Assembly (NCBI GenBank): GCA_020073305.1
Contig: JAIQFK010000009.1
Coordinates: 124,001-188,000, forward strand
Origin: Terriglobia bacterium
GTDB lineage: Bacteria; Acidobacteriota; Terriglobia; Bryobacterales; Bryobacteraceae
Direction of reading: 5' to 3'
DNA: 64,000 nt
Shown here piece after piece: positions 1 to 64,000 of the stretch; the first letter of the stretch is position 1; the number at the start of each line of letters is the position of its first letter. The notes beneath the pieces are model-generated. The model saw only the letters and a program-made list of their open reading frames with translations, was not told the DNA's origin and did no database searches. A program made the position numbers and the translations under genes.

Positions 1-638
1 AGAACGCGATCGCGCGCCGCCAGAATCGCATCCTTTGAGGGGACTCCCGGGCGGCCGTACATGTGCCACTCCGGGTGGCCGGTGTAGTAGTTGACCTCGG
101 GATTATGCGCATCGAGAGGCAGCCACGCCCCGTCCGGTTCGGCAAGATGCGCAATGAGCGTCCTGCCGGCCTTCTCAATGGCATCGAAGACCGGGGAGAG
201 CGCCGGATGATCCGGCAGCAGATACTCGCCTGATTTTGCGCGGATCCCCATGCCGATGTTCTTCCAGATTTTCACCGCAACCGCCCCGAGGCCGAAAGAT
301 TGTTGAAGGCTCGCGATGACGCGGCCGGCAAAAACGCGGCTTTCAAACCCGCGAGCATCGAAGGCAGTGGCCCACGCGATGCGCCCTTTGGTTGCCTGGT
401 GAACGTCGATGGTCCCGCGGATCATTTCTTCGAGGTCGGACGCTTCGTCGCCAATGGCTCTCGAAACACAGATGCTCAGACAGCGCCAGTCCGCCTGTTC
501 CAACAGAGAGAGCAACGCCGGATCTCTCCGGTGAATGTGCGTGTGAGTATCGATGCGCTCGAAGGGAGCGGCCGCGGCGTTCGCGCGTTTCAGTGCGGCC
601 GCAATGGGTATGGTTGCGAACAGTTGCCGCCGGGTCAT
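1..638 (-). CDS. Amidohydrolase-family (TIM-barrel) protein, C-terminus outside window
   Basis: The reading frame starts at the ATG at 638 on the minus strand and runs off the window edge, so about 212 N-terminal residues are visible. It opens with MTRRQLFATIP followed by an alanine-rich stretch, a Tat-like or Sec-like export signal. The mature part begins with the metal-binding signature DTHTHIH near residue 30, as in amidohydrolase_2-type enzymes. Further on are a VKIWKN segment, usual for a strand carrying a metal-site Lys, and an IAHLAEP segment compatible with a later metal-ligand His. The substrate cannot be told. It lies 83 bp downstream of the alpha-galactosidase on the same strand, possibly co-transcribed. 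The family call is fairly safe; the reaction is unknown. Confidence 0.75.
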   Translation of the reverse strand, partial: MTRRQLFATIPIAAALKRANAAAAPFERIDTHTHIHRRDPALLSLLEQADWRCLSICVSRAIGDEASDLEEMIRGTIDVHQATKGRIAWATAFDARGFESRVFAGRVIASLQQSFGLGAVAVKIWKNIGMGIRAKSGEYLLPDHPALSPVFDAIEKAGRTLIAHLAEPDGAWLPLDAHNPEVNYYTGHPEWHMYGRPGVPSKDAILAARDRV

Positions 639-720
639 GTTCCTTCTACGATCGCACGTTGCGCCTGAGCGTCAGAGATCCGTCAGGATTCGTCTTCTGT
701 TGGCACGCCGGTCCATGGTT

Positions 721-2793
721 CTACTCCGGTGTTGCTTCGAGCAGCAGGTGCTTTTCGAACTTGACGTTGAGTGATGCCGCCGGACCGTGAACTGTCCCAA
801 GTTGCTTGTGGTCCACGTAGTCCGTGATGCGATAGCTGCGGTCCGCAAGGCCGCGCAAGGTAATCTTGCCGTCCCACTGAGTGGCGAAGAAGGCGTAGTA
901 CAGGTTGCCATCCTTGCGGATCGCATGGGTCTCCGGCCGGTCAAAGCCGATGTCGTAGAGCGCACCGAGATACTCTCCGCGAGAAAGCATCTTCTCCTTG
1001 TAAATCCCAAGCCATTTGTCGAAGTTCTGTTCCCGCGCGGGCGTCAAATCGCCGCGTTTTCTTTCCGCCGACCCCTCCGGCCAGGTGAAGTTGGTGCCGA
1101 CCACTCCGCCGACGCCGACCGTCGAGGCGAAGTCGTCCTTGGTCATGTCGACGTGATCGCCAAAATAGGCCATCGCGTCGCCCGCGAGCGCTTTGAGCGT
1201 CTTGCCCTTGGTGCGCACCTGCCAGGCAGACTTGGGATCGGACGCCACCGACATGTTCATGAAGGGCAAAGTGAAGAAGGAATAGGCCGTGCCGCACGGG
1301 CAGAACTCGACCAGCGCATCCGGCTTGACGCTGCGCGCTGCCTGGTAAATGGCCCGGAAGAAGTCCGGCATCGCCTCCACGGACTCTTCCGGCCGGGCGT
1401 GCTTGTGCGCCGGGTTGTAGCAGGGCGGCGCGCCGTTCATGTGCTGGCCATCGAGCTTGAGGCCGTCGAATCCCCAGTCACGCATGGCTTTGACGACGAT
1501 GGCCTTGTGATATTCCACCACCGCGGGGTCGGCGGGGCACAGATACCAGGAATTCCAATACGAGATTTTCTGCTTGCTGCCGTCGGCATTGAGCAGCAGC
1601 ATCTCGGGATGCTTCTTCAGCAGCTCGGTGCCGGGGTCGGCGGCCAGAGGCGCCCACCACAACTGAGCCTTGAACCCTTCGGCGTGGATCTTGTCCACCA
1701 GGGCCCGCATGTCGGCATCGCCATTCGGAAACTTCTGCGGCCACAAGAACCAGTCGCCTTGCGCGGTCTGCCAGCCATCATCGATGGTCACCCAGGTGAA
1801 GCCGAGTTTCTTGACGACAGGCAACGCATTATAGACCTGGGCGGGCGTGAATTTCCGGCCGTAGCCCCAGGCGCACCAGATGGGGCCGAAGGCGCTTTCC
1901 GGTGCGGCGTCGAACCGGACACCTTGCGCGATCATGACGTCGCGATAATCGCGCAACGTCTGAAAGTAATCTCCCTGGTGGACCGCGACAAAGGTCCGCA
2001 AGGTCTTCAGCGTACTGCCGGGCTTCAGCGCCTGATCCCGCTTCGCCTCTACGGCAACGGTTGCCGGACCGGCCTCTCGCATCGTGACCGGCAGCGAGAC
2101 AAGCTTGGGGACCATTTCCACGTGCCCCACGCCGATTCCGACATCCTGGCGCCAGACGTCCACCACCGGCGTGCCACCACCGTAGTCGGTGTCGTTCATG
2201 CCCAGGAAGTTCTCCTGGTGAAAGCCGGGCTTGAGCGGCAGAAGCCAATCCGGCCGGCTCTCGTAGGAGCCGCTCTGGTATGACCAAAACGCGGGCTGAA
2301 CGGCGGAAGGGGCGGCGCTGATGGAGTACGACTGATTGGTCCAACCGCTCACCAGAAAATCGGAGGCGCCCGAATTGGTGTACTCGACATCGAAGAACGC
2401 CATCCGCGGAAACGCATCGTAGACGGTGACGGTGACGATTTTTTTCAGCGAAAGCGGCGGCCTACCTGCAATCATGACGTTCTTGAGCAAAGGCGCCGTA
2501 CCGGTAATCACCGTCTGGAAGCCGGACCCCAGGCGGTCTTGAACCGGCTGCCGCGTGTGGCTCTGAATGACGAAATCCTTGATATCGGTACCGGCGGCTC
2601 GAACGAATTCAGAGGGCGTGAAATCCCCGATGGCAGTCTCGTGCCCGCCAAGCAGCGCGACGACCCGGCTATGCATGGAGGCATCGAACTCGATGCGGAT
2701 GTTCTTTCCCTCGACCTGAACCGCATCCGCCGCGAGGCACGGCAGGGCCACAAGGATCAGTGAGGTCAGCGTTTGAATCCGGATTGTAATCAT
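721..2793 (-). CDS. Secreted GH36-type alpha-galactosidase (melibiase-like)
   Basis: 690 residues with a cleavable signal peptide (MITIRIQTLTSLILVALPCLAADA). The N-terminal half is beta-rich, as in the supersandwich domain of clan GH-D. The barrel starts near residue 300 and carries WVTIDDGWQ, the classic GH36/GH27 first-strand motif. GLKLDGQHMNG holds the probable nucleophile Asp (KxD motif), and NMSVASDPKSAW holds the probable acid/base Asp. The C-terminus is a short beta domain. Clan GH-D enzymes hydrolyse terminal alpha-galactosides (or related alpha sugars) with retention. The signal peptide suggests action in the periplasm. No partner transporter is adjacent. Alpha-N-acetylgalactosaminidase or another clan GH-D specificity cannot be excluded. 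Confidence 0.85.
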   Translation of the reverse strand: MITIRIQTLTSLILVALPCLAADAVQVEGKNIRIEFDASMHSRVVALLGGHETAIGDFTPSEFVRAAGTDIKDFVIQSHTRQPVQDRLGSGFQTVITGTAPLLKNVMIAGRPPLSLKKIVTVTVYDAFPRMAFFDVEYTNSGASDFLVSGWTNQSYSISAAPSAVQPAFWSYQSGSYESRPDWLLPLKPGFHQENFLGMNDTDYGGGTPVVDVWRQDVGIGVGHVEMVPKLVSLPVTMREAGPATVAVEAKRDQALKPGSTLKTLRTFVAVHQGDYFQTLRDYRDVMIAQGVRFDAAPESAFGPIWCAWGYGRKFTPAQVYNALPVVKKLGFTWVTIDDGWQTAQGDWFLWPQKFPNGDADMRALVDKIHAEGFKAQLWWAPLAADPGTELLKKHPEMLLLNADGSKQKISYWNSWYLCPADPAVVEYHKAIVVKAMRDWGFDGLKLDGQHMNGAPPCYNPAHKHARPEESVEAMPDFFRAIYQAARSVKPDALVEFCPCGTAYSFFTLPFMNMSVASDPKSAWQVRTKGKTLKALAGDAMAYFGDHVDMTKDDFASTVGVGGVVGTNFTWPEGSAERKRGDLTPAREQNFDKWLGIYKEKMLSRGEYLGALYDIGFDRPETHAIRKDGNLYYAFFATQWDGKITLRGLADRSYRITDYVDHKQLGTVHGPAASLNVKFEKHLLLEATPE

Positions 2794-2908
2794 TAAGTCC
2801 AGTTTAGTGCTATTGCGCCCGATCGGAAACTCGCGATGGTAGGGGATGCTCCCCTATTGTTTTCCCATAAGAAACGTGCCAGGATACCTATGGGAGGGCC
2901 ATATCAGC

Positions 2909-3253
2909 GTGGAGAACAAAGCGGACGTCTGGCAGGGCACGCTTGCCCTGATGGTCTTGAAGACCTTGGAGACGATGGGACCGCAGCACGGTTACGGCAT
3001 CGCGCGCCGTATCGAGCAGACGAGCGGCGACCTGCTGTCGTTGAACTACGGAACGCTGTATCCGGCACTGCTGAAGCTGGAGCAGGAGGGCTCGATTGCC
3101 TCCGAGTGGGGCGTTTCGGACAACAACCGGAAGGCGAAGTTCTACAGGCTGACGCGCGCCGGGCGAAAGCAACTGGAGCGCGAAGCGCGGGACTGGGAGC
3201 AGGCGACGACGATTCTGGCGCGGTTTCTGACACCCAAGGAGGACCCGGCATGA
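2909..3253 (+). CDS. PadR-family transcriptional regulator
   Basis: 114 residues from a GTG start at 2909 (VENKADVWQGTLALMVL), preceded 10 nt upstream by the purine-rich GGGAGGG at 2892-2898. The longer frame from 2846 has no family sequence in its first 21 codons. The protein is a short winged helix with the PadR hallmarks HGYGIARRIEQ, NYGTLYPALLKLEQEG and KAKFYRLTRAGRKQL. Its stop codon overlaps the ATG of the next gene (ATGA at 3250-3253), so the two are translationally coupled. PadR genes fused in this way to ADOP permeases are very common in Acidobacteriota, where PadR probably represses the permease. Here the partner is broken, so the regulator may be an orphan. Confidence 0.9.
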   Translation: MENKADVWQGTLALMVLKTLETMGPQHGYGIARRIEQTSGDLLSLNYGTLYPALLKLEQEGSIASEWGVSDNNRKAKFYRLTRAGRKQLEREARDWEQATTILARFLTPKEDPA

Positions 3254-5809
3254 AGACGCTGAGAGCGTGGATGATGAGGCTCGGCGGGCTGTTCGGCAAG
3301 GATCGCCGGGAGACGGAGCTGGCGGAGGAAATTGAGAGTCATCTCGAGATGCATATTGCCGACAACTTGCGAGCGGGCATGCCCGCCGAGCAGGCACGGC
3401 GCGAGGCGCTGCTGAGGCTGGGCGGCGTGGAGTCGGTGAAAGAGGCGTATCGCGAGAGAAGCACGGCTCCGTTCCTGGAACACTTGATGCTGGATTTTCG
3501 GTTCGCCGTACGGCAGTTGCGAAAGAACGGAGCGTTTGCAGGTACCGCCGTGCTGGTGCTGGCCCTCGGGATGTGCGCGAGCATCGCGATTTTCACGTTT
3601 GTGGACGCGGCTTTGATCAAACCGCTTCCCTATCCGGATGCGGCGAGGCTGGTGGCCGTTACCGAGAGCGCCCCACAGTTTCCACGCGCCAGCCTCTCCT
3701 ATCCCGACTATCAGGACTGGAAACGGTTCAACACGGTTTTCCGTTCGCTGGATGTCTATACGGGTGATGGCTTCCTATTTAACACGCCAACCGGCGCCGA
3801 GCCGACCTACGCCGGGCGGGTGAGCAGCGGATTCTTTCGAACGCTGGGGGTAAAGCCGCTCGTGGGGCGAGACTTTTTGCCGAGCGAAGAATTGGGCGGG
3901 CCGCGGGTGGTGGTGCTGACCTACCGGACATGGCAAGCAAGATTTAGCGGAAGGATGGATGTGGTGGGCCAGGGAGTGGCGTTGAGCGGCGACGTCTACA
4001 CGATCATCGGCGTGCTGCCGGCGGATTTTCAATTCGCGCCGCTGGGCGCGGCTGAGTTCTGGACGACGCTGGATGTGAAGAGCCCTTGCACCATCCGCAG
4101 AAGCTGCCACAATCTGGACGGCATAGCGCGCTTGAAGGAGGGCGTGTCGATCGAGGGCGCACTGGCGAACATGACGGCGATTGCCAAGCAACTGGAACGG
4201 CAATATCCGGATTCGAACCGCGAGCAGGGCGCAAGCGTAATTCCGTGCGCGGAGGCGATCGTGGGCAATTTCCGTCCGATCCTGCTGGTCCTAATGGGCG
4301 GCGCGGGACTGCTGCTGTTGATTGCCTGCGTGAACGTGACGAGTCTGATGCTGGTCCGCTCGGAAGGCCGCAAGCGGGAGATGGCGGTGCGCGGCGCTTT
4401 GGGTGCGTCCCTGGCGAGGTTGCTGAGCCAGTTCGTGACCGAGAGTCTGGTGCTGGTTCTGGTGGCGAGCGCATTGGGCCTGCTGTCCGCGAACTGGGCG
4501 ATGCAGGCCCTGAAAAGCCTGATCCCCGCGGCCATGCTGCCGGCCATGCCGTTTCTGTTGGATCTCGGGTTGAATGGGCGCGTGCTGGCTTATGCGGGCG
4601 CGCTGGCGGTGCTGGCGGTTGCGCTGTTTTCCCTTACACCGGCGCTCCATCTCGCTCTGTCGAAGATGCGGGACGGCCTGACGGAGGGAAGCCGCGGTTC
4701 GGCCGGAAAGGCGTGGCGGCGGCTTGGCTCGCGACTCGTGGTAGTGGAACTGGCAATCGCGATGGTGCTGCTGGCGGGGTCCGGGCTATTCGGCAAGAGC
4801 TTGTACCGGCTGCTGCACGTACGGCTGGGATGCCGGGCGGATCACCTGGCGACCATCACGGTGGCGGCTCCGGATATTCGCTACGGGAACGACGAACAGA
4901 GCATCGCGCTGGGCCGGGAACTGGTGCGCAAGGTCGAAAGCTTGCCCGGAGTGCAATCCGCCGCGCTCACGACTGTGCTGCCGGTCAGTTTCAACGGGAA
5001 CACCCAGTGGATTCGCTTTGTTGGAAAGCCCTATGACGGGAAGCACATCGAAGTGAATGAGCGAGACGTGAGTTCGGAGTTTTTCCAGACGATCGGGGCG
5101 AAGCTGGCGCGCGGCCGCTACTTCAGCGATGCCGAGGATCAAACAAAGCCGAGGGTGGTGATCATCAACCAGACGCTGGCGAACAAGTATTTCCCCGGTG
5201 AGGACCCGATCGGCCAGCAGATCGGCGATACGACCCTGACACCCAAGTCGATCAAGACGATTATCGGAGTGGTTGAAGGTCGCGCGCACATCGCAAAAGC
5301 CCGAGGCGGTGCTTCCGGCACTGGGTCCTGCGATCCATCAGCTTCATCCGGATGTGGGGTCGGCTCGCGAGGCAACCATGGAGGGGCGTATCAACAACTC
5401 GATGGCGGCGTATCTGCGTCGCTCGTCGGCGTGGCTGGTGGGAGGCTTCGCAGCGATGGCGCTGCTATTGGGAGTGGTTGGCCTATACGGCGTGATTGCT
5501 TATTCGGTGAGCCAGCGGACGCGGGAGATCGGCGTGCGCATGGCCCTGGGGGCGGAGCATGGTTCGGTCTACCGGATGATTTTGAAGGAGGCGGGATGGC
5601 TGGTGGCCGTGGGCATCGGGCTGGGCGCAGCGGGTTCAGTTGCCGCCGCGACGCTAGCCCGAAAGCTGCTGTTCGGCGTGACCTCGTGGGATATCCAGAC
5701 CCTAGTTGGCGTTGCGGTGGTGATCGGGATTGCGGCGGCGGCCGCGAGCTATGTGCCGGCAAGACGGGCCGCGTCCGTGAACCCGGTGGAGGCTCTGCGC
5801 GCGGAGTAG
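3250..5809 (+). pseudogene. ADOP-type MacB/FtsX ABC transporter permease, disrupted by deletion/frameshift
   Basis: The gene begins at ATG 3250 inside the padR stop. The N-terminus has the ADOP prefix domain (RETELAEEIESHLE, AGMPAEQARREALLRLGG), then a first TM segment, a MacB periplasmic core domain and an FtsX core (GRKREMAVRGALGAS). The frame is normal to TIIGVVEG at about 5279. After that it turns into Gly/Ser-rich nonsense that reads on to 5823. The remaining family sequence (VARTSQ, PEAVLPAL, SVSQRTREIGVRMALG, ending in PVEALRAE at 5809) continues in another frame from about 5276. The linker normally lying between these blocks, roughly 25 residues, is missing. A small deletion inside 5270-5290 that also shifted the frame explains this. 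A sequencing error would explain the shift but not the missing linker. Confidence 0.85.
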
Positions 5810-6005
5810 CGGGGTCGCGTTGACCGAGAACGCCAGATCCGGGGAGTTTGAAGCCGGCAGCCAGGTCCACCTTCAGAGCCGGCGAAACGTCCCGTTGCGC
5901 GGTGTATACTGCTACCTGTTGGGCGCCCGCAAGATCGGAATCCCAGCCAGATTTAGAGAATCTGTTCGCCCCTGAGTTTTCGTCTCAACCAGGGAAGCAA
6001 TCCTT

Positions 6006-9347
<3,342 letters not shown>

Positions 9348-9365
9348 AGCGCTTCCCAACGACTG

Positions 9366-10766
9366 ATGCGACACGGCGAACCTGATCTGCCTGGATCTGA
9401 ACTCGACGCTTCGACCACCGAAGAGACGCTACGCAAGGAGAACCAGGCGCTTAAGCGGCAAATCGAGCAGCTAAAGGGCACTTCCCACGGCGGCCCTTCC
9501 GTTAAAATATGGAATCCTTCGAACGCCACAATCTGGTCCATTGTTTTCTTAACGGCGGTGCTCCTCGTCGTAGCGTTCCTCGCCGGCTATATCCCTCTTC
9601 AGAAACGACGGGCTCTCATCGTCGCGGAAGCACAGCAGCAAGGAGAGGCTCTGCCGCGAGTGGAGGTGGTCGAGGTGGGTCGCTCCTCGCGAAGCAGTGA
9701 AATGGAGCTGCCGGGCAACATTCAGGCCATAACCGAGGCGCCCATCCTCGCGCGAGCTGACGGATACCTGCAGCGCCGGATGGCGGACATCGGCGATCGC
9801 GTGCACTCCGGCCAGCCGTTAGCCGAGATTGAAGCACCTGAACTGGATGCGCAGGTGCAACAGGCCAAGGCGAACCTGCAACAGGCGCAGGCGGCGCTGG
9901 ACGAAGCGTTAGCGAATTACGGCCAAGGCAAGTCCACAGCGGAACTGGCTCGCGTCACAGCGGAGCGTTGGGGCCGCCTGGTGGCCCGTGGGGTGGTGTC
10001 GAAGCAGGAGAATGACCAATATCAGGCCCAGTACCAGGCACAGGCCGCTAATTTGCAGGCGCTCGAAAAAGCCATCGCCGCGCAGCGTAGTACGGTTTCC
10101 GCGGCGGAAGCCAACCTGGCGCGCCTGGAGAAACTACAAAGCTACCTCGTGGTCAAGGCGCCTTTCGACGGAGTCATCACATTACGCAACGTGGACGCCG
10201 GAGTGCTGGTGAATGCCGGGAACACGCTTCTGTTTCGCATCGCGCAGACAGCTACGCTGCGCACCTACGTCAACGTGCCGCAAGCCAACGCCGGCTCGAT
10301 CCGGCCGGGGCAAACGGCGCATTTGAGCGTTTCGAATCTGCCCGGCCGCGAATTCACCGGCGCCGTGGCGCGCACCGCGAACGCGCTCGATCCCAATAGC
10401 AGAACGCTCCTCGTGGAAGTTCACGTGCCGAATGCGGATGGGGCGCTGTTGCCGGGCATGTACGCTCGGGTCGACTTGAGCAGTACCCGAACGAATCCAC
10501 CCACGCTCATTCCCAGTGAAGCGCTCATTGTTCGCGCGGACGGAGCCCGCGTGGCCATGGTTCGCTCCGATCACACCGTGCATCTCCAGCCGATCCAAAT
10601 TGGCCGCGACTACGGTGACCGCATCGAAGTGAGCGGCGGCTTAAAGGAAGGGGATATCATCATCCCGAACCCTGGCGATGCGGCGCGCGAGGGTCTCAAG
10701 ATCGACCCGGTCTCGCTGGCGGAAAAGGCAACGCCACATCCGGCGGGCAGTGGCGCGGGCAAGTGA
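9366..10766 (+). CDS. RND efflux periplasmic adaptor (membrane-fusion protein)
   Basis: 466 residues. It begins with about 50 cytoplasmic residues containing a short coiled coil (LRKENQALKRQIEQLK), then one TM helix (IWSIVFLTAVLLVVAFLAGY) in place of a lipoprotein signal. After that come the barrel-sandwich hybrid halves (ILARADGYLQRRMADIGDRV before, YLVVKAPFDGVITLRNVDAG after), an alpha-helical hairpin rich in Gln/Ala, and the beta-barrel and membrane-proximal domains (RTANALDPNSRTLLVEV). It links the RND permease just upstream to an outer-membrane factor. The C-terminus (PHPAGSGAGK) is flexible. The family is clear; the transported substrate is not. Confidence 0.93.
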   Translation: MRHGEPDLPGSELDASTTEETLRKENQALKRQIEQLKGTSHGGPSVKIWNPSNATIWSIVFLTAVLLVVAFLAGYIPLQKRRALIVAEAQQQGEALPRVEVVEVGRSSRSSEMELPGNIQAITEAPILARADGYLQRRMADIGDRVHSGQPLAEIEAPELDAQVQQAKANLQQAQAALDEALANYGQGKSTAELARVTAERWGRLVARGVVSKQENDQYQAQYQAQAANLQALEKAIAAQRSTVSAAEANLARLEKLQSYLVVKAPFDGVITLRNVDAGVLVNAGNTLLFRIAQTATLRTYVNVPQANAGSIRPGQTAHLSVSNLPGREFTGAVARTANALDPNSRTLLVEVHVPNADGALLPGMYARVDLSSTRTNPPTLIPSEALIVRADGARVAMVRSDHTVHLQPIQIGRDYGDRIEVSGGLKEGDIIIPNPGDAAREGLKIDPVSLAEKATPHPAGSGAGK

Positions 10767-10885
10767 CTTCAAGACGACTGCCGAGTCTCCTGGAAAGAGG
10801 TTGCAATGTGATCCCACAGGTCCGGCGCCAGCCTCTCGGTGTGATGTGCCTCGGCCGCGGCAGGCTGGTTTAGACTGAGTAACGA

Positions 10886-12544
10886 ATGAGACTCGCGCTG
10901 CTTCTTTTTGCCCCGTTGGGTTTGTTCGCCCAGAACTACGACCTCGTCATGCGCCATGGCCACATCATCGATGGCACCGGATCGCCATGGTACGCCGCCG
11001 ATATCGCTATCCGCGATGGCCACATTGCCGCGATTGGGCGCCTCGAAACCGCTAGAGCCAGCCAAACTATCGACGCCGCGGGTATGGTCGTTGCGCCGGG
11101 TTTTATCGATATGCTCGGCCAATCGGAACTATCGATCCTGGTCAATCCGCACCTTCCCTCGAAAATCTATCAGGGCATTACCACGGAGATTACTGGAGAA
11201 GGTGGATCGGCCGCGCCACTGTCAGACGCCATTCGCGCCGCCAACCGCACACCCTTCGACCCCTACAAGATCGACCCCTCCTGGAGCACCTTCCGCGAAT
11301 TCTTCGCCCGTCTCGAAAAGCAGGGCATGGGGATTAACCTAGCGAGCTACGTGGGCGCAACGCAGGTTCGCAGGGCGGTGATCGGCGATGGCGACCGCGC
11401 GCCCACGCCCAATGAGCTCGAACGAATGAAACAGCTGGTGCGTGATGCCATGCATGATGGCACTGTAGGCGTGTCCACGTCACTGCAATACGCACCTGCT
11501 CCCTATGCCACTACCGAAGAACTGATTATTCTCGCGGCGGAAGGCGCGAAGCTCGGCGGCATCTACGCCACGCATATGCGCAGCGAGGGCGATGCCATCA
11601 TCCCCGCGATTGACGAAGCGATCCGCATCGGCCGCGAAGCTCACGTCCCCGTCGAGATCTGGCACCTCAAAGCGGCGGGCCGTCAGAACTGGGGGCGCAT
11701 GCCCGAGATCGTCGCGCACATTGACCAGGCGCGCCGGTCGGGTGTCGAAATCGGCGCCGACACATACGCCTATCCAGCGTGGTTCAACAGCTTCTCGGCC
11801 TTCATTCCTCCATGGGCGCACGATGGCGGCGACGCCAAGCTCATCGAACGCCTCAAGGATCCGGCCCAGCGCGGCCGCATCCGCAAAGACATGGAGACGC
11901 CCAGCACCACCTGGGACAACGAATGGAAGGAAATCCCCGGGCCCGAGGCAATCCTTCTTTGCGTCGTGAAGAATCCGAAACTGCTGCCGCTGCAGGGCAA
12001 GACCATTGCGGAAATCGCGAAGCTGTGGAATAAGGATCCGATCGACACCATCTTCGACATTCTGATTGAGGACGATGCCTCCACCGACGTTGCCGTCTTT
12101 GGCATGTCCGAACCGGATGTCCGGCTCGCGCTCGAACAGCCTTGGGTCAGCGTGTGCAACGATTCGCAGGGCTCGGCGCCGGACGGCGTGCTCGGCCAGG
12201 AGCATCCGCACCCGCGCGCCTACGGAACATTCCCGCGCATTCTGCGCAAATACGTCCGCGAAGAGGGCGCGCTCACGCTGTCCGACGCCATCCGCAAATT
12301 CAGCGCTCTGCCCGCCTCGCGTCTCCGGCTGACGGATCGCGGCGTCATCAAGACCGGAATGTGGGCCGACATCGTGGTTTTCAATCCGGATACGATCACG
12401 GATCTCGCGACCTTCGAGAGACCCAACCAACTTTCGGAAGGCATGCAGTACGTGCTCGTGAACGGCGTTCCGGTTATCGAACACGGGCACATGACGAACG
12501 CGCTACCTGGCAAAGTCATTCGCGGACCGGCGTGGAAGCCTTGA
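10886..12544 (+). CDS. D-aminoacylase-like amidohydrolase with altered HxH motif
   Basis: 552 residues with a short signal peptide (MRLALLLFAPLGLFAQ). The architecture is that of N-acyl-D-amino-acid deacylases: a small beta domain (IIDGTG, ADIAIRDGHIAAIG), a TIM barrel and a return to the beta domain (GVIKTGMWADIVVFNPDTI). Retained elements include YATHMRSEGD, EIWHLKAAG and NDSQGS near HPRAYGTFPR, which correspond to metal-site His residues and the catalytic Asp. The usual PGFIDxHTHxD is replaced by PGFIDMLGQSE, so both His of the HxH are lost (Leu77 and Gln79). The segment that normally carries the metal-ligand Cys reads TGEGGS. A mononuclear metal site is likely. It is probably exported and may act on N-acylated D-amino acids or a related cyclic amide. 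Confidence 0.8.
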   Translation: MRLALLLFAPLGLFAQNYDLVMRHGHIIDGTGSPWYAADIAIRDGHIAAIGRLETARASQTIDAAGMVVAPGFIDMLGQSELSILVNPHLPSKIYQGITTEITGEGGSAAPLSDAIRAANRTPFDPYKIDPSWSTFREFFARLEKQGMGINLASYVGATQVRRAVIGDGDRAPTPNELERMKQLVRDAMHDGTVGVSTSLQYAPAPYATTEELIILAAEGAKLGGIYATHMRSEGDAIIPAIDEAIRIGREAHVPVEIWHLKAAGRQNWGRMPEIVAHIDQARRSGVEIGADTYAYPAWFNSFSAFIPPWAHDGGDAKLIERLKDPAQRGRIRKDMETPSTTWDNEWKEIPGPEAILLCVVKNPKLLPLQGKTIAEIAKLWNKDPIDTIFDILIEDDASTDVAVFGMSEPDVRLALEQPWVSVCNDSQGSAPDGVLGQEHPHPRAYGTFPRILRKYVREEGALTLSDAIRKFSALPASRLRLTDRGVIKTGMWADIVVFNPDTITDLATFERPNQLSEGMQYVLVNGVPVIEHGHMTNALPGKVIRGPAWKP

Positions 12545-12936
12545 AGCGCACGGATTCTCTCAGTCCGTCAGGACCTTGCCCGAATGGCTCGACTTCATCC
12601 GCTTTTGGCCCATCCGGTAATTGTGGTAGATGAATCGATGCGCAATCACGAGGCTTGTATCCAGGGTCAACGTTAGGCTCGTAAATCAGCGACACGGCAA
12701 GGACGGTTTTGCCGATGGCCCCAAGCGCAGTCCGGGTTCCAAATTTCTTCGAACCCGATATACAGGGTGCGTAGCTGGTGCGAGAAGTCAAGCCAAGCCT
12801 CACGAGCAGATCGCCTCGGTGGACAAACTCCTCCGGAAGCTACGCCGCTTCCATCGGACGCCGACCAGGGCGACATGGACCAGGATCGTCGCCAAAGGAG
12901 GTTGGAGACGGCCGGGCACGTTGGCCAGTAATCCCG
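12545..12936. other. Gene-free stretch between convergent genes
   Basis: 392 bp between the D-aminoacylase-like gene (plus) and the sulfatase-like gene (minus). The open frames on either strand (for example minus 12516-12803) show no recognisable motif and no plausible start signal. No strong hairpin with a T-run was seen. It may hold decayed sequence, but nothing can be named. Confidence 0.5.
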
Positions 12937-15276
12937 CTATGGCTTGGAGCCACCAATGTAGCCCAGACTCCGCAACTGCTCCAGTGTTTTCGCATCCATT
13001 GTGGCCTTCGGTCCCCGGCTCAAAGTACTCTTGATCTGCTTTTCAGCTTCGGTCCACTTACCAATTTCCATGATCATGCGATCGACTTCCTGCGGGTGCG
13101 AGGCAGCGATGTTCTTCGTTTCGCCACGATCGTTGCGGCGGTCGTATAGCTCGACCTTGTTCAAACCGACCTCTTTGCCGTTGGCGCGGTAAACGAGCTT
13201 CCACGTAGCATCGAGCAGGGCGACAGTGTCGATGCGGTTTTCCGGAATGCCGCCCGGCTTCGAATCGGGATGAGCATAGCGTGACGTCATCACCGGTCCG
13301 CGCCGTCGGAAGGTCTCTCCTTTGACGAAGGCAGCCAGGCTCTGGCCCTGTAACAAATCCGGGATTTTGAGGCCAAGGAGATCGAGAACGGTCGGCATTA
13401 CGTCGATGAGTTGCACCGGCTCGCTGATTCTCCTGGCCCGCTGAATCAATCCTGGGTTCCACATCACGAACACGCCATGCGTCAGTTCCTGGTATAGAGA
13501 CTGGCCGTGCGCTGTCCATCCGTGCTCCCAGAATTCCTCGCCGTGATCGGAAACCACCACGATGAGCGTATTGTCCAGGACGCCGAGTTGTTTCAGCTTA
13601 TCCGCGAGCTGTTGGAGGTTCCAATCGTTATGGAGGATTTCGCCGTCATAGCGGTCGATGGCTTGTTGAATAAATCGGTCGGGATTGACTCCCTTCTGAG
13701 AGCAACCGGCGCGGGTCACCACGATGCCACCGCCGTACTTCACCTTGCCTCCCAGGCTCTTGTAGACGCGATTGAACTCGGGCGTCTCTGCGGGGTTCGC
13801 AAACCTCTCCTCAAATCCGCCGGGCGGGCGATAAGGTGCGTGTGGGTCGGTTGTATGTGCGTAAACGAAGAACGGCTCATCGCGATGCCGTTCGAGCCAA
13901 GGAAACAGGATTTTGTTCACGGCAGCCGAATCGGTGCCCCGGTCCTCAGCGTCGCTGCGGTAGCGCTGCACGACGGCCCACTCGGCCACGTAATCAAACC
14001 CGCGCTGCAACCCCGTGATGTGGCCGGCGAACGGGTTTGCTACCACGCTGGCGGTGACATAACCGGCGGCGCGCAACTGCTCAGCCAGCGTCGTGGCTCC
14101 CTTGGGAATGGTGTCGAAGTCATGAATGATCCCGTGCGAGAAAGAGTAGAGCGAGGTCAGCAGTGACGCAGTCGACGGTTTGGTCCAGGTCGCCTGTACC
14201 TGGCAATCTTCGAACACGAGCCCCTGAGCGCCAAGCATCTTCAGAAATGGCGTGGTGTCACGAGTGTAGCCGTAGGCGCTGCTGTGATCGGCGCGCTCGG
14301 TGTCGATCATATAAAGGAGCAGGTTCGGCCGATTTCTAGGGACTTTCATGATCAGCAGCGGGTTGGCCCAGAGCGCCACCGCCCCGGGCTTTTCCGCGCT
14401 GGTCTCGAATGCCAACTTCACGCTTCGACCTCCGTAGGAGGAGAGGTCGGCGTCCGCATCATCCCAGCTGTCGGTGTCCGTTACAGTCTTCGAATACAGT
14501 TCCTTCGAGTCCGCCGTCACCCGAAACGTGACCGGGCTCCCCTTCTCCGTAATTCCCATGCCGAAGTGCAGCCGTGCGCTTTTGGGGACCTGTAGCTCGA
14601 AGGTTACAGTGGACGGCGAGTGCACGTAGAGTGTGTTGCGATACTCATCCCGTTTGCCGAGGAATTGGCGGCCGGCAGCCTGAGGGAACTCCGCCTTTCG
14701 TGGCACGATCCGGATCGACTGGATGGCCACCAGGTCCAGCAGGCCGTCGGTGGGCATGATGGCCAGCGGACGGATGCCCGGCTCGTCGATACGCACATCG
14801 AATCGATAATCGTGATATTGGCGCAGCGAGGCGATCTTCTGCTTGTATTCCTGGTTTCCGACTTTGACCTTGATCTCTTTGCCGCCTTCGGCGTACATGC
14901 GGATCTCGACCGCTTCGTAACGGTTCCACTCAACAAACGGCTCCTTGGGCGCCAGGATTACGGGCGTACTGCCCTCACCCTTTACGATGAGATCGCCTTT
15001 GCGGAATCCGATTCTGCCCCGCAGAAGGATCCAGGTGATATCGTTTTCCGAGTTAAAGTTCTGCCAGACGATTGGCTCGGCCATCAACGCCGATGCTGAC
15101 GCAGTCGATGCTGAAACCGTCGCCGACTTCGGAAACTCGTCGTCGAAACGGTATGGCTTGGAGACCGCCTCCTCAGGTTGGGAGGGAGCGGACGACTGGC
15201 GGCAGCCGACCGATAAGATCAGAAGACCAACAGATAAAAGAGGAAAAGGGAGCCGCAGAGTGCTATTTTCGCGCAC
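12937..15276 (-). CDS. Sulfatase-superfamily lipoprotein lacking the formylglycine Cys
   Basis: 779 residues. The N-terminus (LLILSVGCRQSS) looks like a lipoprotein signal, though with Ser at -3 of the lipobox. Residues about 50-310 form a beta-rich region, followed by an alkaline-phosphatase-superfamily (sulfatase) domain beginning NRPNLLLYMIDTERADH. Metal-site features are the Asp in MIDTER and the Asp-His of VVVSDHGEEFWEHG. The usual C/S-x-P-x-R activation motif is replaced by T365-K-P-S-T, so the protein cannot form formylglycine. Thr would be the only candidate nucleophile, as in phosphotransferase or phosphodiesterase members of the superfamily. It sits 31 bp downstream of the TonB receptor on the same strand, so the two probably form an operon. 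Calling it a sulfatase by reaction is not justified. Confidence 0.8.
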   Translation of the reverse strand: MRENSTLRLPFPLLSVGLLILSVGCRQSSAPSQPEEAVSKPYRFDDEFPKSATVSASTASASALMAEPIVWQNFNSENDITWILLRGRIGFRKGDLIVKGEGSTPVILAPKEPFVEWNRYEAVEIRMYAEGGKEIKVKVGNQEYKQKIASLRQYHDYRFDVRIDEPGIRPLAIMPTDGLLDLVAIQSIRIVPRKAEFPQAAGRQFLGKRDEYRNTLYVHSPSTVTFELQVPKSARLHFGMGITEKGSPVTFRVTADSKELYSKTVTDTDSWDDADADLSSYGGRSVKLAFETSAEKPGAVALWANPLLIMKVPRNRPNLLLYMIDTERADHSSAYGYTRDTTPFLKMLGAQGLVFEDCQVQATWTKPSTASLLTSLYSFSHGIIHDFDTIPKGATTLAEQLRAAGYVTASVVANPFAGHITGLQRGFDYVAEWAVVQRYRSDAEDRGTDSAAVNKILFPWLERHRDEPFFVYAHTTDPHAPYRPPGGFEERFANPAETPEFNRVYKSLGGKVKYGGGIVVTRAGCSQKGVNPDRFIQQAIDRYDGEILHNDWNLQQLADKLKQLGVLDNTLIVVVSDHGEEFWEHGWTAHGQSLYQELTHGVFVMWNPGLIQRARRISEPVQLIDVMPTVLDLLGLKIPDLLQGQSLAAFVKGETFRRRGPVMTSRYAHPDSKPGGIPENRIDTVALLDATWKLVYRANGKEVGLNKVELYDRRNDRGETKNIAASHPQEVDRMIMEIGKWTEAEKQIKSTLSRGPKATMDAKTLEQLRSLGYIGGSKP

Positions 15277-15307
15277 TCCGCGGCTCCGGTGTCAATCGCG
15301 GTTCCGG

Positions 15308-18300
15308 CTACCACTCCAACCGCAACGAGAACTGAATGATCCGCGGATCATTCACCTGCCGGCTAAGGTCCAAGAGGCCCGTGGTCAGGTTGAGAGTGGA
15401 CCTGGTTGATGAACTGTCCGCGAGGTAGGTAACGGGGTGGTTGAAAACATTGAAGAAGTCAGAGCTGAACCTTAGCTTCATCCTCTCCGCTATGTTGAAG
15501 TATTTGAAAACCGAAAGATCCTCACTCCAATTGCCTGGACTGAGCATGAAGTTCTGAGCGTTCCAACTCAGCAAGTCGGTGATCGTGGTGGGCCGGACCG
15601 AGCCGTCGGCGAGGGTGAAGGGTACTTTATTGTCGAACTTCGGTCCAGCCGGCCTCAGGGTACGCTGCGAGCGATCGACCGGCACAAGTGCCGTCAGCGA
15701 ATTCAGGTTGACGTTCGTCGCCTGTGTCGGGTCAAAATCACCTGCAAACCAGAGCTTCTGGTTTTTACCAAAAATCGTCAGGTCCAGTTGCTTACTCGGA
15801 TCGAGGGCTGGATTTCCAAAGAGGTATTCACCCTTGGGTGCGACACCGAGCCAATTCCCGTGGGACCATGTACCCAGGAAGGACAACTGCCACCCTCCCA
15901 CCAGTTGATTCACCGGACCGGACACGTGATTTGCAAAGTGTTTCCCATTTCCAAACGGCAGCTCGTAAAGTCCATTCCAGGTAACCCGCTGCGGAGGAAC
16001 TAAATTCGAGTTGTAATACACCAGCTTGAGGCGCTGGCTTACAGACAGGTTTGGCTGGCCAAGAATCGTCGAGTTTTCCGGCACAAAAGCACCGTCGCCG
16101 CCATCGCCGGCACTTGCATCGCTGGTGCTGAGCGTGTGGTTATACGTGTAGAACCACTGGAACTCCAGTCCGTTCGAGAAGCGCCGCTGGACTTCCGCCT
16201 GGAAGGAATTCGCGTTCGAATAGCCGATATGGGACTCCAGCGAGGCATTCCAATTCGGGTTGGCACGTCGTGTGTCAGGATTTGTCGAGGCCGCGAGTCC
16301 CGTCTGCGTTTGGTAGTTCAACTGGGCCTGGGAACTGTCCCAAGCCATGCGCTGCTCCAGGTTACTGCCGTGGTTGCCGATGTAACTGAGCCGAAGGGAA
16401 GTGTTCTTCATCAGCTCGCGCTCGATGGTGACGGTCCACTGCTGCATCCGGTCGTCTGCCCAGTGATTCGGATCGAAGAAGAATCCCTCGCGAGATCCGC
16501 CGAGTGGTTGAACGCCGACGACGTCGATGGGAACGTTGGGAAGGAAATCCACCGAGGTGGGCGCGTGAGTGAGCGCAAACGTGAAGTCGGTGGCGTTCTG
16601 GGTATCGATGTGGTTCGTGAATCGCAGGTCCAGAGGCGGATTAGTCCTCGCCGCCTGGAGAATTTGGGATAGCGGCATGGGCCAATAATAGATTCCATAG
16701 CCGCCGCGCACGACCCATTTATCGCTAAGCCGGTATGCGACCGCGAGCCTCGGGCCTAAGTCTTTCCAGTAGTTTTGAACCAGGGCACCCGGGAAGTGGA
16801 TCGAATCCGCGGTTACCCAGGACAACCCGCGATCTTTGAAGGACGTCAAAACTCCGGACGGGATGCCAGATAGACTGTCGACGCTGGTGTTGTGCGGCGA
16901 GACCACCTGGAATATGCCGAAGTTAGTTGGATCGATGTTGACCAGCCGGTTTTGTTTCTCGTGGTAAGGTGTCCAGTGGTCCCACCGGAGTCCCACATCC
17001 ACCGTCAACCGGGGGCTGATTTTCCACGTGTCATTAAAGTAAGTACCGATTTCTTTCTGCTGAAAGTAGAAGAAGCCTCGATTGTAGTGGGCCCTAAGAA
17101 CGGCAGGCATGCCCAACAGCATTTCGGCAAACCCTGATCCCGTGAACGGCACCGCGGCTTGCGCGGACGGATCGTATTGCGCCGTCCAGTTAGTGTAAAA
17201 ACCGTGAGAGCCCTGGGCTTGCTGCAATTCCGCGACGTTGTTGTATTCCTGCCGGCCTTTGAACCCGAACTTGACCGTGTGCTTGCCTTTGACCCAGGTC
17301 ACATTGTCATCGATTTCATAAGAGGTCAGATATTGTTTATTGTTATTGTCAGCATCCCAGCCTCCGGAATAGAACATGCTGTAAGCGTCCGTGTAGATCG
17401 TCGGCCATCCGGTTACCCCGAACGGGTTAGGGAACCCCAGCTTGTCTGCCCATTTTGTGCTGTCGCCCAGCGTTCCCGAGTTGTTCGCAGATCTATGACC
17501 GGAGAGCTGTAGCTCGTTAAGGAATGTGGGCGAGAATACGTGATTCCAACGAGCATAGGCCGAGTAAACCGCGACGTCCTGCCGGCGCGTTCCGCCGCAG
17601 TTGGTGCATCCCGGGGGAGGAAAGCCGTAGAGGCCGCCGTATGTTTTGTTAGAGTTTGGGGAACCCGTGTAACGCCCCGAGACCGAATCCTTTTCGGAGA
17701 AGTTGTGATCGATCTTGAACGTGAGGGTGTGCTGGTCCTGCGTGACGGGATAAACCGCCTGGAAATTCTGCTCGATCCAAGGGTTGCCCCCTGCATTCGG
17801 GCCACTCGGCAGCGGCGACACACCTTGCATGATTTTGGAGATGGGGTTGAGCCGGCTTGCCGGGATGATGTTGTTCGCAAAAGGCTGGCGCGTGAAATTG
17901 GGCCCGCTGCCTGTGGTGAGCGGGTCATAAAGCGTATATATGTCGCCACTGGAATCGGTGATGTTGCTGAGATCGCCACCCCACATCGCGGGCGTGGCGA
18001 CGCCCGTGGTGGCAAACGTCTCCTGGCGCTGTTTCATGCCCTCCCAGTCGAAGAACCAGAAAGTCTTGTTCTTTCCGTTGTAAACACCGGGAATCAACAC
18101 TGGCCCGCCGGCCCAGCCGCCATATTCGTTGCGGATCAGCTTGGCAGCCGTGTTGCCGTCTTGTCGCGCTCTCGAGCGGAGACCGTCCGCATTGTTGCGA
18201 AACGTTTCGAACAAGGCGCCGTGCAGTTCATTGGTGCCACTGCGACTCACGAGTTCGATCGTGGCTGGACGCGAATACTGCGCTCCTGAGCCAGCCGTCT

Positions 18301-18943
18301 CGATGCGGAATTCCTGGACGGTATCAAGACCAGGCTGCACCCTCGAAATGGCTCCGGCAAAACGGTCCACGTAAGACGATCCGTCGAAGTTCATCTCTGT
18401 GGAACCGACTTTCATACCGTTCGTCCGGGTGTTGCTACCTCCACCCTCGACGCCTGATGTGAGATTGAAGAGGTTTGAAATCTGGCGGCCATTGAGTGGC
18501 AAGTCGTGAATGCGCAGGGCGTCTTTGACGTCACTGACCTGTGAGCCCTGCGTGGAAATGGTTGGCGCCGCACCGGTAACCTCCACGGCAGATTCCAGAC
18601 TTCCAACCTCCATGTTGGGGTCAACAATGGCGGTCTGCCCCACTTCGAGCGTCAGGGTCCCTTCCCATTTCCTGAAGCCCTGTACCTCGACTAATACCGA
18701 GTACGGGCCGATCGGGACCGAGCCGAAGTAGTAAATTCCGGCGCTGTTGGTCGTGCTTTCGCGCACGACACCTGTGGCCGTATTGGTGAGAGTGACTTTG
18801 GCGTTGGGAATGACCGCCTTGCTCGCATCCTGCACCGTCCCGCGGACCACGCCCAGTCCCGTCTGTGCCGCGACCGGAAGCGTCAGTAGTAAGAAGGCAA
18901 CAGCGAACTTTCTTGCGTACCGTAAGGAAGCATGCGAATCCAT
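15308..18943 (-). CDS. Oar-like TonB-dependent receptor with N-terminal carboxypeptidase-regulatory-like domain
   Basis: 1211 residues with a signal peptide (FAVAFLLLTLPVAAQT). The first domain is a carboxypeptidase-regulatory-like beta fold (GTVQDASKAVIPNAKVTLTN, TNSAGIYYFGSVPIGPYSV). A plug region follows (IHDLPLNGRQISNLFNLTSGV), then a long beta-barrel with many aromatic-alternating strands. It ends in FSLRLEW, a typical outer-membrane barrel C-terminus. Such receptors take up large substrates in a TonB/ExbBD-dependent way. Acidobacteriota carry many of them beside sugar-degrading enzymes, and no SusD-like gene is present here. The gene leads the operon with the sulfatase-like lipoprotein and is divergent, across 266 bp, from the hexosaminidase gene, so one control region may serve both. 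Confidence 0.93.
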   Translation of the reverse strand: MDSHASLRYARKFAVAFLLLTLPVAAQTGLGVVRGTVQDASKAVIPNAKVTLTNTATGVVRESTTNSAGIYYFGSVPIGPYSVLVEVQGFRKWEGTLTLEVGQTAIVDPNMEVGSLESAVEVTGAAPTISTQGSQVSDVKDALRIHDLPLNGRQISNLFNLTSGVEGGGSNTRTNGMKVGSTEMNFDGSSYVDRFAGAISRVQPGLDTVQEFRIETAGSGAQYSRPATIELVSRSGTNELHGALFETFRNNADGLRSRARQDGNTAAKLIRNEYGGWAGGPVLIPGVYNGKNKTFWFFDWEGMKQRQETFATTGVATPAMWGGDLSNITDSSGDIYTLYDPLTTGSGPNFTRQPFANNIIPASRLNPISKIMQGVSPLPSGPNAGGNPWIEQNFQAVYPVTQDQHTLTFKIDHNFSEKDSVSGRYTGSPNSNKTYGGLYGFPPPGCTNCGGTRRQDVAVYSAYARWNHVFSPTFLNELQLSGHRSANNSGTLGDSTKWADKLGFPNPFGVTGWPTIYTDAYSMFYSGGWDADNNNKQYLTSYEIDDNVTWVKGKHTVKFGFKGRQEYNNVAELQQAQGSHGFYTNWTAQYDPSAQAAVPFTGSGFAEMLLGMPAVLRAHYNRGFFYFQQKEIGTYFNDTWKISPRLTVDVGLRWDHWTPYHEKQNRLVNIDPTNFGIFQVVSPHNTSVDSLSGIPSGVLTSFKDRGLSWVTADSIHFPGALVQNYWKDLGPRLAVAYRLSDKWVVRGGYGIYYWPMPLSQILQAARTNPPLDLRFTNHIDTQNATDFTFALTHAPTSVDFLPNVPIDVVGVQPLGGSREGFFFDPNHWADDRMQQWTVTIERELMKNTSLRLSYIGNHGSNLEQRMAWDSSQAQLNYQTQTGLAASTNPDTRRANPNWNASLESHIGYSNANSFQAEVQRRFSNGLEFQWFYTYNHTLSTSDASAGDGGDGAFVPENSTILGQPNLSVSQRLKLVYYNSNLVPPQRVTWNGLYELPFGNGKHFANHVSGPVNQLVGGWQLSFLGTWSHGNWLGVAPKGEYLFGNPALDPSKQLDLTIFGKNQKLWFAGDFDPTQATNVNLNSLTALVPVDRSQRTLRPAGPKFDNKVPFTLADGSVRPTTITDLLSWNAQNFMLSPGNWSEDLSVFKYFNIAERMKLRFSSDFFNVFNHPVTYLADSSSTRSTLNLTTGLLDLSRQVNDPRIIQFSLRLEW

Positions 18944-19209
18944 GGGTCCCCCTCTACCTTCAGACCTCTTGATGAGTTTGGATAAGGCTATCCGAGATCA
19001 GCGACCAAGTCAAGGCAAATCTGGGCTGGGCACCCAAGACTCTGCCGGTACACTTACTTGCGGAGAATCAGAAAGTGTCGCCGAACAGAGTGACTTGCAG
19101 GCCCCGGTGTTTTGCGAGTTTGAACGCCATGACGACAACCTCACGCCGGGAATGGGAACTGATTCGCATTATATTCGCGATCGTTCCGTCTGATAACATC
19201 AGTGCTTCG

Positions 19210-21501
19210 ATGACAGTGCGTACACTGACTCTGATCTTCGTGTGCCTTGCTGCGGCGGTCACAGGTCGAACGGCAACGACGTCGGACCTTTTTGGGCGTG
19301 GATACACAGTCATTCCAGCGCCGCAGAAAGTCACGCTCCAAGCTGACGACTTTCCGTTTGGCGGCGAATGGAAAATCGAACTGGGTCCCGGCGTGGAGGC
19401 AAACTCCGTAGCGGTTGAGAGCCTGCGCGACGATCTGAAATCGCGGTTCGGCCTTTCGTTGAACGAAAGCGTACAAGCAGGCGGCCGGACCGTCCGGCTG
19501 GAACTTGCGCCGGGATCAATCGAACCGGGTCCCGCACAAGACCGTGACACCGATGCACTCGCAGCTCAGGCGTACGGCATCGAGCTATCGCGCGCGCGCA
19601 TTCGCATCCGTGCCAACGCCGATGCCGGTTTGTTCTACGGCGTCGAAACGCTGGTGCAGCTCGTCAAGCGGCGTGACCACGCGCTCTTGCTTCCGGTCGG
19701 AGAGATTGTTGATTGGCCGGACCTGCAATTGAGGCAGATCTACTGGGATGACGCACATCACCTTGATCACCTCTCGGAGCTGCAACGCGCGGTGAGACAG
19801 GCGTCGTTTTTCAAGATCAATGGCTTCGCGATCAAGTTGGAAGGACACTTCCAGTACCGGAGTGCTCCTGCCATCGTGGAGCCGTACGCACTATCACCGG
19901 CCGAGCTTCAGGAGTTAACTGATTATGGCCTCCGATATCACGTTCAAGTCATCCCGTATCTGGATGGCCCGGCGCACATCGCATTCATCCTCAAACATCC
20001 CGAATACGCGAAGCTGCGCGCATTCCCCGACAGCAATTACGAGCTGTGCACGACGAATCCGGATTCCTACCAGCTCATGGTGGGCATGTTCGAAGATTTG
20101 ATCTCGGCTAATAAGGGCGTGAAGTATATTTACCTGTCTACGGACGAACCGTATTACATCGGCATGGCCGACAACGCGCAGTGCAGCGAGCTGAAGCGGA
20201 AGCAAGAGTTGGGTACGGTGGGCCGGGTGCTCGATGAGTTCGTAGCGAAGGTGACCACGTACCTTCATGATCAGGGCCGCACGGTGGTTTTCTGGGGTGA
20301 GTATCCGCTAAAACCCTCCGATATCCAGGGGCTGCCCTCCTGGATCATCAACGGCGAAACGTACGGGCCGGAGTTTGATCCCCTGTTCAAGACGCACGGA
20401 ATCCGCCAGATGATCTACACGTCGACCGAAGGAGAGGAGCAATGGTTTCCCGATTATTTCGTCCTGCCTCGCTCACGGCGGCTGCATCAGGACCGTGGCG
20501 GTAGCGAACGCGTCGGAGGCGCGATGACGCAGATCGCCACGGACGCGGCGCGCGGCAATGCTGATCTGATGGGAATGCTGGTAGCCGGTTGGGCGGACAT
20601 GGGACTTCACCCCGAGACGTTTTGGCTCGGCTACGCCACGATACCGGCCGCGGGTTGGAATCCCAAGGGACCCGATTCTCACGAAATGATGAGTACCTTC
20701 TACCCCCTGTTCTACGGCCCGTCAGTCACCGGCATGGATCGTGTTTATCAATTGATGAGTTACCAAGCGCAAGTCTGGACGGACACATGGGATACCGTAA
20801 ACTCCACCGCGCGCAAACCCATTTGGGGGAATTCGGACCGGATATTCAAGCCGCCGCACCCGGCGCATGATCAAGCGATTCCGCTGCCCGGTGTACCATC
20901 CGCGCCGGACTTGTCGTACGAGAAACCCTGGTCAGGCGCCAATGCGAAGCGGTTGGAAGTGGCGGAAAGTGCCTTGGCCGACAATGATGAACTCCTCGGC
21001 CTGCTGCATGCCAACCAGCTTCGCGCGGAATTCAACCGCTACAACCTGGACGTGTTCGTTTCTATCTCGCGTTTCTTCCGGCAGAACCTGGAGATGCTGC
21101 GGGGCTTTTCACGCATTGACGCGGCTTTCTCGCAGGCGCACGCGGCAGCAAAAAAAGGCGACCACACGGAAGCCCTTGCCGGACTGGATCAGGCGCTGGC
21201 GCTGGCGCGGCGTATTCACACCGAGCGCAACAGCGCTCTCCGCGACGCCCTATCCACGTGGTACATAAGCTGGCACCCGCGCGTAGCCGAAGCGAACGGC
21301 CGCCGTTTCCTGCACGAACTGGATGACGTGAAGGATCATCTGCCGGATCGCGCCGTAGACATGAGCTATCTCGTCTATCGGGAGTTGCTGCTTCCCCTCG
21401 ACGACTGGTACAACCGCGTGCAATCGGCCCGGAACCAGTACGCGCAAGCACACCGGCTGCCCGTTCACGACGAGCCGCTGAACTGGAAGAATCTGGATTA
21501 A
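19210..21501 (+). CDS. Secreted GH20-like beta-N-acetylhexosaminidase
   Basis: 763 residues from the ATG at 19210, which starts a good signal peptide (MTVRTLTLIFVCLAAAVTG). The longer frame from 19075 places 45 unrelated residues in front of it and is rejected. The GH20b-type N-domain is seen (YTVIPAPQKVTL, DAGLFYGVETLVQL), then a TIM barrel with LRQIYWDDAHH, VIPYLDGPAHIAF and YIYLSTDEPYYIG. The Asp-Glu of STDE matches the substrate-assisted catalytic pair of GH20. The barrel is followed by about 200 mostly helical residues. GH20 enzymes remove terminal beta-linked GlcNAc or GalNAc. With the neighbouring TonB receptor and ROK regulator this supports a role in amino-sugar glycan use. The exact substrate is unknown. 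Confidence 0.78.
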   Translation: MTVRTLTLIFVCLAAAVTGRTATTSDLFGRGYTVIPAPQKVTLQADDFPFGGEWKIELGPGVEANSVAVESLRDDLKSRFGLSLNESVQAGGRTVRLELAPGSIEPGPAQDRDTDALAAQAYGIELSRARIRIRANADAGLFYGVETLVQLVKRRDHALLLPVGEIVDWPDLQLRQIYWDDAHHLDHLSELQRAVRQASFFKINGFAIKLEGHFQYRSAPAIVEPYALSPAELQELTDYGLRYHVQVIPYLDGPAHIAFILKHPEYAKLRAFPDSNYELCTTNPDSYQLMVGMFEDLISANKGVKYIYLSTDEPYYIGMADNAQCSELKRKQELGTVGRVLDEFVAKVTTYLHDQGRTVVFWGEYPLKPSDIQGLPSWIINGETYGPEFDPLFKTHGIRQMIYTSTEGEEQWFPDYFVLPRSRRLHQDRGGSERVGGAMTQIATDAARGNADLMGMLVAGWADMGLHPETFWLGYATIPAAGWNPKGPDSHEMMSTFYPLFYGPSVTGMDRVYQLMSYQAQVWTDTWDTVNSTARKPIWGNSDRIFKPPHPAHDQAIPLPGVPSAPDLSYEKPWSGANAKRLEVAESALADNDELLGLLHANQLRAEFNRYNLDVFVSISRFFRQNLEMLRGFSRIDAAFSQAHAAAKKGDHTEALAGLDQALALARRIHTERNSALRDALSTWYISWHPRVAEANGRRFLHELDDVKDHLPDRAVDMSYLVYRELLLPLDDWYNRVQSARNQYAQAHRLPVHDEPLNWKNLD

Positions 21502-21511
21502 CCCAACGCTG

Positions 21512-22807
21512 TTAGAGGGTTAGGGCCCACGGTCTCCGGTATTCGCGCCGCAGGAACGACCGCGCTTCTGCCTGCCGGATCGTCCCATTGCGCTCGTCCC
21601 AGTCGATTCGTGTTTGTGCCCGCAGCGACAGGTTGCCGAGAATGCACGCCGACGACGATCGGCAGCAGGTTTCAATATCACTGATCGGCCTCTGACGCGA
21701 GCGTACGCACGCGAGAAAGTTGACCCAGTGTAGCGGGTGAGGATCGGCAACGCGCCTCATCTCTGACGGTTCCAGATCCGAGCCTTTCTCTGGCACGACC
21801 CGGTATAACTCCCGGTCGACGTACAGCGTGCCGCGCGTGCCGTGAAATGTCGCGCCCATCAGCCTGCTGGTGTGCTCGAACGTGTTGTTCGAGCGGTGCT
21901 CCCAAGAAGCAAGGAAGCCAGGATATTCGTAGCTGACTTGCAGGGTGTCGGGAGCCTCGGTGTCATCCTTAAACCAATACTTGCCGCCCAGCGCGGCGGC
22001 CGATAACGGCATGGGATCGCCAAAAGCCATGTGCACGATGTCGATCATGTGAACTCCGGAATCGGTAAGCTGTCCGCCCGCGTAATCCCAGAAGTAGCGG
22101 AAGTACGAGTAGGCGTTCGGGTACACGCCGAACCGGTTCGGATTGAACGGACGAGCCGGCGCCGGACCCAACCACATGTCCCAATCGAGACCGCGGGGCA
22201 CTGGACTGTCTGGCGGGTTGCCGATGCCGCTCTCGGCCTGATTGCTGTAGATCCACGTCCGGGCGACCGTAACCTTTCCGAGACTTCCGTTGCGCACCAG
22301 TTCGCACGCCTTCTGAAAATGCGCGCCGGATCTTTGCCATGTCCCGGCTTGCACAACTCGGTTATACTTACGCGCAGCGGTGACCATCGCCTGAGCTTCG
22401 TCCACCGCTACGCTTACCGGCTTTTCGACATAAACATCCTTGCCCGCTTTGCAGGCCTCCACCGTCATGTACGGATGCCAGTGGTCCGGCGTGGAAATGC
22501 ACACGGCGTCGATAGACGGGTCGGCGAGCACTTGCCGGAAATCGCCTGTCTCCTTCGGCTGGTGACCGGCCTTTCGCGCCAGTGCCGCGGCCCGTTCCAG
22601 GTGCGGCTGATAGACGTCGCAAACGGCGGCCACGGCTATGCCGGGCTGTGCCATCGCGGCCTGCAAGTTCTCGGTCCCCATCACGCCGATGCCGATGAAC
22701 CCGAGCGAAATGCGATCGTTGGCGCCCCTGGCGCCTTCGTTCAGCGCGGAATTTAGCGCCGCAGCGCCCACACCGCGAAGAAAATCACGACGATCTACTG
22801 TGCTCAT
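21512..22807 (-). CDS. Tat-exported Gfo/Idh/MocA-family oxidoreductase
   Basis: 431 residues from ATG 22807, giving MSTVDRRDFLRGVGAAAL, a twin-arginine signal. An upstream ATG at 22828 would add seven residues before it. The Rossmann motif is GFIGIGVMGTENL, and the family signature VYVEKPVS follows STPDHWHPYMTVEA. The C-terminal alpha/beta domain has the usual DSGVHMIDIVHMAFG. These enzymes bind NAD(P) tightly and oxidise, reduce or isomerise sugars. Exported members are abundant in Acidobacteriota and Planctomycetes, and some act as nucleotide-recycling glycoside hydrolases. The gene converges on the hexosaminidase gene with only 10 bp between the stops and is likely part of the same sugar locus. 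Confidence 0.88.
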   Translation of the reverse strand: MSTVDRRDFLRGVGAAALNSALNEGARGANDRISLGFIGIGVMGTENLQAAMAQPGIAVAAVCDVYQPHLERAAALARKAGHQPKETGDFRQVLADPSIDAVCISTPDHWHPYMTVEACKAGKDVYVEKPVSVAVDEAQAMVTAARKYNRVVQAGTWQRSGAHFQKACELVRNGSLGKVTVARTWIYSNQAESGIGNPPDSPVPRGLDWDMWLGPAPARPFNPNRFGVYPNAYSYFRYFWDYAGGQLTDSGVHMIDIVHMAFGDPMPLSAAALGGKYWFKDDTEAPDTLQVSYEYPGFLASWEHRSNNTFEHTSRLMGATFHGTRGTLYVDRELYRVVPEKGSDLEPSEMRRVADPHPLHWVNFLACVRSRQRPISDIETCCRSSSACILGNLSLRAQTRIDWDERNGTIRQAEARSFLRREYRRPWALTL

Positions 22808-22835
22808 AGCGCCACTGTAGCATTGCACTGCGCCC

Positions 22836-24230
22836 TTAGAGAGGCTCGGTGCTAATCGTATCTCCCAGGGTTCCGAGGCTGCGCGGAGCCGTGCGGAAAC
22901 CGTGGGTGATCACAGCCAGATACATGGCACCGACCGTCAGCCACGCGAAACCCACAAGTTTGGCATTCGTGCTGAGACTCAGCCACACATAGGTGCAAAC
23001 GAGGGTTCCGGCTGCAGGAAAAATGAGATTGGTGAAAAAGTCGACTCCGTTCCGCCTTCCCAAACGGAAATAGTAGTGCCGAATCACGCTCAGGTTCACC
23101 AGGATGAACCCCACGAAAGCACCGAAGTTCAGGAGTTCGACTGCCATCTGAAACCGCATAAGGACCGCGCCGAAGAGCGACAGCACGGCCATGAAATAAA
23201 TACTCCGGGTGGGTGTCGAAAAACGAGGATCGATATAGCCGAAAACGCGGCGCGAAATTACGCCATCCCGTCCCATGCCATAGAGCAGCCGTGACGCGCC
23301 CGCCTGTCCAGTGAGAGCGCTGGCGAGCCCTGCCACGAGCAGCACAAACGTGATGAAGCCGAACATCCACCCGCCTCCCACCATGCGGCCAATATCGAGA
23401 ATGATGGTTTCAGTCTGTGGGAACGTGCGGTAATCGGGCCATACCAGTTCGGCCAGGTAAACCGTGACAACACAGAACACCGTCTGCACCACACAAACCA
23501 GTACCGTCGAAGAAGCGATGTCCCTTTCCGGGCTGACAGTGTCCTCAGCCAGCGTGGAAATCGCATCAAATCCGATGTAGGAGATGGCCGCGATGCTCGC
23601 GCCCAGCATGAGAGGCCGCACCGCAAACGACTCGGGACGCCAGAGGCCGCGAAGATTCAAGAGACCAGCTACGCCGTGGCCCGCGGCTACATATCGTGTC
23701 GCCAGCACAACCAACAGCACAGCGCAAACGGTCATGACGACCATCATGACGGAGCTGGCCCGCGTGGTGACGCGAATGCCCGGGATGTTGATTAGGGTCA
23801 GGCTCACGGTGAACAGAATCGCCCAGACGATGTATGGAACCTGAGGGAGCAAACGCACTGCGGTGAGCGCGGCGTATATGATGCTCAGCAGCGGGATGAG
23901 AAAATAGTCGAGCATCATCGCCCAGCCGGCAAGAAACCCCACGTGCTCGTTGAGCGCATGCTGCGCGTAGGTGTAGGTTGACCCGGCGGCGGGGAACGCG
24001 CCCGACATTTTGCCGTAGCTGGCTGCAGTGAATAGCATCGCAACCATTGCCACCAGGTAGCTGAGTGCCGCATGACCGTGCGAAGTCTGCTGAACAATGC
24101 CATACACCGGATAGGGCGCCGTGGGCGTGAGGATCACCAGGCCGTAAAGGATCAGGTCGCGGCGTGAGAGGACCCGTCGCAGTGAGCCGCTTGTTGGCTG
24201 CGCCCGCGTTGCGGCCTCCTCGGACTTCAC
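22836..24230 (-). CDS. APC-superfamily amino acid/polyamine permease
   Basis: 464 residues with about 12 hydrophobic segments. TM1 contains ILYGLVILTPTAPYPVYG and is followed by MSGAFPAAGSTYTYAQ, both typical of the APC family (PuuP/YeeF-like branch). The next conserved block is ISYIGFDAISTLAEDTVSPERD. Such carriers import amino acids or amines with protons. Its ATG overlaps the stop of the ROK regulator (ATGA at 24227-24230), so the two are co-translated and the regulator probably controls the uptake gene. The substrate cannot be fixed from sequence. In a sugar locus an amino sugar-derived amine or an amino acid is possible. Confidence 0.88.
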   Translation of the reverse strand: MKSEEAATRAQPTSGSLRRVLSRRDLILYGLVILTPTAPYPVYGIVQQTSHGHAALSYLVAMVAMLFTAASYGKMSGAFPAAGSTYTYAQHALNEHVGFLAGWAMMLDYFLIPLLSIIYAALTAVRLLPQVPYIVWAILFTVSLTLINIPGIRVTTRASSVMMVVMTVCAVLLVVLATRYVAAGHGVAGLLNLRGLWRPESFAVRPLMLGASIAAISYIGFDAISTLAEDTVSPERDIASSTVLVCVVQTVFCVVTVYLAELVWPDYRTFPQTETIILDIGRMVGGGWMFGFITFVLLVAGLASALTGQAGASRLLYGMGRDGVISRRVFGYIDPRFSTPTRSIYFMAVLSLFGAVLMRFQMAVELLNFGAFVGFILVNLSVIRHYYFRLGRRNGVDFFTNLIFPAAGTLVCTYVWLSLSTNAKLVGFAWLTVGAMYLAVITHGFRTAPRSLGTLGDTISTEPL

Positions 24231-25453
24231 GCCGACGCCCCGGCAGCATGACGTGATTCACCGGTTGCGAAAACGCTGGTGAACGGCAGTGTCGCTGCGC
24301 CGATCAGCGCTGCTTCCCCTCCTAAAGCGGAAGGCCGGAGAAGCACACTCAACCCTGTGACGCTGTCACCCTCGGGAAAAGGGTCGCAGAGTACGGGTTC
24401 AATGAGCGGCCAGGCGCCGGTGATGGCGCCGTCGACCACGATCACATCCGCGTCCAGGCCCCAGATGATATTTGAGATTCCCACGCCCAGGCAGGTGGCC
24501 ACTTCGCGCAGGCTATCGCGCGCAGCCTGATCGCCATTCAGCGCATGCTGCACAATGCTCCGTACACGCGCCGAAGTGTCACCGGAAGTGGCGGGCCGGC
24601 GCTCTCCGGCCAGCACCGCGTAGCGGTCGCACAACGCAGGGTTCGAGGCCAGACGTTCCAGACAGCCGGGCCGGTCATGCCGTTCCCGGCCCGGCGACAT
24701 GGCGATGACCATCTGGCCGAATTCGCCCGCGGCCATGCGTGGCCCGGGATACAGCTTGCCATCGAGCAGAATGCCAGTGCCGACTCCTTCATCCACCTTT
24801 ACGAAAAGGAAACAGCGGGCTCCATACACTTCGGGTGAACCGTAGTTATATTCCGCCAGGGCGGCCGCACGCACGTTGTTCTCAACGTAGACGGGCTCAT
24901 GGATTCGCGCCTCGAGCGTCTCACGAACACGAACATTGGACCAGCCGGCGCGGCTCCCGAGCACAATCACGCCCGTATCGCTGTTCACGATGCCGCGCGC
25001 ACAAACGCCCATGCCGGTGACGCGCTGGCTGCCCAGCCGCTTGCGGCAGTCAAGGAACGCATCCGCAATTTGCTCGATCGTCGCCTCGGCGGAGAACGGG
25101 GTCCGAAACCGCCGGCTTTCGACGAGGTGCCCGCGCATCGTGCTGACCGCCACACGTGTCTCCCAGTTCTGAACCTCGGCGCCGAATGCGACACGGGTGG
25201 GTTCGAGCTGCAGGCGGCGCCCGGGGCGGCCGCCGGTGGAATTCTCTTCGCCGTCTTCCCGAACCAGCGCGTCGGCGATCAGCTCCGACATGATTCGCGA
25301 GACCGTTCCTTCGGAAAGCCCGCTCTGGCGCGCGATGTCGGCCCGTGACATGTGTTCGTTGTGACGCAGCAACTGCAACACGGCCGCGCGGTTTGCACCC
25401 CTCATCTCCGGCGGCCGGAGAATTCGCTTCTTGGCGTTGGCAGCTCGCTGCAT
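24227..25453 (-). CDS. ROK-family transcriptional regulator (NagC/XylR type)
   Basis: 408 residues from the ATG at 25453. A more upstream ATG at 25522 is possible but would leave only 11 bp to the divergent gene. The N-terminal winged helix reads NRAAVLQLLRHNEHMSRADIA and GLSEGTVSRIM, followed by the linker GGRPGRRLQL and a ROK kinase-like domain (FVKVDEGVGTGILLDG, AAGEFGQMVI). The zinc motif of ROK proteins normally has three Cys before CLE; here it reads RHDRPGCLE, so only the last Cys remains and zinc binding is doubtful. Such proteins usually repress sugar genes until a phosphorylated or free sugar binds. Targets are probably the permease it overlaps and the divergent gene at 25534. Confidence 0.85.
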   Translation of the reverse strand: MQRAANAKKRILRPPEMRGANRAAVLQLLRHNEHMSRADIARQSGLSEGTVSRIMSELIADALVREDGEENSTGGRPGRRLQLEPTRVAFGAEVQNWETRVAVSTMRGHLVESRRFRTPFSAEATIEQIADAFLDCRKRLGSQRVTGMGVCARGIVNSDTGVIVLGSRAGWSNVRVRETLEARIHEPVYVENNVRAAALAEYNYGSPEVYGARCFLFVKVDEGVGTGILLDGKLYPGPRMAAGEFGQMVIAMSPGRERHDRPGCLERLASNPALCDRYAVLAGERRPATSGDTSARVRSIVQHALNGDQAARDSLREVATCLGVGISNIIWGLDADVIVVDGAITGAWPLIEPVLCDPFPEGDSVTGLSVLLRPSALGGEAALIGAATLPFTSVFATGESRHAAGASA

Positions 25454-25533
25454 GACTTTGTGAATCAGCGCAAGTAAGTCTAACGGAGTGCCCAAGCTGC
25501 CGTCAATCGCAGTTGACACCATCTCGCCAGCCG

Positions 25534-27288
25534 ATGTATCGTGCCCGCGTGCTGGTAAAAATAGCCGCGCGTATCGGCCTTGTGGGCGTTATGGCTTCGA
25601 TGGTCGCGGCCTCGGAATTGCCGAAACGTTACTTTGAGCTGATGTATGCAGGCGCACGCCGCGTCCAGGAGCGGCTCGATGCCGAGCCGAATGCCACGCT
25701 GGAATCTCTGGAGAAGGTCCCTGGGTGGCAGCATTTTGGGTACTCGATCCTCGCGCCTGCCGTGCTCTACGCGAAACGTGATGCCGTTAATGACCACTAT
25801 CACGATGCGGCGACGCTCGCGCTCGCGATTCGCATCGGCGACCTCCTGATCTCAGAAAACGAAAAGGGCCGCTTTGCGCCACGCCTGGACAGCGATTGGG
25901 ATGCATATACCTGGCTAGAGGCATATCGCCTGTTAGAGCGTGAACTCGGTCAGGACCGCCGCGACCGCTGGCAACATGCGCTCATCGAAAACATACAGCC
26001 GTTCGAGACCGACGCAGCCGAGCGCATCGATTTTCCCTGGTATGAATCGCCCTACATCGGAACGTCGCCGAACCATTATTCACAGTGGGCTGAGCTTCTT
26101 TATCTGGGTGGCATGACCTTCGACAGGCCCGAATGGGTTAAACTTGGCGCCGCGATCCTGCATCGTTTCCTCGGCGAACAAACTCCGGATGGCTTCTGGG
26201 GAGAACACAGCCACGCGGGGCCCACTACCGGTTACGACCATCTGACTCTCTCGGCAGTCGCCGTTTATTGCGAACACAGCAGGGACGTGGCCTGTCCCGA
26301 AGCCCTGCGACGCTCGTTGAACTTTCACGAGAATTTCACGTACCCGAACGGAATTCCCGTGGAGACGATCAATGACCGCAACCGGCACTGGAGTGTAAGC
26401 GCATGGGCCCAGTTCGCTTTCTCCAACTTCCCGGATGGCCGCCGGTATGTGGAGTTTCTAACAGGCTTTTTCGAACCTGACAAGTTGACCATGGACCAAC
26501 TCGGCCGCCTGTCGCAGGACGCTCTTTATTATCACGATGGCCCATCAGCACCCATTCCGCAGGACCAGGACCGCTACACCTATCGCATGCAGGTTCCAGC
26601 GGGCATACGCAAAATCGGTCCGTGGGTCGTGTGCCTGTCCGGCATCATCGCCACACAGGCGCCGACAAGCCAGTATTATCTGGACCGGCAGTCGAACCTG
26701 AGCATCTTTCACGGCAGGCTGGGTCCGATCATCAATGGCGCGAACTCGAAACGGCAGCCGGAACTTGCGACTTTTCGCGAGGGCATCGGCGGGCACATCT
26801 ATCATTTGGCCCAGAGCAGCCGCCTTCAAATGAGCGACGCGCGCGACCGTCTCTCGCTTGCCTTCAACAGCTTTTTCGCCGACCTGTACGTTGAACCGGC
26901 GTCGGATCATCAACTCAGGATGCGTTTCGTCATCGCGGGGAAGGGAAGGCCGGCCGACGAGGCGTTCGCCACTTTGCAACTCGTCCTGAAGGCGGGCGAG
27001 ACGCTTGAGACAGCGAAAAGAAATCTGACTCTGTCCGCTGAGCCGGTGAATCTCGGGCCAGAAGACATCGGTGGATGGATACGCCATCACGGCTGGACTC
27101 TTGCCGTGGATCCGAATGCGCGGCTGGTGTGGCCTGTGTATCCGTTCAATCCTTATGCAGATGCGCCGGAAACGGCTTTGGAACAGGCTGTTGGAGCGTT
27201 GTCCGTTCCGCTACGCTTGAAGGCGCGGCCGGGGCATTACGTGCGTCCCCATGAGCAAGAGATCGTTTTCACACTGACGGCGAACTGA
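25534..27288 (+). CDS. Secreted protein of unknown function, probable (alpha/alpha) toroid plus beta domain
   Basis: 584 residues from ATG 25534. A TTG at 25513 would add seven residues and ATG 25591 would remove nineteen. The start MYRARVLVKIAARIGLVGVM looks like an export signal. The first ~400 residues are helix-rich with regularly spaced Trp/Tyr/His clusters (WDAYTWLEAYRLLE, PNHYSQWAELLYLGG, DGFWGEHSHAGPTTGYDH). The last ~200 are beta-rich. This resembles the helical-toroid plus beta-sandwich layout of several polysaccharide lyases and glycoside hydrolases, but no family-specific motif was recognised. It is divergent from the ROK regulator and lies 61 bp upstream of the M20 peptidase, so a glycan-degrading role is a guess from context. 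Confidence 0.6.
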   Translation: MYRARVLVKIAARIGLVGVMASMVAASELPKRYFELMYAGARRVQERLDAEPNATLESLEKVPGWQHFGYSILAPAVLYAKRDAVNDHYHDAATLALAIRIGDLLISENEKGRFAPRLDSDWDAYTWLEAYRLLERELGQDRRDRWQHALIENIQPFETDAAERIDFPWYESPYIGTSPNHYSQWAELLYLGGMTFDRPEWVKLGAAILHRFLGEQTPDGFWGEHSHAGPTTGYDHLTLSAVAVYCEHSRDVACPEALRRSLNFHENFTYPNGIPVETINDRNRHWSVSAWAQFAFSNFPDGRRYVEFLTGFFEPDKLTMDQLGRLSQDALYYHDGPSAPIPQDQDRYTYRMQVPAGIRKIGPWVVCLSGIIATQAPTSQYYLDRQSNLSIFHGRLGPIINGANSKRQPELATFREGIGGHIYHLAQSSRLQMSDARDRLSLAFNSFFADLYVEPASDHQLRMRFVIAGKGRPADEAFATLQLVLKAGETLETAKRNLTLSAEPVNLGPEDIGGWIRHHGWTLAVDPNARLVWPVYPFNPYADAPETALEQAVGALSVPLRLKARPGHYVRPHEQEIVFTLTAN

Positions 27289-27349
27289 TGGCGCCATTTG
27301 ACGGCGGTCTCGAGATGTTCATACAGTACCCGTTCACTACTTCAGATCG

Positions 27350-28660
27350 ATGATCAACGCCGGCCCGAGTTTGCAGCAGACGATCTCCGACTTTGTGGAT
27401 CAGCGGCGGAGCCGTCTGATAGAGCTAACTCGCGATCTGATCCGCATCCCGTCCGAGAACACGCCTCCAAGCGGCGCCGAGCGAGCTTGTCAGGAGTACA
27501 TCGCGGGCATATTGCGCGCCAGGGGCTGGCATCCGGAACTGTACGAGCTCGCGGATGTGAAAGGCTTGAGCGAGCACCCCCTGTTTCAACCCGGCCGCGA
27601 GTATGCCGACCGGCCCAACCTTGGTGCTCGTCGCAAGGGCGCAGGCGGGGGGCGTTCTCTGGTGTTATCCGGCCACATCGATACCGTTCCACGCGGCACC
27701 CAACCCTGGACTCGGGACGCATTCGGAGGAGAGGTGGAAGCCAACCGCGTTTACGGCCGCGGGTCGAACGATATGAAAGCCGGCGTCGCCATGAATCTGT
27801 TCATCGCTGAGTCATTGGCGGAACTCGACGTGCACTTGGCCGGCGACCTGGTATTCGAAACCGTTGTTGACGAGGAGTTCGGTGGCGTGAACGGCACACT
27901 CGCCAACCGCCTTCGCGGGTTCAATGGCGACGCCGCGGTGATTTCCGAGCCATCGTTTCTCCGGGTTTGTCCGGCACAGCGCGGCGGGCGGACGGCACAC
28001 ATCACGTTTCGCGCCTCCGGCGGCATTCTCACGGAGGGCAAGTTCCCCGCTGGCGTCATCCAGCAGCTCACACGCTTTCTTGCGAACGTGCCGGAGTTCG
28101 CTGCGGCGAGGCGGCAGAAGGCGCAAGTCCACGAGCTTTACAAGGGACACGCGGATCCAGTGCCGGTTTCGATCACGAAAGTATTCACGTCGCCCTGGGG
28201 CACGAAAGAACCGATTACTGTTCCTGAAGAGTGCAAGGTGGAGTTTTATTGGCAGCTCATGCCGGGAGAGGCTCAGGACGAGGTCGAGCGCGAGTTTTTT
28301 GATTGGCTCGATAGGATCGTGAGTTCTGCACCGGAGCTTTTTCCAGAGCGGCCGCATGTTGCGTTTCCCATCCGCTGGATGCCCGGTTCGGCGATTCTGA
28401 AATCGGAGCCGCTGGTACGAGAACTAGCGGCATGCGCCGAAGCGATCCTCGGCGCCGAACCTGCGATCGTCGGCATCGAGGGACCCTGCGATATGTTTGT
28501 CTTTCACCAGGCATTTTCGATTCCCGCCGTGCTCTGGGGACCACGCGGTGGAAACACCCACGCCGCAGACGAATACGTGGAAATCGATTCTCTTGTAGAC
28601 GCTGCCAAAACCCTGATGCTCTTCGTCTGCCGGTGGTGCGGGCTGGCGTCGGCCGCTTAG
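27350..28660 (+). CDS. M20-family metallopeptidase/deacylase (ArgE/DapE type)
   Basis: 436 residues without a signal peptide, so cytoplasmic. The di-zinc site is complete: SGHIDTVP (His109), GRGSNDMKAG (Asp141, bridging), VVDEEFGG (Glu175 catalytic base and Glu176 ligand), ISEPS (Glu ligand) and GGNTHAADEYV (His ligand). Members remove acyl groups or amino acids from small substrates, such as acetylornithine, succinyl-diaminopimelate or aminoacylated compounds. In this locus deacylation of an N-acylated product is conceivable. The gene follows the unknown secreted protein after 61 bp. Its stop overlaps the stop of the convergent GH42-like gene by 3 bp. Confidence 0.9.
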   Translation: MINAGPSLQQTISDFVDQRRSRLIELTRDLIRIPSENTPPSGAERACQEYIAGILRARGWHPELYELADVKGLSEHPLFQPGREYADRPNLGARRKGAGGGRSLVLSGHIDTVPRGTQPWTRDAFGGEVEANRVYGRGSNDMKAGVAMNLFIAESLAELDVHLAGDLVFETVVDEEFGGVNGTLANRLRGFNGDAAVISEPSFLRVCPAQRGGRTAHITFRASGGILTEGKFPAGVIQQLTRFLANVPEFAAARRQKAQVHELYKGHADPVPVSITKVFTSPWGTKEPITVPEECKVEFYWQLMPGEAQDEVEREFFDWLDRIVSSAPELFPERPHVAFPIRWMPGSAILKSEPLVRELAACAEAILGAEPAIVGIEGPCDMFVFHQAFSIPAVLWGPRGGNTHAADEYVEIDSLVDAAKTLMLFVCRWCGLASAA

Positions 28661-31230
28661 AAAATCTCGAACACCGCGTTTCCAGTCTCTCCGGTTAGCA
28701 GATCCTTCACACGCGCGTTCCAGTTTCCGGAAGCATCGTTGTACGCGACAGGAATCGCCCACGCAGCGCGCCCGCCTCGCGCGCGGAGATTACCGGAGTA
28801 GAAGGGAACTACGCGGCCAGCAGGATCCGATACTTCGATGTGCAGCAGATGCATGGTTGCTGGTGTGCTTCCGTCGATCGAAATGCCGAGGTTAGCCGTC
28901 TCACCCCGTAGGATCCCATCCGGCGCTCGAATCACAAGCCCCGGCAGACGCTTTGCCGATAGAGCATAGATCACAGGCTCATAGGGATCAAGCTGAATAC
29001 TCAGCTCTCGCGCATTGCCAAGCAGCTTGCCGGCGCGGAGATCGTACACGAACAGCGTTTCGGGCATGGTGAGTTTCAGCGAACGCCGCCGGGCAAAATG
29101 CTCGTTCGAACGAAAATCGGGCGGCCCCAGTTCATCTACCCGCAGATCCGGATTGCTCAGCAGGCCAAGGATCGTGACGTCACCGTTTCGGAACCGATGC
29201 GTTTCGACGCCCGCTGCCAGTCGGCCCTCTTCATCGGTGATCGTGAACGCCGGTGTGACGCCGGCCTCGCGCAGGATACGGGCGATGAGGTCGCGCGTCT
29301 CTCCACCCTTCCCGAGGAGGCGCTCGCGGTGATAATCGAGCACGTTTGTCTTCAAGTAGATTGCTTTGCCCCGCCCGAATGCGCGCTCCGTGATTGGGGC
29401 TTCATGCGCGCCGCCGAACAGATCAGCGAGTTGCGCGTGCGCCAGCCTGCGCCCGTGCTCGTCAAACGCGCCGGGGTCGCCATCAGCGACCACGACACCG
29501 CCTTGCGCGACGAAAGCATGAATCGCGTGCGCCTCCGCGGCAGAGAGCGCGCTCGAATGCGGCAGGATCAGAACGCGATAATCGCCCCGCAACAGTTCGC
29601 TCTCTTCTATTTGGCCGTAGGAAACGAAATTGTACTGAAGCCCGGCATCCTCGATGACCCGGCACCAGGATTCGCGCAGCCGTAGAAAGTCATTCTCGGT
29701 CCTTTCCGCCCTCGGGCTGCGCATGGCCCACGCCCGCCCGCGCGGCCGTGATTCCAACATCCACTCGACCCGCAAGCTCGGCTGCGAATAATGAATCGCA
29801 ATCGGGTCCGACTGCCTCTCGCTGTTGATCAGAAGCGCGCCGAGGCCGTTCCGCAATTCGTTGTAATAACTCTCCGTCTCATGGCCGCGCGCTTCCACTT
29901 CGCCGTTCTTATTTACGTACTCGCTCTTGTCATCCCACAGAATCAGCCCGCGGTTGCCGTGCAGCAGTTCATACCAGACGCGGTGCTTCTCCCACGGTCC
30001 GTGCTCAAAGGCTGTCGTCAGCACGGCCATGTGCGGGTTGAGCGAGCGGATAATCTCGATGTTGTTGCCGATGTCGTAAGGTTCGATCGCAGTCAGCGCC
30101 CGCACAATGCGCGAGTAGTCGTAACCGCCCCAGCCGGGCATCTGCCCGCCGCCGATACCCACGTATGCTTCGGGGTCGACCGAATGAACGGCGTCACTGC
30201 CCATCTTCAGTGCGTTCGCGTAGCAGATGTCCATCCACTCCTTGAAATCCGCCCAGGAAGAGAAGTTGTCATCGTTCCTCTCCATCGCCTCATCCGTCGT
30301 AATCGGCATTACCCGATTCCAGGAGTTGAAGTCCGAGCCCCACTGCCGGTTCAGTGCGGCCAAAGTGCCGTATTGTTGCCGCAGCCACTCGCGCATGGGC
30401 ACCAGGGATTCGTCCGAGAAATCAAAGTCCCACGCCGCCTCGAGTTCAGCAATTCCAGTTTCATCACCGAGGCTGTAGAAGAGCGGCCGATATGGCGAGA
30501 AAAAGCGCGCCGACTCCACCAGCCGGTCGTGAATCTTCTTAAGCCATTCCGCGTCCGTCAAACTCGGGTGCCGCTTGAACGGCTCAAGGCTGGATCTGTC
30601 CCTTTCATGGGCCGCTCTCGCTAGTTTGAACTCCCAGCCATTGTCACGGTCTGGGTAGTAGTGATGATAGGCCGAATAAAAATCCGTGGCTACGTTTTCC
30701 GCATACCAGCGCAGGTCGTTCTTCAGCAGGAATTCCGGTGTGCTCCGGGCACGGCCCCCATACTCGCCTCCGTTGATGCCCAGCGTCTTGAGCTTTGCGA
30801 ACAGCTCCGGGCTGTAATTCTGCCACATGATGATGGCGTAATCCCACCAGGTGTGGACCGGCGGTTTGGCTACGAAAGTCACTCGGGCCTCCTGATCCCG
30901 GTGATCGGCCGCTCCCTTTTTGTCTTGACCGTCAAAAACGAGATGCGCGCTCACTTCGTTCTGCATAGCTTCCGCGCGGCGCAGGTCGAGATCGAACCCG
31001 ATATCTGTCTCATCGTTCATCTCCACGGGCACGGTTCGCCGTTCCACAATGCGCCCGTACACATCTGTCCACTCGATGGAAAGATGGCCGCGGCCGGTAG
31101 CGAGAGGCAGCGTTTTGAAAATGGCATGAACCGGCTCGGTCCGTTCCAGCGCCGCGGAAGGCAGAATCAACTCCGCGCCGAACGTTGTAGTCGTTGCGAC
31201 TGTGGCGAACAGAAAAAAGACCGTGCGCAT
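28657..31230 (-). CDS. Secreted GH42-like glycoside hydrolase-related protein with a GATase-like domain
   Basis: 857 residues with a signal peptide (MRTVFFLFATVATTTTFGAE). A beta domain comes first, then a TIM-barrel region with FYSLGDETGI (a candidate acid/base Glu, as in GH42) and the GH42-like helical stretch PMREWLRQQYGTLAALNRQW. After the barrel is a class-I-glutamine-amidotransferase-like fold (YRVLILPHSSALSAAEAHAI, FVAQGGVVVADGDPG) resembling the trimerisation domain of GH42 beta-galactosidases. Beta-rich C-terminal domains follow. Clan GH-A enzymes of this layout cleave beta-galactosides or related sugars. The nucleophile Glu could not be assigned with certainty. It lies 29 bp downstream of the enolase-superfamily gene and is probably in its operon. 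Confidence 0.72.
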   Translation of the reverse strand: MRTVFFLFATVATTTTFGAELILPSAALERTEPVHAIFKTLPLATGRGHLSIEWTDVYGRIVERRTVPVEMNDETDIGFDLDLRRAEAMQNEVSAHLVFDGQDKKGAADHRDQEARVTFVAKPPVHTWWDYAIIMWQNYSPELFAKLKTLGINGGEYGGRARSTPEFLLKNDLRWYAENVATDFYSAYHHYYPDRDNGWEFKLARAAHERDRSSLEPFKRHPSLTDAEWLKKIHDRLVESARFFSPYRPLFYSLGDETGIAELEAAWDFDFSDESLVPMREWLRQQYGTLAALNRQWGSDFNSWNRVMPITTDEAMERNDDNFSSWADFKEWMDICYANALKMGSDAVHSVDPEAYVGIGGGQMPGWGGYDYSRIVRALTAIEPYDIGNNIEIIRSLNPHMAVLTTAFEHGPWEKHRVWYELLHGNRGLILWDDKSEYVNKNGEVEARGHETESYYNELRNGLGALLINSERQSDPIAIHYSQPSLRVEWMLESRPRGRAWAMRSPRAERTENDFLRLRESWCRVIEDAGLQYNFVSYGQIEESELLRGDYRVLILPHSSALSAAEAHAIHAFVAQGGVVVADGDPGAFDEHGRRLAHAQLADLFGGAHEAPITERAFGRGKAIYLKTNVLDYHRERLLGKGGETRDLIARILREAGVTPAFTITDEEGRLAAGVETHRFRNGDVTILGLLSNPDLRVDELGPPDFRSNEHFARRRSLKLTMPETLFVYDLRAGKLLGNARELSIQLDPYEPVIYALSAKRLPGLVIRAPDGILRGETANLGISIDGSTPATMHLLHIEVSDPAGRVVPFYSGNLRARGGRAAWAIPVAYNDASGNWNARVKDLLTGETGNAVFEIF

Positions 31231-31259
31231 CGTGTACTTCCCTTGTGTCCAGCGCCTTC

Positions 31260-32642
31260 CTATCGGCTCACTACCGGTTTACCGTACTCATCCAGATGCG
31301 GATACGGGCCGCCGATCCGGAACTGATCGAGAATGTAGTCATCGTACTGCGGCGTGGGCGCCAAGTACCCGCCCTTGCGGATATGCTCTTTTACCACCTC
31401 CTCGTTCAGTTCCACCCCAAGCCCCGGCACATCCGGTACCGCGATGTAGCCCCTGTCTACGATCGGTTTCGATGGTCCCCTCACCAGGTCCCCCCACCAG
31501 GGAATGTCTATCGCGTGGTTCTCCATCGCCAGCATGTCCTTTAGTGTTGCTGCCATGTGCACGGAGGCCATGCACCCCACCGGCGATCCCGCGAAGTGAA
31601 TGGCCGTCTGAATGGCGTGCATGGACGCGTAATCAGCGATGCGTTTGGTCTCGCGGATCCCGCCCGCCGTCAGCGGGTCCGGATGGATGATGTCGATTGC
31701 GCGATTGTCGATCAGTTCCCTAAAGCCTTCCTCCAGCCCGAAGAGGCTCTCGCCGGTGGCTATCGGCGTCCTAGTGGCCTCTTTCAGCTCTTTATAGCCG
31801 CGCCAGTTTTTCGGCGCGTCGCTGCCCGGCCCCAGGTTGCCAATATCAATCATGTCTTCTGCCCAGGCCAGGTCATATTTTTCGAATGCCCGCGCATACC
31901 GGATGCTGTCCTTCACGGTCAACGCGCCAAAGTGATCCGCTGCCAGCGGCGCCTCCCATCCAATCGCGTCGCGCACCGCCTGAATGTATTCGCACATGTA
32001 CTCCAGGCCTTTCTCCGTGGCCACCCGGCCGTCGTTCACGGCACCGGGCCTGTCGGCGACCATGTGCGTCCCGAGGTCCATCTTGAAAAATGTGAAGCCC
32101 TGCGCCTTTCTTGCTTTGAAACGTTCGGCATAGATCTTCGGATCCCGGCTTTCGGTGGTATCGCAATAGATGCGGATTTTGTCCCGATACTTGGAGCCGA
32201 TCAGGCGCCAGGCCGGCACGCCGTACACTTTGCCGGCGATGTCGTGGAGCGCCATGTCCACGGCGCTGTATCCGCCGCCCATCCGCTGGTGGTTGGCGAA
32301 ATTGCGGAGGCTGTCAAGAAGCGGCTCGATGGATAGCGGATTTTTGCCAACGAGATGGGGCTTCAACACGAGCGCAGTGCCTTCCCGGCCCGCGTCACGC
32401 GCTTCGCCCAGGCCGTAAACTCCCTGGTTTGTGTCGATCCGGATGATGGGGTAGTCGTAGTTCGACGCCACCAGAACGAACCGCATGTCCGTGATTTTTA
32501 ACTGGCTCGGCGCAGAATTGCGGTTGAAGCTCGCCGGGCTTGTTGCCTGCGCACCCGCGGCACTCCGGCTCATCTTGAACATTCCCGCGAAAACACCGGC
32601 GCTCACCAGAAACCGCCTGCGATTGAATCGAGGTCCAGTCAT
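31260..32642 (-). CDS. Tat-exported mandelate racemase/enolase-superfamily enzyme
   Basis: 460 residues. The N-terminus NRRRFLVSAGVFAGM is a twin-arginine signal. The capping domain is followed by a barrel with GFTFFKMDLG (strand-2 Lys), LAADHFG (metal Asp), WAEDMID (metal Glu), TGESLFG (third metal Glu) and TAIHFAGSP (His on strand 7). This set matches the mandelate racemase or sugar-acid dehydratase subgroups, which abstract a proton alpha to a carboxylate. Typical substrates are aldonic or uronic acids such as gluconate, galactonate or mannonate. It heads the operon with the GH42-like protein. An exported member of this usually cytoplasmic family is unusual, although common in Acidobacteriota. 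Specificity is not deducible here. Confidence 0.85.
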   Translation of the reverse strand: MTGPRFNRRRFLVSAGVFAGMFKMSRSAAGAQATSPASFNRNSAPSQLKITDMRFVLVASNYDYPIIRIDTNQGVYGLGEARDAGREGTALVLKPHLVGKNPLSIEPLLDSLRNFANHQRMGGGYSAVDMALHDIAGKVYGVPAWRLIGSKYRDKIRIYCDTTESRDPKIYAERFKARKAQGFTFFKMDLGTHMVADRPGAVNDGRVATEKGLEYMCEYIQAVRDAIGWEAPLAADHFGALTVKDSIRYARAFEKYDLAWAEDMIDIGNLGPGSDAPKNWRGYKELKEATRTPIATGESLFGLEEGFRELIDNRAIDIIHPDPLTAGGIRETKRIADYASMHAIQTAIHFAGSPVGCMASVHMAATLKDMLAMENHAIDIPWWGDLVRGPSKPIVDRGYIAVPDVPGLGVELNEEVVKEHIRKGGYLAPTPQYDDYILDQFRIGGPYPHLDEYGKPVVSR

Positions 32643-32848
32643 TAAGTCCGCTCCTTATTGCGTACGAGCGTATCACCTCGAACACATGGTGGGAACATTG
32701 AGAGGAAGCGGCGAGCTCGATGCGAATAGCCGCCGTTGAAGCCACTCGGAGACGAATATCGGATCGAAAAGACTGAGGTCTCTGGATCCCTGCGACGCCA
32801 GGTCTTGCCTTTGGATTGGCAATGGCAACTTCGAATAAGCAACAGTTG

Positions 32849-33037
32849 CTAGTTTGCGTAGCTCTCTAGAAACCCACACTTCGTACAACGGAACGTGCGG
32901 ATCGTTCGGCGCTCTCGGCCACGGACATTGACGCCGAGCCAAAAACTCTTCTGTGGGGGACCCTCGATCCAAACAGCCAGCCTCTGGCCAGCGAGGAACC
33001 CTTCTTCCATTTCAGCGTTACATTTCGGACAGGTCAT
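32849..33037 (-). CDS. Small zinc-ribbon protein (DUF6487-like)
   Basis: 62 residues beginning MTCPKCNAEMEEGFL and ending RCTKCGFLESYAN. The two CxxC pairs, about 45 residues apart, form a zinc ribbon. The centre holds the conserved GPPQKSFWLG segment. The arrangement matches a small family of stand-alone bacterial zinc ribbons of unknown function (DUF6487, from memory). It stands alone between the enolase-superfamily gene and the PLP decarboxylase. No signal peptide or membrane segment is present. Confidence 0.82.
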   Translation of the reverse strand: MTCPKCNAEMEEGFLAGQRLAVWIEGPPQKSFWLGVNVRGRERRTIRTFRCTKCGFLESYAN

Positions 33038-33185
33038 GGGCGGATTGTATTATGTATAAGATTTATTCGAAAAGCAGTGTTGCTGAGGTTGCCCGCCCAG
33101 GTTTGCCACAGGGAGAAGCGACTGAATTGTGCAACAAATCCGGACATACTATGGAAGGGCAATCAACCGGCTACCATCGAGGAAG

Positions 33186-34529
33186 ATGAGAGCTCTCTTG
33201 AACCTGACGGCAGAGACCGCGGCGCGATACCTGGAGAACCTGGAGGACCGCAGCGTGGCGCCTTCGCCGGAGGCGCTGGTGGGACTGACGGAGTTAAACG
33301 AGCCTTTGCCCGAGCTGCCGATGGACGCCGGATGCGTGCTTGAGATGCTCGATCGCATCGGTTCGCCGGCCACAATGGGCATGGCCGGCCGGCGGTATTT
33401 CGGATTCGTGATCGGAGGCTCGCTTCCGGCGGCGCTGGCGGCGAACTGGCTGGCGGGCGCCTGGGATCAGTGCCCGGGTCTGTTCGCGGCGTCGCCGATC
33501 GGGACCGTGCTGGAAGAGGTTTCCCTGATCTGGCTGCTGGACGCGCTGAAGCTTCCGGCCGGTTCCGGCGGAGCATTCGTGACCGGCGCCACAGTGGCTA
33601 ACCTCACTGCGCTGGCAGCGGCGCGGCATGCGGTGCTGGCGCGCCACGGATGGGACGTCGACGCCGACGGGCTGTTCGGTGCGCCGCCGATCACGGTAGT
33701 TGTGGGAGACGAAGTGCATCCGTCGCTGATCAAGGCGCTGGGAATGCTCGGCTTGGGGCGTTCGCGCGTGGTGCGGGTTCCGGTGGATGGTCAGGGTCGC
33801 ATGCTGGCTGCTGAAATGCCGCCTCTAAGCGGACCGGCAATCGTCTGCCTGCAGGCGGGAAATGTGAACACGGGCGCGTTCGATCCGGCGGCGGAGATTT
33901 GCGTGCGGGCTCACTTGGCGGGAGCGTGGGTGCACGTCGATGGTGCTTTCGGGCTATGGGCGGCGTCGAGCCCGAAGTATGCGCACCTGGTAAAAGGCGT
34001 GGCGGATGCCGATTCCTGGGCCACCGACGCACACAAGTGGCTGAATGTGCCGTACGACAGCGGTTTGGCATTCGTGAGAAACGCCGCGGCGCTGAAGAGC
34101 GCGATGTCACTGACGGCCGCGTATCTGCCGCAGGGCGGACATCGCGAGCCTTCGCAGTACACGCCGGAGCTTTCCCGGCGGGCGCGCGGTGTGGAGATCT
34201 GGGCGGCTCTGAAGTCGCTGGGACGCTCCGGCCTCGCGGACCTGATCGAGCGGAACTGTCGCCTTGCCCGGCGTTTCGCCGAAGCACTTGAGCAAGGCGG
34301 CTGCGAGATTCTGAATGAAGTGGTGCTCAACCAGGTCTTGGTTTCATTCGGCGACGCTGCCCGCACCCGGCAGGTGATCGAGCGAGTACAGCGAGATGGC
34401 ACCTGCTGGTGCGGTCCGACAGAGTGGCAGGGTCGGACGGCGATGCGCATCAGTGTGTCGTCGTGGGCGACGCGGGATGAGGATGTAGAACGAAGCGTGG
34501 CTGCGATTTTGCGTGCAGCGGTCATGTAG
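33186..34529 (+). CDS. PLP-dependent group II decarboxylase-like protein
   Basis: 447 residues from ATG 33186. A GTG at 33129 in the same frame would add 19 residues with no family resemblance. The fold-type I signature is TDAHKWLNVPYD, whose Lys should bind PLP, preceded by AWVHVDGAFGLWA with the Asp that contacts the pyridine ring. Earlier, GAFVTGATVANLTAL forms the phosphate-binding region. Close relatives are annotated as aspartate, tyrosine or aromatic-L-amino-acid decarboxylases or as aminotransferase-like proteins. The substrate is unknown. It stands alone with no co-directed neighbour. Confidence 0.85.
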   Translation: MRALLNLTAETAARYLENLEDRSVAPSPEALVGLTELNEPLPELPMDAGCVLEMLDRIGSPATMGMAGRRYFGFVIGGSLPAALAANWLAGAWDQCPGLFAASPIGTVLEEVSLIWLLDALKLPAGSGGAFVTGATVANLTALAAARHAVLARHGWDVDADGLFGAPPITVVVGDEVHPSLIKALGMLGLGRSRVVRVPVDGQGRMLAAEMPPLSGPAIVCLQAGNVNTGAFDPAAEICVRAHLAGAWVHVDGAFGLWAASSPKYAHLVKGVADADSWATDAHKWLNVPYDSGLAFVRNAAALKSAMSLTAAYLPQGGHREPSQYTPELSRRARGVEIWAALKSLGRSGLADLIERNCRLARRFAEALEQGGCEILNEVVLNQVLVSFGDAARTRQVIERVQRDGTCWCGPTEWQGRTAMRISVSSWATRDEDVERSVAAILRAAVM

Positions 34530-34996
34530 GATTGCAGGCCGCGCGTATCACGCTCATGGCCGCCCCTCTTGACCTGTGACAGCGCCGCGGCATCTCGGGC
34601 CCACGCGACACATGCCATCCAACATTGGGGGTCTGGATCGCCGAGAAGCCGCATTTCCGTTACCCGTTTGACACTTTCGAGCGAAACATCTCCAAAGGCA
34701 AACACGCCAGGAACGCTTGTTTCGAAAGCGAGCATCACCCGTCTTGCTGTGTTGATCATCAGCTTGTCTCCATACCAGATAGTGCCGGTTGCAGCGTCGC
34801 GAAGCGACCCGAAGAAGGGTATTTCTCCATACCACCATCGAGGGATGGTGGTGATCATTCGAAGGAGTTAGCTGAAAGACCCTCAATGTCGTGATGTCCT
34901 GGATTGGCCAGTCCAACATACTCGCCGCATGGAGAACATCGTGAGACCCGGAGAAGGCCAAACCATCGAGAAACTCAAACGCTTAAGGAGAATGCT
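34530..34996. other. Non-coding stretch with a thioredoxin reductase relic
   Basis: 467 bp between the PLP enzyme and the epoxide hydrolase. Apart from the relic listed separately on the minus strand, no gene is supported. The last 12 bases carry the ribosome binding site of the epoxide hydrolase (AAGGAG at 34985-34990). Minus-strand frames here and across the PLP gene are antisense shadows. Confidence 0.5.
34661..34732 (-). pseudogene. Relic of a thioredoxin reductase-like flavoprotein (C-terminal FAD motif)
   Basis: On the minus strand the translation reads AFETSVPGVFAFGDVSLESVKRV. This closely matches the segment of thioredoxin reductases that contacts FAD near the C-terminus, typically ETSxPGVFAAGDVRxGSVKRV. 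Neither the N-terminal nucleotide-binding motifs nor the following ASAVGEG-type helix can be found in any frame nearby. This is therefore a 24-codon remnant, not a gene. It implies that a trxB-like gene once lay here on the minus strand and was removed or eroded. Confidence 0.6.
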
Positions 34997-36232
34997 ATGA
35001 CCAAACTCGAAACTATGACTGAAGTTGCTCAACAGACGGACCGTGATAAGACCGCGATTCGTCCGTTTCATGTGAATGTTCCGGAAGAGGAACTTACCGA
35101 ATTGCGCAGGCGCATCAAGGCGACCAAGTGGCCTGAACGAGAAACGGTTACAGATGCGTCGCAAGGAGTACAGCTCGCGACGATTCAGGCCCTCGCGCGA
35201 TATTGGGCGACAGAGTACGACTGGCGCAAGGTCGAGGCGAAACTGAACGCCGTGCCGAATTTCATGACCGAGATCGACGGGCTGGACATCCATTTCATCC
35301 ACGTTCGTTCAAAACACGAAAATGCGTTGCCGCTCATCGTTACCCACGGATGGCCCGGCTCGATCATCGAACAGATGAAGATCATCGATCCGCTGGCCAA
35401 TCCCACCGCACACGGCGGAAATGCATCCGATGCGTTCCACCTGGTGATCCCGTCAATGCCGGGCTACGGATACTCAGGCAAACCGACCACCACAGGGTGG
35501 GATGTTGCCCACATCGCGCGTGCCTGGGTCGTGCTGATGAAGCGCCTCGGGTACACGAAATTCGTGGCGCAAGGCGGCGATTGGGGTGCGGTCATCACGG
35601 AACAAATGGGCGTGCAGGCGGCTCCGGAGTTGCTCGGCATTCACACCAACATGCCCGGCATCTTTCCGGCCGACATTGATGGGGCGGCTTCTTCCGGCGC
35701 GCCGGCGCCATCGGGTCTCTCCGCCGATGAGAAACTCGCTTACGACCGTCTGCAGTTCGTTTATCAAAAGGGAATCGCCTACGGGTTCCAGATGGGTCTG
35801 CGACCGCAGACATTATACGGAATCGCGGACTCACCCGTCGGCCTGGCGGCTTACTTCCTTGATCACGACGCACGCAGCTACGAGTTGATCTCACGCGTCT
35901 TTCAAGGACAAGCCGAGGGCCTCACGCGCGACGACATTCTCGACAACATCACGATCACCTGGTTGACGAACACGGCGCTTTCCGGCGCCCGTCTCTATTG
36001 GGAGAATTGGGGCAAACTCGGGTATTTCAATGCCAAAGGCGTCTCTGTCCCGGTTGCCGTGAGCGTCTTTCCTGACGAGCTCTATCCAGCTCCGCGGAGT
36101 TGGGCAGAGAAAGCGTATCCCAAACTGATCCATTACAACAAGCTCGACAAAGGCGGTCACTTTGCGGCGTGGGAACAGCCGAAACTCTTGTCAGAGGAAC
36201 TTCGCGCCGGTTTCAGATCACTGCGCAATTGA
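34997..36232 (+). CDS. Epoxide hydrolase-family alpha/beta hydrolase (EHN domain)
   Basis: 411 residues from ATG 34997, supported by AAGGAG six bases upstream. The EHN domain is at residues about 20-125 ([26 protein letters not shown]). The alpha/beta hydrolase core has the oxyanion motif HGWPGS (117-122) and the nucleophile Asp195 in GGDWGA. Later LYWENW supplies a lid Tyr, FPDELYP an acid and KGGHFAAWE the catalytic His. This is the full set for microsomal-type epoxide hydrolases, which open epoxides through an alkyl-enzyme ester. No signal peptide is present. It is a single-gene unit; the substrate is unknown. Confidence 0.92.
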
Positions 36233-36261
36233 GCGGCAGAGGAATTCGCTCACACTTCCGC

Positions 36262-36296
36262 AGCCCGCCTGTTGCGGTCGGCGCGATCGGCGGGCT
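36262..36296 (+). terminator. Inverted repeat after the epoxide hydrolase gene
   Basis: AGCCCGCC at 36262-36269 pairs with GGCGGGCT at 36289-36296 across a 19-nt loop, 30 bp beyond the stop codon. There is no T-run, so it is at best a weak or Rho-assisted terminator. Confidence 0.3.
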
Positions 36297-36331
36297 ACGG
36301 CCTATTCGAAATTCGACAGGAGGTCATCGGG

Positions 36332-36457
36332 ATGTATAACGCTCCTCAGTACCGAAGTCCCGCGACCGATTGTTGGCGTGTAGTCGGCTTCGCTGAGATC
36401 TGGTTCCTTCTGGCTTTTGAGCGGTTGGGCATGGTTAACGGCCTACTCGCAAACTGA
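36332..36457 (+). CDS. Possible 41-residue small protein with a strong ribosome binding site
   Basis: The frame starts MYNAPQYRSP and ends RLGMVNGLLAN. A perfect AGGAGG (36319-36324) lies seven bases before the ATG, unusually strong for this window. The middle is hydrophobic (VVGFAEIWFLLAF), possibly a membrane segment. No family is recognised, and it could be the surviving start of a longer lost gene. Codon usage is not clearly that of a real gene. Confidence 0.25.
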   Translation: MYNAPQYRSPATDCWRVVGFAEIWFLLAFERLGMVNGLLAN

Positions 36458-36476
36458 CCACCAGCGTCTTCGCCTG

Positions 36477-36971
36477 CTACGCTTTCAGATTCTCTGGAAT
36501 CAGCTTCTCGACGATGATCACGTCGCGCCAGACGCCGTCCAGTTTGCCGTGTTTTTCGTAGGCGCCCACTTCGCGAAAGCCCAGCGCGCGGATGAGTCTC
36601 CGGCTGGCGTGATTCTCCGGGAAGATGCGGGACACCAGCTTCCAATAGCCGGCCTGCTGCGCGGATTCGAGCAGAGCCGCCAACGCCATCCGGCCCGCGC
36701 CGCGGCCACGCGAGGCACGCGAGACGTACACCGAAACCTCCGCGATCCCCGCGTAGCACTCCCGCGGCCGGTAGAGCGAAGTCGCGGCGAACGCGATAAC
36801 CTCGTCTCCCTCCTCGACCACCACAAGGGGATGCACTCCATCGAACCAACCACGCACGTCATCAGCGGAGCGGGGCCGCGTCTCAAAAGTCGCAACACGG
36901 TCTCGAATGCCTTCGTTGTAAATGTGAGCGATCGCGGCAGCATCGTCAGCGGTGGCGGTCCGGGCACGCAT
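36477..36971 (-). CDS. GNAT N-acetyltransferase, ArsN1/phosphinothricin acetyltransferase-like
   Basis: 164 residues from ATG 36971, two bases after the stop of the AhpD-like gene, so an operon is likely. A longer frame to 37127 overlaps that gene and is rejected. The sequence shows the PAT/ArsN subfamily pattern: IYNEGIRDRVATFETRPRS at the start, ECYAGIAEVSVYVS, the acetyl-CoA loop RGRGAGRMAL, then KLVSRIFPENHASRRL and GKLDGVWRDVIIVE. Relatives acetylate the amino group of phosphinothricin, arsinothricin or methionine sulfoximine-like compounds. The exact substrate cannot be settled. The coupling with a redox thiol/selenol enzyme may hint at a detoxification role. Confidence 0.8.
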   Translation of the reverse strand: MRARTATADDAAAIAHIYNEGIRDRVATFETRPRSADDVRGWFDGVHPLVVVEEGDEVIAFAATSLYRPRECYAGIAEVSVYVSRASRGRGAGRMALAALLESAQQAGYWKLVSRIFPENHASRRLIRALGFREVGAYEKHGKLDGVWRDVIIVEKLIPENLKA

Positions 36972-36973
36972 GG

Positions 36974-37567
36974 CTAGTACACGTAGCCGCGTTCCGCAAG
37001 GCGTTTCCCCGATTGCCGGTGATCCTCCTCGGTCATCTCGCAGACTCCCGAGGAGTCGATCCAGCGGTTGTAAAAGTTGAACAGCGCGCACACATTGATG
37101 GCATCGTAAACGGCTTCGTCGCTCCAACCGGCGCGATGCAGCTGATCGATATCTTGCTGCCCGATGGTGAAGGATTCCCGGTTCACTTTGGTGATGAACC
37201 GGAACAGCGCCTTTTCCGCGTCAGAAATCGGCGCGCTGGCGTAATCCGCCAGCACCGCGTCCACCAGCGCGGGATTGCCCAGCAGTTCCGCCGCAACTGC
37301 GGCGTGACTCTTGATTCAAAACGGGCACTGGTTGCGCGACGAAGTAAACGCCGCGATCAGCTCCCTCTGCCCGGCGCTAAGCGGCGATGGCCCGCGCATG
37401 ATCTCTTGCGTGAGCCGGCTCAGGTGCTGGCCCACACTGGGCTTGTAGCGGATCATGTGAAAGATTTGCGGGATGGTGGCGCCGGCGGCCTTCATCTTCT
37501 CGATCATGGCCTCATAAGGACCGGATCCGGTCTTGTTCTCAACGTCCGGCAGGAACATCGGCTTCAT
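36974..37567 (-). CDS. Candidate selenoprotein: AhpD/peroxidase-related (CMD fold) protein with in-frame TGA at CxxU
   Basis: The frame from ATG 37567 (GGAG eight bases upstream) to TAG at 36974 has 197 codons with one in-frame TGA at 37316-37318 (codon 84). Before it the protein reads GQRELIAAFTSSRNQCPF; after it, IKSHAAVAAELLGNPALVDA and so on to the end. AhpD enzymes use Glu, Cys, Cys and His spaced E-x11-C-x2-C-x3-H. Here Glu69, Cys81, codon 84 and His88 have exactly that spacing, so the TGA sits at the catalytic Cys. Both halves match the peroxidase-related/AhpD-like family, 113 codons downstream included. A hairpin follows the TGA. Read as selenocysteine, it would be a CxxU peroxidase-like enzyme. 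A recent nonsense mutation is the alternative. The GNAT gene follows by 2 bp. Confidence 0.78.
37289..37304 (-). promoter_or_regulatory. SECIS-like hairpin downstream of the in-frame TGA
   Basis: On the minus-strand mRNA, eleven bases after the UGA, CGCCGC (37304-37299) pairs perfectly with GCGGCG (37294-37289) around the four-base loop AGUU (37298-37295). AGU and ACU outside the stem can extend it across a 2x2 internal loop. Bacterial SECIS elements need a short stable stem with a G in the first two loop positions, placed roughly 16-37 nt from the UGA. Here the loop G is the 22nd base counted from the U of UGA. In E. coli fdhF a GU in the loop contacts SelB. No bulged U is seen. The hairpin could be chance in GC-rich coding DNA. 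Confidence 0.55.
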
Positions 37568-37575
37568 GCGATAGA

Positions 37576-37590
37576 CTCCGAATAACGGAG
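37576..37590. promoter_or_regulatory. Palindrome giving both divergent genes a Shine-Dalgarno
   Basis: CTCCG-AATAA-CGGAG lies in the 32-bp gap between the AhpD-like gene (minus, ATG 37567) and mscS (plus, ATG 37600). On each strand it supplies GGAG, eight bases before the minus start and nine before the plus start. The gap is too short for two ordinary promoters, so at least one promoter must lie inside the opposite gene. The palindrome might also be a regulator site, but that is speculation. Confidence 0.5.
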
Positions 37591-37599
37591 AATAGCTGA

Positions 37600-38658
37600 A
37601 TGGAATCGATCCGGCAAATGGCCCTGCATGACCCCCTGAGACTGGTGGCGCCGCTTTGCCTGCTCTTGATTACGGTCGCGGCCGGTTTTCTGCTGAGGCG
37701 GGTGCTGTTCCGGGCGCTGCACCGCTGGGGCGAGAGGAACTCGAGCCGGGTGGATACGGTTCTGACTCAGAGCCTCGGCGGGCCCATCCTGATCTGGTCG
37801 CTGATGATCGGAATTTACTTTGCCACCGAGACTCTGGACCTGCCCGATCGGTCGACGCGCCTCATCGAGCGCACCCTGGTGATCCTGACAATCCTCTCCC
37901 TCACCATGATGGCTTCGCGGCTGGCCGGCAACCTGGTCCGGTTCTACGGGACGCGCGTGCAGGGAGCCATGCCGGTGACGACGCTGACGCAGAATCTTGC
38001 GCAGTTGTCGATTGTGCTGGTGGGGATTCTGGTCCTGCTGCACCAGCTCGGCGTCTCGGTGACGCCCATTCTCACGGCGTTCGGCGTGGGCGGGCTGGCG
38101 GTGGCGCTGGCGTTGCAGGACACGCTCTCGAACCTGTTCGCCGGGTTTTACGTCAGCGTGGCCGGCCAAGTGAGGCCCGGAGACTACATCAAGCTGAGCA
38201 CCGGCGAAGAGGGTAACGTCGCGGACATCACCTGGCGCAGCACGACGGTGCGGGCGCCGTCCAATAACCTGATCATCATTCCGAATGCCAAGCTGGCGCA
38301 GGCGATTGTCACGAATTATTTCCTTCCGGAACGCCGAATGTCGCTGAGCATTCCGGTGAGCGTGAGTTACAGCAGTGATCCGGACCAAGTGGAGAGGCTG
38401 CTTCTGGAAGTAGCCAAGACGGCGGCGGCCGAGGTCCCCGGGCTTCTGGCCGAGCCCGCACCATCGGTGCAGCTTATCCCCGGATTTGGCGATTCCGCGC
38501 TGAACTTCACCGTCAACTGCAATGTCGCGGAGTTTGTTGCGCAGTACCGGGTTCAACACGAGCTTCGCAAGCGCATTCTGAAACGACTACGGACAGAGCA
38601 GATAGAGATGCCCTTTCCCACGCGGACCGTTTATCTGCGGGGTGAAGCCGGCGGCTAA
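37600..38658 (+). CDS. MscS-family mechanosensitive channel
   Basis: 352 residues. Four hydrophobic segments span residues about 10-180. The last, ILTAFGVGGLAVALALQDTLSNLFAGF, is the pore-lining TM3 signature with the Gly/Ala packing pattern. The soft beta domain follows (VRPGDYIKLSTGEEGNVADITWRSTTVRAPSNNLIIIPNAKL, read in short pieces), then the alpha/beta vestibule domain. Such channels open on hypo-osmotic shock and release solutes. Translation uses GGAG in the shared palindrome upstream. It converges on the beta-propeller gene. Confidence 0.93.
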   Translation: MESIRQMALHDPLRLVAPLCLLLITVAAGFLLRRVLFRALHRWGERNSSRVDTVLTQSLGGPILIWSLMIGIYFATETLDLPDRSTRLIERTLVILTILSLTMMASRLAGNLVRFYGTRVQGAMPVTTLTQNLAQLSIVLVGILVLLHQLGVSVTPILTAFGVGGLAVALALQDTLSNLFAGFYVSVAGQVRPGDYIKLSTGEEGNVADITWRSTTVRAPSNNLIIIPNAKLAQAIVTNYFLPERRMSLSIPVSVSYSSDPDQVERLLLEVAKTAAAEVPGLLAEPAPSVQLIPGFGDSALNFTVNCNVAEFVAQYRVQHELRKRILKRLRTEQIEMPFPTRTVYLRGEAGG

Positions 38659-38775
38659 GCCTTGCCGCGCCATGCTACCCTTGCAGTTGGCTGGCCGCAA
38701 CTTGCAGGTTCTCAAACGGTTCACTCCATTGGGAAGGCTGTTTGGCGCGGCCAGCCGCTCATCGGAAAACGGGAG

Positions 38776-38810
38776 CGCCGGCCGGGAAGAAGCGAGTTTC
38801 CCGGCCGGCG
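38776..38810. terminator. Perfect 13-bp inverted repeat between convergent genes
   Basis: CGCCGGCCGGGAA (38776-38788) pairs exactly with TTCCCGGCCGGCG (38798-38810) around a 9-nt loop. It lies 117 bp after mscS and 6 bp after the stop of the convergent beta-propeller gene at 38817. The very stable stem, placed between two converging genes, fits a bidirectional terminator, though no long T-run follows. Confidence 0.65.
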
Positions 38811-38816
38811 TATCGC

Positions 38817-40460
38817 TCAGTGCGCGATCTTGACTGAAGCGGCGCCCACAATATGCGTGGTTCCGTCGACCAGCATGCCCTGCAGGGTTCCCAGGGTGTC
38901 GCCCTTCAGGAAATTCATCTTCTCCACGTGGAAGTGGCACACCAGGTCCGGGATACGATCGTGGTTGACATCGTGACGACCAATTTCACAGTACGCCAAG
39001 CTATTTTCGGTGCCTGAGTGTCCGAAGGTCAGCGAATTCATCTTGACCCGAGCTGGCGCGTTGAACGTGGGGGTCGAGAGGATCGAGATCCGGATGTTCC
39101 GGCGGTTCCTGGGGTTGATGGTGGTGGCCGGAGGATCATCGTCGTCACAATCGCTGTGGCGCAACTGAATCTGGACGGCCATGGCATTTCCTGACGGCGG
39201 CGGCGGAGGTGGCGTCACGGGTGGTGGTGGCGGCGGCGTCACGGGTGGCGGCGTTACGGGCGGCGGAGGTGGCGTCACCGGCGGAGGCGGCGGGGTCACG
39301 GGCGGAGGTGGCGGAGGGGCCGTGCAGCTCTTCGCCGGGAACGCGGCTAGGGAGAGCAGTTGCCCGCCCGTCTGATTGGTGCTGACCGGTGATCCGGGTA
39401 CTTCTGTCAAGCTGCCGTTCGACCCGATGGTGAAAACGTGGATCAGGTTAGGACTGCCGGCCACGTAAAGCAGCGTGCCGCTCTGGTCGGTCGACATTCC
39501 GGCGGGAGTTCCCCCGCCACCGGCAGCAAACGGCGAGCCCGAGACCGCGCTGAGTGCGCCGGCATTCACGTTGAATACGGTAACGGAACTGCTCCCCTGA
39601 TCGCTGGTGAAAAGGAACTTATCGTTGGGGCTCAGGATGGCGACGGTAGAGTTGGTCGCGGGGCCTGCCGAGAACGGCGATCCCGAAATCTGGCTCAGCA
39701 TTCCACCGGAGCCGATGCCGAACACATCCACCGTAGCGATCATGCCCGTGTTGTTAGCGACAAAAACGTTGCTGCTGGCGCAATCGATATCCACGTCGGA
39801 GAGATTGCCTGCCGGTCCGGGGCCCTGGAACGGCGCTCCATTGATCATGGCTAATGAGCCGTCTGACGCGATGCTGAACATGGCCACCGAGCCAAAGGCA
39901 CCCCAGTTGGGCAAGCTGACGGCCAGGTACTTCCCGTCCGCTGATACTTTCATGCCGGCGGGAGGCTCCAGAACATTCAAGCTGGAGACTTCAGTCAGCG
40001 AACCGTCCGTTGCGATCGCAAAAGTGACCACACTGGTGTTCGCAGCCGTACCTGCGAACAGGAACTGTCCATCCGGCGAGGCCGCGAGCGAGATGTCGGC
40101 AAACCCCATGCCTGAGGAATACGGGGAACCGGCGACCGGCGTCAGAGCGCCGGTATTCGGGTCAAGGGAGAACGCGCTGATATTGTGCGTACCGCCGTTT
40201 GAAGCGTAGAGAAATTTTCCTCCCACGACAGTAATGCGGGTTGCTCCCAATGCGCCACCGCCCACGCCGCTGCCTCCCGTCAGGAACGGTGACCCGGCCA
40301 GCGGCGTCAAGGCGCCGGCTGAGCTTACGGAGAAGCCGGAAACTGTGTTGGCGGAAAGAACATCGTTGTTCGTGTACAAGAATCGGGACTGTGCTTCGAG
40401 ACCGCCTACGAGCGCTAACATCGCGGCGATCTTCATCATGTTACTGAGCGGCGTCTTCAT
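38817..40460 (-). CDS. Secreted lactonase-like beta-propeller with proline-rich linker and C-terminal domain
   Basis: 547 residues from ATG 40460, with AGGAG six bases upstream. Frames starting at 40592 add unrelated residues. A signal peptide (MMKIAAMLALVGGLEAQS) is followed by a seven-bladed-type propeller with recurring ALTPLAGSPF / LSQISGSPFSAG blade ends, as in YncE/6-phosphogluconolactonase-like proteins. A linker of PPPPPVT repeats runs from about residue 378 to 423. The C-terminal ~120 residues contain GRHDVNHDRIPDLVCHF, which resembles a calcium-binding repeat, and YCEI/VCHF with two Cys. The function is unknown. Such proteins are numerous in Acidobacteriota and may bind or sequester extracellular ligands. 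The lactonase reaction itself is not supported. Confidence 0.8.
   Translation of the reverse strand: MKTPLSNMMKIAAMLALVGGLEAQSRFLYTNNDVLSANTVSGFSVSSAGALTPLAGSPFLTGGSGVGGGALGATRITVVGGKFLYASNGGTHNISAFSLDPNTGALTPVAGSPYSSGMGFADISLAASPDGQFLFAGTAANTSVVTFAIATDGSLTEVSSLNVLEPPAGMKVSADGKYLAVSLPNWGAFGSVAMFSIASDGSLAMINGAPFQGPGPAGNLSDVDIDCASSNVFVANNTGMIATVDVFGIGSGGMLSQISGSPFSAGPATNSTVAILSPNDKFLFTSDQGSSSVTVFNVNAGALSAVSGSPFAAGGGGTPAGMSTDQSGTLLYVAGSPNLIHVFTIGSNGSLTEVPGSPVSTNQTGGQLLSLAAFPAKSCTAPPPPPPVTPPPPPVTPPPPPVTPPPVTPPPPPPVTPPPPPPSGNAMAVQIQLRHSDCDDDDPPATTINPRNRRNIRISILSTPTFNAPARVKMNSLTFGHSGTENSLAYCEIGRHDVNHDRIPDLVCHFHVEKMNFLKGDTLGTLQGMLVDGTTHIVGAASVKIAH
39190..39326. repeat. Imperfect tandem repeat encoding the PPPPPVT linker
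   Basis: On the plus strand the units are variants of ggcggaggtggcgtcacg, 18-24 bp long, about six to seven copies. They encode Pro-Pro-Pro-Pro-Val-Thr repeats in the beta-propeller protein. Such DNA is prone to copy-number change by slippage. It is not a CRISPR: the units are adjacent and coding. Confidence 0.8.
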
Positions 40461-40650
40461 AAGGTCTCCTGTGTGGGTAGCCGTCCAGCATGGGTTTGCT
40501 CTCTTGATTTCGATTCTGCTGTAAGTCGCGGCATAAATCCAGATCGCTATTGGATAACAGTGCCGACTTACTGATGTCGTGGTACTTACCATAACCAGGC
40601 ATACATTCTGTGCGCGCTGCGGGCCCTCATGGTTAACATCGGTTGCGCAT

Positions 40651-40680
40651 TTGTAGCCTTCATCAGCCTTGAGTTATAGT
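40651..40680 (+). promoter_or_regulatory. Possible sigma-70 promoter for the S9 peptidase gene
   Basis: TTGTAG (40651-40656) and TATAGT (40675-40680) are separated by 18 bp. They resemble -35 and -10 boxes and lie just before the start codon at 40691. The short distance implies a nearly leaderless transcript. Assigned by eye only. Confidence 0.35.
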
Positions 40681-40690
40681 CGTTCTCACG

Positions 40691-42694
40691 ATGCGGTTAA
40701 CCTTGGGCAGCAGGTTCGTGTACGCGCAATTGCAGTGCGCCCTGATGGCGTTGGGCGCTGCGTGGAGTGTGGCCTTTGGTGCACCCCAGACCGCGACCTC
40801 GAGGCCCGCCGTGGAAGAGGTGGCGGATGCGCTCTTTCACGTTCGCCAATTGAACGAGGTTTCCATCTCCCCCGACGGGACGCGTGTGTCGTGGGTCGAG
40901 TCGCACGAAGACGCTGAAACCGGGGCAGAGTCGCTTTCCATTTACACGCGCGACCCTCGCACAAGCGGCGCTGCCGTGCGAGTGACAGCCGGCAAGGGCG
41001 CCGCGGAATTTCATGAGTACGACATGGCTTGGTCTCCCGATGGAAAGCACCTCGCCTTTCTGTCCGACGCCGAGAAGGAGGGCCAGCTTCAGCTCTACAT
41101 CGCGGACCTGCCGGCGGGTCATGTGCGCAGAATCACCAGCGTGGCCGGCGCCTGGCAACGTCCATCCTGGTCGCCCGATGGAAAATCGATCGCGATCCTT
41201 TTTACCGCAAACGCGCCGCGCAAGCCCGGACCGCTCGAGCCCGTGATCGCCGGGACCGGCGTGATCAGCGAGCAAATCTACAACCAGCGAATCACCATCG
41301 TTGATCCTGCTTCCGGCAAAGTGCGCCAGGTATCACCCGCGGATCTCTACGTGCATGAATATGACTGGTCGCCGGACGGAAAGACATTCGTCGCGACGGC
41401 GGCGCCAGGCCCCGGGGATGCTAACTGGTATCTGGCGCAGATCTATACCATCGCCGCCGATACGGGAAAGACCATTTCCATTCTGAAAACCGCGATGCAG
41501 ATTGCCAACCCGGTGTGGTCGCCGGATGGGAAGCGAGTGGCGTTCATCGGAGGGCTGATGAGCGACGAGGGAGTGACCGGCGGCGATGTTTTTGCCTTTC
41601 CGGCTTCCGGTGGGGAGCTGCGCGACCTGACGCCGGCGCGCAAAGCGTCTCCCCGATGGCTGCGCTGGCTGCCGTCCGGGCAGATCCTGTTTACCGAACA
41701 CACGGATGGAGCCGTTGGGATTGCGCTTCTCGATCCTTCAGGCCTCGAAGTCAAGCCACTGTGGACGGAACACTCGAAGCTGGCGCTGGCGGTGACGCCC
41801 GATGGGAAGAATTCCGCCGTGATCCGCGAGTCATTCCGCAATCCGCCGGAGGTTTGGGCCGGCGCCATTGGAGAGTGGAAACAGATCACGCAGGTGAATG
41901 GCGAGTTGCATCCTCTCTGGGGCGAGTCCAGGAGCCTGCACTGGATGAATGAGGGATTTCGGGTGCAGGGCTGGCTGCTCTATCCGCAGGGCTTTGATGC
42001 GGCGAGACGGTATCCCCTGGTGGTCGCGGTACACGGCGGGCCAGCCAGCGTGCTTGAGTCGCATTGGCCCAGCACCTGGGATTACGAGACCATGCTGGCG
42101 GCCGCGGGTTACTTTGTGTTCTATCCGAACCCCCGGGGCAGCTATGGCCAAGGCGAGGCTTTTACGCGCGCCAATGTGCGCGATTTCGGTTATGGCGACT
42201 TACGGGACATTCTGGCCGGAGTCAACGAAGTGTTGCGCACCGCTCCCGTGGATCCCGACCGGATCGGCATAACCGGCTGGAGTTACGGCGGATATATGAC
42301 CATGTGGGCCATCACCCAAACACAGATGTTCCGCGCCGCCGTGGCGGGTGCAGGCATTGCGAATTACCAAAGCTACTACGGCGAGAACCAGATTGACCAG
42401 TGGCTGATTCCTTATTTCGGAGGTTCGGTATACGACGATCCGGCGGTCTACCAGCGCAGCTCGCCCATCACCTTTATCAAAAACGTGAAGACCCCAACAC
42501 TGATTCTGGTGGGCGAACGTGACGGCGAGTGCCCCCTGCCGCAGTCCTACGAATACTGGCATGCGCTGAACACGCTGGGCGTGGAGAATGAGTTCGTGGT
42601 TTACGCCGGGGAAGGCCACCGGATCGCGAAGCCCGAACACCGCCGCGATGTCAATCGTCGCGCCCTTGCGTGGTTTGACGCGCATCTGAAGTGA
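40691..42694 (+). CDS. Exported S9-family prolyl oligopeptidase / dipeptidyl aminopeptidase
   Basis: 667 residues with a probable signal (LMALGAAWSVAFGAPQT). The first ~400 residues form a beta-propeller of WD40/TolB-like blades with repeated WSPDGKxxAF motifs (about six). The alpha/beta hydrolase domain follows. Its catalytic triad is Ser531 in GWSYGG, Asp611 in GERDGECP and His643 in AGEGHRI. It also has HGGPASV, the oxyanion-region motif. The enzyme cleaves short peptides in the periplasm, often after Pro or Ala. The 230 bp upstream is shared with the divergent beta-propeller gene. Confidence 0.92.
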   Translation: MRLTLGSRFVYAQLQCALMALGAAWSVAFGAPQTATSRPAVEEVADALFHVRQLNEVSISPDGTRVSWVESHEDAETGAESLSIYTRDPRTSGAAVRVTAGKGAAEFHEYDMAWSPDGKHLAFLSDAEKEGQLQLYIADLPAGHVRRITSVAGAWQRPSWSPDGKSIAILFTANAPRKPGPLEPVIAGTGVISEQIYNQRITIVDPASGKVRQVSPADLYVHEYDWSPDGKTFVATAAPGPGDANWYLAQIYTIAADTGKTISILKTAMQIANPVWSPDGKRVAFIGGLMSDEGVTGGDVFAFPASGGELRDLTPARKASPRWLRWLPSGQILFTEHTDGAVGIALLDPSGLEVKPLWTEHSKLALAVTPDGKNSAVIRESFRNPPEVWAGAIGEWKQITQVNGELHPLWGESRSLHWMNEGFRVQGWLLYPQGFDAARRYPLVVAVHGGPASVLESHWPSTWDYETMLAAAGYFVFYPNPRGSYGQGEAFTRANVRDFGYGDLRDILAGVNEVLRTAPVDPDRIGITGWSYGGYMTMWAITQTQMFRAAVAGAGIANYQSYYGENQIDQWLIPYFGGSVYDDPAVYQRSSPITFIKNVKTPTLILVGERDGECPLPQSYEYWHALNTLGVENEFVVYAGEGHRIAKPEHRRDVNRRALAWFDAHLK

Positions 42695-42709
42695 ATCAAA
42701 GCCGGATGC

Positions 42710-43627
42710 TTACACCGGCTTCGTCGCGTCCCGGTGCGTGACCTTGGCGCGATAGCCGGCGTCCGCCAGGTTGGTGCGGATCTGGTCCGCAATCATCACG
42801 GAACGGTGATGCCCGCCGGTGCAGCCGAACGCGATGGTCAGGTAGCTCTTTCCTTCGCGGATATAGTGCGGCAGCAAGTAAATCAGCAGCTCCGAGATGC
42901 GCTCGATAAATTCAATGGTCTGCGGAAAAGACCGTATATAGCGCGCCACGCCGGGATGGCGCCCGGTCAGCTTCTTGAATCGCGGAATGTAATTGGGGTT
43001 GGGCAGGAAGCGGACGTCGAACACCAGGTCGCTGTCGGCCGGCAGGCCGTGACGGTAGCCGAAGCTCGTCACGTAGACCATGATCTTGGATTCGTCCCGC
43101 TTGCCCACGAACTTGTCCCGGATGAAGTCGCGCAGTTCGTGCACCGTGAATTTGGAGGTGTTGATGGTGAGATCGGCCAGCTTGCGGATGGGCGCCAGCA
43201 TCCCGCGCTCCTGATGAACACTCGTGCTGATGGACTGGCTGGTCCCGAGCGGATGCGGCCTCCGCGTTTCGCTGAAACGCCGCACGATGGTGTCGTCGTC
43301 CGCCTCCAGAAAGATCAGCCGGGTGGGGATTTCGAGGCGAATGCGCGCGTAGATCTCCGGGAAGCGTTTCAGGCCTTGCCCTTCGCGGATGTCCACGACC
43401 AGGGCAGCGAAGCGGATGGAGGCGGAATCGCGCGTAAGCTCGGCGAATTTGGGGATCAGCCCGATGGGCAGGTTGTCGACCGAATAGTAACCCAGGTCCT
43501 CGAAGACTTTGAGGACCGAACCTTTGCCCGATCCGCTTAAGCCGGTGATGATGACGAGTTCGGCGCTAGGAGCGGCTGGCTTGGTTTCGCTCTTGGCAAG
43601 CCGCTTATCCGTGACTTTGCGAGCCAT
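42710..43627 (-). CDS. rapZ: RapZ-family nucleotide-binding protein (RNase adaptor)
   Basis: 305 residues. The Walker A motif is GLSGSGKG (29-36), followed by ALEDLGY-like VFEDLGYYSVDNLPIGLI. The C-terminal half has the conserved FGYRHGLPADSDLVFDVRFLPNPNYIP (in pieces) and IAFGCTGGHHRSV, the ligand-binding domain. In E. coli RapZ binds amino sugar phosphate (GlcN6P) and steers the decay of GlmZ RNA. The Firmicutes homologue YvcJ binds nucleotides. Here it ends the lpt-rpoN-hpf cluster, 6 bp after hpf, with ptsN missing. An N-terminal extension of about 20 residues is basic and probably disordered. Confidence 0.93.
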   Translation of the reverse strand: MARKVTDKRLAKSETKPAAPSAELVIITGLSGSGKGSVLKVFEDLGYYSVDNLPIGLIPKFAELTRDSASIRFAALVVDIREGQGLKRFPEIYARIRLEIPTRLIFLEADDDTIVRRFSETRRPHPLGTSQSISTSVHQERGMLAPIRKLADLTINTSKFTVHELRDFIRDKFVGKRDESKIMVYVTSFGYRHGLPADSDLVFDVRFLPNPNYIPRFKKLTGRHPGVARYIRSFPQTIEFIERISELLIYLLPHYIREGKSYLTIAFGCTGGHHRSVMIADQIRTNLADAGYRAKVTHRDATKPV

Positions 43628-43633
43628 CCGGCG

Positions 43634-44170
43634 TCAGGATTCCACCAGGTCAAAATGGCCGTCGCGCCGGCGCACGAGCACCGCCAGCCGGTCGGTGTCG
43701 GCGTCGCGATAGACCAGGTAGTCCCGGTCCTTCTCCATTTCGAGGAGCGCTTCGTCGAGCGTCATCGGCTTGCGGTGCTGGTGGTGATTGACGCGGAAGA
43801 TCTTCTTCTCCTCGGGCGCGCTACCGGCCGGCACTTTGGCGGCTTCGGCCGACTCCGCCGCTTTGCGAGGCGTCCGCTTGGTGTCGCGCCACTTGGCCCG
43901 CACCTTGATCGCCTGCTTCTCCAGCTTTTGAATGGCCGCGTGAATGGATGTAAACAGGTCGGCATTTTCGCCCAGGCCGACCAGCGAATGGCTGTGGTAA
44001 TTCACGCCGATCTCGCAACAATGCAGATGCCGCTCGACGGAGAGAACGACGTGCGCCTCGCGCTCGTCTCTTCCGTCGAGGAGTTTGCCGAGTTTGGCGA
44101 ACTGCGCTTCGATCTTGCGAAGCTGCGCCGGAGCTAATTCCACCTGCCTGCCCGTATATGTGATTCGCAT
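43634..44170 (-). CDS. hpf: Ribosome hibernation-promoting factor, long form
   Basis: 178 residues from ATG 44170 (MRITYTGRQ). A GTG five codons upstream at 44185 is possible. The N-terminal ~100 residues are the HPF/YfiA domain (QVELAPAQLRKIEAQFAKLGKLL, HCCEIGVNYHSHSLVGLGENADLFTSI in parts). A Lys/Ala-rich linker follows, then the C-terminal dimerisation domain FRVNHHQHRKPMTLDEALLEME. Long HPF binds the 30S subunit and dimerises ribosomes into inactive 100S particles in stationary phase. It is 32 bp downstream of rpoN, the order found in many bacteria. Confidence 0.93.
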   Translation of the reverse strand: MRITYTGRQVELAPAQLRKIEAQFAKLGKLLDGRDEREAHVVLSVERHLHCCEIGVNYHSHSLVGLGENADLFTSIHAAIQKLEKQAIKVRAKWRDTKRTPRKAAESAEAAKVPAGSAPEEKKIFRVNHHQHRKPMTLDEALLEMEKDRDYLVYRDADTDRLAVLVRRRDGHFDLVES

Positions 44171-44202
44171 TGTACGAACCCCCACTTTCTGACCGGGACC
44201 GG

Positions 44203-45801
44203 TCAGTTCCGAATGCGCCTTTGATGCGTCGAGGGGATTTTCATGTCTTCACGGTACTTCGCTACCGTTCGCCGCGTGACCTGGATGCCGGAGGCTTGCA
44301 GCATCGCGGTGATCTGCTCGTCGGTGAGCGGATGCGCGCTGTCCTCCTCTTCGATCATTTTCTTAACACGCCGCTTCAGCAGCAATAATGGCGTTGCGCT
44401 CCCCGAGGGCCCCTGCACCGCTTCGGAGAAGAAATAACGCAGCTCAAATACGCCCTGCGGGGTATGCACGTACTTGCTGGCGACGGCGCGGCTCACTGTC
44501 GACGGATGCACCCCGACCTCTTCCGCCACTTCCTTGATCATCATCGGTTTCAAATAGTCGAGACCATGGGCGAGAAACTCCGTCTGCCGGCGCACGATGC
44601 TCTCGCACACCCGCAGGATGGTTTGCTTTCGCTGCTCGATGTTCTTCATGAGCTGGATGGCCGAGGTGTAGCGCTCGCGCACGTAATCGCGAACGTCCTT
44701 GGTCGCGCCTTGGTCGCGGTCCAGCATTTTGCGGTATTGCGGGTTGAGGCGGAGCTGCGGAATCTCTTCGTCGTTCATCTGAATGACGTAGTGATCCCCG
44801 TCCTTGGTGAAATAAACGTCGGGCTCCACCACGCGCGCGCCTGGCCCGGAGTAGCGCAGACCGGGCCGCGGGTTCAGCCGCTTAATGACTTTCACGGCGA
44901 TATCGATATGCTCCGGGGGACGGCCCAGCACTTTTGCCAGCTCGCGGAACTGCCGCATCTCGAGCAAATGCAGATGATTGGACACGATCTGCCAGGCCAC
45001 GCTGCCGCGCGCGTTGCGGCTGTCGAGCTGCAACAACAAGCACTCGCGCAAATCGCGGGCGCCTACGCCCGCCGGCTCGAGCGATTGCACCACTTTCAGC
45101 GCGGCTTCGATCTGCTCCAGCGCGTGCTCTGCCATGGCCGCGATCTCATCGAGCGAGGCCGTCAGGTATCCGTCTTCATCGAGATTGCCGATGATGGTTT
45201 CGGCGGCATCACGAACCTCATCCGAGAGCAGGCTCACACTCAACTGCGAGCGGAGGTGATCGCCGAGGGTGAGCGGCGCCGAAAGAAAGGTTTCAAAAGA
45301 GGGTTTTTCAACGGATTCAGCGGCGGGACTCTTGTAGCCCGGATCGAGATATTCGTCGAAAAAAGAACCGAAATCGATTTCATCGAACGGATCGGCTGGC
45401 GCGGGAGGTTCTTCGCCTTGTGGCAGGGCCGCGTCGAGCGTGGCCGCACCGTCCGGCAGTTCTGCCACCATCTCCGTCACGTTTGGCTCCAGTGCCACTT
45501 CGCTGCGCAGAATGTCCGCAGCTGCGTCACCGGCGCCATTGGTGCTCTCCAGGATCTCCTGATCGGCCGGCTCGACCCGTTCCGGGGCCTCCAGCAGCGG
45601 CTGCAATTCCTCGGCCGTAATCTCTTCCGCGTTATCTTCGGTGGATTCTTCCAGGACCGGATTGTTGACGATTTCCTGGTTGATCATCTCCTTTAGTTCC
45701 AGACGGTTCAACTGCAGAACCGTGACCATCTGGACCAGCCCGGGAGTGAGGATCTGCTTTTGCGCGACCTTAAGTTGTAGTCTTGGCGAAAGCAAACTCA
45801 T
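44203..45801 (-). CDS. rpoN: RNA polymerase sigma-54 factor
   Basis: 532 residues from ATG 45801 (MSLLSPRLQLKVAQKQ); two further codons upstream are possible. Region I is seen at LTPGLVQMVTVLQLNRLEL. The acidic Region II spans about residues 45-170, a core-binding domain follows, and then the helix-turn-helix IKEVAEEVGVHPSTVSRAVASKYV. The RpoN box near the C-terminus reads RRTVAKYRE. Sigma-54 recognises -24/-12 promoters and needs AAA+ activators. It lies between lptB and hpf as in Proteobacteria. Confidence 0.96.
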   Translation of the reverse strand: MSLLSPRLQLKVAQKQILTPGLVQMVTVLQLNRLELKEMINQEIVNNPVLEESTEDNAEEITAEELQPLLEAPERVEPADQEILESTNGAGDAAADILRSEVALEPNVTEMVAELPDGAATLDAALPQGEEPPAPADPFDEIDFGSFFDEYLDPGYKSPAAESVEKPSFETFLSAPLTLGDHLRSQLSVSLLSDEVRDAAETIIGNLDEDGYLTASLDEIAAMAEHALEQIEAALKVVQSLEPAGVGARDLRECLLLQLDSRNARGSVAWQIVSNHLHLLEMRQFRELAKVLGRPPEHIDIAVKVIKRLNPRPGLRYSGPGARVVEPDVYFTKDGDHYVIQMNDEEIPQLRLNPQYRKMLDRDQGATKDVRDYVRERYTSAIQLMKNIEQRKQTILRVCESIVRRQTEFLAHGLDYLKPMMIKEVAEEVGVHPSTVSRAVASKYVHTPQGVFELRYFFSEAVQGPSGSATPLLLLKRRVKKMIEEEDSAHPLTDEQITAMLQASGIQVTRRTVAKYREDMKIPSTHQRRIRN

Positions 45802-45876
45802 GACCACTTTTATGATATCAGAAGCGGCCGGACTGGCACTGCTCGTATTTCCCTTGTAATGAGTACGATGAAGCCC

Positions 45877-46626
45877 TTAATTTGGAAAGGTGGAGCCGGG
45901 TTCGGCCAGAGTAAACGACTCGCCGAGGTACACCCGCTTCACTTCGGGATCACGTCCCAGTGCTTCCGGGCTGCCGGCACGGAAGATCCGTCCGTTATTA
46001 ATAATGTACGCGCGGTCGGTCACCATCAGAGTCTCCCGCACGTTATGGTCGGTCACCAGAATTCCGATGCCCGAGCGCTTCAGATCGAAGATGATGCGCT
46101 GCAGTTCGAGCACCTGGATGGGATCGATACCGGAGAATGGCTCGTCCAGCAGCAGGAAACTCGGCTCGATCACCAGCGACCGGGCGATCTCTACGCGCCG
46201 CCGCTCGCCGCCGGAAAGAGCGTAGCCCTTGTTGCGGCGCACCCTTTCGAGACCGAGCTGCTCGATGAGCCGCTCCATGCGCTCGCGCCGGTCACGGGGA
46301 CGCATGGGGAGCGTTTCGAGAATCGCCATCAGGTTCTCCTCGACGGTCAGCTTGCGGAACACGGAAGCTTCCTGCGGCAGATAGCTGATGCCTCGCCGCG
46401 CACGTTGAAACATGGCGAGCGCGGTGATGTCGGTGTCGTCGAGAAGCACGCGGCCGGAATCGGCGCTGATCAGGCCGACGATGATGTAGAAGGAGGTCGT
46501 CTTGCCGGCCCCGTTTGGACCCAGCAACCCCACGACTTCGCCCTGCTGCACCGAAACCGACACATCATCGACCACCTTTCGGCCGCGGTACGACTTCGAG
46601 ATTTCGCTGGTTTCCAGCTTTCGCAT
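45877..46626 (-). CDS. lptB: LPS export ABC transporter ATP-binding protein
   Basis: 249 residues. It has Walker [10 protein letters not shown] (36-44), Q-loop [12 protein letters not shown], the signature [14 protein letters not shown], Walker [14 protein letters not shown] and the switch His in [19 protein letters not shown] is specific for LptB. The protein energises extraction of LPS from the inner membrane with LptF/LptG, which are not in this window. It starts 8 bp after the stop of the lptC/A gene. Confidence 0.95.
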
Positions 46627-46634
46627 GTCGGGAG

Positions 46635-48950
46635 TTATTGTTTGCGACGCAGGTGGCCCGTGGCGCGTTCCTTCGGGCCGCCGCCGGATACCAGCAGCCT
46701 ATCATCGTTCACGTAGTAGGTCAATTCCGCCCCGCGCGCGTAACCCTTTTTGCTGTCCACCATTTGCGGCTGCCCGCCACGCAGAATGATGCGCTCGTCA
46801 TCGGTGTAATACTCGGCGTGATCGCTGGTGCCGGTGCGCGTGCGGTCGAGCGCGGTCTGGACGATCTCGACGTGTCCATCGCCAAAGGCTTTTTCGAGAC
46901 GCGACTGATCCTGGTCATCCGCATTCTTCTTGTCGTCGCTTTTCGATTCCGCCAGAACCGCGCGCAGCTCATCCGCCTTGACCTGCAACTCCGGGCGGTT
47001 GAGCACGACGCCGCCGGTGTAGTTCGCTAGCCGGTCCTGATCGGTGTAAACAAGACTGGCAGCCTTTACAACCACGAATGTAGGGGTTGGCTGGGAATTT
47101 GGGAGCGTTGTGGCATTCGCCGCGCCGGCCGGGGCTTTTGGCTCGGTCGCGCTCTTCTTCTCCAGCAACTGCGTGATGACGTTTCCGCCGGCACGAAACG
47201 TTCGCTTCTCGCGATCGATCTCCACGCGATCCGCCGTGATACGGTCGCCGCCTTGCCACATCACTACGCGCTCCTGATATTGCAGCAGGCGATTGTGGTT
47301 CGCCGAAGTCATGCGCCCGGCCAGGGCTTCGACCGGCTGGTCGCCCGACAGCATGCCCGAGGGCGAATTCTTCTTATCCGGCTGCCGGCTGGAGCTGACA
47401 TGGCCAACGGCGGTGAAATCTCCCGATTTCTGATCAATGCGGATGCGGTCGGCGGCGGTCGCTCCGGTCGCATCCCACATGCGGGCCGCGTCCTCTAGCG
47501 TCATCACGTTGCTGTCGGCGTCCATGGTGGCCTTGATGGCCTGGGCGTGACGATCGCCTTCCTGGTAGGAGAAGTCGCCCTGCTGTTCCATGTGCTTCAT
47601 CTGGCCCTTGGCATCGAACTCGGCCGACATTTCCTTGCTGCGGGTTTTGGAGACCGCTTGTTTTTTCGCCCGCTCTTCGGCATTGGGCTCGGTTTCGGTC
47701 TGGATGCCGGTCGCACGGAACGATTGGATCTGGTTCGCCGGCCCGTAGGTCATGATCATGCGCTGCGCATCGAGATGGCGCGCCTTCTGGACAGGCTGGT
47801 TGGGAATGAAGTCCAATCGGCCGGGCGCCAGGGTGGCGACCGTGTCAATCTCGCGGCCGCCGGGGCGCATGCCCACTTCAATCAACTCGCTCTCAACCAC
47901 GCGCGTCTCGGGCAGCTTGCCGTCAGGCGCGGCCACCGGCTTCGATTCGATCCTGGCCCTGCCAACTCCCACGGCCTTCTTCAACACGCTTTCGTTATTG
48001 ACCGTCTCGAACGTCAGATCCACAAAGTCGCTGGTCATGGTGGTCCCGGAGCCCTCGGAGGTGGACACCAGCCGCGCGTTGGTCTTTCCGGAAATGTGGT
48101 CGACTTCGCCTTGGTCGTTATAAGTCACGCGCAATTCGTCGGCGGCGTATTCGAGCTTGCGCTTCGGGTACTCGTCCGTTCCTTGTGCTTGGAAGGCGTC
48201 AATCTGCTTGAGGAAACCATCCTCAAGCTGCACGATGGCGGAAGCCGCGTTGACCAAGGTGTTGTCACGCGTCAGCCGCGCCCACTCGTTCAACCAGACT
48301 CTGGACTCCGATTCCTTGTACGTGACTTCGCCGGCCTGGATTTTCATGGGCTTCGCGTGCGGGCCTGGAGGTTTCATATCGATCTCGGCATCGTGGCGCA
48401 GATGCAGTTCGCGCGTGGTCGCATCGTAGAACGCGCCCAGGGCGTGGCCCGTGCCATTCTCAAACGTGAAGCTGGCCGCCCGGTCCGTCGAAGCTTTGCT
48501 GGCCTTGACGTCAAAGGTCACTCCCGAAGACTTGATATTGACCAGGGGCCGGGTGGGCTGCCCGACTACTGGAACGCGGAGCGTAATCTCGACGTCGCCT
48601 TCGGAATACATACGGGACGCAGTTTGATCGAATTCAGCTTTCGCGCTCGTCACCAGATCGTAGTCATCAGATGTTTTGCTGTAGATTTTCAGCCTGACCT
48701 GTTGCAGTTGGACCTGGCTGCTGTCTTTTTCCTGCCGGACGGTGTGCGCCGCGATGTTCCACTTCTTCTGCCCGGCCTCGGTATGCTCGTGTTCGAAGTC
48801 ATCGCGCAGGCCGCTGACCTCAGTAGGCAGCATCGGGGGTTTCGCCGGGGCTTGTTTCTGGAGAACCTGGCGCTGCGTCCGGTAGGTAATTCCAATTCCC
48901 GCGACAATGGCGAGGATAGCCAGTAGCAGCAGCCAGCGCGTTCCGCGCAT
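46635..48950 (-). CDS. LptC-LptA (OstA-like) fusion protein of LPS transport
   Basis: 771 residues. One N-terminal TM helix ([19 protein letters not shown]) is followed by an LptC-like periplasmic domain ([25 protein letters not shown]). Several OstA/LptA-type beta-jellyroll repeats then extend to the end, seen as recurring [32 protein letters not shown] and [13 protein letters not shown] patterns. LptC (about 190 aa) and LptA (about 185 aa) are separate in E. coli; here one much longer protein probably supplies both anchor and bridge. It is the first gene of the cluster. The domain limits are approximate. Confidence 0.82.
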
Positions 48951-48995
48951 TTGTCTACCACTATAGCAACGGCCTGCCTTAGCCGGCTCTTATCT

Positions 48996-49118
48996 AAGAG
49001 GTTGTTGAAAAACCGCGCCGAGCAACCGCTCTCGGTAAGTACCTGATAGCGCAGAGGGCGCACTCTGAGCCACGACCGTCAGGGAGTGGTTTTCGCCCTT
49101 TTTGAACAATCTGTCAGT
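48996..49118. repeat. Possible MITE-like element with imperfect inverted ends
   Basis: The left end AGAGGTTGTTGAAAAACC and the reverse complement of the right end (AGATTGTTCAAAAAGG) share TTGTT-AAAAA cores. Inside are further short inverted pairs (AAAACC/GGTTTT, AGGGCG/CGCCCT). The ~120-bp piece lies between the lptC/A start and a small gene and encodes nothing. It resembles a small non-autonomous element or a palindromic intergenic repeat. No target duplication was recognised. Confidence 0.3.
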
Positions 49119-49125
49119 CGTTGTT

Positions 49126-49302
49126 TTACCGGCGCGCACCACGCTGCGGGTTCTTGAGGGCCGCCTGGCGGCGCTTGGTTGCCGTGCGCTTGGGCTTTGA
49201 GATCTTAAAGGTTCCGCTACCGACGTATTCCGCCTGATAGACGTTTTCCTTCTGCTTGCGCGCCGGGCTACCTGCTGAAGTCGTATTTTCGATGTTATCC
49301 AT
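49126..49302 (-). CDS. Small basic protein of unknown function (58 residues)
   Basis: ATG at 49302 to TAA at 49126. The protein starts MDNIENTTSAGSPARKQKEN and ends KRRQAALKNPQRGARR. The C-terminal half has 10 Lys/Arg in 26 residues, suggesting nucleic acid or ribosome binding. It fills an otherwise empty 390-bp gap in the same direction as its neighbours. There is no strong ribosome binding site and no recognised family. It is easily missed because of its length. Confidence 0.5.
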   Translation of the reverse strand: MDNIENTTSAGSPARKQKENVYQAEYVGSGTFKISKPKRTATKRRQAALKNPQRGARR

Positions 49303-49338
49303 GCTGATTCATGTAGTATAGCAGCCGTGCGCCGAGGT

Positions 49339-52300
49339 TCACTTCATGTCGGTGATCAGCACGACCTCGCTGCTCAGAATGCCGCGCGAGTACGCCAGTT
49401 TTCCGTCGCGCGACCATGCGAACGACAGGATCTGCGCCGCCTTGAAATTGGTCAGCGGGCGAGCGGGTGAACCGTCGAGCGGCTGGCTCCAAAGATTGGA
49501 TATGCCTCCGCGGTTGTCGACGTAGGTGATGGCGCGGCCGTCGGGTGTCCAACGCATGCTGCTGTCGATGGAAACACTCGGCGCGAACTCCAGGGTCTTG
49601 AGCGGCTGCCCGCCATCCGGCGGAAAGATGCCCAGGAGCCATTTGGGCTTGGCCGCGTCTTCAGCGTACCAACAAGCGATCTTGCCGTCGGCCGGCGAAA
49701 CCGCGGGCCGCTGACAGGCTTCCCGAGTGATCTCGACGGGGCCGCCCCCCTCCATCGGCGCCTTCCAAAGGTGCAGTGCCGCCCCGGTTGGCGCCCGGTG
49801 ATGAAAGATCACCCATTGGCTGTCTGTCGAGACTTGCGGCCAGTTGCTTCCATCCGTGCTGCCTTGAGTCAAGGGCCGCAGATTCCCGCCGTCGGTATCC
49901 ATCCTCCAGAGATTCCAGTTTCCCGTCCGGCTGCTATGGAAGACAATGTACCGGCCATCCGGCGACGCGGCCGGCGAATAATTTCTCCGCCCGCCCGAGG
50001 TCAATTGCTTTGCCCCCGAGCCATCCGCTTCGCGCATCCACAGATCCACGGTGTCGCTGGCATCGGCGGAGTACAGGATTTTGCCGTCGGGAGTCCAGGC
50101 CAGATCGTAATATCTGCCCGGACCAGGAACGATCTGGGTGGCATGCTCGGCATTGCCATCCCGCGCGACCCAGATGTTCGCCAGGGTTTGGAACTGCAGC
50201 GCCGTCAGTTGCCGGGAGTCTGCAGTGATGCTGAGCCCAATGTAGTCGGTAAGGTCGTTGGTGATTTTGCGCGCCGGGCCGCGCACGGGTATTTCCCAAA
50301 TCTGCTGGAATGTCGAGTCGGCATCCTGGGCGATCGCCAGGACACCGGAGCCATCGCCGAGCCACACCATTCTCTCCACGAACTGCCAGCGCTCGGAGGA
50401 CAACGGTCTCTGCTCTCCGCTGTCCACCCGAATTCTGATCAGGTTCGAGTAGTGTCCCTGCTGGGGATCAGACTTCTCTATGGCGGCAGCGATCCACTTG
50501 CCATCAGCCGACCAGGCCGGTGCAGAAGCATATCCGAACCGATCCGGATGTTTGCGGGCAGCCAGCGTTCGCTCTCCATCGCCTCCGAGACTGGCGATGA
50601 CGAGATCGTCCCGTCCCTCGATTAGATTGCTTCGTATGAAAGCCAGCCGCGTCCCGTCCGGAGAGGGCGTGATGGCGCTCATGACATCCGTGACCAGTTT
50701 CTTGGGTTGGCCGCCCAGAATGGGAACTTGATAGAGGGAGCCGTGTTCGAAGTCATTGGCATCATAGGCGACGTAATGAAGGTAAGCGCCGTCCCGTGAA
50801 AAGCTGGGAGATCGATAGATGGCCCCTGTCGGCGGCACGACGCGCACGCCGGCGGTCACCTCGGCCTGGCGGATCCAGATGGCCTCGTGCCCGCCCTCCT
50901 CGAGCGTATACGCCACATACTTGCCGTCGGGCGAAATCGCCGCGCTCCTCGCGTTGCCGTTCGTTCGCAAACTGGTGATTTTGATGTTGTCGAAGGGAAA
51001 GCCGCGCCTCGAAATGAGAGACTCGCCGAGGGTCGCGATCAAAACCGCCGCAGCCAGGATCGCCAGGGCATACGCCCACATGTAACTCCGCTTCCCGGCT
51101 CGAGGCGCGGGAACCGGGACCCACGCCGTAGCCGCTACGGCGGCTGGCTCGGGCGGGCGGCGTTCCCGGACGCCGCTCAATCCCATTGCCTGCTCCAGCC
51201 GCTGGAAGCGGGGCGCCGTCCGCAGGGCGTCGAGCCGCGGCTCGACCCCCATCCACAACATCCACGAGTCGCCGTTTTCAAAACCCTTCTCGAGCCACTC
51301 GAGCGCGGTATCCTGATCGCCGAGTGTAGCGTGAATCACCGCAATGTAGTAGGCGGAGATATAACGCCTTTGCGAAAGTCCGGTGAGGCGGTTGAGTGCC
51401 TCGCGCGCTTCCGCGTGCTTGCCGGCGCTGCCGAGTGTCATGCCCAGGGTCCACAGGGCAACGGGATCCCCTGGCGCGAGGGCCAGCGCTTTTTCGGTCG
51501 ATGCCAGCGCCTCACGGTGCATCTGCTTCTGCGAGTATGCCCACGCAAAGATGTCGTACACCATGAAATGGCGGGGATCGATGCGAAGAGCGCGCTGCGC
51601 CTGCTCGAGGGCGTGGTCGAAGCGGCGTGCGTTATAGCTGATGAACGCGCCCACGATTCCCATCATGGGGGAGAGCGGGTCCAGGCTTTGCGCGCGTTCC
51701 ATGCTGGCGATGGCTTCGTCGTGCCGCCCTAAACTGCTTAACAAGTAGGCATACCACTGGTGCGCCGGCGCGTAATCCGCATTGAGTTCAATGGCCCGCT
51801 CGAACCCGCGCTCAGCCGCCTCCCAGTTCCGGTCCTGCATCCAGGAAACAAAGGCTTGCGTAGCGTGTGCCTCCGCGAGCGCCGGATCCAGGTCGAGCGC
51901 CTTCAGGGCCGCATCCTTCGCCGCGGCAAAACACTCCCCCGGCGGCAGCACGCTCCAGACGCCCAGCCAGTTGTAATAATCGGCCAGCCCCGCCTGCGCG
52001 TGCGCGAAATGAGGGTCGAGCGACAGGGCCTCGCTAAACGCCACCAGGGCCTTGGAGAGTCCTTCCTCGGTGAGCGCGCTCCAGTAGTAACGGCCCTTGA
52101 GATAGGCCTGGTACGCGCGCGGGTTGTCGGTGCCGCGTTTGCGCAGCAAGTCGCGTTCTTCCTCGGTCAATCTCTCCACGAGCGCCTGGGCCACCTGCTC
52201 GGACAACGAATCCTCGAGGTTCAGAATGTCGGTGAACTTTTCATCGAACTTGCCCGCCCACAGCGACGATCCGTCGCGGCCTCTCAGCAGCTGCACGGTG

Positions 52301-53640
52301 ACGCGCACGCGTTCGCCGGCGTGCCGTAAGCGCCCTTCCAGTACGTAGTGAACGTCGAGTTCGCGGGCCGCCGTCACGGGGTCGTGCGGGCCCTGGGCGT
52401 ACTTCAGCACGGAACTGGTGGGCCGCACCAGAATGCGGCGGATGTTGCTCAGCTTGGTAATCAGGGCGTCCGCCATGCCAACGCCGAGATACTCATCCGT
52501 CTTGTCGTCTACCCCGAGCATCTGAAACGGCAGAATGGCAATGCTGTTGGGCCCGCTGGGAGGCTTTGCCTCTGCGCCCCCTTGGCGGCCGTCGGGGATA
52601 TAGGCCGCGCTGGCAACCGGAAGGCCATCCAGGTGCCGCGTTATATCGGCGGCCAGTTCCCCGACCGATGCAAAACGCTCTTGCGGCTCCTCCCGAGCAG
52701 CGGTCGCGATGATGCTCGCCAGACTGCCCGTAAGCTGGGTCTGCGCCTCGTCCGCGATCTGGCGGGAGCGCGCCGGGCGGCGTCCGGTGAGCAGCTCGAA
52801 AAGCAGCACACCCAGCGAATAGATATCACTGGCGGCGGTGGCGGCTTCGCCGCGCAATTGCTCCGGACTCGCGTAGGCCGGCGTCATCATGCGGAATCCG
52901 CCGGTGGTTGGCTCGGCGGGCTGCGGCCCGATTTCCGGGTCGAGCAGCTTGGCAATTCCGAAATCCAGCAGCTTGGGCACGCCTTCCGCGGTCACCAGAA
53001 TATTTCCCGGCTTGAGATCCCGGTGAACCACCTGGTGATCGTGGGCGTACTGGACGGCCTCGCACACTCTCACAAACAGCTTGAGCCGCTCGACGGCCGG
53101 AAGCATCTGATTGTCGGCGTAGCGGTGAATCGGCTGCCCGTCGACATACTCCATGATGAAGTACGGCAAGCCGTCTTCGGTGGAGCCGCCGTCCAGCAGC
53201 CGGGCGATGTACGGATGGTCCAGGTTGGCCAGGATCTGGCGTTCATTGCGGAAACGCCGGACGATGAAGTCGAGTTCCATGCCACGCCGGATGAGCTTGA
53301 TGGCGACGCGGCGCTCGAACTCTTCGTCGGCGCGGACCGCCAGATAGACCGAGCCCATGCCGCCGCGGCCGATCTCCTGCACGATGCGATAGGCGCCGAT
53401 GCGCCGCCCGATATCGGCGTCCTCCTCGTCTTCGGAGTGGAAGAGAGTATCGGTGGCGACGGCAGGCGATTCAATAAACTCGCCGGCCTGCTGGTGGGAA
53501 GCCAGTAACGACTCCACCTCGCGGCGCAACTCCTGATCGCCGGAGCAGGCTTCATCCAGGTACGCGGGGCGCTCGCCCTCCGAGCGGTCGAGCGCCGAGG
53601 CGAATACTTCCTTGACTTCCTTCCATCGGTCGGATGTCAC
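49339..53640 (-). CDS. Ser/Thr protein kinase with TPR repeats, one TM helix and WD40/TolB-like propeller
   Basis: 1433 residues from GTG 53640, which overlaps the stop of the sigma factor (GTGA). A longer frame to 53697 would run into that gene. An N-terminal regulatory stretch precedes the kinase: glycine loop IGRGGMGSVY (89-99), Lys115 in VAIK, HRDLKPGN (206-213) and DFG (226-228), so it should be active. An adenylate-cyclase-associated/FlgO-like domain follows (SIAILPFQML, YVLEGRLRHAGERVRV). About six TPRs come next, then a TM helix near 852-872 and an extracytoplasmic propeller with WSPDGK-like blades. The propeller could sense a periplasmic ligand and control the cytoplasmic kinase. Tight coupling to the ECF sigma gene suggests the kinase modifies it. 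Confidence 0.92.
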   Translation of the reverse strand: MTSDRWKEVKEVFASALDRSEGERPAYLDEACSGDQELRREVESLLASHQQAGEFIESPAVATDTLFHSEDEEDADIGRRIGAYRIVQEIGRGGMGSVYLAVRADEEFERRVAIKLIRRGMELDFIVRRFRNERQILANLDHPYIARLLDGGSTEDGLPYFIMEYVDGQPIHRYADNQMLPAVERLKLFVRVCEAVQYAHDHQVVHRDLKPGNILVTAEGVPKLLDFGIAKLLDPEIGPQPAEPTTGGFRMMTPAYASPEQLRGEAATAASDIYSLGVLLFELLTGRRPARSRQIADEAQTQLTGSLASIIATAAREEPQERFASVGELAADITRHLDGLPVASAAYIPDGRQGGAEAKPPSGPNSIAILPFQMLGVDDKTDEYLGVGMADALITKLSNIRRILVRPTSSVLKYAQGPHDPVTAARELDVHYVLEGRLRHAGERVRVTVQLLRGRDGSSLWAGKFDEKFTDILNLEDSLSEQVAQALVERLTEEERDLLRKRGTDNPRAYQAYLKGRYYWSALTEEGLSKALVAFSEALSLDPHFAHAQAGLADYYNWLGVWSVLPPGECFAAAKDAALKALDLDPALAEAHATQAFVSWMQDRNWEAAERGFERAIELNADYAPAHQWYAYLLSSLGRHDEAIASMERAQSLDPLSPMMGIVGAFISYNARRFDHALEQAQRALRIDPRHFMVYDIFAWAYSQKQMHREALASTEKALALAPGDPVALWTLGMTLGSAGKHAEAREALNRLTGLSQRRYISAYYIAVIHATLGDQDTALEWLEKGFENGDSWMLWMGVEPRLDALRTAPRFQRLEQAMGLSGVRERRPPEPAAVAATAWVPVPAPRAGKRSYMWAYALAILAAAVLIATLGESLISRRGFPFDNIKITSLRTNGNARSAAISPDGKYVAYTLEEGGHEAIWIRQAEVTAGVRVVPPTGAIYRSPSFSRDGAYLHYVAYDANDFEHGSLYQVPILGGQPKKLVTDVMSAITPSPDGTRLAFIRSNLIEGRDDLVIASLGGDGERTLAARKHPDRFGYASAPAWSADGKWIAAAIEKSDPQQGHYSNLIRIRVDSGEQRPLSSERWQFVERMVWLGDGSGVLAIAQDADSTFQQIWEIPVRGPARKITNDLTDYIGLSITADSRQLTALQFQTLANIWVARDGNAEHATQIVPGPGRYYDLAWTPDGKILYSADASDTVDLWMREADGSGAKQLTSGGRRNYSPAASPDGRYIVFHSSRTGNWNLWRMDTDGGNLRPLTQGSTDGSNWPQVSTDSQWVIFHHRAPTGAALHLWKAPMEGGGPVEITREACQRPAVSPADGKIACWYAEDAAKPKWLLGIFPPDGGQPLKTLEFAPSVSIDSSMRWTPDGRAITYVDNRGGISNLWSQPLDGSPARPLTNFKAAQILSFAWSRDGKLAYSRGILSSEVVLITDMK

Positions 53641-54215
53641 TGGCCGTGGGCCCTCGCGCTGAGTTCGCGGTAGAGCCAAGCCTTGGCCGCAGTCCATTCG
53701 CGTTTGACCGTGGCGGGTGAAACGCCCAGCACTGCCGCGCTCTCTTCGATAGAAAGTCCGGCAAAGAACCGCAATTCAACCAGGCGGCCTTGCTGCGGAT
53801 CGAGCCTGGCCAGATCGTGCAGCGCGTCGTCCAGCGCAACCAAATCCAAGTCGCGGCGATTGGGTGTAGCAAGGGCATCGTCGAGCGATAACTTAATCGC
53901 GCCGTCGCCCCGCTTGGCGGCCTGCCGGCTGCGGGCGTGATCGATCAGGATGCGGCGGATCATCTCGGCGGCTACCCCGAAAAACTGGGCTCGGTTCTGC
54001 CACTGCACCTGCTTTTGATCGATCAGCCGGAGCCAGGCCTCGTGTACCAAGGCGGTGCTTTGCAGGGTGTGCTCGCGGCGTTCACGTCGTAAGTACCTTG
54101 CCGCCAAGCGCTTAAGCTCTTGATAAACCAGGGGGGTGAGCTTTTCCAGGGCCTGCTGGTCGCCGTTACCCCAGTCCACAAGCAAACGGGTGACCACGTG
54201 TGGTGAGGTGCTCAA
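53637..54215 (-). CDS. ECF-subfamily RNA polymerase sigma factor (TIGR02999-like)
   Basis: 192 residues from a TTG at 54215, with GAGG six bases upstream. The resulting N-terminus (STSPHVVTRLLVDWGNGD) fits the family, whereas a GTG at 54248 adds 11 unrelated residues. Sigma-2 is seen in LTPLVYQELKRLAARYLRRER and the HTLQSTALVHEAWLRL box. FFGVAAEMIRRILIDHARSR follows, then sigma-4 with SIEESAAVLGVSPATVKREW. This ECF group (HTLQ-box type) is common in Acidobacteriota and Planctomycetes, is usually next to Ser/Thr kinases and lacks a classical anti-sigma gene. Phosphorylation by the overlapping downstream kinase is the probable control. Confidence 0.93.
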   Translation of the reverse strand: MSTSPHVVTRLLVDWGNGDQQALEKLTPLVYQELKRLAARYLRRERREHTLQSTALVHEAWLRLIDQKQVQWQNRAQFFGVAAEMIRRILIDHARSRQAAKRGDGAIKLSLDDALATPNRRDLDLVALDDALHDLARLDPQQGRLVELRFFAGLSIEESAAVLGVSPATVKREWTAAKAWLYRELSARAHGQ

Positions 54216-54362
54216 GAGGTGCCTCGATGTACGAAGATTATAGCCCACCGCTCAGGCTCGCCTTTAACAGGGCCCGGAGCTCGACAAGTTACTGATGTTG
54301 AGCCTTTCTGCCTCGATTCACCGCGTTCCTCGTATGGACGGAGCGCGCGTGGGGAGGATCGC

Positions 54363-54779
54363 ATGATTAAAGTGTTTGTTCGCGTACTAGGTTTTCTGTT
54401 TGCGGCCGTGATCGTCACGGCGGTTGGCGGCTTCAGCTATCTCTACTTTCGCAAGCCCGCCATGTCGCCACCCCTGGATGTGAAGCTGGAAATCACCCCG
54501 GCCAGGCTGGCGCGCGGGAAGTACCTTTTCACTTTAGCCGACTGCGACGGGTGCCACTCGCAGGGCGATTTCACGCGGTTTGACGGTCCCGTCGCAGAGG
54601 ACAGGCGCGGCATGGGATTTGTCTTCCCGCCCGAATTGGGCCTGCCCGGAGCGGTCGCGGCGCGCAAGCGAAGGGCGGGAGCCCAAAACCGCGAGGTTAA
54701 TCGGGTGGCATCCGCAACGATGGGGGTAGGAGCTCCCGCTTTTTCGGGAATGAGTTTCCTCTCTGTGGGCAAGCTGTGA
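54363..54779 (+). pseudogene. Truncated cytochrome c-like membrane protein
   Basis: The frame starts at ATG 54363 with GGGGAGGA just upstream. One TM helix (VLGFLFAAVIVTAVGGFSYLYF) precedes a heme motif CDGCH near residue 60 (DCDGCHSQGDFTRFDGPV). Family sequence continues to GFVFPPELGLPG at about 54650. Homologues then go on with an axial Met region and about 100 more residues. Here the frame turns into an unrelated tail (VAARKRRAGAQNRE, ending VGKL). The gene has lost its C-terminal half, including the sixth heme ligand. It might still bind heme, but normal cytochrome function is unlikely. Confidence 0.65.
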
Positions 54780-54793
54780 CAATTTTTGCCGAG

Positions 54794-55432
54794 TCAAAAA
54801 CCGGGTAGTTCCATCCGGATGTCCGCCCGATTCGCCGCCACTGCCACTGCCGCGGCATAGCCGTTAGCGACCGCAAATTCGTGCACGAAGTATCGCTCGA
54901 TCACTTTGTGCTCTTCATCGCCGCAGGTGATCGAGGGATTCGCGGTATCGTGGAGCTTCACCTGCACGATTTTTGGCGGCACCGAGAGACCCAGCCCCAG
55001 GCACTTCAGCACCGCTTCTTTGACCGTCCAAAGCCGGTAGAAGTCCCTGAGCTGGCGCGGCCTCGCCATTTTGCGGAGTTGTGCGGTTTCGCGCGCCGCA
55101 AAGAATCGTTGAGCCAATTCCTCGATCGGACAATCGGCGCGAATCTGCTCGATGTCGATCCCGACCTCCGCGCCGGCCACGGCGATCAGTACATATTCCC
55201 CGGAATGGGAGACGTTGAAATGGATCTGTGGACCTTCTGGCCGCGGCCGAAGCCGCGGTTTCTCATTCCCCGATTCTTCGATGGGCAGTTCCGAAGCCGG
55301 AATGCCGGTGCGGTTCGACAAAATTCTCCGGAGCGAAACGCGGCCGGCGATGTAGCGCTGCCGGTCCTCTTCGAAACGGTAGCGCGCGGCCCGGGCGCTT
55401 TCAGCCGCGGTTAGAATCTGATCCGATCCCAT
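54794..55432 (-). CDS. Sfp-type 4'-phosphopantetheinyl transferase
   Basis: 212 residues from ATG 55432. The Mg/CoA-binding motif is VGIDIEQI (Asp93, Glu95), and the second motif is [13 protein letters not shown] (Trp135, Lys138, Glu139). [15 protein letters not shown] matches the conserved block. The family converts apo carrier proteins of fatty acid, polyketide or peptide synthesis to the holo form. The in-frame sequence upstream of the ATG ([11 protein letters not shown]) looks like the missing first beta-strand of the family. The true start may therefore be upstream, although only non-standard start codons are available there. No carrier-protein gene is nearby. Confidence 0.9.
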
Positions 55433-55541
55433 GGCCTGGAATTTCGGCGTGTGAATCGTCCAGATTTGAACCGCGAGGCTAATAAGTCAGTTCCTTCATT
55501 GCCGTGGCGTGACGCCGAACCAGGCTACAAATCGCGGGCCT

Positions 55542-56906
55542 TCACACCTGCACGACGACTCCATGAGTCGTCGCCAAGGCACGGACTTTTCGTGTCCAAA
55601 CCAGCAGCAGCACGATGCCGATCAAGATGAGAGCGATGCATAAGCCCGTCCAGAGTCCGACGGCGCGCCACCCCACAACAAAGCACAGTACGTAGCCCAG
55701 GGGCAAGCCAATCAGCCAGTAGCTGAGCATGTGGCAAAGCATGGGCGTGCGCGTATCGCCCGCTCCTCGCAGCGCACCGGTCGCCACGGTCTGGATGCCG
55801 TCGAAAAGTTGAAAAGCGGCAGCCACTGCGAGCAATGCGACGGCGTTCCGAATGACGGCGCGATCCGTAGTAAAGACGCGCGCCACGTATTCCGGCAGCG
55901 TGACCAGCACCACGCCGGCGCCCGCCATAAAAATCGCGCCCAAACCCATGCCGGTCCATCCGGCGCGCGCGGCAGCGCTGATGTCGCCACGGCCCAGGGC
56001 ATGGCCGACGCGGACGGCGGCGGCCGAACTGATCCCCAAAGGCACCATGTAGGTGAAGGTGGCGGTGTTCATCGCGATCTGATGCGCGGCCAGCGAGAGC
56101 GGATCGAGCGTGGCGATCAACGCCGTGGCCGCGGCGAAGACGCCGACCTCGAGCGAGAGCTGCGCGGCCGCCGGGAATCCCAGCTTGAGGAGAGCGCGAA
56201 TCCGCGCGAAATCGGGTTCGAGCTGCACGTCCATGAGGCCGGTTCGATTTTCGATGGCATCATACAACGTATAAATCAGCAGCACGGCAATCATGTAGAC
56301 GCGCGAGATGCACGTCGCCCAGCCCGACCCCTCGGCACCCATGGCGCGGGCGCCCAAGTGGCCGTATACCAGGACCCAGTTCCCCGCGAGATTCACCAGG
56401 TTCGCGCTGACCAGCGTAAACATGATCGGGGCGGTGTGATTCATGGCCTGCAAGTATCGGCGTAACGCAAAATAGAGCAGCAGCGGCCACGTGCTCCACA
56501 TGATGGCCCTCAAGTAGGGCAAGGTCTGCCGCATCACCGACGGGTTAATCCCGAAGCGCGCCAGCAACGGCTCCCAGCACCAGACCAACAACATGAGGAC
56601 GGGCGCCAGCGGCAGGCTGAGGTAAACGGCGCTGATGAGCGCACGGTGGCAATCCATTCTTCTGCCCGCGCCATAAGCTTGCGACACCAGGGTATCGAGG
56701 CCCAGCATCAGACCGCTTCCAAAAATCGCTACCGCGTAAAACAGCACGCTGCCCAGGCTCACGGCGCCCATGGCCTCCGCGCTGACGCGTCCCACCATCA
56801 TGGTGTCGACAATGCCCATGCCCATCCAGCCGAGTTCCGCAACCACCAGCGGAGCCGCCAGTTTCAGCATGGGACGTAGTTCCTGAGTGGCAATCTGCCG
56901 AATCAC
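55542..56906 (-). CDS. MATE-family multidrug exporter (NorM-like)
   Basis: 454 residues from GTG 56906 (VIRQIATQELRPMLKLAAPLV). The next in-frame ATG is at 56870. The open frame continues on to 58832 only because it is antisense to the acyl-CoA synthetase gene. Twelve TM segments in two halves begin with MLKLAAPLVVAELGWMGMGIVDTMMVGRVSAEA (in parts) and DTLVSQAYGAGR. The second half has LSLAAHQIAMNTATFTYMVPLGISSAAAVRVGHALG (in parts), typical of the NorM branch. MATE proteins export cationic drugs and metabolites using sodium or proton influx. It is divergent from the PatZ-like gene. Confidence 0.9.
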   Translation of the reverse strand: MIRQIATQELRPMLKLAAPLVVAELGWMGMGIVDTMMVGRVSAEAMGAVSLGSVLFYAVAIFGSGLMLGLDTLVSQAYGAGRRMDCHRALISAVYLSLPLAPVLMLLVWCWEPLLARFGINPSVMRQTLPYLRAIMWSTWPLLLYFALRRYLQAMNHTAPIMFTLVSANLVNLAGNWVLVYGHLGARAMGAEGSGWATCISRVYMIAVLLIYTLYDAIENRTGLMDVQLEPDFARIRALLKLGFPAAAQLSLEVGVFAAATALIATLDPLSLAAHQIAMNTATFTYMVPLGISSAAAVRVGHALGRGDISAAARAGWTGMGLGAIFMAGAGVVLVTLPEYVARVFTTDRAVIRNAVALLAVAAAFQLFDGIQTVATGALRGAGDTRTPMLCHMLSYWLIGLPLGYVLCFVVGWRAVGLWTGLCIALILIGIVLLLVWTRKVRALATTHGVVVQV

Positions 56907-57047
56907 GTTGTGGTCCAAAAGAAAAGCGCGGAAACACTGCAAAAATGAGCCGGTTCTGACGATCGTAACATGGGTGAAACATCGCCCTGTTAACCTTTTC
57001 GGGCTATCGCCAAAGGCCAGCGAGATTGCGGACAATAGAATAGACAA

Positions 57048-59792
57048 ATGGTCAAAGAAACTCTTCCCGGCAGTGAATCTGCTCACGACATCCTCGGCTT
57101 GCGCCGTCGGCCTCTGGACGTGTTTTTTGCCCCTCAGAACGTCGCGGTGATCGGCGCGACGGAAACCCCGGCCAGCGTTGGACGAACCATTCTTTGGAAT
57201 CTGATCAACAGCCCCTTCGGCGGAACCGTGTACCCGGTGAACCCGAAACGCAATAGCGTGCTTGGCATCCGGGCCTATCCGAACATCGGCGCAGTGCCCG
57301 ATAAAGTGGATCTCGCGGTGATCGTGACGCCCGCCATCACGGTGCCCGCGGTGGTGCGCGACTGCGTGGCCGCTGGGGTGAAGGGCGCCATCATTATCTC
57401 GGCGGGTTTCAAAGAGGCCGGACAGGCGGGTGCGGAGTTGGAGCGCCAGGTGCTCGAAGAGGCACGCCGCGGGCGCATGCGCATCATTGGACCCAACTGT
57501 CTGGGCGTCATGAGCCCACTCAGCGGATTGAACGCCACGTTCGCCAATGCCATTGCGCGCCCGGGCAATGTCGCGCTGGTGAGCCAGAGCGGCGCAATTT
57601 GTACGGCCATCCTCGACTGGAGCCTGCGCGAGCAAGTCGGTTTCAGCGCTTTTCTTTCCATTGGCTCCATGCTCGACGTGGGCTGGGGCGATCTCATCGA
57701 ATATCTGGGAGACGATCCGCGCACGCGCAGCATCGTCATTTACATGGAGTCGATCGGCGACGCCCGTGCGTTTGTCTCCGCCGCGCGCGAGGTCGCGCTC
57801 AGCAAGCCCATCATCGTCATCAAGGCCGGGCGCAGCGAGGCAGCGGCCAAAGCCGCCGCGTCTCACACCGGTGCGCTGTCGGGAAGCGACGAAGTCCTGG
57901 AAGCCGCGTTCCGCCGTTGCGGCGTGCTGCGGGTAATAAACATTTCCGACGTGTTCTACATGGCGGAGGTACTGGCGAGACAGCCGCGTCCGCCTGGCCC
58001 GCGCCTGACCATCCTGACCAACGCGGGCGGGCCGGGCGTCCTTGCCACCGACGCGCTTATGGCGCTCGACGGCAAGCTCGCCGAACTCTCGCCCGCGACC
58101 ACCGAGGCCCTGAATCAAATCCTGCCGGCCCACTGGAGCCACGGCAATCCCATCGATATCCTCGGCGACGCGGGCCCGGACCGCTATGCCAAAGCTGTCG
58201 ACATCGCCGCTAAGGATCCGAACAGTGATGGGCTGCTGGTCATCATGACGCCTCAGGGCATGACCGACCCGATGCAGATCGCGGAAAAGCTGAAGCCATA
58301 CGCCAAGCTGGAAGGCAAGCCTATCCTGGCGAGCTGGATGGGCGGCGTGGAAGCGTCCGGAGGCGAGGACATCCTCAACCACGCCGGGATTCCCACCTTC
58401 CCGTACCCCGATACCGCCGTGAAGATGTTCCAGTACATGTGGCGCTATACGTACAATCTGCGGGGTCTCTACGAGACACCGGCTCTCCCTCCGGAATCCG
58501 ACTCCACCGCGCCCGAGCAGGTCGCGGCCTTGATCGCTGAGGTGCGCAAGTCGGGGCGCACGTTGCTTACGGAATCGGAATCGAAGCAGTTGCTGGCCCT
58601 GTACGGAATTCCGACGGTGCGGACCGTAGTGGCGAGCACCCCCGATGACGCCGTGAAATTCGCCGGCGAAATTGGCTATCCGGTCGTCCTGAAACTGCAT
58701 TCGGAAACCATCACTCACAAGACCGACGTCGGCGGCGTGCAGTTGGACCTGGCGGACGAGAAGGCGGTGCGGCGCGCCTGGACGGCGATCGAGACCGGTG
58801 TGGGCGAAAAAGCGGGAGCCGGGCATTTCCAAGGCGTCACCGTTCAGCCCATGATTTCCCGCGATGGGTGGGAACTGATCGTAGGCAGCAGCATCGACCC
58901 GCAGTTCGGCCCCGTTCTCCTGTTCGGATCAGGCGGCATGCTGGTGGAGGTGTACAAGGACCGGGCGCTGGCGCTGCCGCCCCTGAACACGACACTCGCG
59001 CGGCGAATGATGGAGCAGACCAAAATCTTTACCGCTCTCGAAGGCGTGCGGGGAAAAAAACCGGTGCCGCTGGCCGAGCTGGACCAGCTTCTGGTGCGCT
59101 TCAGCCGGCTCGTGGTGGAACAGCCATGGATCAAAGAGATCGATATCAATCCGTTGCTCGCTTCCTCGGAGCGCTTGATCGCGCTCGATGCCCGCGTGAT
59201 TGTTTTTGGACAGGAGACGCGCGAACAGGATCTGCCCCGAACGGCGATCCGGCCGTATCCGCTGCAGTACGAGGGCGATTGGACCACCAAAGACGGAACC
59301 CACGTCGCTATCCGGCCCATACGGCCGGAAGACGAACCGATGATGGTGGCCTTTCACGAGCGGCTGTCGGAACGCAGCGTGTATTTCCGCTACTTCCATT
59401 TGTTGAACCTGAGCCAGCGCACGGCGCACGAGCGGCTGACGCGCATGTGTTTCATCGACTACGATCGCGCCATGGCTCTAGTCGCAGAGCGGGAAAATCC
59501 CGCCACCGGCGAGCGTGAGATCCTGGGCATCGGCCGCTTGACGCGCCTTCATGGAATGAAGGAAGCCGAGATGGCGGTGCTCATCAGCGACGACTTTCAC
59601 GGCCGCGGACTCGGCACCGAATTGCTGCGGCGACTGATTGAAATCTGCCGGAAAGAAAAAATGGAGCGCATGGTTGCGGACATTCTGGCGGAGAACCGGA
59701 CCATGCAGCACATCTGCGAGCGCCTGGGGTTCCGGCTCACTTACGAGCCGGAGGACGGCCTCGTGAAAGCCGAGCTTCGGCTCAATCAGTAA
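57048..59792 (+). CDS. NDP-forming acyl-CoA synthetase fused to GNAT acetyltransferase (Pat/PatZ-like)
   Basis: 914 residues. The CoA-binding Rossmann domain begins at [18 protein letters not shown] succinyl-CoA-synthetase-like flavodoxin domain follows ([28 protein letters not shown]) with ASHTGALSG at His273. The ATP-grasp domain follows at about 490-710 ([21 protein letters not shown]), and a C-terminal GNAT domain at about 745-914 ([21 protein letters not shown]). E. coli PatZ, of the same order and size (886 aa), is a protein lysine acetyltransferase whose synthetase half is dead. Here the phosphorylatable His is kept, so both activities may exist. It is likely cytoplasmic. It converges on cydB, overlapping its stop by a few bases. 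Confidence 0.9.
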
Positions 59793-60826
59793 CCTTCCTC
59801 GCGGAGCTGTACCTTGCCTCCAAAACGGCGGTACAGGAAAACCGAGTAAACGATCGCCAGAGCGACGCCGGGAATCCACCATCCGAGGCCAATCTGCAAA
59901 CCGTAAGCCGGAGCAGCCGCATTGGTAATCGTGAGCCCAAATCCGGGATCGATTCGGGACGGCAGCACGTAGGGATACAGGCCAAAAGCCGCGCTCGACA
60001 GCATGGCGGCGATGAAGACCGAAGAAGCCAAAAATGCCGCTCCCGGGCGGCGCGCCGCCCAGACGCGTATGAGTGCAAACGCGGTCAACGCCGCGGCAGG
60101 AATCACGTATCCCCACGGCCGCGCGGAGAAGCTGGCCGCCAGTTGTGGCTGCACCCGAAAACTGAGAACGGTGATCAGCACCATCAGCGCCGCCGTCAGC
60201 CACCAGGCGCGAGGCACCAGGCTCCGGCATCTTTCCTCGATGGGCCCATCCGTCTTCCACGCCACCCAGAGGGCGCCGTGCAGGGTCAGGGTCAGGAAGG
60301 CGGTCAGACCCACGATCACTGTGTACCAGTCCAGAATCCCCAAGGGACCGCTGATGCCGAAGTCGGTCCATAGCGGCAGGAAGAAATAACCGGAGGCATC
60401 CAGCGGCACTCCCCGCACCACATTTCCCAGAGCGACACCGAAGAATATGGCAAGCAGCGCGCTCGCGGCGCCGAACGTCACGTCCCACATGGGTCGCCAG
60501 ACGGGGCTCTCAATGTGGCTGCGAAACTCAATCGAGATTCCGCGCAGCATAAGCAGCCAGAGCACCATCATCAGCGGCAGATAGAAGCCGCTGAAACTTG
60601 CGGCATACAGCGCTGGAAATGCAAAGTAGAGCGTACCGCCGCCCGCGAGCAGCCACACTTCGTTACCGTCCCAGAACGGGCCGATGGACTTCAGGACCAG
60701 GCGGCGCTCGCCGTCAGAACGGGCCACAAACAGGTGTATGATGCCGGCGCCAAGATCGTAGCCGTCGAGGACCACATAAGTCGCGACCATCAGCGCCACC
60801 AAACAGAACCAAATGGTTTCGAGCAT
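59786..60826 (-). CDS. cydB: Cytochrome bd ubiquinol oxidase subunit II
   Basis: 346 residues with about eight to nine TM helices. The conserved start [29 protein letters not shown] and [22 protein letters not shown] (in parts) are CydB signatures, together with LRGISIEFR. It supports CydA in quinol oxidation coupled to reduction of O2 with high affinity. It starts 12 bp after the cydA stop, so the two form an operon. It overlaps the 3' end of the convergent PatZ-like gene by 7 bp. No CydX-like small ORF follows. Confidence 0.95.
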
Positions 60827-60838
60827 CTGTCCTCCTTC

Positions 60839-62203
60839 TCAGTGCGCAGCCGCGGGCTCCACCGAGTCACCAGCAGGATCGTCCGGAGACTCGGGGCCGT
60901 GCTCCAGCTCGCGGTAGATCAGGAACAGGAACAGAATCGCAAGCAGCGCGTACATCCCCATGAACCCTAACAGCGTGAACAAGCCATTGCCGGCGGAAAC
61001 GCGGGGAGAGGGCCCATCGGCGGTGCGCATCAGGCCATAGATCAGCCAGGGCTGGCGCCCTACCTCAGCCGTAATCCAACCCGCCGTGGTCGCGATGTAA
61101 GGGAACGGAAACGACAGCATCAGGACCCAGAGCAGCCAACGCGAGTCGTAGAGTTTTCGCCGCAGCATCTGCAGCATGCCGAGCGACATGACCGCAATGA
61201 AAACCGTTCCCAGCCCGACCATAATGTGATAGCAGAAATACAGCAGCGGAATATTATCGGGCCAGGCGTCGCGAGGAAATGAATCGAGACCCTGCACCCG
61301 CGCTCCCCAACGGCGATACGTCAGGAAGCTCAACGCGCGCGGAACCACCAGCGGATTGTCGAGCTGCATGCGATCGGTGTCCGGCTGACCCACTAGCGCC
61401 AGCGGCGCACCCTCAGCCGTTTGGAATAGGCCCTCCATAGCCGCGAGCGTCACCGGCTGGTGAACAGCGATCATCTTGCCTTGCCCGTCGCCGGTTGGAA
61501 ACATCATCGCCAGCGTTGCGATGAACCCTGCAGTGACCCCCAGGCGGACAAAAGTCCGGCCGTGAGCCTGGTGCTGATGGGTGAGCAGGTAGAATGCACC
61601 GGCGGCGCTCATCACGAAGCTGGCGGTGACCACTGCGCCCGTCATGTTGTGTGAGTACTGCCAGAGTATCCATGGATTGAAGATCAGCTCGCGGAGGCTG
61701 CGCAGGAGAATTTCACCGCCCGGGCCAATGACGTAGCCCACCGGGTTCTGCATCCAAGCGTCGGTGGCGATGATGAAGAAGCCCGAAAGCCACGATCCAA
61801 GAAAGACGAGGAAGGCCGACAGCCAGTGCAATTTCGGTCCGAGCCGCTTCTCTCCGAAGATCAGCAAACCAAGGAATGTCGACTCGAGGAAAAACGAGAA
61901 AACGCCCTCCATCGCAAGCGTCTGCCCCAGCACTCCGCCCGCGGCCTTTGAGAAACGGGCCCAATTCGTACCAAACTGAAATTCCATAGGAATGCCGGTC
62001 ACCACGCCCATGGCAAAATTGATGGCGAATATTTTGGCCCAGAAGCGAGCCGAGCGGTTGTAGTGCTCGTCGCCGGTGCGCAGCGCCATGGTCTTCAACA
62101 CCACTAGCAACAGCGCCAACCCCATGGTCAGTTGCGGAAAAATGTAATGGAAGGTTACCGTAAAGGCGAATTGCAGCCGGTCCACAGCGAGCGCGGTGTC
62201 CAT
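60839..62203 (-). CDS. cydA: Cytochrome bd ubiquinol oxidase subunit I
   Basis: 454 residues. His19 in FTVTFHYIFPQLTMG is a heme ligand. GIPMEFQFGTNWARFSK, EGVFSFFLESTFLGL with the proton-channel Glu, and QYSHNMTGAV with another heme His follow. GWITAEVGRQPW is the CydA hallmark near the quinol site. It is shorter than E. coli CydA (522), mostly in the Q-loop, so it belongs to the short-loop (CIO-like) type. It catalyses quinol-dependent O2 reduction without proton pumping. It is the first gene of the cydAB operon and is divergent from the STAS gene, with 71 bp between the starts. Confidence 0.95.
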   Translation of the reverse strand: MDTALAVDRLQFAFTVTFHYIFPQLTMGLALLLVVLKTMALRTGDEHYNRSARFWAKIFAINFAMGVVTGIPMEFQFGTNWARFSKAAGGVLGQTLAMEGVFSFFLESTFLGLLIFGEKRLGPKLHWLSAFLVFLGSWLSGFFIIATDAWMQNPVGYVIGPGGEILLRSLRELIFNPWILWQYSHNMTGAVVTASFVMSAAGAFYLLTHQHQAHGRTFVRLGVTAGFIATLAMMFPTGDGQGKMIAVHQPVTLAAMEGLFQTAEGAPLALVGQPDTDRMQLDNPLVVPRALSFLTYRRWGARVQGLDSFPRDAWPDNIPLLYFCYHIMVGLGTVFIAVMSLGMLQMLRRKLYDSRWLLWVLMLSFPFPYIATTAGWITAEVGRQPWLIYGLMRTADGPSPRVSAGNGLFTLLGFMGMYALLAILFLFLIYRELEHGPESPDDPAGDSVEPAAAH

Positions 62204-62274
62204 AACTGTCTCAGCTTACCGCCGTGCTTGAATCCCGGGTATACCCCATTTGTTGTATGCTGAGACTCGACGCC

Positions 62275-62637
62275 ATGCTGCTCCAGATTGAAACCAAGCG
62301 GGTCGCGCCGGACGTTACGGTTCTTGAATTGACCGGAAAGATCGCCCTGGGCCGTGAGAGCCAGAAAATTGAGACGTTGGTTCAGGACCTGTTGCGCCAG
62401 AACGAAAAGAAGATCGTTTTCGATATTTCACGCGTCGATCACGTGGACAGCACGGGGATTGGCGTGATGGCCTACTGCTTCGGCACTTTGAACCGCTGCG
62501 GTGGAGAATTTCGGCTGGCCGGCGCAAGCGGCAAGGTTCTGCACCTGCTTCAGATTACGCATCTCGATAAAGTGCTGCCGCTGTGCGCCTCGGTCGAGGA
62601 CGCGTGTCAGAGCCTGGGTATCAAATCACCGCGTTGA
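62275..62637 (+). CDS. STAS-domain protein (anti-sigma factor antagonist-like)
   Basis: 120 residues from ATG 62275 (MLLQIETKRVAPDVTVLEL). Upstream in-frame starts at 62224 and 62257 add residues without family resemblance. The STAS fold is plain: LTGKIALGRESQKIE, KKIVFDISRVDHVDSTGIGVM, and FRLAGASGKVLHLLQITHLDKVL. The Ser in DSTGIGV is the phosphorylation site in SpoIIAA/RsbV proteins, so regulation by a partner-switching kinase is probable. It is followed after 57 bp by an MCE-domain gene. A link to Mla lipid transport, where MlaB is also a STAS protein, is possible but not shown. Confidence 0.88.
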   Translation: MLLQIETKRVAPDVTVLELTGKIALGRESQKIETLVQDLLRQNEKKIVFDISRVDHVDSTGIGVMAYCFGTLNRCGGEFRLAGASGKVLHLLQITHLDKVLPLCASVEDACQSLGIKSPR

Positions 62638-62693
62638 GGGAGGCGGGCTCGCGCTCCGTCTTAGATCGCAACCATGAAACGTAGCGCCGGTAT

Positions 62694-63746
62694 ATGCCTT
62701 CCGCCGCACATGTAGCTTGGGCGAAGTTCCGCGTTAGCGCCATGATCGTGTGCGCCGCCGGGATCGCATCCGTTTTGGTTTTTTTGCTGCTGGGCGGCTC
62801 GGAATTCCTGCAGCCCTCAGCTTCGATTCACAGTTACCTGGTCGATCTTTCAGGGCTCACGAAGGGATCGCCCGTCCGGTTCAACGGCATCCGCGTGGGT
62901 ACCGTCACAAGAACCGAACTCTCGCACCTGAAAGATCCGAAGAGGATCGTCCGCGCCGACATGTCGATCGTGCAGCATTTTCTGCGAACCATTCCAGAGG
63001 ACTCCACCGTGCAGGTAATCGCGGACAACGTACTGGGCGATCCGTTCGCCAACATCAATGAGGGCCATAGTCCCCAGCCGCTGCGAGCCGGCGGCGATTT
63101 GCAGCAAACGCCGTCACAACAAATCAATATGGCCGATCTGATGACGGCGGCCCGTGCCATCATCTCAAGTACCGATGCCCTGCTCTCGGACATTCAAGCC
63201 GGCCGAGGCAACCTCGGCGAGTTCGTCAAAGGCGAGGCGTTTTACAACGACACGTTGAAAAAGGTCTCACAGTTTCAGCGGCAGGTACGCGAAATGACGG
63301 CGAGGGACACCAAAGGCGGCAGGCTACTTTACGACGAGAGCATGTATGAGGAGCTGCAGGCGCCCGTCAAGCGCTTGAATCAGGAACTTGCCGAACTGGA
63401 GTCCGGCCAGGGCACGGGCGGACGATTTCTGAAGGATACCGCGCAATATGATCAGTTGCGAAAAACCGTCGCTGAACTGAACCGCGAACTCGCCGAACTC
63501 GCCGCCGGGAAAGGACAGGCCGGAAAACTGCTCAAAGATGATGAGCTCTATTTGCGCCTCACGCGCACGATCGGTGAGTTGAACCGGCAGGTCGACGCCG
63601 TCAACTCCGGAGAAGGGGCGCTCGGGCAGCTCATGGTGAGTTCGCAGCTTTACGAGGGTCTGAGCGGCAGTACGAAAAACCTGCAAAACACGTTGAAAGA
63701 GTTTCGCGAGAATCCGAAGAAATTTCTGCGCTTCAAGGTGTTCTAG
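62694..63746 (+). CDS. MCE/MlaD-domain lipid-binding protein
   Basis: 350 residues. One N-terminal TM helix (AMIVCAAGIASVLVFLLLGG) is followed by an MCE domain (SIHSYLVDLSGLTKGSPVRFNGIRVGTV, in parts, with DLSGL-KGSPVR-NGI-VG). After that come about 200 helical residues with four repeats of the kind G-xG-GxLLxDxxLYxxL (RGNLGEFVKGEAFYNDTL, GTGGRFLKDTAQYDQL, GQAGKLLKDDELYLRL, GEGALGQLMVSSQLYEGL). MCE proteins form periplasmic hexamers that carry phospholipids or other lipids. The permease and ATPase (MlaE/MlaF) are not in the window. It is likely co-transcribed with the STAS gene and the following partial gene. Confidence 0.88.
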   Translation: MPSAAHVAWAKFRVSAMIVCAAGIASVLVFLLLGGSEFLQPSASIHSYLVDLSGLTKGSPVRFNGIRVGTVTRTELSHLKDPKRIVRADMSIVQHFLRTIPEDSTVQVIADNVLGDPFANINEGHSPQPLRAGGDLQQTPSQQINMADLMTAARAIISSTDALLSDIQAGRGNLGEFVKGEAFYNDTLKKVSQFQRQVREMTARDTKGGRLLYDESMYEELQAPVKRLNQELAELESGQGTGGRFLKDTAQYDQLRKTVAELNRELAELAAGKGQAGKLLKDDELYLRLTRTIGELNRQVDAVNSGEGALGQLMVSSQLYEGLSGSTKNLQNTLKEFRENPKKFLRFKVF

Positions 63747-63756
63747 GCGCTTCGTT

Positions 63757-64000
63757 ATGCGAATCGAATATCGCGCCGGCGGGTATTCGTTCCTGAGGGG
63801 CATCAGTCCCTATTCTGCAGGAGTCGTCGCCACGCCGGGTTTCGAAATCGAGCACGTCCGGTTGGAACGGCCTCTTCCCCTTGAGCACGGATTTCAAAAG
63901 ATCGAGAGCTATCTCGCCTCACAGTACCGGCGGCGCCAGGCGCTTTGCGGGGTCGAATTGAGATCTCCCCGGCCGTTCACATTTCAGGGCTTCCAGGAGT
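63757..64000 (+). CDS. Conserved protein, 5' part only (possibly RidA-like)
   Basis: The frame begins at ATG 63757, 11 bp after the MCE gene, and runs out of the window. The visible ~81 residues include YSFLRGISPYSAGVV, GFEIEHVRLERPLPLEHGF and ALCGVELRSPRPFTFQGF. The last motif resembles a group of uncharacterised RidA/YjgF-like proteins, but too little is visible for a firm call. Confidence 0.5.
   Translation, partial: MRIEYRAGGYSFLRGISPYSAGVVATPGFEIEHVRLERPLPLEHGFQKIESYLASQYRRRQALCGVELRSPRPFTFQGFQE

Follow-up and report, generated by a model that had tools for sequence, protein, structure and literature searches.

A candidate secreted polysaccharide lyase family in Acidobacteriota with a predicted toroid and beta-sandwich fold

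We identified a gene in a 64,000-nucleotide stretch of a Terriglobia bacterium genome (GCA_020073305.1, contig JAIQFK010000009.1, positions 124,001 to 188,000 – the whole stretch analysed, hereafter the window) that probably encodes a secreted polysaccharide lyase. Judged from family sequences and structural models, the enzyme would belong to a family undescribed in the libraries searched and would work like PL33- and PL35-type lyases. A first-pass annotation had guessed at an undescribed polysaccharide lyase or hydrolase, and our results support it. Over the full length, the structures that match best belong to lyases acting on uronic-acid polymers (PL35, PL33, PL17 and PL12 among others) and to the human dermatan sulfate (DS) epimerase, a sequence profile links the protein to heparinase II/III, and the catalytic Asn and Tyr of these enzymes align with N180 and Y234. 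Of the two options in the guess, we infer lyase activity, which is favoured over hydrolase activity.

We regard the gene as a solid lead towards a new enzyme family whose fold is already well known; it does not amount to a novel type of system. If active, the protein would add a polysaccharide lyase (PL) family that escapes present Pfam and NCBIfam models, and such genes would thereby become recognisable in acidobacterial genomes and metagenomes. It would also provide a handle on the uronic-acid polymers eaten by poorly cultured acidobacteria, and a test of how a toroid lyase functions without the usual beta-domain His/metal site.

Table 1. Coordinates in the window of the candidate lyase gene, its predicted parts and its neighbours.
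Feature	Coordinates	Strand	Basis
Candidate polysaccharide lyase gene, 584 aa	25534..27288	+	ORF, homologues, AlphaFold2 model
Probable Sec signal peptide, residues 1-27, MYRARVLVKIAARIGLVGVMASMVAASE	25534..25614	+	Read by eye; pLDDT <50 at residues 1-7 and 9-25
Predicted helical (alpha/alpha) toroid domain, residues 28-335	25615..26538	+	AlphaFold2; heparinase II/III toroid profile match, residues 126-276
Predicted antiparallel beta-sandwich domain, residues 336-584	26539..27285	+	Separate AlphaFold2 model; VIA-align
N180-H181, proposed carboxylate-neutralising pair, motif TSPNH	26071..26076	+	N 23/24, H 24/24 rows; profile alignment
Y234, proposed catalytic Tyr (acid/base)	26233..26235	+	24/24 rows; aligned with clan Tyr
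R282, invariant toroid Arg, motif NDRNR	26377..26379	+	24/24 rows
D384-R385-Q386, beta-domain hallmark near the clan's HxHxD place (by eye)	26683..26691	+	R and Q 24/24, D 22/24 rows
H393, possible base or Tyr activator, beta domain	26710..26712	+	21/24 rows
Sulfatase with NPCBM domain	12937..15084	-	
Outer membrane barrel protein, TonB-dependent-receptor-like	15308..18943	-	
GH20-type beta-hexosaminidase-like protein	19075..21501	+	Library matches
Gfo/Idh/MocA oxidoreductase; nearest NCBIfam glycoside 3-dehydrogenase, below cut-off	21512..22828	-	
Amino-acid-permease family transporter	22836..24230	-	
ROK-family regulator, divergent; nearest NCBIfam NagC and Mlc, below cut-off	24227..25522	-	Library matches
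M20-type metallopeptidase/deacylase, downstream, same strand	27350..28660	+	Library matches
GH42-like protein	28657..31230	-	Weak Pfam and PDB similarity
Mandelate racemase/muconate lactonizing superfamily; nearest NCBIfam galactonate dehydratase, below cut-off	31260..32642	-	

The gene and its place outside sequence libraries

The gene is a frame of 584 aa that opens with an ATG at 25534 and closes with a stop codon at 27286-27288 (Table 1). GTDB contigs encode relatives of the window protein at 16 loci. Fifteen of the 16 aligned relatives are 46-72% identical to the window protein over most of the length, and the remaining one is distant, with partial coverage and 33% identity. Because relatives occur at 16 loci and align over long stretches, we consider 25534-27288 a real conserved gene. 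Conservation counts given below are based on a 24-row family alignment from which duplicate loci were left out. Truncated or split copies (L012, L014's second copy/L035/L040, L015, L016/L034/L038, L033 and L036) and weak matches (L049, L050, L051 and L052) also lie outside the 24 rows.

Sequence properties agree with what the first-pass annotation had read from the window, namely a secreted, Trp/Tyr/His-rich protein of no recognised family. By eye, the N-terminus resembles a Sec signal peptide, and the other 23 aligned rows begin with a hydrophobic or twin-Arg leader; the leader sequence suggests that the candidate lyase is probably secreted. Trp, Tyr and His make up 10.6% of the whole protein and 13.0% of its toroid part. 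Of the 28 window ORFs with 300 aa or more, this one ranks first for these residues, slightly ahead of the next at 9.9%. The window protein had no Pfam match at E<=1 and no NCBIfam or PHROGs match at E<=0.1. Neither the single sequence nor a 17-member profile found a relevant PDB sequence at E<=10, and at that threshold no polysaccharide lyase of known structure was matched by sequence. Two PDB sequence matches, BAT-2 beta-lactamase and NRD1, had E values of 0.48 or worse and were set aside as chance.

When the 17 members were scanned singly, Pfam returned four families, each for one member (E 0.015-0.21), among which Alginate_lyase (E 0.015) was the sole sensible one. The corresponding NCBIfam scan returned one match, to a 'polysaccharide lyase' model (E 0.014, one member). 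Plasmid records gave no tblastn match at E<=1e-5. In literature titles and the openings of abstracts, which brought up studies of PL33, PL35 and PL40, we recognised no earlier description of the family, a nameless family being hard to search for.

Predicted fold, remote homology and putative active site

AlphaFold2, supplied with 17 family sequences, gave a confident model of the whole protein (pLDDT 89.7, pTM 0.89), with helices up to about residue 331 and strands from 347 to the C-terminus. Modelled alone with 24 sequences, the beta domain had a pLDDT of 90.4. These models bear out the succession of toroid and beta domain described in the first-pass annotation, which had also called for a Foldseek search. 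In that search of the PDB with the whole model, the top 38 rows were all lyases combining a toroid with a beta-sandwich (E 2.8e-10 to 3.3e-5). They span PL33, PL35, PL8, PL12, PL15, PL17 and PL39, with PL33 (8r75) first. TM-scores were moderate – 0.41-0.58 of the query across the top 38 rows, and 0.46-0.58 (0.45 for 4mmi) in the top 20, with an rmsd of 7.5-10.7. No clear match to a non-carbohydrate family, the outcome that the first-pass annotation had named as counting against its reading, occurred.

Whole-chain comparison by VIA-align placed PL35 lyases at the top, with GAGase VII (8khw; Z 20.9, rmsd 4.0, 471 residues), GAGase II (8khv; Z 20.7) and BcPL35 (9o3q; Z 20.5) aligning over 464-471 residues. 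Human DS epimerase 1 (6hzn) followed at Z 19.8 over 489 residues, PL17 at 18.9 and PL33 at 17.6. Toroid-only enzymes reached similar Z scores, but across only about 275-293 residues; the toroid half ties with the GH88-type 3wiw (Z 20.1, 283 residues) and with cellobiose 2-epimerase (Z about 19). For the beta domain alone, VIA-align gave PL33 (Z 14.6, 201 residues), xanthan lyase (14.5), 8khv (14.3) and the DS epimerase (14.3). Among the 50 matches listed for this domain, six were neither lyase nor epimerase (Z 12.8-13.3), being four GH38-type mannosidase rows and two alpha-N-acetylgalactosaminidase rows. Foldseek with the beta domain alone was less specific, with cellobiose phosphorylase first and glycosidases interspersed with lyases. 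As modelled, the protein has the two-domain fold of the toroid plus antiparallel beta-sheet polysaccharide lyase clan.

Profile comparison adds a remote sequence link to heparinase II/III (PF16889/PF07940; PL12, PL15, PL17, PL21 and PL39 type). Searching with the family profile brought up L050 (E 2.2e-7) and L052 (E 6.3e-4), both Pfam-positive heparinase II/III proteins, as well as the Pfam-negative L049 and L051. Matches to the heparinase II/III C-domain were collected at 31 places in 18 of 60 genomes; the comparison set comprised the 19 strongest of 29 matches from a profile of eight heparinase proteins, with L050 and L052 included. Aligning the 24-row family with these 19 by hhalign gave a probability of 96.2 and an E value of 2.8e-9 (one comparison) over residues 126-276. 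The E value was 1.3e-7 (one comparison) once L050 and L052 were removed, and 1.8e-5 (probability 78) once three distant family rows were removed as well. Among controls, seven GH88 proteins (from 20 loci, with frames picked by length) gave E 0.012, and 20 column shuffles gave 0.026 or worse. Heparinase II/III was the sole significant profile link among the groups compared (heparinase II/III, GH88 and one PL8 protein), and the link concerns the toroid; the beta domains gave no convincing sequence alignment to heparinase II/III proteins in hhalign's global mode. None of the 17 members matched Pfam Hepar_II_III_N or Hepar_II_III_C at E<=1.

Kinship to PL8 was also considered, as the D219-H225-Y234 spacing resembled a PL8 motif. 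It was dropped because the profile match (E 0.038) fell in the wrong region and H225 is kept in only 19 of the 24 rows. That comparison used the single protein L103; L104 and L105, from the three places found, lacked this motif and were excluded. Pfam Lyase_8 models matched neither the window protein nor the 17 members at E<=1. In structure, PL8 enzymes (hyaluronate, chondroitin AC and xanthan lyases) appear at Foldseek rank 3 (2wda) and at beta-domain Z scores of 12.8-14.5. PL8 lyases are not known to need HxHxD. Membership of GH88 was likewise rejected, given no Pfam Glyco_hydro_88 match, the profile E value of 0.012 and the extra beta domain. The sequence, motif and profile tests made place the protein outside PL35, PL33, Hepar_II_III and GH88.

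The profile alignment pairs N180-H181 with the clan's Asn-His and Y234 with the clan's Tyr, and the residue order NH ... DG ... Tyr is shared with heparinase II/III proteins. By this alignment, the toroid would carry the catalytic Asn and Tyr of the clan. The single exception at position 180 is Ala in one distant row (L037), and those at 393 are Arg in L043 and L032 and Asn in L011; E224 and W364 are each kept in 24 of 24 rows. N180 and Y234 lie 54 residues apart in the window protein, and the corresponding spacing is 55 in 20 of the 24 rows and 54, 54, 52 and 49 in the rest. HxHxD is found in the beta domain of none of the 24 family rows, whereas the looser H.[HQ].D occurs, anywhere in the protein, in 16 of 19 heparinase-like proteins. 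Because N, H and Y are conserved and HxHxD is absent, the toroid half of the site appears to be kept and the beta half altered. H393 could substitute for the clan's beta-domain His, and we propose that either this residue or the invariant Arg-Gln takes its place.

Three papers allow a comparison with characterized active sites. The PL35 catalytic triplet is given as Tyr246, His401 and Asn192, with His403, Asp405, Asp421 and His457 at the metal (PMC12088678); the PL33 catalytic residues as N238, Y291 and H444 (PMC11848413); and PL40 as having Tyr305 plus His485, which adjoins a metal site (PMC12915356). The Asn-to-Tyr spacing of 54 equals that of PL35 N192/Y246 and PL12 N240/Y294, and N180/Y234 match PL33 N238/Y291 in order and closely in spacing.

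PL35 shares the toroid and a two-layer beta domain with the family, but aligned identity is 11-13%, the protein has no sequence match to 8khv, 8khw or 9o3q at E<=10, and the 24 rows lack an HxHxD equivalent to His401 and its metal-binding companions His403 and Asp405. The family's Asn-His pair stands against Asn-Asn in GAGase II and His-Asn in GAGase III. PL33 (BT4410, 8r70-8r75) gave both the best Foldseek E value for the whole model and the best beta-domain VIA-align score, yet identity is 9-10%, there is no sequence match to 8r70-8r75 at E<=10, and H444 as reported there has no certain counterpart in the family. Human DS epimerase 1 has the same two-domain fold at 10% identity and differs in being an epimerase with another biological role.

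Gene neighbourhood and proposed function

The divergent ROK neighbour mentioned in the first-pass annotation is present on the minus strand (Table 1). Its longest-frame start (25522) lies 12 bases from that of the lyase gene (25534). The true ROK start probably lies further inside the frame, which would leave space for a shared promoter. An operator search near the ROK promoter found one perfect 8-nt inverted repeat, at 25405-25421 within the ROK frame. Downstream, 61 bases separate the end of the lyase gene from the M20-type gene. The GH42-like protein in the window possibly represents an undescribed glycosidase group too. Of eight solved chains, the nearest to the sulfatase is an N-acetylglucosamine-6-sulfatase, followed by a choline-sulfatase. 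The 28 window proteins scanned include no GH88; the two GH88 matches in this genome sit on other contigs.

We counted GH42-like and GH20 matches in 17 family-bearing genomes (excluding the genomes of L004, L006, L009, L012 and L015 and the weak-match genomes G033, G275 and G575). In six of these (G000, G188, G298, G299, G304 and G305), the contig with a family gene also carries a GH42-like relative, 0.6-13.3 kb away; six more have one on other contigs only, and five have none. The background rate is one to four matching stretches per 4-9 Mb genome. GH20 matches occur somewhere in all 17 genomes and no more than 6 kb from the family gene in four (G000, G298, G304 and G305).

Neighbours of the relatives were surveyed through 29 proteins beside 11 relatives, picked mostly by size, together with a fused frame at L009. 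Esterase-type alpha/beta hydrolases adjoin L004, L005, L007 and L014, and the L009 frame contains a weakly scoring fused one. GH123-type N-domains adjoin L005 and, below cut-off, L002; M28 peptidases adjoin L002, L004 and L013; Gfo/Idh/MocA proteins adjoin L005 and L013; and proteins similar to the window's barrel adjoin L004, L012 and L013. A sulfatase adjoins L012 and an M20 protein L011. Other neighbours look unrelated – a molybdopterin enzyme and GH38 (L001), VWA and TPR proteins (L003), an SMC-type protein (L007), and HEAT and M55 proteins (L014) – and two neighbours of L006 had no library match. Overall, the neighbourhood, which varies between genomes, suggests that the polymer degraded is of amino-sugar/uronate type and bears ester or sulfate groups.

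Part of this evidence would also suit an enzyme that leaves the polymer chain intact. Such an enzyme could be a uronyl C5-epimerase, or another proton-transfer enzyme that is not a lyase, resembling DS-epi1 and using the same Tyr and Asn; 6hzn stands in the leading structural group, near PL35 and above PL17 and PL33. The PL35 lyases score slightly higher, however, and the catabolic gene context (GH20-type, GH42-like, sulfatase and the relatives' esterases) and secretion-type leader argue against an epimerase, which we consider unlikely. We judge a hydrolase similarly improbable, in which a GH88/GH105-like toroid, acting on glycosides or on unsaturated uronyl residues, would carry an added beta domain. 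The tie between the toroid half and 3wiw points that way, but GH88 structural matches span the toroid only whereas those to lyases span both domains, and the profile E value of 0.012 compares with 1.8e-5 to 2.8e-9 for heparinase II/III.

GH154 is now proposed to be a beta-glucuronate dehydratase, and PMC12269599 describes a member in a Bacteroides locus with PL35, GH88, GH109 and peptidases. Such a uronate-modifying enzyme, priming saturated ends for GH88, would suit the window's neighbours equally well. Against it, the N and Y positions align with those of lyases, no structure named as GH154 or dehydratase is among the 50 matches listed by each of Foldseek and VIA-align, and no PDB sequence of this kind was matched at E<=10; we regard this reading as unlikely. 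Loss of HxHxD from all 24 rows would be expected of a catalytically dead lyase fold acting as a secreted sugar-binding protein, but N180, H181, E224, Y234, R282, R385 and Q386 are retained in 23-24 of the 24 rows, an active-site-like conservation that leaves a dead enzyme highly improbable.

For the polysaccharide lyase that we prefer, the chain would sit in the cleft between the toroid and the beta domain, where N180 and H181 would neutralise the carboxylate at C5 of the uronic acid in position +1. In proton transfer, Y234 may act either as both acid and base or only as acid, and R385/Q386 or H393 may lower the Tyr pKa, taking over from the metal-linked His of the clan's HxHxD. Beta-elimination would then break the C4-O bond, the new chain end being 4,5-unsaturated uronosyl. 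A GlcA/HexNAc-type polymer, possibly ester- or sulfate-bearing, is the probable substrate, and its degradation would be completed by the nearby GH20-type, GH42-like and sulfatase proteins (and by esterases in relatives). A wider hypothesis, to which we assign an even chance, is that these proteins are the founders of a new PL family with scattered occurrence across Acidobacteriota, whose members perform beta-elimination without HxHxD, by means of a toroid Asn-His/Tyr site and the beta-domain Arg-Gln, and in several genomes head a PL, GH20-type and GH42-like module directed at some uronate/amino-sugar polymer.

Distribution and variant family members

By their titles, 15 of the 16 GTDB loci are from Acidobacteria (with Bryobacterales, Solibacteraceae and Acidobacteriaceae among the labels), and one is labelled Bacteroidetes. 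Sampling 396 genomes of the window's phylum yielded 10 with a match, one of them the window's own genome. In two of the ten (G033 and G275) the match is weak and concerns other toroid proteins, so that eight genomes remain. The gene is sporadic within its phylum. In the phylum to which L011's genome belongs, 2 of 198 genomes match, and one of these matches is a heparinase. The window's own genome has a single copy of the family gene and, elsewhere, two Pfam-positive heparinase II/III proteins (G000:C12:11882-12355 and G000:C2:206851-207288).

The distant relatives L037 and L039 (which share genome G300) and L021/L048 have 24-29% identity in the beta domain and no convincing Pfam match, and retain Y234, R282, R385 and Q386; they may be separate subfamilies. 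A 566 aa protein at L049:598-2295 (minus strand) has no Pfam match, shares the toroid match and, as judged by eye, contains 'DRQ' in the beta part. It is possibly another undescribed relative of the family.

Some copies are fused or broken. In L009:490-3276, a single frame joins the family protein to a weakly scoring AXE1/alpha-beta hydrolase domain – a natural lyase-esterase fusion. At L016:1-1587, the C-terminal part of the family protein shares a frame with a GH42-like domain that scores just below the Pfam cut-off, the frame being cut by the contig start. The family gene at L015:1954-3695 is split across two overlapping frames, by a frameshift or an assembly error. Contig G305:C116 (L014, L025, L031, L035 and L040) holds three family copies in about 37 kb, the middle one split into two frames.
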